Shown here: in pieces, positions 1-29,680 of the stretch
How the letters are laid out: each line of letters starts with the position of its first letter
Numbering within the stretch: position 1 is the first letter of the stretch
IMG/VR virus record: IMGVR_UViG_3300043429_000330
Coordinates: 1 to 29,680 of that record
DNA: 29,680 bases
Strand: one strand, 5' to 3'
Origin: a virus
Position numbers and translations under genes: made by a program
The notes under the pieces: model-generated
Database searches by the model: none
What the model saw: the letters and a program-made list of their open reading frames with translations, nothing else
What the model was told of the DNA's origin: nothing

Positions 1-1
1 C

Positions 2-370
2 TTTAACCGTATCAGAGAAATCAACCCTCAGATAAACACTGTTCTTATTCTTGGAGCAACATTCAAGAAGGGTTGTGATGATACTCGCAACAGTCTATCA
101 TTCAAGATGCGTAAGGTATGTAAGAAGAACGGTGTCGAAGCATATATGGTTGATCCGTTGACCGAGATTGCTGATCAGATATTCCCTACAGAAGAAGTAT
201 ATGATGCGGTGATTGTAATGACACCACACGACGAGTTTATGGATGGTAATGGAATGGCATATAACATTTCACTATTCAGAAAAGATTGTATCATTGCTGA
301 CCTCTGGAAGATGTTTCCAGAAAGTAAACTAAGTAATACAGGCATTTATAAAGTTGGAGATATGCTATGA
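2..370 (+). CDS. Nucleotide-sugar (UDP-glucose type) dehydrogenase, C-terminal part
   Basis: The frame is open from the window edge, so only the last 122 or so residues are present. The visible part starts in the UDP-binding C-terminal domain of the UDP-glucose/GDP-mannose dehydrogenase family. The segment GATFKKGCDDTRNSLSFKM matches the family signature GxTFKxxxDDxRxSP, and a Rossmann-like stretch with YDAVIVMTPHDEF follows. These enzymes oxidise a UDP-hexose to a UDP-uronic acid with two NAD+. The stop codon overlaps the next start (ATGA), and two sugar epimerase-type genes follow, which supports a nucleotide-sugar operon. The catalytic Cys and NAD domain lie outside the window, so activity and exact substrate cannot be judged. 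Confidence 0.85.
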   Translation, partial: FNRIREINPQINTVLILGATFKKGCDDTRNSLSFKMRKVCKKNGVEAYMVDPLTEIADQIFPTEEVYDAVIVMTPHDEFMDGNGMAYNISLFRKDCIIADLWKMFPESKLSNTGIYKVGDML

Positions 371-1365
371 AAGTTTTGGTGACAGGTAGTGAAGGTTCAC
401 TAATGCAGGCGGTCATTCCGCTGCTACTAAAGAAGAAGTATGTTGTATATGGAGTAGACAATCTTGCACGATATGGTGCCAGACTTGGTATCGCTGGTGA
501 TGATTATACCTTTATCAAGTGTGATCTTACAGACGGACTTAGTGTCAATCGTCTTGTTGAACAGGTAAAGCCAGACTATATCATTCAGGCCGCTGCTACA
601 ATCTATGGTGTTGGTGGCTTTAACAAGTATTGTGGTGAAATGTATAAGGACATTACACTACATGATAACGTCCTTCGGGCCGCCGTAGCACACAATGTTA
701 AGAAGGTCATTTACATTTCATCATCTATGGTCTATGAGAACTGTCCTCAGGAACTTGCTTATCCAGTTGGTGAAGATATTGTCGATAGCAACCCAGCACC
801 ATACACCGATTACGGTCTATCTAAGTTTGTTGGCGAACGTGTGTCTAAGGCATATCTCAAGCAGCATGGTCTAAAATACACCATCTGGCGTCCATTCAAC
901 ATCATTACTCCATATGAGAAGTCAGAGTCGGAGGAAGTCGGTATCTCTCATGTCTTTGCTGACTACATCAAGAATATTGTAATTGATAAGAAGAAGCCGC
1001 TACCAATTCTCGGTGATGGCTTTCAGGTTCGTTGCTTCACATGGATCGACGAAGTTGCTGCTGCTATTGCCGATCATTCGTTCTCTGAAAAGACTGATAA
1101 CGAGACCTACAATCTTGGTAACCAAGAGCCAATCTCAATGCGTGTCTTGGCTGAAAAGATCAAAGACATTGCTGCTAATGAGTTTAAACTCCTTGATGAT
1201 TACTTCCTGCTATATGATAGCATTGGTGATTATCAGAACGATGTCCGTGTCCGTATTCCAAACGTTGACAAGGCTAAGAACGACCTTGGTTGGGAAGCCA
1301 AGATGAAAGTAGATGATTCGGTACGTATGTGCCTTAAGTATATTGTAGAGGGAAAGCATGTCTAA
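367..1365 (+). CDS. Extended-SDR NAD-dependent epimerase/dehydratase
   Basis: 332 aa, the usual length for extended short-chain dehydrogenases acting on nucleotide sugars. Visible marks are the N-terminal Rossmann motif TGSEGSL (residues 7-13), a Ser-rich strand YISSSMVYEN, and the active-site YxxxK as YGLSK near residue 150. A C-terminal substrate domain follows. It overlaps the dehydrogenase before it by 4 bp and the GalE-like gene after it by 8 bp, so the three are probably co-translated. The family contains epimerases, dehydratases and reductases of UDP-, GDP- and dTDP-sugars. Which reaction this one performs cannot be told from motifs alone. The second glycine of the usual TGxxGxxG motif is followed by SL rather than FIG. 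Confidence 0.85.
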   Translation: MKVLVTGSEGSLMQAVIPLLLKKKYVVYGVDNLARYGARLGIAGDDYTFIKCDLTDGLSVNRLVEQVKPDYIIQAAATIYGVGGFNKYCGEMYKDITLHDNVLRAAVAHNVKKVIYISSSMVYENCPQELAYPVGEDIVDSNPAPYTDYGLSKFVGERVSKAYLKQHGLKYTIWRPFNIITPYEKSESEEVGISHVFADYIKNIVIDKKKPLPILGDGFQVRCFTWIDEVAAAIADHSFSEKTDNETYNLGNQEPISMRVLAEKIKDIAANEFKLLDDYFLLYDSIGDYQNDVRVRIPNVDKAKNDLGWEAKMKVDDSVRMCLKYIVEGKHV

Positions 1366-2305
1366 AAGATTTGTAGTCACAGGCTGTAATGGTTACATCG
1401 GCAGTCATATGTGCTATGAATTGAAAAAGGCATATCCTGATTGTTGGATACATGGGATAGATAGAAATGAAAAGCAACATCTTAGGTCTCTTTATGATAT
1501 TTTTAGTCATACTGACCTGGCTCTGGATCCCATTATACTATCTCCGTTCGAACGAGAACCAATCGATGCCATCTTCCACTTCGCAGCACTTACAAGCGTT
1601 GAAGAAGGAGAAATGTATCCATTTCAATACTATGACAACAACGTTACAGGATCAATGCGACTGATTAGAGAAGCATTGAAAGAAGGTGTGCCTAACTTTA
1701 TCTTTTCGTCAACCGCCGCTGTGTATGGTGAAAGAAAAGATTCTATGTTTGGTCACTTAAATGAAGATATGCCATTGAACGCCCATTCTGTTTACGGTAA
1801 GACTAAGCAGATGATTGAAGAAGTCCTATTAGGTACTTATGATATGGGTGTGACATGTCTTAGATACTTCAATGCATGTGGTAGAAACGTCGAAGCTGGC
1901 TTGTTTGAGGAGCATGATCCGGAAACTCACCTGATTCCTCTCTTAGTTAAGAACAAGAAGGCTATCATATATGGTGACGATTGGCCAACCAAAGACGGTA
2001 CTTGTATTCGTGATTATGTCCATGTGATCGATATCTGCCGGGCTCATATTCTGGCATATAAGAATATGGAACTCAATCGTGGTATTAGTATTTCAATCAA
2101 TATCGGAACAGGTCACGGACATTCTGTAAAGGAAGTGGTTGACAAGGTGAATGAAATCATTCATAATGGCACCATGGAGATTGTTACACAGTCACGTAGG
2201 GAAGGAGATGTGGCATATCTTGTTGCCTCTACCGACTTGGCAAACATGTACCTAAACTTTAGAGCCGAATATTCCTTGGACGATATCATAGAGAGTATGA
2301 AATGA
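1358..2305 (+). CDS. UDP-glucose 4-epimerase-like (GalE family) protein
   Basis: 315 aa. It has the full extended-SDR signature: TGCNGYIGSH near residue 8, FHFAALTSV, SSTAAVYGE, and the catalytic YGKTK (YxxxK) around residue 146. The GalE-typical stretch LRYFNACG and the motif TCIRDYVHVIDICRAH follow. GalE interconverts UDP-glucose and UDP-galactose (or the N-acetyl forms) using bound NAD+. It sits third in the nucleotide-sugar operon, overlaps its neighbours, and probably supplies sugar donors for glycan or DNA modification. It is somewhat shorter than the 338 aa E. coli enzyme. Epimerase identity is likely, but the exact sugar is uncertain. Confidence 0.88.
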   Translation: MSKRFVVTGCNGYIGSHMCYELKKAYPDCWIHGIDRNEKQHLRSLYDIFSHTDLALDPIILSPFEREPIDAIFHFAALTSVEEGEMYPFQYYDNNVTGSMRLIREALKEGVPNFIFSSTAAVYGERKDSMFGHLNEDMPLNAHSVYGKTKQMIEEVLLGTYDMGVTCLRYFNACGRNVEAGLFEEHDPETHLIPLLVKNKKAIIYGDDWPTKDGTCIRDYVHVIDICRAHILAYKNMELNRGISISINIGTGHGHSVKEVVDKVNEIIHNGTMEIVTQSRREGDVAYLVASTDLANMYLNFRAEYSLDDIIESMK

Positions 2306-2529
2306 ATAAGTGGGAAGAACTACGAAAACTATTGAAGGCTGACATTTCACATGTTGTCCATTACTCTAACGATAAGTATTATGAGCATGGTGTAACCAAG
2401 CGTTATCTTGAATATATGGATTACTTGGAGAAGAAAGAGAAGGAAAAGGGCTTTCTGTTCACCGATATTCCAGACTTTGATAAAGAGCAATGGGACAAGA
2501 TGCTCAAGAACCTTGAAGGACTCTCATGA
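2302..2529 (+). CDS. Small conserved-looking hypothetical protein
   Basis: 75 aa, strongly charged and Lys/Tyr-rich (for example MDYLEKKEKEKGFLF), with no signal peptide, membrane segment or Cys motif. I do not recognise the family. It is joined by ATGA overlaps to the GalE-like gene before it and the 2OG oxygenase after it, so it is almost certainly translated with them. It may be a small partner of the glycan or oxidation enzymes, but nothing in the sequence shows this. Confidence 0.7.
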   Translation: MNKWEELRKLLKADISHVVHYSNDKYYEHGVTKRYLEYMDYLEKKEKEKGFLFTDIPDFDKEQWDKMLKNLEGLS

Positions 2530-3158
2530 ACCTTAGTCCAGAATCCTTTCCAACATCAGGTTATGTGGTGATGGATTTTAATGAACAGGAACTGGCACCT
2601 ATCAAAGAGGAAGTAGAATACATTAAGAACAATGAAACATTGGCTACGAAGATCAATGAAACATTGGCTGGTCATCTAAAGAAAGAATATCTATTAGGGA
2701 AAAGCAAGTCATACTTACAAGACCTGCTAATGCCTGTAATAGACAAGTATGTTGATAGCTTTGGCTTTCCAATCTATGTCAATAACATTCTTTCTAATGA
2801 TGCTCCATATTATCTTGATACAGCATGGGTGAACTTTCAACAAAAGCATGAGTTCAATCCTCTACATGAACATTCTGGTATTTTCAGTTTTGTTATATGG
2901 TTGAGAGTTCCATATGGTGAAGAAGAAAGAGAAGTGTTTAGTGACTTGAAAGCACAGAATACAAGGAATGGGTGCTTTGAGTTTGTTCATGCTGATAGTT
3001 TTGGTCTACCACGGATCAAGAGTGTCTTTGCTGATAGATCATATGAGGGTAAAGGTCTGTTCTTTCCAAGTATGATCAAACATTGTGTCAATCCATTCTA
3101 TTCATCAGATGACTATAGAATAAGCATATCAGGCAACATCAAATTGAGGGTAAGATAA
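2526..3158 (+). CDS. Putative 2OG-Fe(II) oxygenase (phage type)
   Basis: 210 aa. The pattern resembles the putative 2OG-Fe(II) oxygenase family common in T4-like phages (2OG-FeII_Oxy_5 type). It has a WVNFQ strand, the metal-binding segment NPLHEHSG with His114 and His116, a distal His186 in IKHCVNP, and the 2OG-binding Arg198 in DDYRISISGNI. Such enzymes use Fe(II), O2 and 2-oxoglutarate to hydroxylate or otherwise oxidise a substrate. It overlaps its neighbours by 4 bp upstream and by the A of TAATG downstream, placing it between sugar enzymes and an acyl-CoA dehydrogenase. Substrate unknown. It does not share the HxD pattern of the other two 2OG oxygenases in the window, so it is a separate lineage. 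Confidence 0.78.
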   Translation: MNLSPESFPTSGYVVMDFNEQELAPIKEEVEYIKNNETLATKINETLAGHLKKEYLLGKSKSYLQDLLMPVIDKYVDSFGFPIYVNNILSNDAPYYLDTAWVNFQQKHEFNPLHEHSGIFSFVIWLRVPYGEEEREVFSDLKAQNTRNGCFEFVHADSFGLPRIKSVFADRSYEGKGLFFPSMIKHCVNPFYSSDDYRISISGNIKLRVR

Positions 3159-4951
3159 TGCAGTATAAAGCACCAGTAGATTCCACACTATTCCTTCTTC
3201 GTGATGTTCTTAAGTTTGACAATGAACTAACCGAGCCAATCCTAACAGAAATAGCAAAACTATCAGAAGAAACTATCGCACCAACTAATGCGATTGGTGA
3301 TATTGAAGGCTGTAAGTATGTCAAAGAAGAAAACAAAGTTAAAACTCCAGAAGCGTTCAAAGAACCGTATAAAGCGTTTGCCGAAGGAGGCTGGATTGGT
3401 CTTTCGGTTCCTGAACGGTTTGGTGGTCAGGGCTTACCTTTTACACTTGCGGTTGCAGCGAACGAGTTTGTATCCAGTTCTAACATGGCTTGGTCTCTTT
3501 TTCCTGGCATTACACGTGGTGCTATTCAAGCACTCATAGTTTCTGGTTCAGACGCACAGAAAGAAACATTCATTCCACCAATGGTGCGTGGTGAATGGAC
3601 AGGAACAATGTGTCTAACAGAACCACATTGCGGTACTGATCTTGGATTGCTAAAGACTAAAGCAGTAGACAAGCAAAACGGATCATATGAGATTACTGGA
3701 CAGAAGATTTACATTTCTGGTGGTGAACATGATCTAACAAAGAATATTCTACACCTCGTTCTCGCCCGTGTGGAAGGCGATCCAGAAGGTGTCAAAGGTA
3801 TTAGTTTGTTTGCTGTGCCAAAGGTTTTGCCTGACTTCTCACGCAACAAAGTCTTTGCTGGTTCTATTGAAGAAAAGATGGGCATTCATGGATCACCAAC
3901 CTGTGTTATGAACTTTGATGGTGCTACAGGATTTCTTGTGGGCGAACGTTGCCGTGGTCTCCAGGGTATGTTTATTATGATGAATGAACTTAGATTAGGC
4001 TGTGCTATTCACGGTCTATCACAATCGGAGCTTGCGTTTCAAAATGCCTTACAATATGCCAAAGACAGAATCCAGAGTAAGAGTGCCGTCGATCTTAGCG
4101 GTCCTAGTGTCGCTATTCTTTCACATCCTGATATTAGGCGTATGCTTATGGATGTTCGCTGCATTAATGAAGCTGCCCGTCTATTAGTATTAGAAGCAGC
4201 CACATTAGTTGATAAGATTGAAGAAACAAAAAGAATAGCAAAATATAATGAAAAAGAATATAATTATCTAAAAACCAGTCTTGATGCTTCACCGCCCAAG
4301 TTAGATACTTCTTCATGGGTAGGACCTGACATAGAAAGAGCAATAGAAGAAGCGGAAGATCGTCTTGGTCTTATGACTCCAGTTCTTAAAGGTGTTATTA
4401 CTGACTATGGTGTTGAGAACGCTATCAAGATGCAGCAGGTATGGGGTGGTCATGGTTATGTCCGTGACAATGGCATGGAACAAATCGTAAGAGACGCCAG
4501 AATCGCCATGATCTATGAAGGTGCTAATGGTATTCAGGCACTTGATCTTGTTGGTCGTAAGTTGCCAAAGAACATGGGTCGTGCTGTTATGCGTTTCTTC
4601 AAAGACACTGAAACGTTCCTAACAAGTTCTTATGAACACGATATCAACCATATCGTGCAGCCAATGGCACTGGCTATTGATGAACTAAAGCAAGCAACAG
4701 AATGGTTAGCAGCGAACGGTATGAAGAATCCAAACGATGCTGGTGCAGCAAGTTATCCATATATGAAAATGTTTGGATTGGTTTTGTTAGGGTTGGCACA
4801 TATTCGTATCTGCCTTGCTACTGACGACAAAGCAAGACATACTACCGCAACTTATTTTATGGAGAATGTCTTGCCAGAATCCAGTTTCTTACTGAAAAAG
4901 ATACGTCAGGGATCATCAACAATGATGGCACTAACTCCAGACGAGTTCTGA
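3158..4951 (+). CDS. Acyl-CoA dehydrogenase, DmdC-like, full length
   Basis: 597 aa, the length of the large bacterial acyl-CoA dehydrogenases related to DmdC (3-methylmercaptopropionyl-CoA dehydrogenase) rather than the 380 aa mitochondrial type. Family-typical stretches are all present: SVPERFGGQGLP near 83, GEWTGTMCLTEPHCGTDLG near 145, ITGQKIYISGGEHDLT near 179, EKMGIHGSPTCVM near 239 and QQVWGGHGYVRDNGMEQ near 426. IYEGANGIQALDL contains the expected catalytic Glu454. A C-terminal helical extension ends in TMMALTPDEF. The gene therefore looks functional: it would oxidise an acyl-CoA to the 2-enoyl-CoA using FAD. A charged, poorly conserved insert lies around 353-400. Its start overlaps the stop of the 2OG oxygenase. 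The last 46 bp are also the end of a convergent HNH gene. An acyl-CoA dehydrogenase is very unusual for a phage. Confidence 0.93.
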   Translation: MQYKAPVDSTLFLLRDVLKFDNELTEPILTEIAKLSEETIAPTNAIGDIEGCKYVKEENKVKTPEAFKEPYKAFAEGGWIGLSVPERFGGQGLPFTLAVAANEFVSSSNMAWSLFPGITRGAIQALIVSGSDAQKETFIPPMVRGEWTGTMCLTEPHCGTDLGLLKTKAVDKQNGSYEITGQKIYISGGEHDLTKNILHLVLARVEGDPEGVKGISLFAVPKVLPDFSRNKVFAGSIEEKMGIHGSPTCVMNFDGATGFLVGERCRGLQGMFIMMNELRLGCAIHGLSQSELAFQNALQYAKDRIQSKSAVDLSGPSVAILSHPDIRRMLMDVRCINEAARLLVLEAATLVDKIEETKRIAKYNEKEYNYLKTSLDASPPKLDTSSWVGPDIERAIEEAEDRLGLMTPVLKGVITDYGVENAIKMQQVWGGHGYVRDNGMEQIVRDARIAMIYEGANGIQALDLVGRKLPKNMGRAVMRFFKDTETFLTSSYEHDINHIVQPMALAIDELKQATEWLAANGMKNPNDAGAASYPYMKMFGLVLLGLAHIRICLATDDKARHTTATYFMENVLPESSFLLKKIRQGSSTMMALTPDEF

Positions 4952-5601
4952 TGTTGTTTGGAGTTTAGATGCTGATCCCAGTTGTGTTGTCCTCTTATAT
5001 CACGATTACAACATGAGCAATGAAACACAGGAGCAGTTTGGAAATACTTCTTTCGTCTTTCCGACTGCTCTTGTCTCTTTTTAGGATCAGACCATGTTTC
5101 TTTATGCTTCTTTGATAATGCTTCTCTTTTGGCAGTATCGGACCAAATCTTTGAACTTATCTTTGATCTTTCCTCCAAGTATTCAGGAGAGTTTCTAATG
5201 GCCACCATATTATCACGAAACTCTGGATCATCCCATTGTCTTTTTAGATTGTCTGACCTTAGTTTTCTTATCTCAGGAGCGTTATTGATTTCTAACATTC
5301 TGGCATAGTATTCAGGATCAGACCATCTTTCATTATTCAACTTGGTGGCAAAGTCAGAGATTTCTTGTTGGGACATTTTGAGTTTTTGAGATATTCTCAA
5401 ACAAGCGTATGTGTCGTTCTGGGAATAATGGATATCATAGTGTTCCTGTATAGAAACACACTGGAGATTATCTATATGATTATTGGAATGATTACCGTCA
5501 ATGTGATGGATTTCATACGATCTTCCTTGTTCGTCTTTAGGAATAGGACCGTTGAAATGTTCCCAGATTTTGCGATAGTTGGTTGTAGTATAAATATCCA
5601 T
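4906..5601 (-). CDS. HNH homing endonuclease with WxDPE repeats and C2H2 finger
   Basis: 231 aa on the minus strand. The N-terminal HNH core reads EIHHIDGNHSNNHIDNLQ followed by HYDIHY, the typical ββα-metal nuclease signature. Four repeats beginning with a Trp-Asp motif (RWSDPEYY, QWDDPEFR, IWSDTAKR, TWSDPKKR) follow between about residues 90 and 190. They resemble the small helical DNA-binding repeats of phage homing endonucleases. The C-terminus carries a Cys2His2-type zinc finger (CSCCNRD, then HLNSKQH). A strong RBS, GGAGGT, lies 5 nt before the ATG. The gene runs against the operon, and its 3' end overlaps the last 46 bp of the acyl-CoA dehydrogenase. It is most likely a free-standing selfish element. 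Confidence 0.9.
   Translation of the reverse strand: MDIYTTTNYRKIWEHFNGPIPKDEQGRSYEIHHIDGNHSNNHIDNLQCVSIQEHYDIHYSQNDTYACLRISQKLKMSQQEISDFATKLNNERWSDPEYYARMLEINNAPEIRKLRSDNLKRQWDDPEFRDNMVAIRNSPEYLEERSKISSKIWSDTAKREALSKKHKETWSDPKKRQEQSERRKKYFQTAPVFHCSCCNRDIRGQHNWDQHLNSKQHQNSSGVSAIIVDDP
5589..5596 (+). promoter_or_regulatory. Possible T4-type late promoter box TATAAATA
   Basis: The exact T4 late-promoter -10 word TATAAATA lies on the plus strand, inside the first codons of the minus-strand HNH gene and about 95 bp before the start of the next plus-strand gene (5684). It would restart transcription after the inserted HNH gene. A single 8-bp match in AT-rich DNA can occur by chance, and I found no second clean copy in the window. 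Confidence 0.3.
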
Positions 5602-5683
5602 GCTGGACCTCCGATCAGGTTTAGAGTAGGTGAGGATTCCCGTCCTGCGACCTACACTTCTATTTAGTATTCCGAGGTTTTTG

Positions 5684-5824
5684 ATGAAATCGTGGAAAGA
5701 ACTTGACTTCCGAGAACAGATGGTGTATATTAGACAGGCTGAGTATCTACAGGAAAAAGGATACTTTCCTGGAATAGATCCTTTCGTGGTTGCGGAAATG
5801 TTGTATAGGAAAAGAAATAAGTGA
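5684..5824 (+). CDS. Small hypothetical protein
   Basis: 46 aa, rich in aromatic and charged residues (EYLQEKGYFPGIDPFVVAEM), with no known motif. The ATG at 5684 is chosen over the upstream in-frame start at 5630 because GAGG lies at a proper distance before it and the extra N-terminus looks non-coding. The stop overlaps the next start (TGATGA). It is the first gene after the HNH insertion. Confidence 0.6.
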   Translation: MKSWKELDFREQMVYIRQAEYLQEKGYFPGIDPFVVAEMLYRKRNK

Positions 5825-6192
5825 TGACTAACGACCTGATTGAAGTGTTGCGAGGCATGGGCGACTATGGCTACGCATATGGCAATGAAGCAGCCGACGC
5901 ATTAGAGGCGAAAGATGAACAGATTGCTAAACTTGAATATGAACTCAAAACTACGAAACATAACCACAATGAATGGCTAAAGACACTTGACGTAAAAATA
6001 GTTGATAAACAAACTGCTATTATTGCAGAACTTATTGAGGCGCTAACTCCCTTCGCTATGGCCGCTGATGATATAGAAGATAATCATGTTTCCGGCAATA
6101 TATGGGAAAGTCCTGCTGCTATAAACATTAGCGTTGATGATTTGATGAAAGCAAAAGAAATCGTAAGGAAATATAATGACGGATTATTATAA
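5824..6192 (+). CDS. Hypothetical protein with central coiled coil
   Basis: 122 aa. The N-terminus (DLIEVLRGMGDYGYAYGNEA) and the segment ADALEAKDEQIAKLEYEL resemble the Ead/Ea22-like accessory proteins of many phages, where a variable head is followed by a short coiled coil. A second amphipathic section, AELIEALTPFAMAADDIED, follows. The ATG at 5824 overlaps the preceding stop and has AGGAAAAG upstream; the GTG at 5821 is a less likely start. Function unknown. Confidence 0.65.
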   Translation: MTNDLIEVLRGMGDYGYAYGNEAADALEAKDEQIAKLEYELKTTKHNHNEWLKTLDVKIVDKQTAIIAELIEALTPFAMAADDIEDNHVSGNIWESPAAINISVDDLMKAKEIVRKYNDGLL

Positions 6193-6373
6193 AGACTACG
6201 ATGATACAGAACATTATAAAGAAAGAGTAAGGATTGAATCCAAAGAGAACGAAAGAAAACTATCTTTGGGGTATGTAGAAATACCCTCTCAGATAAGACC
6301 TTTCTTTGGAAATCAGAAATGGATTCATAAAGATTATTTAGATATCCTTAGAGATTGGGTGAAAAATGACTGA
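6176..6373 (+). CDS. Small hypothetical protein
   Basis: 65 aa, very polar (YKDYDDTEHYKERVRIESKE), ending in a Trp/Asp-rich tail. No recognised family. It overlaps the gene before it by 17 bp, has AAGGA 6 nt upstream, and overlaps the mini-gene after it by 8 bp, so it belongs to the same transcript. Confidence 0.6.
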   Translation: MTDYYKDYDDTEHYKERVRIESKENERKLSLGYVEIPSQIRPFFGNQKWIHKDYLDILRDWVKND

Positions 6374-6491
6374 CGATAAGGACAGACACAATACCGCAGA
6401 ATACTTTATGAACCGTATTCTACCAGAAACAAGTATGCTATTGAAGCGTATGCGTTTTGGAAGTGAGACGATGATGAAGGCGGAACTATAA
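6366..6491 (+). CDS. Mini-gene homologous to the acyl-CoA dehydrogenase C-terminus
   Basis: 41 aa. It aligns without gaps to the last part of the acyl-CoA dehydrogenase encoded at 3158-4951: TDDKDRHNTAEYFM here against TDDKARHTTATYFM there, followed by LPET/LPES and a shared TMM near the end. By my manual count about 24 of 38 aligned residues are identical. It has its own ATG inside the previous gene and a stop that overlaps the next start (TAATG), so it may be translated. It could be a relic of a second dehydrogenase, or a 3' fragment displaced by the HNH insertion. It holds no catalytic residue. Confidence 0.75.
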   Translation: MTDDKDRHNTAEYFMNRILPETSMLLKRMRFGSETMMKAEL

Positions 6492-6670
6492 TGGCACAGT
6501 TACAAATTGATCCAGATAAACTTGAAGTTGGTGATATGATTTTGGTTGAAGGATTTGTTGTTGGATTTACAGAAGATCCAAGCACATTTGCACCTGAGGC
6601 GATTATTGACTTTGGAACACTTAAACCAGCAAATGTCAAATATACAAGGATTAGAGAAATCCTAAAATGA
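6491..6670 (+). CDS. Small hypothetical protein
   Basis: 59 aa with a β-rich look: alternating hydrophobics in LEVGDMILVEGFVVGF, then DFGTLKPANVKYTRI. No recognised family. The start overlaps the preceding stop (TAATG) and the stop overlaps the next start (ATGA), so the reading frame is well supported by context. Confidence 0.6.
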   Translation: MAQLQIDPDKLEVGDMILVEGFVVGFTEDPSTFAPEAIIDFGTLKPANVKYTRIREILK

Positions 6671-6858
6671 AAACAATCACACAGTCTGAATACAACAAAC
6701 TGTTTGATGATTATATAAAAGAACAAAAGTTCGACGGTGGAGATCGGGACAGATGGTATTCTAACCATGTTATCAAGTTTTTCAAGATGACAACGGAAGA
6801 TACAGATATCCGTCCTGGTTTTCACGTAAATGAAGTAGGCGAGAGAGTAGATGAATGA
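6667..6858 (+). CDS. Small hypothetical protein
   Basis: 63 aa, polar, with the segments SEYNKLFDDYIKEQKFDGGD and FKMTTEDTDIRPGFHV. No recognised family and no membrane segment. Linked by overlaps to the genes on both sides (ATGA upstream, 8 bp downstream). Confidence 0.6.
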   Translation: MKTITQSEYNKLFDDYIKEQKFDGGDRDRWYSNHVIKFFKMTTEDTDIRPGFHVNEVGERVDE

Positions 6859-7093
6859 CCACGACGAAATAATCAAGCAACTACACGAGTTAGCAGATTG
6901 GATCGAAAAGAACAATCATGTTCAATGTATGTCTGTTCCTCGTAAGGCTGCCTATCTCATTACAGCATTGCAGGCTGATTATGATAGATTGTGGTTGCTT
7001 AACAACAAGCGTGACGTTTATCTGACGGACTATATCAATCGAGTCGTTGGTTTCATAAGACTCCAGTGGTATCTTTTTAGAAAGAAAAAGTAA
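6851..7093 (+). CDS. Small hypothetical protein
   Basis: 80 aa, helical, with two Cys-free amphipathic segments (EIIKQLHELADWIEKNN and LITALQADYDRLWLLNN) and a basic tail FRKKK. It resembles the short helical accessory proteins common in T4-like phages, but no function can be named. Co-directional and overlapping with the previous gene. Confidence 0.6.
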   Translation: MNDHDEIIKQLHELADWIEKNNHVQCMSVPRKAAYLITALQADYDRLWLLNNKRDVYLTDYINRVVGFIRLQWYLFRKKK

Positions 7094-7096
7094 TGT

Positions 7097-7354
7097 ATGA
7101 TGAAATATTTGACCTTGATCTTAACTCTGGTATCCCACACGGCTAATGCACAAGTGCCAATGACTACTGATAATCGTTCACTCGGTCCTGGCACATATGA
7201 AGAAAGTATGGCACAAATCAACGGTGCTTCACCTCCATCTGGTGGTTATACAAAAGGATGGCAATCATCAAGACCTGGCACAAGTGTGTCATATGGTGGT
7301 GCCACAGGAACTGTTCCTCTTCCTAATAACATGGCAGAAGTTCCTGATGAATGA
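7097..7354 (+). CDS. Small secreted protein
   Basis: 85 aa. A short signal peptide, MMKYLTLILTLVSHTANA, with a probable cleavage after ANA is followed by a low-complexity, Gly/Ser/Pro/Thr-rich mature part without Cys. It would be exported to the periplasm. No known family. It starts 3 nt after the previous stop. Several other small exported proteins occur further on (10244, 10528, 28924). Confidence 0.65.
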   Translation: MMKYLTLILTLVSHTANAQVPMTTDNRSLGPGTYEESMAQINGASPPSGGYTKGWQSSRPGTSVSYGGATGTVPLPNNMAEVPDE

Positions 7355-7380
7355 CAACAAGGTGTGACAATATGTCGCAC

Positions 7381-7409
7381 TTGACAAACCTCAAATAAGC
7401 CTGTATAAT
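7381..7409 (+). promoter_or_regulatory. sigma70-type promoter
   Basis: TTGACA at 7381-7386, a 17-nt spacer and TATAAT at 7404-7409 give a full consensus host promoter. Transcription would begin near 7416, just before the RBS GGGGG and the ATG at 7434. This is typical of a strong early phage promoter. Confidence 0.85.
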
Positions 7410-7433
7410 GGTTTCAGTTTTATGGGGGTTTAC

Positions 7434-7829
7434 ATGCCGCTTTTACCAGCCTATTATACCACAACCAATCAGCGCAAGCGCAAGCAACGCAAATACGACC
7501 GTTCCGAGCATGACGCTTGGCTTATCAAGATGGGTGTGTCACCCCAACAAATCAAAATAAAAAAGTCTAAGAATACTTCCTGGGCAAAAGAATATGCCGA
7601 GTCTCTAAAAGTAGATCGGTCAACGGCTCAATACGAATCCGCAGGCATGTCAGGTGATGCGTCTTCCTGCGCCAATCGTTCTATCATGGCTAATCTACAC
7701 AAGGAGCCCGAGCATGTGAGAGAGGCAATCTTGGCCAAGGCAAAGCGTGTCGGACCTTTATGGAACAAAGGTGGTCTTATGTTTATTACTGATGATCAAG
7801 ATTTGACAACTTTGGGTAAAAAGGTTTAG
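7434..7829 (+). CDS. Conserved-looking phage protein of unknown function
   Basis: 131 aa. The N-terminus is strongly basic (NQRKRKQRKYDR), followed by HDAWLIKMGVSPQQI and a section SWAKEYAESLKVDRSTAQ. It ends in LGKKV. The basic head suggests nucleic-acid or protein binding, but I do not recognise a domain. The ATG at 7434 is preferred to 7422 because it has GGGGG at the right distance, and 7422 would lie within a few bases of the transcription start. It is the first gene after a consensus promoter. The last 44 bp overlap the end of a convergent HNH gene. Confidence 0.75.
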   Translation: MPLLPAYYTTTNQRKRKQRKYDRSEHDAWLIKMGVSPQQIKIKKSKNTSWAKEYAESLKVDRSTAQYESAGMSGDASSCANRSIMANLHKEPEHVREAILAKAKRVGPLWNKGGLMFITDDQDLTTLGKKV

Positions 7830-8283
7830 GTTCTATTCCAACTCTCTTTCTGCCATTCCCTCTGTTCTTTACTTTATAAGTATCAGTTTGGGAATGGCAG
7901 TTAGGACATAGTAATCTAACATTTACCAACCCGTTATCGTTGGAGTTACCGTTGATGTGGTCTAAATCTAAAATAATAGGTTTTCCGTTCCATTCGCTAA
8001 TGTCACATTCTTCGCATTTATATCCTCGGGTTTCGGATAGGAATCTTTTGGTTGATCCTATTCCTGCTATACCGAGGTCTATTGCCCGCTTTCTATTATA
8101 TTCATGCTGGCATTTGTTATTATTACAAAACTTTTTAGGACGGTTTGCTCTTACTCTTGGTCCGAGTTCGGTACCGCAGTTTAGGCATTTGTCTATTAGA
8201 TCCTTATTCTTTACTCTTTTATCTTGAAAGGAACCATTATTCTTCCTTTCTCTATACTCGGCCATATATTCTGCTCTTGACAT
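7786..8283 (-). CDS. HNH endonuclease with zinc-ribbon Cys pairs
   Basis: 165 aa on the minus strand. The order is a basic N-terminus, a CLNCGTE...FCNNNKCQ zinc-binding knuckle, then CEECDISEWNG, the HNH core LDLDHINGNSNDNGLVN, and CPNCHSQTDTYK. This is the common phage HNH type with two Cys pairs stabilising the fold. A perfect AGGAGG lies 6 nt before the ATG. Like the HNH at 4906-5601, it is convergent to the operon and ends inside the gene it faces. It is not similar in domain layout to that one, so the two are independent insertions. Confidence 0.9.
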   Translation of the reverse strand: MSRAEYMAEYRERKNNGSFQDKRVKNKDLIDKCLNCGTELGPRVRANRPKKFCNNNKCQHEYNRKRAIDLGIAGIGSTKRFLSETRGYKCEECDISEWNGKPIILDLDHINGNSNDNGLVNVRLLCPNCHSQTDTYKVKNRGNGRKRVGIEPKPFYPKLSNLDHQ

Positions 8284-8357
8284 TGTGTCCTCCTTGTGAT
8301 ATGATGTCTATCTTATTTAGTTTTAGAATGTGTCAACATTATGTTACAGGTGAAGAA

Positions 8358-8642
8358 ATGACCGATAAAATGACAAATGAAGAACTTGTAAAACGTCTCC
8401 GTAACTGGGATGAATGTAGCCAGGATGACTATAACGAGGCTGCTGACCGCATTGAACGAATGAGTAAGTTCCTTCGTCACAATGTTTTTCCTGAGAAACT
8501 ATTTGGTGTCTTTTTCATTTGTGGTGAAGCAGGTGAAAAAGATAGCAATGGTATTCCTGAACGGATACATATTTGTCCTGCATACGGATCGGATGTATCG
8601 TATGTTTTTACTCGTGGCAAATCATTCGCACCGGAGTGGTAA
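8358..8642 (+). CDS. Hypothetical protein
   Basis: 94 aa. A helical N-terminus with NEELVKRLRNWDEC and AADRIERMSKF, of the kind seen in Ead-like accessory phage proteins, is followed by a more β-like section GVFFICGEAGEKDSNG. No domain recognised. The ATG at 8358 is chosen because AGGTGAAG precedes it; longer in-frame extensions upstream overlap the HNH gene and its leader. Confidence 0.65.
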   Translation: MTDKMTNEELVKRLRNWDECSQDDYNEAADRIERMSKFLRHNVFPEKLFGVFFICGEAGEKDSNGIPERIHICPAYGSDVSYVFTRGKSFAPEW

Positions 8643-8643
8643 G

Positions 8644-8871
8644 ATGAAAGTGGAAGTTAATATACCTGATCCGCAGATTGATAGAATGGTTGTGGAGTCT
8701 TTGAAAGAAGCATATCGATTGAACTGTAAACCGGATAAGATTGATAACTCCGATGATGTTATTGGTGTTGATGATGAACTACTAAACGCCTTTGATCTGG
8801 TAATCTCATACCATGTCACACAGGAAGAATACCAAGAGTGGGTCAACGAGAAAATCAACTATACTAAATAA
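8644..8871 (+). CDS. Small phage protein of unknown function
   Basis: 75 aa, beginning MKVEVNIPDPQIDRMVVESL, a pattern I associate with small conserved proteins of tailed phages: a short strand, then a helix. It has an acidic middle and a C-terminal EEYQEWVNEK helix. It starts one base after the previous stop. No function can be named. Confidence 0.65.
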   Translation: MKVEVNIPDPQIDRMVVESLKEAYRLNCKPDKIDNSDDVIGVDDELLNAFDLVISYHVTQEEYQEWVNEKINYTK

Positions 8872-8876
8872 CTAAC

Positions 8877-9188
8877 ATGCTGAAAATCTGGTACGAGAAG
8901 AAACCATTTACATTTGGTGCGGTGTTCATATTCTTTTATATGACCATACCTATTCTCGACCAGGTTTTCATCATACCAACAATGAAGCCGCCACAATGCG
9001 GACAGATTAGAGAATGTGACAATTGGATCCACAACAAGGAAACAAATCATGTTCGAACTCCTCAACGAGGATCTGGAAGACTGTATAGAGATATTGAGAG
9101 AGATAAGTTCCTGCAAGAACAGGAACGAGCAATTACAGATTTTGGCAGAACACCAGATACGTTTAAAGGATTTACAAAAAACTATTGA
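8877..9188 (+). CDS. Small membrane protein, C-terminal half doubtful
   Basis: 103 aa as read. Residues 12-34 (FGAVFIFFYMTIPILDQVF) form one membrane segment and look genuinely coding. From about residue 58 on, the frame overlaps the better-looking gene at 9049-9237. The sequence there (RTPQRGSGRLYRDIERDKF) may be an out-of-frame reading. Either two genes overlap by 140 bp, or this gene has been extended by a mutation of its stop. Confidence 0.5.
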   Translation: MLKIWYEKKPFTFGAVFIFFYMTIPILDQVFIIPTMKPPQCGQIRECDNWIHNKETNHVRTPQRGSGRLYRDIERDKFLQEQERAITDFGRTPDTFKGFTKNY

Positions 9189-9237
9189 CTTATGCAAACT
9201 AATGGTGTATTATGACGACAGAATCAAAGATAGATAA
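9049..9237 (+). CDS. Small coiled-coil protein
   Basis: 62 aa, fully helical by composition (FELLNEDLEDCIEILREI, then QIRLKDLQKTIDLC). The ATG has AAGGA about 8 nt upstream, which decides this start. It overlaps the membrane-protein frame before it and the gene at 9212 after it. Family not recognised. Confidence 0.6.
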   Translation: MFELLNEDLEDCIEILREISSCKNRNEQLQILAEHQIRLKDLQKTIDLCKLMVYYDDRIKDR

Positions 9238-9424
9238 GCGGGTAGAGGTCTTAAAGATCCTTCGCACATATGAAGCGGATCATGAACATACTTTGGAGAT
9301 GGCTGAACATGTCTGGCAAAAAGTCAAAGGTTATCCAATTCCCGACTCATACTCGGTCGAAGATCGTTTGTCAATATTCGAGCGGTACTACCACCGAGCC
9401 AGCGCCCAGTCGCAAGGTGAGTGA
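9212..9424 (+). CDS. Small hypothetical protein (overlapping gene)
   Basis: 70 aa, polar and helical (RVEVLKILRTYEADHEHTLE, then DRLSIFERYYHRAS). Its second half is read in another frame as the N-terminus of the gene at 9309. Both frames look plausible, so this is either a true overlap or one frame is spurious. No function recognised. Confidence 0.5.
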   Translation: MTTESKIDKRVEVLKILRTYEADHEHTLEMAEHVWQKVKGYPIPDSYSVEDRLSIFERYYHRASAQSQGE

Positions 9425-9518
9425 TAATCTGGAGTTGAAACTATTAGGTGCGGTTATTGGAGGCTCATTGATGTTAGGTATTATGTACCTTTCAGCATTA
9501 ACAATTTATGGAGTATAG
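9309..9518 (+). CDS. Small membrane protein with KVIQFP head
   Basis: 69 aa. The N-terminus MSGKKSKVIQFPTHTR matches a short Lys-Val-Ile-Gln-Phe-Pro motif that I associate with small proteins of alphaproteobacteria and their phages. A single membrane segment follows near the C-terminus (LLGAVIGGSLMLGIMYLSAL). The first 116 bp overlap the gene at 9212 in another frame. The KVIQFP head makes this the more trustworthy of the two. Confidence 0.6.
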   Translation: MSGKKSKVIQFPTHTRSKIVCQYSSGTTTEPAPSRKVSDNLELKLLGAVIGGSLMLGIMYLSALTIYGV

Positions 9519-9519
9519 T

Positions 9520-9684
9520 ATGAAAGAATTAGTCTTTGCTGTTATCAGCATTTGCTTACAGTCAGGTGAGTGTGAAACACACCAGATGAAAGTTGAGCCA
9601 CGTGTTTGTCATCTTAAATCAGTTCAAGCGCAGGTGCCTATGGGCGGTGAGTGGAAAGATGCCGTCGTAAAGTTTAAATGTTAA
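9520..9684 (+). CDS. Small Cys-containing protein, possibly exported
   Basis: 54 aa, beginning MKELVFAVISICLQSGECET and ending VVKFKC. The hydrophobic N-terminus could be a weak signal peptide or a buried strand. Four Cys residues (12, 18, 30 and 54) could form disulfides if it is exported. It is too short for most gene finders. Context supports it: it starts one base after the previous stop and a well-placed gene follows. Confidence 0.6.
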   Translation: MKELVFAVISICLQSGECETHQMKVEPRVCHLKSVQAQVPMGGEWKDAVVKFKC

Positions 9685-9695
9685 GGGAGATAGAA

Positions 9696-9908
9696 ATGCT
9701 CGTAGAAGATAAGGTTAGCCATTCCGCCGTTTCAGAGGCATATTGCCTTCTGTCATCATACATTCGTGAAGAAGGTAAGCTGGGAGCCAATTACGACAAA
9801 GAAAAGATTTTAGAGTTTTGTAAGTTTGTTGCGGAAATTTTGAAGCACCCAGAAAACTTTGTGAATAAGGTAGAGCATGATAACACAGCAGGCGTTGATA
9901 GCAACTAG
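9696..9908 (+). CDS. Small helical hypothetical protein
   Basis: 70 aa, with amphipathic helices EAYCLLSSYIREEGKL and ILEFCKFVAEILKHPENF. The ATG at 9696 is preferred to 9678 because GGGAG lies just upstream of it. It overlaps the membrane protein after it by 32 bp. No family recognised. Confidence 0.6.
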   Translation: MLVEDKVSHSAVSEAYCLLSSYIREEGKLGANYDKEKILEFCKFVAEILKHPENFVNKVEHDNTAGVDSN

Positions 9909-10227
9909 TATTTGGGTAGTTGCAATTGTAATCGTATATGGGCATTCAGGTTTCGATAAGATTCGTGATTGTTATGGCATGTGGTTTACGAAAGAATACT
10001 GGACTAACTACAATATAGTCGAAGCCCTGTCTTGGGCTGCCAAAGCAATCATCATCATTCCAGGTTTGATTTGGGGTTATCAAATCTGGTGGTTATACAT
10101 TCTAACCCTGGCAACGTCACTCTCACTAATCTGGGCAAGCAATAAGAAGTTGTTACCGACTCTCGTTGGTTTCAATACCATTTGGGCATGGATTAGTTTG
10201 ATGGTGATATCGCAACATATATTCTAA
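9877..10227 (+). CDS. Integral membrane protein, about four segments
   Basis: 116 aa, mostly hydrophobic. Likely membrane segments are ALIATSIWVVAIVIVYGH (6-23), AAKAIIIIPGLIWGYQI (54-70), WLYILTLATSLSLIWAS (72-88) and LVGFNTIWAWISLMVIS (96-112). A charged loop with FDKIRDCYGMWFTKEYW lies between segments 1 and 2. No transporter motif is visible. It might change the host envelope during infection; this is a guess from topology only. Confidence 0.7.
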   Translation: MITQQALIATSIWVVAIVIVYGHSGFDKIRDCYGMWFTKEYWTNYNIVEALSWAAKAIIIIPGLIWGYQIWWLYILTLATSLSLIWASNKKLLPTLVGFNTIWAWISLMVISQHIF

Positions 10228-10243
10228 CATAAAGGTGAACATA

Positions 10244-10531
10244 ATGAATAAGGTAATTCTATCAGCAGCAATGGTTCTCGGTCTAACGGTTTCTGCATCC
10301 GCTCTAACCACTCTGGACGAGACACACAACGGTAAGACTGTTGCTGTTCCTGGTGCAACCAAGAGCAACGGTGTCTATGCACCAGCCGCACAGTATACCC
10401 CACACGGTCTTGTTGTTACGGCTCCTCCAGGTGCTGACGTTGATGTTGATAACGATGGTTCTGATATCTCTATTGATATCACTCCAAAGGGCAAGCGTGG
10501 CCTTCTTGGCCTTGGTGTTCTCGGACTATGA
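10244..10531 (+). CDS. Small exported protein
   Basis: 95 aa. It has a clear signal peptide (MNKVILSAAMVLGLTVSASA, cleavage after ASA). The mature part contains an acidic stretch VDVDNDGSDISIDITPKG and a Gly/Leu-rich tail GLLGLGVLGL. AAAGGTGA 6 nt upstream decides the ATG at 10244 over 10235. The last bases overlap the next gene, another exported protein. No known family. Confidence 0.7.
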   Translation: MNKVILSAAMVLGLTVSASALTTLDETHNGKTVAVPGATKSNGVYAPAAQYTPHGLVVTAPPGADVDVDNDGSDISIDITPKGKRGLLGLGVLGL

Positions 10532-10776
10532 TCCGTTACTTTGCTATGATTGCTGCGGTGCTTATTAGCACCTCGGCTTTCGCCCACAATCATGTTCCTT
10601 ATGGAACATACTATAACCCTGTGCAGGATCCGCCCTTCGCTGGTGACTGGTCTGTTCCGGTTCATCGTGGTATGTATTGTGTTGGTGGAACTTGGCACTA
10701 TGGTTGGCTTCGTCCGTGGGAACGTTCCCCTGTGATCAAGCCATCTTGTGGTACGGCAATCTATCAGATTAACTAA
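10528..10776 (+). CDS. Small exported protein rich in His/Trp/Pro
   Basis: 82 aa. Signal peptide MIRYFAMIAAVLISTSAFA with cleavage after AFA. The mature part is rich in aromatic residues and Pro (HNHVPYGTYYNPVQDPP, then GTWHYGWLRPWERS), with two Cys that could form one disulfide. Overlaps the previous gene by 4 bp and the next by 1 bp. Periplasmic location expected; function unknown. Confidence 0.7.
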   Translation: MIRYFAMIAAVLISTSAFAHNHVPYGTYYNPVQDPPFAGDWSVPVHRGMYCVGGTWHYGWLRPWERSPVIKPSCGTAIYQIN

Positions 10777-11642
10777 TGAGCATTTCGTTTAATGAGATAA
10801 AAAGTCTCTTTAACGAAGATGAATGGGATGTAGGGTATCTTTCTGCGGAAGCATTAAGAAGATGTGCCCTGCATCCCATTAAACTAATCAACCTTTACAT
10901 ACCAGAAAACTTCACCAACAACATATACTTTAAAGAAACCGAAGCCATTGTTCTAATACGTTCGGGTCATACATGGGATTATACCTTGTATGGTGAGTCG
11001 GTAAACATTCTAAGTAAAACAGATTACAAGTTCCATCAGATACACACCAACTATAAAGAAGCTGCCATATTGGCAGGACTTGGAGTTCGTGCCAGAAACT
11101 CTCTAATCTATTCTTACAGGTTCGGCTTTGATCATCATATTGCCGCTTTCAGATTTGATGATAAGATAACAGATATACCGACACATACCAGAGTAAACTA
11201 CAAACTATGGAACAGGTGTGTAGGTTGTGACGATTGTATCAAAGCATGTCCTGTAAATGCGATACATGCTGACGGTGAACCATTATCATGGTGGCTGGAC
11301 TCTGGTAAGTGTAATGACTTTCTGACATATGGTAATGATAAGAACATACCATCAGTCAAACAGTTCTGGCACAAAAACTTATATCCAGAAATACCTGATG
11401 AGCAGGTAGAGAAACTAACATCATCATCGGAGCCTATTGAAGGCACTATAACGGCGTCAGATAGATATAAAAGAGGTCTACAGCCATGGGAAAGAAACCT
11501 GCCGTGGAACAAGAATGGCTATAGTTTCGATGGTCAAGTGGTCAGAAAAGATGGTCAGGTGGTTGATGTTCCTATTTGTCGTGAATGTACCTCACAACCC
11601 AGATGTTCTAAGTGGAATGGAAAGTATCCATATGAGAGGTGA
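10776..11642 (+). CDS. QueG-like [4Fe-4S] protein (epoxyqueuosine reductase family)
   Basis: 288 aa. The central part resembles epoxyqueuosine reductase QueG and related reductive-dehalogenase-like proteins. AAILAGLGVRARNSL (96-110) parallels the conserved AGLGxxGKN segment of QueG. It is followed by the ferredoxin motif CVGCDDCIKACP (Cys148, 151, 154, 158). Cys179 (SGKCND) and a C-terminal Cys group CRECTSQPRC (268, 271, 277) could hold a second cluster. QueG uses cobalamin and two [4Fe-4S] clusters to make queuosine in tRNA. This protein is shorter than the usual 350-380 aa, and its second cluster motif is unusual. It could therefore be a relative with another substrate. It sits 3 bp before a 2OG oxygenase gene. 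Confidence 0.75.
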   Translation: MSISFNEIKSLFNEDEWDVGYLSAEALRRCALHPIKLINLYIPENFTNNIYFKETEAIVLIRSGHTWDYTLYGESVNILSKTDYKFHQIHTNYKEAAILAGLGVRARNSLIYSYRFGFDHHIAAFRFDDKITDIPTHTRVNYKLWNRCVGCDDCIKACPVNAIHADGEPLSWWLDSGKCNDFLTYGNDKNIPSVKQFWHKNLYPEIPDEQVEKLTSSSEPIEGTITASDRYKRGLQPWERNLPWNKNGYSFDGQVVRKDGQVVDVPICRECTSQPRCSKWNGKYPYER

Positions 11643-11645
11643 TAG

Positions 11646-12233
11646 ATGATCATTATTGATGACCTGTTGACGAAAGATCAGCAAGATTTGATAGAGACGA
11701 CGGCACTCCGAATACCATGGTTCTATCAAGACAATACTTGTGACTTCTCTTACATACCTAACTATCCTCAACAGATAGAAGGCGTAAAAGAGACTCCGTT
11801 CTTTGTTAACATGCTATATGATGAATTTCAATCACAATCCGATTACTCTATATACTTTACACCAATTGTGAGAGTTCTAGAACAACGGCTGAAACGGCCT
11901 TTCATGAAACGTCTGTTTCGTATGAAGGCCAACATGTATCTACAGCAACCTAACTATCCGGATGGTTGCTTTCACACTCCGCATGTGGACGTGTATGACG
12001 AAAAGACAGATACGATTGGAGAGGGTGAGATTTTTCTATACTATGTGGACGCCAGCGATGGACCTACGTATATGTTCAACGAGAGATTTCCATCGGCCAG
12101 CGTAACCAAGACTGCCTGGGTGATTCCGGAGAAGGGTAAGGGTGTTCTATTTGATCTTCAAACTCAACATGCTTCCTCACCACCAAGATTCCATGAGAGA
12201 CGGATTACTTTAAACTTCGTATTCACTAAATAG
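11646..12233 (+). CDS. 2OG-Fe(II) oxygenase (HxD...H type)
   Basis: 195 aa. The Fe-binding HxD is in HTPHVDVYD (His113, Asp115). The distal His175 lies in QTQHASSPP, and the 2OG-binding Arg186 in ERRITLNFVF. It is paralogous to the oxygenase at 27957-28565: both have FRMKANMYLQ or WRIKANLYTK before the HxD, FLYYVDASDG or FLYFVNDADG after it, and MFNE, GKxVLF and ITLNFVF. It follows the QueG-like Fe-S gene by 3 bp, so the two are probably co-expressed. Substrate unknown. The T4-like relatives are often annotated only as prolyl 4-hydroxylase-like. Confidence 0.85.
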   Translation: MIIIDDLLTKDQQDLIETTALRIPWFYQDNTCDFSYIPNYPQQIEGVKETPFFVNMLYDEFQSQSDYSIYFTPIVRVLEQRLKRPFMKRLFRMKANMYLQQPNYPDGCFHTPHVDVYDEKTDTIGEGEIFLYYVDASDGPTYMFNERFPSASVTKTAWVIPEKGKGVLFDLQTQHASSPPRFHERRITLNFVFTK

Positions 12234-12269
12234 TATTGTCCAATTCCGGACGATATTATGGAGTGTCTA

Positions 12270-12494
12270 ATGAACCTCGCAAACCTAAAGGCTAACTGGA
12301 AGACCACCGTTGCCGCTCTTATTCCGCTGGTAGCTTATGGTCTAAAGTATGCTGGTGTTTGGCCAGAGTCAATGCCTCTTCCTCCACTGGATGAAGTATG
12401 GCCATTCGTTCTCGGTCTAATTGGTGTTGGTGTTGCCGCTAAGGATAACAACGTTACTAACGCCTCACATCCAACGGATCCAACCAAACTCTAA
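12270..12494 (+). CDS. Holin-like small membrane protein
   Basis: 74 aa with two hydrophobic segments (TTVAALIPLVAYGLKYAGVW and WPFVLGLIGVGVAA) separated by a short Pro-rich turn, and a polar tail beginning KDNNVTN. This layout is common in small phage membrane proteins annotated as holins. It lies convergent to and touching a spanin pair, which supports a lysis role. The ATG at 12270 is chosen because GGAGTG lies upstream; 12258 is also possible. The topology alone does not prove pore formation. Confidence 0.6.
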   Translation: MNLANLKANWKTTVAALIPLVAYGLKYAGVWPESMPLPPLDEVWPFVLGLIGVGVAAKDNNVTNASHPTDPTKL

Positions 12495-12751
12495 CGCTCA
12501 ATACGGGCTTTAGAATCCGTTAGATACTTACGAATGGCATCGATGGAGGCTTTACAACGGGTGTTGTTCTTATAGAGTTCAACAATCGTTTTGGCCACCT
12601 CGGTGTCATTTAGTGTCTTATAGTTGGGCCACTTTGTCTTGATAGGGCAATCATACATTTGATCTGGAGGTGTAATGACTTCCACTCTTGTCGTAACTGC
12701 GGTAGACTGGCAACCAGCCAAGAATAGACAGGCGATTATTAGTCTTTTCAT
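12491..12751 (-). CDS. Outer-membrane spanin lipoprotein (o-spanin, Rz1-like)
   Basis: 86 aa on the minus strand. It has a lipoprotein signal peptide with lipobox LAGC (Cys14), then a short polar periplasmic domain ending in a helix. The gene overlaps the end of the membrane-anchored coiled-coil gene upstream of it by 4 bp. That is the classic Rz/Rz1-type order of two-component spanins, which fuse inner and outer membrane at lysis. A generic small lipoprotein is the alternative, but the pairing makes o-spanin the best reading. Confidence 0.7.
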   Translation of the reverse strand: MKRLIIACLFLAGCQSTAVTTRVEVITPPDQMYDCPIKTKWPNYKTLNDTEVAKTIVELYKNNTRCKASIDAIRKYLTDSKARIER

Positions 12752-13089
12752 TGTGATAGTTCCTTGAAGGTTCTCTTTAAGACTTCCGATGATTGTTTCT
12801 GATCCTTGGGTTGGTTGTCAAGATATACATCAAGGCTCTTAAACTTCTCATTCATCTCAATAGTCTTGTTTTTGAGGTCAGCCACAATCTCGGTACTTTC
12901 TCTCAACATGGCAGCGGTATCTTTCATTGCTTTTTCTTGTTGCTCTAACATCTTTTCTATTTGCTGCGTCTTGTATTCGATCAAGGCTTTTGCTTCAATG
13001 GAAGACTTCCATACGTAGATGCCACCACCTACCATGACGGAAAAAATGAGTCCTAAAACAAGATTTATTGTCCAACTATTGATAGGCAT
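12748..13089 (-). CDS. Inner-membrane spanin (i-spanin, Rz-like)
   Basis: 113 aa on the minus strand. One N-terminal membrane segment (WTINLVLGLIFSVMVGGGIY, about 6-25) is followed by a long periplasmic coiled coil (YKTQQIEKMLEQQEKAMKD and onward). This is the i-spanin layout, and an o-spanin-type lipoprotein gene overlaps its 3' end. The start at 13089 is chosen over the longer frame to 13176 because GGAGG lies 7 nt upstream of it, and the extension would run through the promoter of the divergent gene. Confidence 0.72.
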   Translation of the reverse strand: MPINSWTINLVLGLIFSVMVGGGIYVWKSSIEAKALIEYKTQQIEKMLEQQEKAMKDTAAMLRESTEIVADLKNKTIEMNEKFKSLDVYLDNQPKDQKQSSEVLKRTFKELSQ

Positions 13090-13090
13090 G

Positions 13091-13118
13091 TTGACACCTC
13101 CGAGGCTTCTGCTATAAT
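13091..13118 (+). promoter_or_regulatory. sigma70-type promoter
   Basis: TTGACA at 13091-13096, a 16-nt spacer and TATAAT at 13113-13118, followed by the RBS AGGAGAGG and the ATG at 13142. The segment lies between divergent genes and includes the spanin RBS on the other strand. The -10 region CTATAATATATAG is nearly palindromic, so weak minus-strand activity for the spanins is possible. Confidence 0.8.
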
Positions 13119-13141
13119 ATATAGTATTAGGAGAGGAAGCA

Positions 13142-13333
13142 ATGATCTTATGTTCCTGTAACGCCCTATCTTCCAATACTGTTAAACAAATCCTTGAGCA
13201 TCATGAAGGTGATGTTCCGTCCGTGCAAGAGATTATGGAAAAGCACGGTTGTTCCGTAGTCTGCGCTTCCTGCGCTTATAACATTAAAGTTGAAATAAGG
13301 AAACATTATGAAAGTTTATCTCGGACCGTATAA
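13142..13333 (+). CDS. Bfd-like [2Fe-2S] protein
   Basis: 63 aa, the length of bacterioferritin-associated ferredoxin (Bfd). It starts MILCSCNALSSNTV, close to the Bfd head with its CxC cluster ligands (Cys4, Cys6). A second Cys group, CSVVCASCAYNI, stands where Bfd has its CxxC ligands. Bfd reduces bacterioferritin to release iron, and the same fold serves as an electron-transfer domain in other enzymes. A phage copy could provide electrons or iron for the Fe(II) oxygenases and Fe-S proteins in this window; that link is inference. It is the first gene after a consensus promoter. Confidence 0.78.
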   Translation: MILCSCNALSSNTVKQILEHHEGDVPSVQEIMEKHGCSVVCASCAYNIKVEIRKHYESLSRTV

Positions 13334-13922
13334 AAACTGGTGGGGTCCCTACCAAATCGCAAATCTCATTCCATTCGCAAGTGAAGAAACCAGAGACAAG
13401 ATTGGTGATTGGCTTGCCAAGACTTGGGTGAGTGATCTTTGTGATCGGATTCATAAAATCCGTGGTGAGCGTGATATCAAGGTTCGTATTGATAAGTATG
13501 ATACTTGGTCAATGGATAACACTCTCGCACACATCATCCTTCCAATGCTCAAGCAACTACAGGAAACCAAGCACGGTTCTCAACTGGTTGATGACGAAGA
13601 TTTGCCTCCATATATGCGATATGGCAATCCTGATGGCCATGATAACTGGGTCCATTACAGATGGGAATGGGTTCTCAATGAAATGATCTTTGCCTTTGAA
13701 AGCAAACTTGATGATTCCTGGGAAGATCAGTTCCGTCATGGTGAAACGGATTATGAATGGACTCTTGTTTCAGGTAGTGAAGATGATGAAAACGCCATGT
13801 ATCAAGTAAATCAAACCAATCCAGACTATTGGGTTGACTTTGATGGCATGAAGTTGTATAATGACAGAATACAAAACGGCTTCCGACTATTCGGAAAGTA
13901 TTATCAAGGTCTATGGGACTAA
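13308..13922 (+). CDS. Conserved phage protein of unknown function
   Basis: 204 aa. The N-terminus MKVYLGPYKNWWGPYQIA, with DKIGDWLAKTW further on, is a pattern I associate with a hypothetical protein family found in many tailed phages. The middle is acidic and Trp-rich (HYRWEWVLNEMIFAFE), and a C-terminal HGETDYEWTLVSGSEDDE follows. There is no membrane segment or Cys motif. AAGGAAA precedes the ATG. Role unknown; it lies just before the replication block. Confidence 0.75.
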   Translation: MKVYLGPYKNWWGPYQIANLIPFASEETRDKIGDWLAKTWVSDLCDRIHKIRGERDIKVRIDKYDTWSMDNTLAHIILPMLKQLQETKHGSQLVDDEDLPPYMRYGNPDGHDNWVHYRWEWVLNEMIFAFESKLDDSWEDQFRHGETDYEWTLVSGSEDDENAMYQVNQTNPDYWVDFDGMKLYNDRIQNGFRLFGKYYQGLWD

Positions 13923-13933
13923 GGAGATTGCGT

Positions 13934-14140
13934 ATGATTACAAGTGAAAAGAATATGAAGGTTTATGAGGTCGAGTTCAAGCAGCGGGCTTTCGACGGTA
14001 AGTGGGAGCGCATTGGTAAGATTGCTGATGAGGACAATGCTTACACTTACACTAATGAATATGGTAGTCGGGTGACTACTGTACCATTCAAGTGGATCAC
14101 ACTTGGAGTTTATGACTATCTAATGGAGATTGCAGACTAA
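13934..14140 (+). CDS. Small hypothetical protein
   Basis: 68 aa, β-rich by pattern (KVYEVEFKQRAFDGKWERIG, then RVTTVPFKWITLGVYDYLM). AAGGAG lies 8 nt before the ATG at 13934. The final A of its stop is the first base of the Sm-like gene, so the two are co-translated. No recognised family. Confidence 0.65.
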   Translation: MITSEKNMKVYEVEFKQRAFDGKWERIGKIADEDNAYTYTNEYGSRVTTVPFKWITLGVYDYLMEIAD

Positions 14141-14448
14141 TGGCTACAAATGTAACACTTATCAAGTTCCTCGGTGGTGAGGAAGTTATCGCTGAGGTTC
14201 TATCAGAGACCGATAACACTCTTACAGTTAAGAATCCTGTCCGTATCGTTGTGATTCCGGACCGTATGGATGCCAAGACACCACAGGTTGGTCTTGCACC
14301 ATACCTACAATTCAGCGAGACGAAAGAACTAACCTTCAATCGTAACCTCGTTGTAACAACAGCAGTACCACTAACAGACTTTCTAAATCAGTATAACAGT
14401 CTGTTCGGTGGAATCCAGTTACCCTCAAGCAAGATTATCACACCTTAA
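14140..14448 (+). CDS. Sm/LSm-like putative RNA-binding protein
   Basis: 102 aa. The first 40 residues follow an Sm1-like pattern: a strand, then FLGGEEVIAEVLSETDNTLTVKNPVRI, i.e. the (L/G)GEExxAEV start, a turn, and the NPxRI strand. A second β section has LAPYLQFSETKELTFNRNLV. I recall similar small Sm-like proteins in T4-like cyanophages. Its gene is directly before DNA polymerase, where T4 has regA, the translational repressor. It ends one base into the polymerase start. An RNA-binding regulatory role is plausible but not shown. Confidence 0.6.
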   Translation: MATNVTLIKFLGGEEVIAEVLSETDNTLTVKNPVRIVVIPDRMDAKTPQVGLAPYLQFSETKELTFNRNLVVTTAVPLTDFLNQYNSLFGGIQLPSSKIITP

Positions 14449-16991
14449 TGAATAGATTTTATACTAATGTTGAGGTATGGGGCGGCAAGATCCTATACCG
14501 TGGTGTTCAGGATGGCCGTCGGGTTAATCAAAGAATTGATTATAACCCGACGCTATTCGTGCATTCCGATAAGCCAACCAAATACAAGACCATTCACGGA
14601 CAATATGTTGGACCTGTTAAGCAAGGTTCAATCCGTGAGGCTCGTGACTTTATCAAGCAGTATGAAGGCGTTGAAAGTTTCAAGATTTATGGCAACAATC
14701 GTTATCAGTATTGTTTCATTGCTGACGAGTTCCCTGGCCAGATTGATTGGAACATCAATGACATTAATGTTGCCAACATCGATATTGAAACGGGTTCTGA
14801 CAATGGCTTTCCTGAACCTGACGATGCCAATGAACCTCTAATAGCCATCACAGTTCACATGAATAACATGTTCACTACATTCGGTTGTGGTGACTATGAT
14901 AACACTCGTGACGATGTGATCTATTACAAATGTTCGGATGAGTTTGACCTCGTTCGTAAGTTTGTTGGCTGGTGGCAATCTAACACACCTGACGTTGTGA
15001 CTGGCTGGAATATTGAAGCGTTCGATATCCCTTACATGGTCAACCGTATCATCAAGCTATTTGGTGATAGTGAAGCTAAGAAGCTATCACCATGGAATGT
15101 TATATCTCCACGACTCGTTGACGTTGGTATGAAGAAGGTGAATACTTATGGTATTCTTGGTGTACCTCTACTTGATTTCATGAAGCTATACCGTTGGTAT
15201 GCTCCTGATGGCAAGTCACAAGAATCCTATAAGTTGGATAATATCGGTCACGTTGAACTGGGTGAACGCAAGTTATCGTATGAGGAGTATGGCTCTCTCC
15301 ATAACCTGTATAAAGAAAACTATCAAATGTTCATTGACTATAACATCAAAGACGTTGATATCGTTCGCAGGTTGGAAGAGAAGCATAAGCTAATTGAATT
15401 GGCTCTTACTCTCTCATATGATAACAAGTGTAACTATGAGGACGTGTTTACACAAGTCCGTATGTGGGACGTTATCTGTTACAACCATCTTAAGGCAAAG
15501 AACATTGTAGTTCCACCTATTGAAAGGCATGAGAAAGATGCTGCATACGTTGGTGCTTATGTTAAAGACCCTATTGTGGGTTTTCACAATTGGGTGGCTT
15601 CTTTCGATGTTAACAGCGAGTATCCGTCTGTTATTATGGGAAGCAACATTTCTCCCGAAACCATTGTTGAAGTGGACGATTATACTGATGATATGCGTCG
15701 TCTTATCTCCGATGGGGTATCCGTTGATAAACTTCTTTGTAAGGGCATCGACACATCTTGCCTTAACGCTGACAATGTTTGCCTGACGGCTAACGGTCAG
15801 TTCTATCGCCGTGACAAGCAAGGCTTTATGCCTGAAATGATTGAGAAGATGTTTGCTGACCGCAAAATCTATAAGAAGGCTATGTTAGATGCTGAAACAA
15901 AATACGAGGTTGAGACTGACCCGCAAAAGAAAGCACAACTCAAAAAAGAGATTGCAAAGTTCAAGAACCTCCAGCTTTCTAAAAAGGTATCCCTTAACTC
16001 CCTATACGGTGCAATGGGTTCGCAGTATTTTAGGTTCTTCGACCTACGTAATGCGATTGCGGTCACGACTACGGGTCAGCTTTCCATACGGTGGATCGAA
16101 AATAGACTTAATACATATCTCAGAAAGGTATTAAAGACAAATGAAGATTTCGTTATTGCAGTCGATACTGACTCCGTGTATCTCAACCTTGCAGAAGTGG
16201 TATATAAGACGCTGCCTGGTGATGTTAAAGATCCTGCGAAAGCCATCCATTTCCTGGACAGAGTATGTGAAAGTAAACTGCAACCTGTTATTGATCAGGC
16301 TTGCGGAGAACTTGGCGAATACACTAACGTCTTTCAACAAAAGATTGTCATGAAGCGTGAAGTCTTGGCAGACAAAGCAATCTGGACTGCCAAGAAACGA
16401 TACATTCTAAACGTCCATAACTCCGAGGGTGTGCAGTATGCCCAGCCAAAGAAGAAGGTTATGGGCCTTGAAATGATCAAGTCATCCACACCTACAGCAT
16501 GTCGAGAGAAACTAAGGGAATCTATTGATGTTATCTTTGGATCAGACGAAGCGGCTATTCAGTCTTTCATTGAAACTTTCCGTGGTGAATTTGAAACTCT
16601 GCCTTTGGCGGACATTTCATTTCCTCGTGGCCTCAATGCTCTCGTTAAGTGGCAAGATAAAAAGAGCCTATTTGCATCCGGATGTCCTATTCATGTTCGT
16701 GGTGCTATCTTATATAATCACCTTCTATGGAGCAATAGCCTTGTTTCTAAGTATCCGATGATTCAGACTGGTGAGAAACTTAAATACATATACTTGAAAG
16801 AGCCAAACCATATTCAGTCAAACATCATTAGCTTCCCAGCCAGTGGTTTGCCGGAAGAGTTTGACTTACACAAGTATATCGATTATAATACACAGTTCGA
16901 TAAGGCGTTCCTTGAACCATTGAAGATCATTCTCAATGCTATTGATTGGAAAGCGGAACGTGTAGCAAGTCTGGAGGATTTCTTCTCATGA
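14448..16991 (+). CDS. 43: T4-type family B DNA polymerase (gp43)
   Basis: 847 aa, somewhat shorter than T4 gp43 (898 aa). All proofreading and polymerase motifs are present. Exo I is NIDIETGS with Asp112 and Glu114. Exo II is WNIEAFDIP with Asp193. Exo III is YNIKDVD (298-304). Motif A is FDVNSEYPSV with Asp387, motif B is KKVSLNSLYG (512-521), and motif C is VDTDSVYL with Asp573 and Asp575. It is the replicative DNA polymerase and heads the block pol-uvsX-helicase. The stop overlaps the start of the halogenase (ATGA). The start overlaps the Sm-like gene by one base. No intein or intron is visible. Confidence 0.97.
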   Translation: MNRFYTNVEVWGGKILYRGVQDGRRVNQRIDYNPTLFVHSDKPTKYKTIHGQYVGPVKQGSIREARDFIKQYEGVESFKIYGNNRYQYCFIADEFPGQIDWNINDINVANIDIETGSDNGFPEPDDANEPLIAITVHMNNMFTTFGCGDYDNTRDDVIYYKCSDEFDLVRKFVGWWQSNTPDVVTGWNIEAFDIPYMVNRIIKLFGDSEAKKLSPWNVISPRLVDVGMKKVNTYGILGVPLLDFMKLYRWYAPDGKSQESYKLDNIGHVELGERKLSYEEYGSLHNLYKENYQMFIDYNIKDVDIVRRLEEKHKLIELALTLSYDNKCNYEDVFTQVRMWDVICYNHLKAKNIVVPPIERHEKDAAYVGAYVKDPIVGFHNWVASFDVNSEYPSVIMGSNISPETIVEVDDYTDDMRRLISDGVSVDKLLCKGIDTSCLNADNVCLTANGQFYRRDKQGFMPEMIEKMFADRKIYKKAMLDAETKYEVETDPQKKAQLKKEIAKFKNLQLSKKVSLNSLYGAMGSQYFRFFDLRNAIAVTTTGQLSIRWIENRLNTYLRKVLKTNEDFVIAVDTDSVYLNLAEVVYKTLPGDVKDPAKAIHFLDRVCESKLQPVIDQACGELGEYTNVFQQKIVMKREVLADKAIWTAKKRYILNVHNSEGVQYAQPKKKVMGLEMIKSSTPTACREKLRESIDVIFGSDEAAIQSFIETFRGEFETLPLADISFPRGLNALVKWQDKKSLFASGCPIHVRGAILYNHLLWSNSLVSKYPMIQTGEKLKYIYLKEPNHIQSNIISFPASGLPEEFDLHKYIDYNTQFDKAFLEPLKIILNAIDWKAERVASLEDFFS

Positions 16992-18568
16992 GTAAACCAA
17001 TCAATAAGATTGTCATTGTAGGCGGTGGTTCAGCCGGTTGGATGACCGCTGCCACCCTTATACAAAGATTACCAGGACGAGAAGTGGTTCTTATTGAGGA
17101 TCCCAACACCCCTACAGTGGGTGTTGGTGAATCCACTTTAGGCTTCATCAATGAATGGCTGCGTCTATTACAGATTAAAGATACTGACTTTATGAAGGCC
17201 TGTGATGCCACTTATAAGATGTCTATTAGTTTCACTGACTTTTATAAGAAGGGCGCAGGCACATTCCATTATCCATTCGGTGGTATTGATGTTACAGGTA
17301 ACAAGTATGCCAAGAATGATTGGTATCTAAAAAAGTTCCTCTATCCTAACACACCTGTATCTGACTATGCTGATTGTGTCTATCCAATCATGTCACTGGT
17401 TAATGCTAACCGTGTTGATATCGATGCCAAGATTCCCAGCTTTCTATTTCAACGAGATGTTGCATATCATTTTGATGCTGTAAAGTTTGCTATATGGCTT
17501 CGTGACAACTATGCCGTGCCACGAGGTGTAAAGCATATCAGAGCATTGGTCAAAGACATATTGACAAATGAAGAAGGTATTGAAAAGCTGGTACTGGACA
17601 CGGGCGAGGAGATTACTGCCGATCTATTCATTGACTGTACCGGTTTCAGATCAATCCTTCTTGGTGGTGCCTTGAATGAACCATTCAATTCATATGAGGA
17701 CATTCTACCAAACAACTCTGCATGGGCAGCACAGATTCCATATGATAACAAGCGTGAGGAGATTGTGCCTTACACCGATTGTTGGGCTATTGAAAATGGC
17801 TGGGTGTGGAATACTCCACTATGGAGCCGACTTGGCACTGGTTATGTCTTTTCTGATAAGTATGTTTCCGATGAGCAAGCATTGGAAGAATTTAAGGCAC
17901 ACCTAAAGCGCAAGGGTAAATTGCGTGAAGATCAAAAGTTCCGCAAGATCCAGTTTAGAACAGGAATCTACAATCGTCTATGGGTTAAGAATGTTTGTGC
18001 CATTGGTCTATCTGCTGGCTTCATCGAGCCATTAGAAAGCAACGGGCTATATTCGGTTCATATGTTCCTTGTTCGTCTGCTTCGTGCTATTGATAGAGAC
18101 CAAGAAGCCCATATGGTTTCAGAGTTTGATCGTAATAGTTTCAACTGGTCTTGTCGTTCTATGTTTGACGGCTTTGCACAGTTTGTTGCCTTACATTATT
18201 CTCTTTCATATAGAGATGATACTGAATATTGGCGTGATGTTGGTAGAAGAAGCTATTGCGATGTTGATAAGTCTTTACATCGTGGCAATTCAAGAGATGA
18301 CTCATTCATCCAGGCATTTGATGCCAAGTTCAATGTAACAAGGTTTAACAATGATGGTATGAATGCCGTGGCCACTGGTCTGCATTACTATTCTACTGAC
18401 CTACATTTCATTCATTCGGCTAATGACGCAGGAGTAAATCTGGCAGAGGAGTTTGAAGAAGTAACCAAGAACTTAAACACCAAGAAAGAACTATGGGACT
18501 TTTTAGCGTCCAAGTGTCCAACTGTATATGACTTTACCAAAGAAAGGATCTATCATGGCGAAGAATAA
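16988..18568 (+). CDS. Tryptophan-halogenase-type flavoprotein
   Basis: 526 aa, the normal length of FADH2-dependent tryptophan halogenases (PrnA/RebH). Key parts: the FAD motif GGGSAG (12-17), the PTVGVGESTLG strand (42-52), and Lys77 in ATYKMSISF, matching the catalytic Lys79 of PrnA. WVWNTP (272-277) lies where halogenases have WxWxIP, but with Thr for Ile. GFIEPLES (344-351) holds the conserved acidic residues. The family makes HOCl at the flavin and passes it to Lys to chlorinate an indole or other aromatic. It sits between gp43 and uvsX, overlapping gp43 by 4 bp. Related annotations exist in T4-like cyanophages as far as I recall. A separate flavin reductase would be needed and is not seen here. 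Confidence 0.88.
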   Translation: MSKPINKIVIVGGGSAGWMTAATLIQRLPGREVVLIEDPNTPTVGVGESTLGFINEWLRLLQIKDTDFMKACDATYKMSISFTDFYKKGAGTFHYPFGGIDVTGNKYAKNDWYLKKFLYPNTPVSDYADCVYPIMSLVNANRVDIDAKIPSFLFQRDVAYHFDAVKFAIWLRDNYAVPRGVKHIRALVKDILTNEEGIEKLVLDTGEEITADLFIDCTGFRSILLGGALNEPFNSYEDILPNNSAWAAQIPYDNKREEIVPYTDCWAIENGWVWNTPLWSRLGTGYVFSDKYVSDEQALEEFKAHLKRKGKLREDQKFRKIQFRTGIYNRLWVKNVCAIGLSAGFIEPLESNGLYSVHMFLVRLLRAIDRDQEAHMVSEFDRNSFNWSCRSMFDGFAQFVALHYSLSYRDDTEYWRDVGRRSYCDVDKSLHRGNSRDDSFIQAFDAKFNVTRFNNDGMNAVATGLHYYSTDLHFIHSANDAGVNLAEEFEEVTKNLNTKKELWDFLASKCPTVYDFTKERIYHGEE

Positions 18569-18743
18569 GAAAGACGAAAAGTATAAACATTCACCTGCTC
18601 GTCTTTATGAGTTTGTGCCAGATGAGAGTATAGATACTAATAACATCATCGAACTTGCTAACGTGGTTCGTGTAGGTGTGGGTGGTGACCTGTTAAAGAA
18701 ACTATCACCCGAATTGCAAAAACACTTTAAGGAAGTTGCGTAA
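18555..18743 (+). CDS. Small hypothetical protein before uvsX
   Basis: 62 aa, with a basic head (KNKKDEKYKHSPARLYEF) and a helical end DLLKKLSPELQKHFKEV. The ATG at 18555 follows AAAGGA and lies inside the 3' end of the halogenase gene. No family recognised. About 40 bp separate it from uvsX, which has its own RBS AAGGAG. Confidence 0.65.
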   Translation: MAKNKKDEKYKHSPARLYEFVPDESIDTNNIIELANVVRVGVGGDLLKKLSPELQKHFKEVA

Positions 18744-18784
18744 CGAGATTGTTATAGCGACTGACTGACAACAAGGAGAAACTT

Positions 18785-19840
18785 ATGTCAGATATTTTTA
18801 ACCAGCTAATTTCAGAGATTGATAACGAGTATGCAGGCATTGTCGATGACGGTGTTGCTGCTGGTGACGTTTCAGGTTTCATTGGCACTGGCTCATATGC
18901 CATGAATGCCTTGCTATCTGGTTCAATCTATGGTGGACTACCACAGAACAAGGTTACAGCATTTGCAGGTGAGCCTTCTGTTGGTAAGACATTCTATGCT
19001 CTCAATGTGGCAAAGCAGTTCTTGGAAGATAATCCAAACGGCTTTGTTTTCTACTTTGAGTCCGAGTCTGCCATTTCTAAACAGTTTATTACTGATCGTG
19101 GTATTGATGCCAAGCGTGTGGCTATTGTTCCTGTTGCTACTGTTCAGGAGTTCCGCACACAGGCAGTCAAGATCCTGGACAAGTATATTGAAGGCAAAGA
19201 AAAGCCACCAATGATCTTCGTCCTCGATTCACTTGGTAATCTATCAACTGATAAAGAGATGCAGGACATTGCCGACGGTAAAGATACTCGTGATATGACC
19301 CGTGCCCAGTTGGTGCGTGGTGCGTTCCGTGTTCTTACACTTAAACTTGGTAAGGCACGAGTTCCACTAATCGTTACCAATCATGTCTATGATGTAGTTG
19401 GTTCATATGTTCCAATGAAGAAGATGGGTGGTGGTTCAGGTCTTGAATACGCCGCTTCAACCATTGTCTTTCTATCAAAGAAGAAGGACAAGACGCTGGA
19501 CGACGATGACGGCCGCACCGGTGCGGTCATTACTGCACACCTTAAGAAGTCACGTATGACCATTGAGGATCGCAAGGTAGAGACTTGGCTAAACTATCAG
19601 GAAGGTCTGGACAAGTATTATGGTCTATTGACACTTGCTGAAAAGTATGGTATTGTAAAGAAAGTATCAAACAAGTATGAGTTCCCAGATGGTCGTAAAG
19701 AGTTTGAAAAGGCCATCAAAAAGAACCCTGAAAAGTTCTTTACACAGGATGTTCTTGACTTGATTGAAGAAGGTTGTCAAGCAGACTTCCTTTATGGCAA
19801 ATATAATGCGGAGGTAGAAGAAGATGGAACTGGGAACTGA
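18785..19840 (+). CDS. uvsX: UvsX/RecA-like recombinase
   Basis: 351 aa. The N-terminal region is followed by Walker A GEPSVGKT (62-69), the strand ending FYFESESA, and Walker [10 protein letters not shown] with Asp148. The DNA-binding loop regions and [12 protein letters not shown] follow in the order of T4 UvsX. It forms the presynaptic filament for recombination-dependent replication and repair. Its place between DNA polymerase and the gp41-type helicase agrees with T4-like phages. AAGGAG lies 6-7 nt before the ATG. It overlaps the next gene by 17 bp. Confidence 0.93.
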
Positions 19841-20195
19841 TTACAAGTTTCGAGATGACTTGTTTAACCCTAAAGAGGATGGTTCTACCTGTCCTATTGA
19901 ATTAATGCTTGACCCATTCGCCGGAGTGGTGTATCATTACACCACTGTCGCATTTAAGTTAGGAGAGGATGACATTCCTCGAATATCTTTTGAATATGAG
20001 ATCGACAAGACAAACGATCTATCTATGGTAACATTGAGGAAGAATGAAAAGTTCAATGCTGCATTGGGCTTGATTTTAAATACTCTATTGTTAGATGCAT
20101 CGGAAGCGGAGGGTATGAGTGAGACTGGAACAAACGATACTAAAGAACCTGATCAAGAACGAGGATTACACGAGGAAGGTTCTACCGTTTCTTAA
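19824..20195 (+). CDS. Hypothetical protein between uvsX and helicase
   Basis: 123 aa. The first part is β-like ([20 protein letters not shown], then [17 protein letters not shown]). A short helix [15 protein letters not shown] follows, and the acidic, low-complexity tail ([15 protein letters not shown]) looks disordered. It overlaps uvsX by 17 bp and the helicase start by 77 bp. In T4 the gene at this place is gp40, a head-vertex assembly factor. I cannot show homology; position is the only link. Confidence 0.65.
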
Positions 20196-21498
20196 AGAGG
20201 AATACTTTTCCAGTATGGAAGACCGGCTACTTTTTAACGAAGTAGCCGGCTTCGTCCTTAAATACAATCAACAACCAACCTTTGATGCTCTTGATATTGA
20301 GATTAGTAACATTCGTGGAACGACGGATGATACTGTTAAGAACTTGCGTGAAACATTAAAAGAACTTAATGATGACGCAGAAAAGACTAACACAGATTGG
20401 CTTTTGGACAATACTGAAAAGTTCTGTCAGGAGAAGGCCATCTATAATGCCATCACTACATCATTGGAGATTATGAATGGGCGAGGGAAACAGACTAAGG
20501 GCGCTATACCTTCTTTATTGTCTGATGCTTTGGGTATATCTTTTGATCCGAATGTTGGTCACGATTATATAGAACAAGCCAATGATCGTTTTGAATACTA
20601 CCACCGTGTAGAAGAAAGACTGCCATTTGACTTGGATTACTTTAACAAGATTACCAAGAATGGCATTCCTCGAAAAACTCTCAACATCGTTATGGCTGGT
20701 GTCGGTGTCGGTAAGTCACTTACTCTTTGTCACTTTGCTTCTGGTTACATAAACCAGGGTAAGAATGTCCTGTATATCTCAATGGAACTTGCCGAAGAAG
20801 AAGTCGCCAAACGTATCGATGCCAATGTTCTTAACATCTCAATGGACGACCTCATGGTTCTTCCAAGAGACTTGTATGATAAGAAGATTGAGAACCTTAA
20901 GAACAAGACCAATGGTAAGTTGATTGTCAAGGAGTATCCAACTGCCTCGGCGTCCACTGTCCATTTCAGGTCATTGTTGAACGAATTGAACCTCAAGAAA
21001 GGATTCGTGCCAGATGTTATCATGGTTGATTATCTTAACATTTGTGCCTCGGCTCGTATCAAGCCAGGCAACGGTGTCAATTCATACACCTATATCAAAT
21101 CGATTGCCGAAGAATTGCGAGGATTGGCGGTAGAGTTCAATGTGCCTATCTGGTCAGCCACACAGTTGACCAGAGGTGGCTATGGTTCATCCGACCCTGA
21201 CCTTACTGATACTTCCGAGTCTTTCGGTCTTCCTGCAACCGCAGACTTCTTTGTGGCCCTTATTGTTACAGAACAGTTAGAGCAGTTGAACCAGATTATG
21301 GTTAAGCAATTGAAGAACCGCTATGCGGATCCTTCACGGCACAAAAGAGATGTCATAGGGGTTGACAAGACGAAGATGAGGCTGTATGATGTAGAAGCAT
21401 CAGCAAAGGACATTGTTGATACAGGTGAGGATTTCAAACCTACTCCTGCACCAACAGGTAACTTCAAGAGCAACAAATTCAAAGGACTTAAAGTATGA
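20119..21498 (+). CDS. 41: Replicative DnaB-like helicase (gp41 type)
   Basis: 459 aa, close to T4 gp41 (475 aa). An N-terminal helical domain precedes the RecA-type motor with Walker A AGVGVGKSL (193-201), ISMELAEEEV, Walker B VIMVDYLNI near 300, the sensor strand IWSATQLTRGG, and the C-terminal helicase motifs. It unwinds DNA 5'->3' at the fork and works with primase. The frame has no ATG at its start: it begins at GTG 20119, with a GAGGG element 5 nt upstream. The GTG lies inside the previous gene, so its rate may be tied to that gene. The tail is Pro/Lys-rich. Confidence 0.93.
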   Translation: MRLEQTILKNLIKNEDYTRKVLPFLKEEYFSSMEDRLLFNEVAGFVLKYNQQPTFDALDIEISNIRGTTDDTVKNLRETLKELNDDAEKTNTDWLLDNTEKFCQEKAIYNAITTSLEIMNGRGKQTKGAIPSLLSDALGISFDPNVGHDYIEQANDRFEYYHRVEERLPFDLDYFNKITKNGIPRKTLNIVMAGVGVGKSLTLCHFASGYINQGKNVLYISMELAEEEVAKRIDANVLNISMDDLMVLPRDLYDKKIENLKNKTNGKLIVKEYPTASASTVHFRSLLNELNLKKGFVPDVIMVDYLNICASARIKPGNGVNSYTYIKSIAEELRGLAVEFNVPIWSATQLTRGGYGSSDPDLTDTSESFGLPATADFFVALIVTEQLEQLNQIMVKQLKNRYADPSRHKRDVIGVDKTKMRLYDVEASAKDIVDTGEDFKPTPAPTGNFKSNKFKGLKV

Positions 21499-21728
21499 AG
21501 CACTATGAATATTACCACGAGTTCGATGCCGATGACCAGCTATACTGGCGTGTGTATGAAAAGGCCAGTGAGCAGGTTGTTGCGGAGTTTTTCTTTGAAG
21601 ATGACGCACAGGAACTATGCCAATTCCTTGAACGTGGAGGTGGCTTCGCTGGCTTCACTCCTTCCTTTATTCTACAGAAAGTTCCTGTGAAAAACATAAA
21701 TGAAAATTTTTTGGCAAATTTTGCTTGA
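21495..21728 (+). CDS. Small acidic hypothetical protein
   Basis: 77 aa, acidic and aromatic (YEYYHEFDADDQLYWRVYE, then VAEFFFEDDAQELCQFLE), probably a small α/β fold. It overlaps the helicase stop by 4 bp (ATGA). No family recognised. The following 3' flank contains a T-run (ATTTTTTGG) but no convincing hairpin, so I do not call a terminator. Confidence 0.65.
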   Translation: MKHYEYYHEFDADDQLYWRVYEKASEQVVAEFFFEDDAQELCQFLERGGGFAGFTPSFILQKVPVKNINENFLANFA

Positions 21729-21753
21729 CAAATCGTCCGGGTGCCTATATACT
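21725..21753 (+). promoter_or_regulatory. sigma70-type promoter for the tRNA array
   Basis: TTGACA at 21725-21730, a 17-nt spacer and TATACT at 21748-21753. Transcription would start near 21760, 13 bp before the first tRNA. The -35 lies in the last codons of the preceding gene. Confidence 0.8.
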
Positions 21754-21772
21754 ATTCGGACAATTCAGAAAT

Positions 21773-21849
21773 GGTTCCGTAGTTCAGCTGGATAGAACAG
21801 GGGATTTCTACTCCCAAGGTCGAGGGTTCGAATCCTTCCGGGACCGCCA
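21773..21849 (+). tRNA. tRNA-Arg(TCT)
   Basis: Full cloverleaf: acceptor GGTTCCG/CGGGACC, D stem GTTC/GAAC, anticodon loop TTTCTAC (TCT), T-loop TTCGAAT, and encoded CCA. The 27-43 pair is G-A. It reads AGA, a codon often rare in GC-rich hosts. Confidence 0.9.
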
Positions 21850-21855
21850 TTCTAT

Positions 21856-21931
21856 AGAGGTGTAGCCAAGTGGTTAAGGCCATCCGCTCATAACGGATTT
21901 ACCGTGGGTTCGAATCCCTCCGCCTCTACCA
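21856..21931 (+). tRNA. tRNA(CAT), elongator Met or lysidine Ile2
   Basis: Acceptor AGAGGTG/CGCCTCT, anticodon stem ATCCG/CGGAT, loop CTCATAA (CAT), T-loop TTCGAAT, CCA encoded. The A1-T72 pair and the absence of the GGG/CCC anticodon stem exclude an initiator. Met and Ile2 (AUA) cannot be separated by eye. Confidence 0.88.
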
Positions 21932-22005
21932 GGTATGTCAACAGTCTACAAAGTCAATAGATTAAGGGTGCGTCAAGTTGTCGCAGAAAAAAGTGAAAAA
22001 AGTTC

Positions 22006-22034
22006 TTGACTTTGTGTTTTAGAGCCTATATAGT
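22006..22034 (+). promoter_or_regulatory. sigma70-type promoter
   Basis: TTGACT at 22006-22011, a 17-nt spacer and TATAGT at 22029-22034. It drives the small gene at 22059 and probably the following tRNAs. An ATG at 22035 directly after the -10 cannot be a start if this promoter is used. Confidence 0.75.
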
Positions 22035-22058
22035 ATGCGAACGATTGAGAGAGATGAC

Positions 22059-22244
22059 ATGAAGGACGAAACTGTTAAACGAGATTACTTTTGGATAGTT
22101 GAAGCCTCTGATCGTAACGGTCGGGTAAACTATCGTAAAGAGTACCACGATAAAGATGGTTCGGCATTCAAGGACTATACTCGCTTGAAGGCGCAAGGTA
22201 CTGTTACCTTACAGCGCAAGTATAAAGAGTATAAGATTGCCTAA
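22059..22244 (+). CDS. Small hypothetical protein inside the tRNA array
   Basis: 61 aa, basic (KRDYFWIVEASDRNGRVNYR, tail LQRKYKEYKIA). The strand pattern suggests a small β-sheet protein. The start at 22059 is chosen over 22035 because the latter lies at or before the expected transcription start and 22059 has a purine-rich GAGAGAGAT upstream. No family recognised. Confidence 0.65.
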   Translation: MKDETVKRDYFWIVEASDRNGRVNYRKEYHDKDGSAFKDYTRLKAQGTVTLQRKYKEYKIA

Positions 22245-22283
22245 CTAAAGGCTGTTTGACAATTGAATATGGTTATAGTAACT

Positions 22284-22358
22284 GGTCTGCGGGTCGGATG
22301 GTAAGGCACAGGACTGCAAATCCTTGAGGACTCGGTTCAATTCCGAGGCAGACCTCCA
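22284..22358 (+). tRNA. tRNA-Cys(GCA)
   Basis: Acceptor GGTCTGC/GCAGACC, anticodon loop CTGCAAA (GCA), T stem CTCGG with loop TTCAATT, discriminator T and CCA encoded. The 27-43 pair is C-T. Confidence 0.88.
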
Positions 22359-22378
22359 TTTACTATTAATAGATTTAT

Positions 22379-22457
22379 TCCGGAGAATCCGAGCAAGGTG
22401 CATGGACGTGACTGTTAATCACTGGTTAGTGGGGTTCGATTCCCCAATCCGGAGCCA
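22379..22457 (+). tRNA. tRNA-Asn(GTT)
   Basis: Acceptor TCCGGAG/ATCCGGA (last pair mismatched), anticodon loop CTGTTAA (GTT), T arm TGGGG/CCCCA with loop TTCGATT, discriminator G and CCA encoded. Confidence 0.85.
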
Positions 22458-22461
22458 ATAC

Positions 22462-22536
22462 GGCCCCTTCGTCTATCGGTTAGGACACGAGACTTTCAAT
22501 CTTGTAAGAGGAGTTCGATTCTCCTAGGGGTCACCA
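22462..22536 (+). tRNA. tRNA-Glu(TTC)
   Basis: Acceptor GGCCCCT/AGGGGTC, D arm GTC/GAC, anticodon stem CGAGA/TCTTG, loop CTTTCAA (TTC), T-loop TTCGATT, discriminator A and CCA encoded. Confidence 0.9.
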
Positions 22537-22543
22537 ATTATAT

Positions 22544-22619
22544 GGACCGTTAGCTGAGTTGGTTTTAGCAGGAGACTCTTAATCTCTTGACGGGGGTTCG
22601 AATCCCTCACGGTCTACCA
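22544..22619 (+). tRNA. tRNA-Lys(CTT)
   Basis: Acceptor GGACCGT/ACGGTCT, anticodon stem GGAGA/TCTCT, loop CTCTTAA (CTT), T-loop TTCGAAT, CCA encoded. The anticodon stem is well paired, unlike that of the TTT isoacceptor in this array. Confidence 0.88.
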
Positions 22620-22624
22620 TTTAT

Positions 22625-22701
22625 GTTCTGTCTGGCATGGTGCCGTGAAGGGATTTATAACCCTGGATCGAATGACCGTTCGAATCGGACGCAGGACGCC
22701 A
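22625..22701 (+). tRNA. Aberrant tRNA, anticodon possibly TAT (Ile)
   Basis: Acceptor GTTCTGT/GCAGGAC with wobble pairs, T arm GACCG/CGGAC with a normal TTCGAAT loop, and encoded CCA are clear. The D arm (GGC ATGGT GCC) is very short. The anticodon arm is AGGG/CCCT around an 8-base segment ATTTATAA. TAT (Ile, AUA) is the most likely anticodon; TTA is possible. Confidence 0.55.
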
Positions 22702-22705
22702 ATTT

Positions 22706-22786
22706 GGAACATAACAACAGGACGCTGGCTCTGTGAAGTAAGATATCGGGTTGATCTCCGAGAAGGTATGGAGAGTGTTATGTTCC
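22706..22786 (+). ncRNA. Candidate structured RNA 1 in the tRNA array
   Basis: This 81-nt non-coding stretch begins GGAACATAAC and ends GTTATGTTCC, a perfect 10-bp terminal inverted repeat. Inside are two short hairpins: ACAG/CTGT (22717-22734) and TCGG/CCGA (22746-22761). It is tRNA-sized but has no T-loop sequence, no CCA tail and no recognisable anticodon arm. It lies between tRNA genes and would be on the same transcript. It may be a phage small stable RNA or a heavily changed tRNA. Confidence 0.55.
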
Positions 22787-22797
22787 TACTTTATTTT

Positions 22798-22873
22798 GGA
22801 TCCATAGCTTAATAGGTAAAGCACTGGCCTTTTAACCCATGGGATTCCAGTTCAAATCTGGATGGATCCTCCA
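22798..22873 (+). tRNA. tRNA-Lys(TTT) with 31-39 mismatch
   Basis: Acceptor GGATCCA/TGGATCC, D arm GCTT/AAGC, anticodon loop CTTTTAA (TTT), T arm TCCAG/CTGGA with loop TTCAAAT, CCA encoded. The anticodon stem CTGGC/CCCAT has a C-C mismatch next to the loop. Lys(UUU) is the classic target of the PrrC anticodon nuclease. Confidence 0.85.
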
Positions 22874-22878
22874 TTAAT

Positions 22879-22951
22879 GCGGGCGTTCTCCTGGGAGAGG
22901 ACACAGCCTTCCAAGCTGTTGGAATCGGTTCGAATCCGGTCGCCCGCTCCA
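22879..22951 (+). tRNA. tRNA-Gly(TCC)
   Basis: Acceptor GCGGGCG/CGCCCGC, anticodon stem ACAGC/GCTGT, loop CTTCCAA (TCC), T-loop TTCGAAT, discriminator T and CCA encoded. Confidence 0.9.
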
Positions 22952-22956
22952 AGTTT

Positions 22957-23030
22957 GCGGATGTAGTATAAAGATATTACGATACGTTGCCAACGTATAG
23001 AAGGTGGGTTAGTACCACCCTTCCGCTCCA
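22957..23030 (+). tRNA. tRNA-Gly(GCC), unusual T-loop
   Basis: Acceptor GCGGATG/CTTCCGC (one mismatch), anticodon stem ATACG/CGTAT, loop TTGCCAA (GCC). The T arm GGTGG/CCACC has loop GTTAGTA, lacking the usual TTC. Discriminator T and CCA encoded. Confidence 0.83.
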
Positions 23031-23036
23031 AGTGTG

Positions 23037-23135
23037 CCCCGAAAGGGGAGCGTGAGGTCACTCCTCACCTACGATAACAAGTTCGGGAGTGGTTAACAGC
23101 CGTTGACGCTAAACCGAGAGCCGAATAGTTATCGT
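23037..23135 (+). ncRNA. Candidate structured RNA 2 (three stem-loops)
   Basis: Between two tRNA genes lie three consecutive perfect stems. CCCC-GAAA-GGGG (23037-23048) has a GNRA tetraloop. GTGAGG/CCTCAC (23052-23068) has a 5-nt loop. A long element with ACGATAAC (23071-23078) pairs with GTTATCGT (23128-23135) and is extended inside by TTCGG/CCGAA. No CCA, no T-loop and no ORF. The number of perfect stems in about 100 nt makes a functional RNA likely. Confidence 0.55.
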
Positions 23136-23143
23136 CAGTTTAT

Positions 23144-23225
23144 CTCCACGTATCCGCCGGCGCTACGAACGTCGAGTAAGGTAACTGGAACGTAAATGCA
23201 GGTTCGACTCCTGCCGTGGAGGCCA
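23144..23225 (+). tRNA. Atypical tRNA, probably Arg(ACG), apparently without D arm
   Basis: Acceptor CTCCACG/CGTGGAG, T arm GCAGG/CCTGC with loop TTCGACT, discriminator G and CCA are perfect. The only good anticodon arm is CGGCG/CGTCG with loop CTACGAA (ACG). That leaves just 7 nt (TATCCGC) where a D arm should be and about 23 nt in the variable region. The anticodon call depends on this fold. ACG would need A34-to-inosine editing by TadA. Confidence 0.6.
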
Positions 23226-23227
23226 GT

Positions 23228-23295
23228 TTAGTGGTGCCTATCGTTTATTGATTTAGGGCTGATAGGTTAAATGAGGGCATGTGTCAAGCCACTAA
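23228..23295 (+). ncRNA. Candidate structured RNA 3
   Basis: A 68-nt non-coding stretch bounded by TTAGTGG and CCACTAA, a perfect 7-bp inverted repeat. It holds an inner 6-bp stem CCTATC/GATAGG (23237-23266). It has no CCA tail, T-loop or anticodon arm, and sits between tRNA genes. The plan (terminal stem plus inner stem, tRNA size) resembles candidate 1. Confidence 0.5.
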
Positions 23296-23305
23296 TATAG
23301 TTTAT

Positions 23306-23380
23306 TGCGGGTGGGCGGTATAGTATCGCAGGTGTCTCATACGCACCTAAAAGTGGGGGCAGTTTCCACACCCGCACCCA
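23306..23380 (+). tRNA. tRNA(CAT) number 2, odd T-loop
   Basis: Acceptor TGCGGGT/ACCCGCA is perfect, with discriminator C and CCA encoded. D arm GCG/CGC, anticodon stem GGTGT/GCACC (T-G next to the loop), loop CTCATAC (CAT). The T arm GTGGG/TCCAC has loop GGCAGTT instead of TTCRANN. It may serve Met or, after lysidine formation, AUA; it is not an initiator. Confidence 0.75.
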
Positions 23381-23381
23381 T

Positions 23382-23455
23382 ATCGGTGAAGTGTTACGGT
23401 AGCACGGTGGTCTCCAAAACCGCAAGCCCAGGTTCGACTCCTGGCACCTTTGCCA
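23382..23455 (+). tRNA. tRNA-Trp(CCA), mismatched acceptor
   Basis: The anticodon loop CTCCAAA (CCA), T arm CCAGG/CCTGG with TTCGACT, discriminator G73 and CCA fit bacterial tRNA-Trp. The acceptor ATCGGTG/CACCTTT has mismatches at the second and third pairs. The gene starts one base after the preceding tRNA. Confidence 0.83.
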
Positions 23456-23462
23456 GTATAAT

Positions 23463-23538
23463 CTGGGTATGGCTCAATTGGTAGAGCATCCCGTTTGGGG
23501 CGGGAAGGTTGTTGGTTCAAGTCCAGCTACCCAGACCA
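23463..23538 (+). tRNA. tRNA-Pro(TGG)
   Basis: Acceptor CTGGGTA/TACCCAG, D arm GCTC/GAGC, anticodon stem TCCCG/CGGGA, loop TTTGGGG (TGG), T-loop TTCAAGT, discriminator A and CCA encoded. Confidence 0.92.
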
Positions 23539-23558
23539 TTTAGAGAAGGTGATATATA

Positions 23559-23672
23559 ATGAATAGAGAACAACTAAAATTGCAGGCTATCTTTAGGCTT
23601 GCCTTGTTCTTTGCTATCGCTGTCACTGTAGGATTCATTGTAAGCGATATTAACATTCTAATGAGCCAATGA
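23559..23672 (+). CDS. Tiny single-pass membrane protein
   Basis: 37 aa. A short polar head is followed by one membrane segment (LALFFAIAVTVGFIV). AAGGTGAT precedes the ATG at a good distance. It lies between tRNA-Pro and two more tiny genes, too short for usual gene calling. Function unknown. Confidence 0.55.
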   Translation: MNREQLKLQAIFRLALFFAIAVTVGFIVSDINILMSQ

Positions 23673-23680
23673 GGTAAGAA

Positions 23681-23821
23681 ATGTTTAACTTGACAGATGA
23701 AACAAGAAATGCTATCATCTCCATCCTTCGTGACAAGTTCGGTGTAACACAGACGGATGATGAAATCAATACGGTCATTGACGAAATCGTTGATACTGTA
23801 AAACGCCAGTTTGGAATGTAA
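23681..23821 (+). CDS. Tiny helical protein, paralogue of the next gene
   Basis: 46 aa, two helices (LTDETRNAIISILRDKFG and DDEINTVIDEIVDTVKRQFG). GAGG lies 6-8 nt upstream. The second helix resembles DDATINAIVEDTTNLIN in the following gene, suggesting an old tandem duplication. Function unknown. Confidence 0.6.
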   Translation: MFNLTDETRNAIISILRDKFGVTQTDDEINTVIDEIVDTVKRQFGM

Positions 23822-23822
23822 C

Positions 23823-23978
23823 ATGACAGAAGTATCACAAGAAGTAAAAGATCAGCATTTTGCTATTATTAAGAAACATGCACCAAACTTGGATGATGCA
23901 ACTATCAATGCCATTGTAGAAGATACTACAAACCTTATTAATGAGAGACTTGCAAAGGTAGTTATTTTACCACGTTAA
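23823..23978 (+). CDS. Tiny helical protein, paralogue of the previous gene
   Basis: 51 aa. It starts one base after the previous stop and ends 8 bp before tRNA-Ser. It shows the same hydrophobic spacing as its neighbour (HAPNLDDATINAIVEDTTNL). It has no membrane segment or known motif. Confidence 0.6.
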   Translation: MTEVSQEVKDQHFAIIKKHAPNLDDATINAIVEDTTNLINERLAKVVILPR

Positions 23979-23986
23979 GTTATAAT

Positions 23987-24076
23987 GGAGAGTTGGCTGA
24001 GTGGTCGAAAGCGGCCGTTTGCTAAATGGTTGAGCCTTAATCGGCTCCATAGGTTCGAATCCTATACTCTCCGCCA
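23987..24076 (+). tRNA. tRNA-Ser(GCT)
   Basis: Class II tRNA: acceptor GGAGAGT/ACTCTCC, anticodon loop TTGCTAA (GCT), long variable arm GAGCC/GGCTC, T-loop TTCGAAT, discriminator G and CCA encoded. Confidence 0.93.
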
Positions 24077-24080
24077 ATAT

Positions 24081-24164
24081 GGAGGATGCCGTGCCTGGGG
24101 CACAAACAGTCTTGAAAACTGCGGCACCGAAAGGTTGATGGTTCGATTCCTTCATCCTCCGCCA
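24081..24164 (+). tRNA. tRNA-Ser(TGA)
   Basis: Class II tRNA: acceptor GGAGGAT/ATCCTCC, anticodon loop CTTGAAA (TGA), a moderately long variable arm, T-loop TTCGATT, discriminator G and CCA encoded. Confidence 0.9.
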
Positions 24165-24167
24165 ATT

Positions 24168-24242
24168 GCGGGATTAGTTCAATGGCAGAACACCTGTTTT
24201 ACACGCAGGGTGTCGGTGGTTCGATTCCATCATTCCGCACCA
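24168..24242 (+). tRNA. tRNA-Val(TAC)
   Basis: Acceptor GCGGGAT/ATTCCGC, D arm GTTC/GAAC, anticodon stem CCTGT/GCAGG (T-G next to the loop), loop TTTACAC (TAC), T-loop TTCGATT, discriminator A and CCA encoded. Confidence 0.9.
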
Positions 24243-24247
24243 ATTAC

Positions 24248-24304
24248 CCTCGAATGTGGCGAGGAAGTAGTCTCACTGTCATTTTGCCACTGTTGGCGTG
24301 AGAC
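24248..24304 (+). ncRNA. Candidate structured RNA 4 (two stem-loops)
   Basis: Two perfect hairpins lie between tRNA-Val and the next tRNA. CCTCG/CGAGG (24248-24264) has a 7-nt loop. GTCTCAC/GTGAGAC (24270-24304) encloses an inner GCCA-CTGT-TGGC hairpin. No T-run follows, so it is not a standard terminator, and there is no tRNA signature. It may be a processing signal or a small stable RNA. Confidence 0.55.
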
Positions 24305-24311
24305 GAAATAT

Positions 24312-24388
24312 GCCCCAGTAGCCCAATTGGTAGAGGCGTCTGACTTAGGATCAGAAGGTTGGGAGTTCGACTCTCTCTTGGGGCACCA
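24312..24388 (+). tRNA. tRNA with anticodon TAG (Leu), short variable loop
   Basis: Acceptor GCCCCAG/TTGGGGC, anticodon stem TCTGA/TCAGA, loop CTTAGGA (TAG, reads CUA), T-loop TTCGACT, discriminator A and CCA encoded. The variable region is only about 5 nt, whereas bacterial Leu tRNAs have a long variable arm. Confidence 0.8.
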
Positions 24389-24397
24389 AATATAAAT

Positions 24398-24475
24398 GGC
24401 TCGTGAGTCGGATTGGTTTAAGACGCTGCCCTGTCACGGCAGAGATAAGGGGTTCAAATCCCCTACGAGTCGCCA
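24398..24475 (+). tRNA. tRNA-Asp(GTC)
   Basis: Acceptor GGCTCGT/ACGAGTC, anticodon stem CTGCC/GGCAG, loop CTGTCAC (GTC), T arm GGGG/CCCC with loop TTCAAAT, discriminator G and CCA encoded. Confidence 0.92.
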
Positions 24476-24479
24476 TTAT

Positions 24480-24555
24480 GGGCGTGTGGCGCAATTGGGA
24501 GCGCAACTCCTTTGCACGGAGAAGGTTGGGGGTTCGATTCCTCTCACGTCCACCA
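24480..24555 (+). tRNA. tRNA-Ala(TGC)
   Basis: Acceptor GGGCGTG/CACGTCC, D arm GCGC/GCGC, anticodon stem CTCC/GGAG, loop TTTGCAC (TGC), T-loop TTCGATT, discriminator A and CCA encoded. Confidence 0.92.
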
Positions 24556-24564
24556 AAGGTAGCC

Positions 24565-24741
24565 ATGATCTCTGTTTCCGGAATTATGTCGGGTGGGTTA
24601 GTCGCCACAGGCCTGGATCAAATCATGCCTCTCGGTTCTATTCGTGACTGTTTAGAATTTGCAGGAGAGAGGGCGCTGTCGAGGAGCAGCAGGCGAGGGG
24701 TTGGGAGCCTCATCCTCATTTATTATGCTCGTATCGTCTAG
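24565..24741 (+). CDS. Doubtful small ORF or unassigned RNA between tRNA genes
   Basis: The 171-nt gap between tRNA-Ala and tRNA-Glu holds an ORF of 58 aa (start MISVSGIMSGGLVATG) with AAGGT just upstream, but it runs 15 bp into the next tRNA. The same gap shows two possible stems: CATGAT/ATCATG around 24564-24629 and CCTCTC/GAGAGG further on. Either reading could be right. The protein has no known motif and an unusual Arg/Ser-rich tail. Confidence 0.3.
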   Translation: MISVSGIMSGGLVATGLDQIMPLGSIRDCLEFAGERALSRSSRRGVGSLILIYYARIV

Positions 24742-24801
24742 TGGTCAGGACGCCACCCTCTCAAGGTGGAGAGTTCGGTTCAAATCCGGATATGAGCGCC
24801 A
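24727..24801 (+). tRNA. tRNA-Glu(CTC)
   Basis: Acceptor GCTCGTA/TATGAGC, D arm GTC/GAC, anticodon stem CCACC/GGTGG, loop CTCTCAA (CTC), T-loop TTCAAAT, discriminator G and CCA encoded. Confidence 0.92.
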
Positions 24802-24804
24802 TTT

Positions 24805-24880
24805 GTGTCCCTGGTGTAGGTGATCCGCACGTCGGCTTGAAGTACCGAAGGACTTAGTTTGATTCTAAGGGGACGCACCA
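24805..24880 (+). tRNA. tRNA-Phe(GAA), 31-39 mismatch
   Basis: Acceptor GTGTCCC/GGGACGC, D arm GTGT/GCAC, anticodon stem TCGGC/ACCGA with C-A next to the loop, loop TTGAAGT (GAA), T arm CTTAG/CTAAG with loop TTTGATT, discriminator A and CCA encoded. Confidence 0.8.
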
Positions 24881-24884
24881 TTAT

Positions 24885-24986
24885 AGGTCAGTGACGTAAT
24901 AGTAACCGTGGCGCTAACGCTGGGCGCTGTTTTCTTTCTTCCGGACGAAAGAAAACGTGTAGGTGCAACTCCTACCTGGCCTACCA
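24885..24986 (+). tRNA. Aberrant tRNA with 10-bp variable-arm hairpin
   Basis: 102 nt. Acceptor AGGTCAG/CTGGCCT, T arm GTAGG/CCTAC (loop TGCAACT) and CCA are clear. The variable arm is a perfect 10-bp hairpin, GTTTTCTTTC/GAAAGAAAAC (24929-24956). The anticodon arm folds as GCGCT/GGCGC with loop AACGCTG, which lacks T33. The formal anticodon is CGC, or GCT if shifted by two. The amino acid is uncertain; the class II shape hints at Ser. Confidence 0.6.
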
Positions 24987-24992
24987 TATAAT

Positions 24993-25068
24993 GCCCTCGT
25001 AGCCAAACGGTAAAGGCAATCGGCTCAAACCCGTAGATGTGTCAGTTCGAATCTGACCGAGGGCACCA
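24993..25068 (+). tRNA. tRNA with anticodon CAA (Leu), short variable loop
   Basis: Acceptor GCCCTCG/CGAGGGC, D arm GCC/GGC, anticodon arm with central CGG/CCG and loop CTCAAAC (CAA), T-loop TTCGAAT, discriminator A and CCA encoded. The two outer anticodon-stem pairs are mismatched. As in the TAG tRNA, the variable loop has only 5 nt. Confidence 0.8.
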
Positions 25069-25072
25069 ATTT

Positions 25073-25146
25073 GCTGGGGTAGTGTAATGGAAGCACCCGG
25101 GTTTGTGGAGTCCGGAGCCTAGGATCGATACCTAGTCCCAGTACCA
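25073..25146 (+). tRNA. tRNA-His(GTG)
   Basis: Acceptor GCTGGGG/TCCCAGT with G-T at both ends, D arm GTG/CAC, anticodon stem CGGGT/GTCCG with two wobble pairs next to the loop, loop TTGTGGA (GTG). T arm CTAGG/CCTAG has loop ATCGATA (A54). Discriminator is A, not the usual C of bacterial His. CCA encoded. Confidence 0.8.
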
Positions 25147-25147
25147 T

Positions 25148-25222
25148 GCTCCTGTAGTTATAATGGTAAAACAGTCCCTTGGTACGGGACAGTCGGTAGT
25201 TCGATTCTACCTAGGAGCACCA
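25148..25222 (+). tRNA. tRNA-Thr(GGT)
   Basis: Acceptor GCTCCTG/TAGGAGC, D arm GTT/AAC, anticodon stem GTCCC/GGGAC, loop TTGGTAC (GGT), T-loop TTCGATT, discriminator A and CCA encoded. Confidence 0.9.
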
Positions 25223-25228
25223 GTTTAC

Positions 25229-25302
25229 GCCGGTTTAGTATAATGGCATTACAGTGGTTTCGTAGTCCTCTGATAGCGGTTCGATTCCGTTAACCGGCAC
25301 CA
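25229..25302 (+). tRNA. tRNA-Thr(CGT), 31-39 mismatch
   Basis: Acceptor GCCGGTT/AACCGGC is perfect. D arm GTA/TAC. The anticodon stem GTGGT/TCCTC has T-T next to the loop and a second T-T; loop TTCGTAG (CGT). T-loop TTCGATT, discriminator A and CCA encoded. Confidence 0.82.
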
Positions 25303-25308
25303 TTTAGC

Positions 25309-25337
25309 TTGACATTCCTTTCCGAATGTGCTATTAT
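25309..25337 (+). promoter_or_regulatory. sigma70-type promoter, repeat copy A
   Basis: TTGACA at 25309-25314, a 17-nt spacer and TATTAT at 25332-25337, followed by TAGACATAATG. It is nearly identical over about 40 bp to the element at 28584-28612, including most of the spacer. It lies directly after tRNA-Thr and drives the phosphatase gene. Confidence 0.85.
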
Positions 25338-25362
25338 TAGACATAATGAGAAAGGAAAAGGA

Positions 25363-25827
25363 ATGAATAAGGTTTGGATTTTTGATATTGACGGCACTCT
25401 GGCCGATAATGAACACCGTATGCACCATCTTGAGAATGGTAAAAAGGAATGGGATGCGTTCTTTTCAAAGCAGCATTTGGATGAACCTTATCAGCCTGTG
25501 TTAGACGTTCTACATGCTTTGGCTAATGATCGGCTGGGTGATAAGGTCATTATCGTTACTGCCCGTGATGAACGTTTCCGTGAGGCTACTTTAGATTGGG
25601 TCAATAAACATATTCCTTGGATGTCAAATGATGATGTGTATATGCGTCCGTTTGGCTTTCGTGGTGATGATGACAAGATGAAGGTTGGAATTATCAAATG
25701 GTGGCTTGAAAAGAATCCTGGTTTCCAGGTTGGTGCCATGTTTGATGATCGTCATCGTATCATCGATGCCTGCCGTGCTGAAGGTTGGTACACTTTCGAA
25801 TGTAACCAGTCTCGTAAGGAGTTTTGA
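25363..25827 (+). CDS. HAD phosphatase resembling the T4 Pnk 3'-phosphatase domain
   Basis: 154 aa. HAD motif I is FDIDGTLAD (nucleophile Asp8 and Asp10), motif II is VIIVTARDERFR, and motif IV is GAMFDDRHRIIDAC. The order and length match the stand-alone C-terminal phosphatase domain of T4 polynucleotide kinase, which removes 3'-phosphates from cleaved RNA before ligation. The kinase P-loop domain is absent. A sugar- or nucleotide-phosphatase role is possible. The gene lies within the tRNA array, which favours an RNA-repair role. RBS AAGGAAAAGG; own promoter. Confidence 0.8.
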   Translation: MNKVWIFDIDGTLADNEHRMHHLENGKKEWDAFFSKQHLDEPYQPVLDVLHALANDRLGDKVIIVTARDERFREATLDWVNKHIPWMSNDDVYMRPFGFRGDDDKMKVGIIKWWLEKNPGFQVGAMFDDRHRIIDACRAEGWYTFECNQSRKEF

Positions 25828-25828
25828 T

Positions 25829-26017
25829 ATGATTGACTTGACAAAAGAAGGTAAACAGTATATAGTGTTTATCAAAGATGGTAGCAATACATACCAAACT
25901 TCTTTTAGAAACTGGGAAGATACAGAAAGTTTCATTGCTACTTGTAGAGGAGTTTCAAAGATTGTGTCAGTGGAGTCCTATGAGATTCCATTGACCGGTC
26001 TAAAGTTAAAGAGTTGA
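25829..26017 (+). CDS. Small hypothetical protein
   Basis: 62 aa, α/β by pattern (KQYIVFIKDGSNTYQTSF, then DTESFIATCRGVSKIVSV). The start lies one base after the phosphatase stop, so the two genes are co-translated; the stop abuts tRNA-Ile. No family recognised. Confidence 0.65.
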   Translation: MIDLTKEGKQYIVFIKDGSNTYQTSFRNWEDTESFIATCRGVSKIVSVESYEIPLTGLKLKS

Positions 26018-26091
26018 TGTCCCTTAGCTCAAAGGTAGAGCAATCGCTTGATAAGCGATAGACGATGGATCGATACCATCAGGGACAACCA
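26018..26091 (+). tRNA. tRNA-Ile(GAT)
   Basis: Acceptor TGTCCCT/AGGGACA, D arm GCTC/GAGC, anticodon stem ATCGC/GCGAT, loop TTGATAA (GAT), T arm GATGG/CCATC with loop ATCGATA (A54), discriminator A and CCA encoded. It begins at the base after a coding stop. Confidence 0.9.
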
Positions 26092-26095
26092 TTAT

Positions 26096-26179
26096 GCCGA
26101 GACCGCCTGAGTGGACGGGCACCCGACTGTAAATCGGACGCTTAAAGCACGGTAGGTTCGAACCCTACTCTCGGCACCA
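26096..26179 (+). tRNA. tRNA-Tyr(GTA)
   Basis: Class II tRNA: acceptor GCCGAGA/TCTCGGC, anticodon stem CCCGA/TCGGA, loop CTGTAAA (GTA), variable arm with GCTTAAAGC, T-loop TTCGAAC, discriminator A and CCA encoded. Confidence 0.92.
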
Positions 26180-26186
26180 TCTTTAT

Positions 26187-26261
26187 TCGGGGATAGTTAA
26201 ATTGGCATAACTATGGTTTCTGGGTCCATCGTTCTTGGTTCGAGTCCAAGTCCCCGATCCA
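26187..26261 (+). tRNA. tRNA-Gln(CTG), 31-39 mismatch
   Basis: Acceptor TCGGGGA/TCCCCGA, D arm GTTA/TAAC, anticodon stem ATGGT/TCCAT with T-T next to the loop, loop TTCTGGG (CTG), T-loop TTCGAGT, discriminator T and CCA encoded. Last tRNA of the array. Confidence 0.87.
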
Positions 26262-26279
26262 ATCTAACAAGGATACATT

Positions 26280-26762
26280 ATGAATAAAGTGTTTACTACT
26301 ATAGCCCTATTCATCACCCTCACAACCTCTGCCGCCGCTGACCCATTATCCGATTTTTTCGGTGGAGTCTTTGGCGGTCAGTCTCAACCACCACAGACAG
26401 TGAAAGGAAAAAGTAGACATGGCCGCAGCGTTCAAAGCAATGATAATGACTCTTGGTTTGCTGGTAGCAGTTCTCATGGTTCTGGAGGGAGTCGCATGGT
26501 GGCTTCATTCTACGGGCACGGTGAAAGACTTTCCAGGCACACCGCTTCGGGGGCAGTTTTCAACCCTCATGGATACACCGCAGCCCATCGCACACTTCCG
26601 TTCGGCACTCATCTAAGAGTTTGTCACCATGGATGCACCACTGTTGTTGTTAATGATCGTGGCCCTTTTGTGCGGGGTCGTAGTCTCGATCTCTCTTACG
26701 GTGCTGCTCGTGCTATCGGCATGGGAAGCACATCGTCAATCTCGGTCGAAAGACTAAACTGA
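26280..26762 (+). CDS. RlpA-like secreted double-psi β-barrel protein
   Basis: 160 aa. Signal peptide (MNKVFTTIALFITLTTSAAA), a Gly/Ser-rich linker, then an RlpA-type double-psi β-barrel from about residue 73. ASFYGHG, TASGAVFN, TAAHRTLPFGTHLRV and VVNDRGPFVRGRSLDLS match the conserved parts of RlpA, including the catalytic-type Asp in NDRGPF. RlpA proteins are lytic transglycosylases acting on naked glycan strands. In a phage it could act in lysis or in peptidoglycan remodelling. No classic endolysin is seen elsewhere in the window. Two Cys around CHHGC could form a disulfide. AAGGA precedes the ATG. Confidence 0.82.
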   Translation: MNKVFTTIALFITLTTSAAADPLSDFFGGVFGGQSQPPQTVKGKSRHGRSVQSNDNDSWFAGSSSHGSGGSRMVASFYGHGERLSRHTASGAVFNPHGYTAAHRTLPFGTHLRVCHHGCTTVVVNDRGPFVRGRSLDLSYGAARAIGMGSTSSISVERLN

Positions 26763-27188
26763 ATGAAGAAAATCCTGATCATGGGTTTGCCTGGTTCTGG
26801 TAAGACAACGTTTGCAAAAGCATTGTTAGACAAGTTAGGTGAACACAAGATATCATATGCATGGTACAATGGTGATCATGTTCGTAAGATGTATGATGAT
26901 TGGGATTTTTCATTAGATGGTCGTCTCCGCCAGGCACAAAGAATGGCGGAGAAGGCCAACGTTTGTAAGAACTTAGGTATAGTTGCTGTCTCTGATTTTG
27001 TTTGTCCATCAGAATACTATCGTGACATGTATCAACCCGACATTCTTGTTTGGATGGACACTCTCGAAAAATGTGAGTATGAGGACACTAATCAGTTATT
27101 TGAAAAGCCAAGTGACTATGATTATTGTGTCACGCAGTTCTATCAAAATGCTTTTGTGATTGACGATATCATAAGAAACCTTAAATGA
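26763..27188 (+). CDS. APS kinase-like P-loop kinase
   Basis: 141 aa. Walker A GLPGSGKT (8-15). NGDHVRK (36-42) matches the APS-kinase DGDNxR element, and DFSLDGRLRQAQRMAE (48-63) matches its substrate helix. The family phosphorylates adenosine-5'-phosphosulfate to PAPS. At 141 aa it is shorter than CysC (about 200 aa) and the C-terminal part diverges, so a related nucleoside or small-molecule kinase remains possible. It starts directly after the RlpA-like stop and overlaps the sulfotransferase by 4 bp. That pairing strongly favours PAPS supply. Confidence 0.78.
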   Translation: MKKILIMGLPGSGKTTFAKALLDKLGEHKISYAWYNGDHVRKMYDDWDFSLDGRLRQAQRMAEKANVCKNLGIVAVSDFVCPSEYYRDMYQPDILVWMDTLEKCEYEDTNQLFEKPSDYDYCVTQFYQNAFVIDDIIRNLK

Positions 27189-27970
27189 GCCAGACTATTC
27201 ATTTCTATGCCGGACTCCATCGATCTGGCGGCACAGTCTTGGCAAGCATACTCTCCCAAAATCCTAAAGTATATGTAACATCTAATACTGTGTTACATGA
27301 TGTCCTCTCCGTTGCAAACAAAACGTGGAACGAGGCTCCTTCCGTAATCACCCATCCTATGCCAGAGCAACTTGCTAATATGAACAGGGGTATAATTGAG
27401 TCGATGTGGAGTCATCGACCAGAACCTATCATCATTGACCGCAATAGAAACTGGTCACATTGTATGCCTGAAACAAGTAAGTGGTTTGGTAAAGATATCA
27501 AAGTTATTGCCTCTATAAGGGATATCCCTGGCATTATGGCAAGTTGGGTCACTCTATACAAAAGAGAAAAGAAAGACCACTCAAAAGCGGCTATTGAACA
27601 TTTTGCTTTCAAGATGTGGAATCTATACACCAAAGAGTATGTGGATTCTTTCGTAAAGATGAAACGTGAAGCTGGTGATAGAGTCCACTTTTTTAGCTAT
27701 GATGACATTGTATCAAACCCAAGATATCACCTCTCCCACATAGAACACTTTTTAGGTATACCACACTTTGATTATGACTTAGACAACATACATGGTGACT
27801 TTCAGGATTCAAACATCATACCAGAAGGCTTCGAAGGCCTTCACCGTATTAGACCTAAGTATGAGAAGGTGTCTATACCACCAGAAGAAGAATTAGGTCC
27901 AAAACTATACAAGAAGTTCTTAGAGTTAGACGAACATTTCAAAAGCGAGTTACATCATGGAAATCATTAG
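27185..27970 (+). CDS. PAPS-dependent sulfotransferase
   Basis: 261 aa. The 5'-phosphosulfate loop GLHRSGGTVLAS is at residues 10-21. The 3'-phosphate-binding segment is VIASIRDIPGIMASW (107-121), with Arg112 and Ser120. The C-terminal part has the FLGI and FDYDL motifs typical of bacterial sulfotransferases. It would transfer sulfate from PAPS to a hydroxyl or amine of a glycan, lipid or small molecule. Overlaps: 4 bp with the kinase upstream and 14 bp with the 2OG oxygenase downstream. Rhizobial relatives (NodH, LpsS) act on Nod factor and surface polysaccharides; whether this one does is unknown. Confidence 0.87.
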   Translation: MSQTIHFYAGLHRSGGTVLASILSQNPKVYVTSNTVLHDVLSVANKTWNEAPSVITHPMPEQLANMNRGIIESMWSHRPEPIIIDRNRNWSHCMPETSKWFGKDIKVIASIRDIPGIMASWVTLYKREKKDHSKAAIEHFAFKMWNLYTKEYVDSFVKMKREAGDRVHFFSYDDIVSNPRYHLSHIEHFLGIPHFDYDLDNIHGDFQDSNIIPEGFEGLHRIRPKYEKVSIPPEEELGPKLYKKFLELDEHFKSELHHGNH

Positions 27971-28565
27971 CAACCTTCTATCAAGAGAAAAACAGAATGA
28001 AATCGAGAGTGAGTTTCTAAACGGGAGTTTTCCTTGGTACTATAACTCCGTTGCCACTTATGATCAGTTTAATGACCATCGAACTTTAAACACACCGTTC
28101 TTTGGTCATATGTTCTTTATCAATAACGAGATTGTTTCAAGTCATTACTATCCAAAAGTGGTTCAACCAATCGTTGAAGCCCTTGAACGCTATAAGGGCA
28201 AAAGATTCCAGAATCGTATCTGGCGTATCAAAGCCAATCTATACACAAAAGATGGTTCTTATCCTGAGGACTTTCACCATCCACCGCATATCGATAATGG
28301 TGATGAGAACTTTAGAGGTGAGACTTTCCTCTACTTTGTGAATGATGCTGATGGTGATACCTTTATGTTCAATGAGCATTATGATTATGTGCATAAGAGA
28401 TATGGACCTGAGAATTGGAATGGTAACTTTACCAACCAGCTACGTATCACCGCCGAGAAGGGTAAGTCGGTATTGTTTCCTTTGACCCAGTGCCACACCT
28501 CTTCCGTTCCGAGAAGTGGCGGTCCTCGTATCACCCTTAACTTCGTTTTCGGTGAGTATTACTAA
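27957..28565 (+). CDS. 2OG-Fe(II) oxygenase, paralogue of the one at 11646
   Basis: 202 aa. Fe ligands are His111 and Asp113 in PPHIDNGDE and the distal His180 in TQCHTSSVP; Arg191 in PRITLNFVF binds 2-oxoglutarate. The same scaffold order as at 11646-12233 (KANLYT, FLYFVNDADG, MFNEH, GKSVLFP) shows that the two are paralogues with well-diverged middle parts. It overlaps the sulfotransferase by 14 bp and is the last gene of the kinase-sulfotransferase operon. It may hydroxylate the same substrate before or after sulfation. Confidence 0.85.
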   Translation: MEIISNLLSREKQNEIESEFLNGSFPWYYNSVATYDQFNDHRTLNTPFFGHMFFINNEIVSSHYYPKVVQPIVEALERYKGKRFQNRIWRIKANLYTKDGSYPEDFHHPPHIDNGDENFRGETFLYFVNDADGDTFMFNEHYDYVHKRYGPENWNGNFTNQLRITAEKGKSVLFPLTQCHTSSVPRSGGPRITLNFVFGEYY

Positions 28566-28583
28566 GGCATAGATAAATATTGA

Positions 28584-28612
28584 TTGACATTCCTTTTCCA
28601 GTGTGCTATTAT
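28584..28612 (+). promoter_or_regulatory. sigma70-type promoter, repeat copy B
   Basis: TTGACA at 28584-28589, a 17-nt spacer and TATTAT at 28607-28612, then TAGACATAATG. Nearly the same as copy A at 25309-25337. It drives the gene at 28641. Confidence 0.85.
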
Positions 28613-28640
28613 TAGACATAATGTGAGAGGAGATACGGAA

Positions 28641-28910
28641 ATGGTTACCAAGACTGTTTATCGGGAAGTCGCCGTTGATGTTGATGTTGACCTGTGTGAT
28701 TATGATACGGACGAGTTGATCGAGGAAATCGAGTATCGTGATGGTGGTAACAAATGGGAAGTTGTCGATAAGGAAAACACCGAGTTTGTAGCGCCTCGTG
28801 TCTATGATGAAATCTATGAATTGTATCGGGACTATATAAGTCGCAGTCCTTCTTTCGAAGCAAACCTTAAAGACTTCTTCGAAAACTATGCTGGTTCTAT
28901 CGTTCTCTGA
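28641..28910 (+). CDS. Small acidic hypothetical protein
   Basis: 89 aa, strongly acidic (VDVDVDLCDYDTDELIEEIE). A Tyr-rich helical end follows (RVYDEIYELYRDYISRS). GAGAGGAGA lies upstream of the ATG at 28641; earlier in-frame codons lie within the promoter itself. No family recognised. First gene of a transcript from promoter copy B. Confidence 0.7.
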   Translation: MVTKTVYREVAVDVDVDLCDYDTDELIEEIEYRDGGNKWEVVDKENTEFVAPRVYDEIYELYRDYISRSPSFEANLKDFFENYAGSIVL

Positions 28911-28923
28911 AAGGAACACTGAA

Positions 28924-29259
28924 ATGAGAAACAAGTTTATCGCATTGGTTGCCGCTCTCGGCATTGCTTTTGCTGTTGCCACTCCCGCTAAGGCCCAGTT
29001 TTGGGGTCCTTATTACGGCGGTTATGGATACGGTTGGGGATATGGTGGCTGGGGCTACGGTGCCGCTGCTGGTCTGGCCATTGGTGCTATTGCTGGTGCC
29101 GCTATTGCTAACCAGACATATCCTTATTATGGTGGTGGTTATTACTACGAAGGTTATGCACCTGCTGTTGCTGCACCTCGTGTATATCAGAAGAAGCAGA
29201 TTATCATCCGTAACAGTCCTGGTGCTCGGGTGATCGAACAGGATGTGTTTGATTGGTGA
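28924..29259 (+). CDS. Small exported Gly/Tyr-rich protein
   Basis: 111 aa. Signal peptide MRNKFIALVAALGIAFAVAT with cleavage near AKA (residues 22-24). A Gly/Tyr/Trp repeat region (YYGGYGYGWGYGGWGYG), a glycine-zipper segment AAAGLAIGAIAGAAIA and a basic C-terminus follow. Such proteins associate with the outer membrane or cell wall in bacteria. The RBS AAAGGAAC precedes the ATG. A similar layout is common in alphaproteobacterial periplasmic proteins, so host origin is possible. Confidence 0.72.
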   Translation: MRNKFIALVAALGIAFAVATPAKAQFWGPYYGGYGYGWGYGGWGYGAAAGLAIGAIAGAAIANQTYPYYGGGYYYEGYAPAVAAPRVYQKKQIIIRNSPGARVIEQDVFDW

Positions 29260-29268
29260 GGTGCTGAT

Positions 29269-29559
29269 ATGTGCTATTACACCGTAACACTGGATCACAA
29301 TGTTCCTGCCGAGGGTCATAAACGTGCGATTATGATCCTTGACGCTAAAGACAAGAATGAAGCGACCGCTAAGTTTCTAAACACATTCGGTCCTCAATAC
29401 TACAATGAAATCGATCTTGTAGAAGGCATACATATACCCGAAGGCTTTGATCGTCTATTGACAGAACAGGCCAGAAAGTATATACTAAAAGTCAAGACTA
29501 AGGCGGAAGATGCACCGCCATTAATGTCCTATCAGAACATGTTGCATCTGACATATTGA
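29269..29559 (+). CDS. Small hypothetical protein
   Basis: 96 aa, α/β by pattern: strand CYYTVTLDHN, then IMILDAKDKNEATAKFLN, which resembles small phage ferredoxin-like folds. The tail is Lys-rich. No recognised family. It starts 9 nt after the previous stop. Confidence 0.65.
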   Translation: MCYYTVTLDHNVPAEGHKRAIMILDAKDKNEATAKFLNTFGPQYYNEIDLVEGIHIPEGFDRLLTEQARKYILKVKTKAEDAPPLMSYQNMLHLTY

Positions 29560-29566
29560 GGTAAGT

Positions 29567-29680
29567 ATGGAATATATTTTGATCAATGAGTGGTATAGCA
29601 TTTGGTATGCCACTATCGTGCTAGGGTTTCTAACGATGATGAATATCCTCGTCTTTACTGGCGTGGTGTTTGTTGTTACA
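29567..29680 (+). CDS. Membrane protein, N-terminal part only
   Basis: 38 codons up to the window edge, open at the 3' side. The visible part is one long hydrophobic segment (ATIVLGFLTMMNILVFTGVV) after a short polar head. GAGG lies before the ATG. The rest lies outside the window; no function can be given. Confidence 0.55.
   Translation, partial: MEYILINEWYSIWYATIVLGFLTMMNILVFTGVVFVVT

Follow-up and report, generated by a model that had tools for sequence, protein, structure and literature searches.

The stretch analysed here (the window) is the entire public record of 29,680 bases, and what is said of its genome refers to that length. On the plus strand it carries an intact gene for a FadE-type acyl-CoA dehydrogenase (ACAD) of 597 aa (3158..4951). 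The initial annotation had described a 597-aa enzyme with all family blocks and a catalytic Glu, and this description is borne out. The reading frame is open, and the Pfam ACAD N, M and C domains are found together with PF12806 (Acyl-CoA_dh_C, E 1e-20), all above the Pfam cut-offs. The catalytic base, E454 (codon 4517-4519, plus strand), lies in the motif IYEGANG and is aligned to E441, the catalytic base of FadE1 (PMC11890623). By alignment offset it also pairs with E435 of 6ijc, the MMPA-CoA dehydrogenase of Roseovarius and the top phmmer match in the PDB (523 bits). An AlphaFold2 model of the protein (pLDDT 87.9, pTM 0.89) matches FadE2 and FadE1 with a TM score of 0.90 in Foldseek, MMPA-CoA dehydrogenase also being among the closest solved folds.

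Phage context and neighbourhood of the gene

The contig is of phage type, encoding a gp43-type DNA polymerase (48% to cyanomyoviruses), UvsX, a DnaB-like helicase and 24 tRNAs; by this gene content it is assigned to a T4-like phage. The tRNA genes form one 4.5-kb block (21773-26261). The window also codes for a tryptophan-halogenase family protein (PF04820, E 6e-104; 16946-18568) between the DNA polymerase and UvsX, which L014 has too, and for a 288-aa 4Fe-4S protein (10776-11642) that weakly resembles reductive dehalogenases and QueG, is 94% identical in L015 and is followed by a 2OG-oxygenase-like gene. The T4-like late-promoter motif ATAAATA occurs twice in the window, where 7.4 occurrences would be expected, and neither lies before the ACAD gene.

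In IMG/VR, two scans turned up this ACAD gene on about 40 contigs at 54-99% identity, several of them 158-174 kb long. The initial annotation had suggested searching other large phages and had raised the possibility of a prophage/host junction; its presence on so many viral contigs, several of them that long, shows that the window is not such a junction. Phage counts given here leave out L144-L146 and L150, viral-labelled contigs carrying other ACAD lineages far from the window clade. In L021 the frames of the ACAD gene and its neighbours are broken alike, which looks like sequencing error. Matches in INPHARED to 'Acinetobacter phage MD-2021a' (CAKLQF/CAKLQH records) appear to lie on bacterial contigs that carry a phage label by mistake, and they were not counted among the viral hits. 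No PHROGs family covers the ACAD, and a BFVD fold search returned nothing but a distant Tupanvirus acyl-CoA oxidase.

Upstream lies the end of a nucleotide-sugar operon (107..2305, plus strand), with a truncated UDPG_MGDP_dh-type ORF, an epimerase and GalE. It is followed on the same strand by a 75-aa ORF of cluster c5 (2302..2529), a small upstream gene found near the ACAD in 13 loci, and by a 2OG-Fe(II) oxygenase-like ORF (2526..3158), inside whose stop the ACAD gene starts by 1 nt. The translational link to sugar genes and a 2OG oxygenase claimed by the initial annotation therefore stands in the window, with its 1-nt overlap, but not across the family: the 2OG gene is beside the ACAD in two loci only, the window and one other, and elsewhere the ACAD lies behind spanin-like genes (L001, L008, L019) or DnaB (L006, L007). 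The link to the sugar operon is not conserved and holds in part of the family only.

The recurring neighbour of the ACAD is pmoC (PF04896), present in 8 of the 20 ACAD-phage records. Counting near-identical contigs, pmoC lies 0.6-5.3 kb downstream of the ACAD on the same strand on 19 ACAD contigs, 14 ACAD contigs with at least 6 kb of sequence are without it downstream, and the ACAD is found in 18 of the 37 pmoC contigs that extend 5 kb or more upstream. In the window, two small conserved genes that flank pmoC in L002, L003 and L014 stand 67 bases apart (7355..7421, plus strand) with no pmoC between them. Decayed pieces of pmoC are found downstream of the ACAD in L013 (5329-5492) and L022 (4353-4516). 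Several of these phages also encode an FtsH-type AAA protease (PF01434, PF00004; L001 9060-10853) downstream of the ACAD. The pmoC linkage, like the HNH cassette and displaced 3' end described below, had been missed by the initial annotation.

An HNH cassette at the 3' end of the gene

Codons 555-597 and the stop codon of the window ACAD (4820..4951, plus strand) make up a substitute 3' end assigned to an HNH cassette, its boundaries being set from the start of a displaced copy of the older end. Convergent with this ending and overlapping it is an ORF for an HNH_3 endonuclease of 231 aa (4906..5601, minus strand; PF13392, E 7.5e-14) with a C2H2-like finger near its C-terminus, 97% identical in L003 and L015. 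The displaced older end lies further downstream as an ORF of 41 codons that begins with an ATG of its own (6366..6491, plus strand; tblastn match 6366-6479) and is 97.5% identical in amino acids over 40 residues to the C-terminus of the L019 ACAD. The displaced copy starts at the point where the window ACAD switches to its different ending, and the junction of the endings falls in ACTGACGA. The same arrangement is found in eight further contigs (L001, L002, L003, L013, L015, L018, L022 and L023). L004 has a smaller insertion (11685-12137) in which another C-terminus stands in for that of the ACAD; the displaced end is unchanged in kind and likewise begins with an in-frame ATG.

Compared in 150-nt windows, L001 and L003 are mostly 88-93% identical (57-93%) within the ACAD gene body, but over the final few hundred bases of that gene and on as far as the displaced copy every window is 97-100% identical. 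This pattern indicates a recent transfer with co-conversion between different genomes. An HNH homing cassette thus appears to have rewritten the 3' end of the ACAD gene, bringing with it an in-frame C-terminus, with the gene body stable. Alternatively, the two endings were joined by ordinary phage recombination and the HNH gene is a bystander; this is made less likely by how nearly identical the cassette is between contigs and by the HNH gene overlapping the new ending. One-sided repair with microhomology junctions has been described for T4 homing (PMC2988022). No Rfam intron was found at E <= 1 in 4700-6600 in a search for a group I intron. As read here, the cassette is a case of an endonuclease element reshaping the terminus of a phage metabolic gene.

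An in-frame ATG opens all copies of the displaced end, even where the upstream gene differs, and the differences between copies are mostly synonymous; the displaced end may be translated, or it may merely be a useful stretch of homology. In L019 the terminal codons of the ACAD gene recur about 140 bases beyond it as ACAATGATGAAGGCAGACCTATGA (8 codons, stop included; 11832-11855), perhaps left over from an earlier insertion at this 3' end. A further minus-strand ORF in the window (7786-8283) reads like a putative second HNH protein.

Conservation, descent and the acyl tunnel

On 80 cellular proteins and three PDB relatives, 131 near-invariant columns were defined, and 94 of them are unchanged across all 23 phage ACADs, including the catalytic Glu and most flavin and CoA positions. 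Among the kept columns are T154, E155, G159, T160, D161, R304, R445, D446, R448 and E454, the last being present in 23/23 phage and 80/80 cellular proteins compared; some near-invariant columns have been lost in the loop at 308-322. The FAD- and CoA-binding residues, whose loss the initial annotation had named as decisive against its reading, are thus retained as motifs in all 23. Pairwise omega between phage ACADs has a median of 0.19 (range 0.11-0.29), which indicates that the gene is under purifying selection. Motifs, fold and omega are together the marks of a working enzyme, and activity is presumed from them.

In a scan of bacterial genomes the closest cellular relatives of the ACAD were from Alphaproteobacteria. 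In a large quick tree, all 24 phage ACADs form one clade (support 100) adjoining two Methylocystis proteins. In a smaller careful tree the phage clade has support of 100/100 and its union with Methylocystis 93/89, within a group made up mostly of Beijerinckiaceae, Methylobacteriaceae and Methylocystis (98/96). The sister of the phage clade is likely Methylocystis fadE (L048, L069), which is about 52-61% identical to phage ACAD over aligned segments and belongs to a fadE-thiolase-FadB operon, with thiolase and 3HCDH/ECH genes coming after fadE. The long phage stem, about 0.5 changes per site, shows the capture of the gene to be old. The best trees place 6ijc outside the phage-Methylocystis group, and in an AU test its union with the phage clade was not rejected (p 0.18). 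The label 'DmdC type' given by the initial annotation holds for the fold family but is not supported as a function or identity, the nearest cellular gene being a Methylocystis fadE in a fadE-fadA-fadB operon. Chen et al. 2020 assigned alphaproteobacterial methanotroph hosts to pmoC-phages (PMC7674155). Given that published assignment, the pmoC linkage and the kinship with Methylocystis, the host of the window phage group is likely a freshwater, Methylocystis-like methanotroph.

In Pseudomonas aeruginosa, the acyl tunnel is pinched at Gly129 and Ala295 in FadE1 and at Met130, Glu296 and Gln303 in FadE2, and added bulk at the FadE1 pinch moved preference from long to medium chains (PMC11890623). 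The window ACAD has G117 (codon 3506..3508, plus strand) at the first position, the same as Gly129 of the long-chain FadE1. At the position of Ala295 and Glu296 it has L278 (3989..3991, plus strand), and at that of FadE1 Gln302 and FadE2 Gln303 it has H285 (4010..4012, plus strand). All 80 cellular relatives have Ala and Gln at these latter two sites, as do 12 phage ACADs; Leu278 is found in 11 and His285 in 10, the window protein having both. This distribution places the origin of the A278L and Q285H changes within the phage clade. Because both lie at the known pinch point, the window sub-lineage has probably shifted its substrate choice to chain lengths other than those the host enzyme prefers; this expected effect on the tunnel is based on homology to FadE1 and FadE2.

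Proposed role, alternatives and known systems

The ACAD is found on phage DNA, is host-derived and is kept by selection, and in these respects it is an auxiliary metabolic gene. Its most probable role, which we favour with reasonable though not full confidence, is that of a phage FadE, captured long ago from a Methylocystis-like source, held by purifying selection and feeding host beta-oxidation. The initial annotation had allowed that the protein may feed this pathway, and with an intact, catalytically complete ACAD encoded on phage DNA the suggestion remains plausible. Under this proposal, FadE would have been acquired from a Methylocystis-like alphaproteobacterial methanotroph. During infection the FAD-dependent phage enzyme, with its fold and catalytic residues in place, would oxidise host acyl-CoA to trans-2-enoyl-CoA. 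Electrons would pass to host ETF and ETF-QO, and on to ubiquinone, and host FadB and FadA would finish the cycle to yield acetyl-CoA and NADH. The cell, if limited at the first step of the pathway, would gain additional carbon and reductant. No ETF, enoyl-CoA hydratase or ACP was found in 15 phage records, most of which are fragments, so that the absence is provisional; AMP-binding was found in one of the 15. Methylocystis genomes have ETF and ETF-QO along with the remaining beta-oxidation operon. Since the phage records are without these partners and Methylocystis has them, a single added enzyme at the first step of the host pathway is the simplest reading.

Other roles were weighed against this one. 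The protein could instead act as a DmdC-like MMPA-CoA dehydrogenase, converting methylmercaptopropionyl-CoA to its acryloyl form in DMSP or methionine-derived sulfur metabolism, as its best PDB match, its place among the best folds, the AU result and a tunnel narrowed by L278 and H285, which would suit a short substrate, might suggest. We regard this as improbable: FadE1 and FadE2 fit equally by fold, 6ijc lies outside in the best trees, the likely host is a freshwater methanotroph, no DMSP gene was noticed, and the closest cellular genes precede thiolase and FadB-type genes in a beta-oxidation operon, which leaves no dmd neighbourhood in the source organism. About equally doubtful is that the enzyme yields short-chain unsaturated acyl-CoA (butyryl-CoA to crotonyl-CoA, for instance), feeding the ethylmalonyl-CoA/serine cycle in place of burning long chains. 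Crotonyl-CoA is used by serine-cycle methylotrophs. The pinch in the window lineage has gained bulk equivalent to that which moved FadE1 to medium chains (PMC11890623), but the deep phage branches retain the Ala/Gln tunnel of the host, and therefore a short-chain role cannot be the founding one.

The sugar operon invites a different reading, also raised by the initial annotation, in which the ACAD desaturates an acyl group for a phage or host sugar in glycan or envelope chemistry, with the epimerases and 2OG oxygenase as its partners. In the window and several relatives the ACAD does end a nucleotide-sugar operon, with start and stop codons overlapping. Yet given the spanin and DnaB neighbours elsewhere, the single other locus with the 2OG gene, the lack of ACP in the 15 records and the catabolic nature of the closest cellular gene, this is very unlikely, and the proposal of an unsaturated acyl donor is not upheld. 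We give as little credence to a passenger or moonlighting protein without acyl-CoA dehydrogenase function, such as one with AidB-like DNA protection. The ACAD is solitary, its pathway partners are absent from the phage records and related bacterial genes were named aidB by INPHARED annotators, but purifying selection, the intact catalytic base and FAD/CoA motifs, and a fold far nearer FadE (TM 0.90) than AidB (TM 0.72, 18% identity) all speak for the enzyme.

The phage FadE may also act in a two-gene scheme, which is possible but rather unlikely. In it, FadE would draw on the lipid acyl-CoA of the host and yield ubiquinol by way of ETF and ETF-QO, meeting the reductant cost of a methane monooxygenase sustained by phage PmoC, and the tunnel mutations would tune FadE to the acyl pool of the infected cell. 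If active, the ACAD would be a fatty-acid-oxidation enzyme kept across a phage lineage; and because its gene shares a variable locus with pmoC, viruses would affect methane oxidation through the supply of reductant and carbon as well as through the monooxygenase. That large freshwater phages, whose hosts are probably methanotrophs, keep an intact ACAD under selection, often near a viral methane-oxidation gene, suggests that they steer the energy supply of the cells they infect. The pinch-point substitutions offer a sharp test case for phage retuning of a host enzyme.

Compared with known enzymes, the window ACAD is like FadE1 and FadE2 (PA0506/PA0508) of P. aeruginosa in fold, catalytic Glu and large-ACAD architecture, at 38-40% identity, but differs in being phage-borne, in its altered 308-322 loop and in having L278 and H285 at the tunnel pinch. 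The Methylocystis fadE is part of a full operon, whereas the phage copy is solitary and its tunnel residues are changed. DmdC (6ijc) shares the large-ACAD family and fold and an aligned catalytic Glu but in the best trees does not join the phage and Methylocystis sequences.

In the open-access literature no paper on a complete phage ACAD was found, the nearest mention being that of Chen et al. 2020, whose main text records, for three genomes, a 2-kb region containing only "part of an" ACAD (PMC7674155). The pmoC-phages described there are likewise large T4-like freshwater phages with about 40% GC and about 20-25 tRNAs. Relative to that account of part of an ACAD near pmoC, what is new is that the ACAD is full length, widespread in phages and selected; in the window, moreover, the pmoC slot is empty. 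The 2-kb region, common to three coinfecting Lake Mendota phages and left unexplained in that text, is probably the HNH cassette, which would offer an explanation for it.

The cassette itself resembles the C-terminus-replacing mORF elements of Allomyces and Glomus mitochondria (PMC3630166). The window has the endonuclease gene, the in-frame substitute 3' end and, downstream, the displaced native 3' end matching relatives that characterize such elements. Unlike in the mORF elements, the HNH gene is on the opposite strand, the rewritten gene is a metabolic gene of a T4-like phage, and the displaced end still forms an ORF that has a separate ATG.
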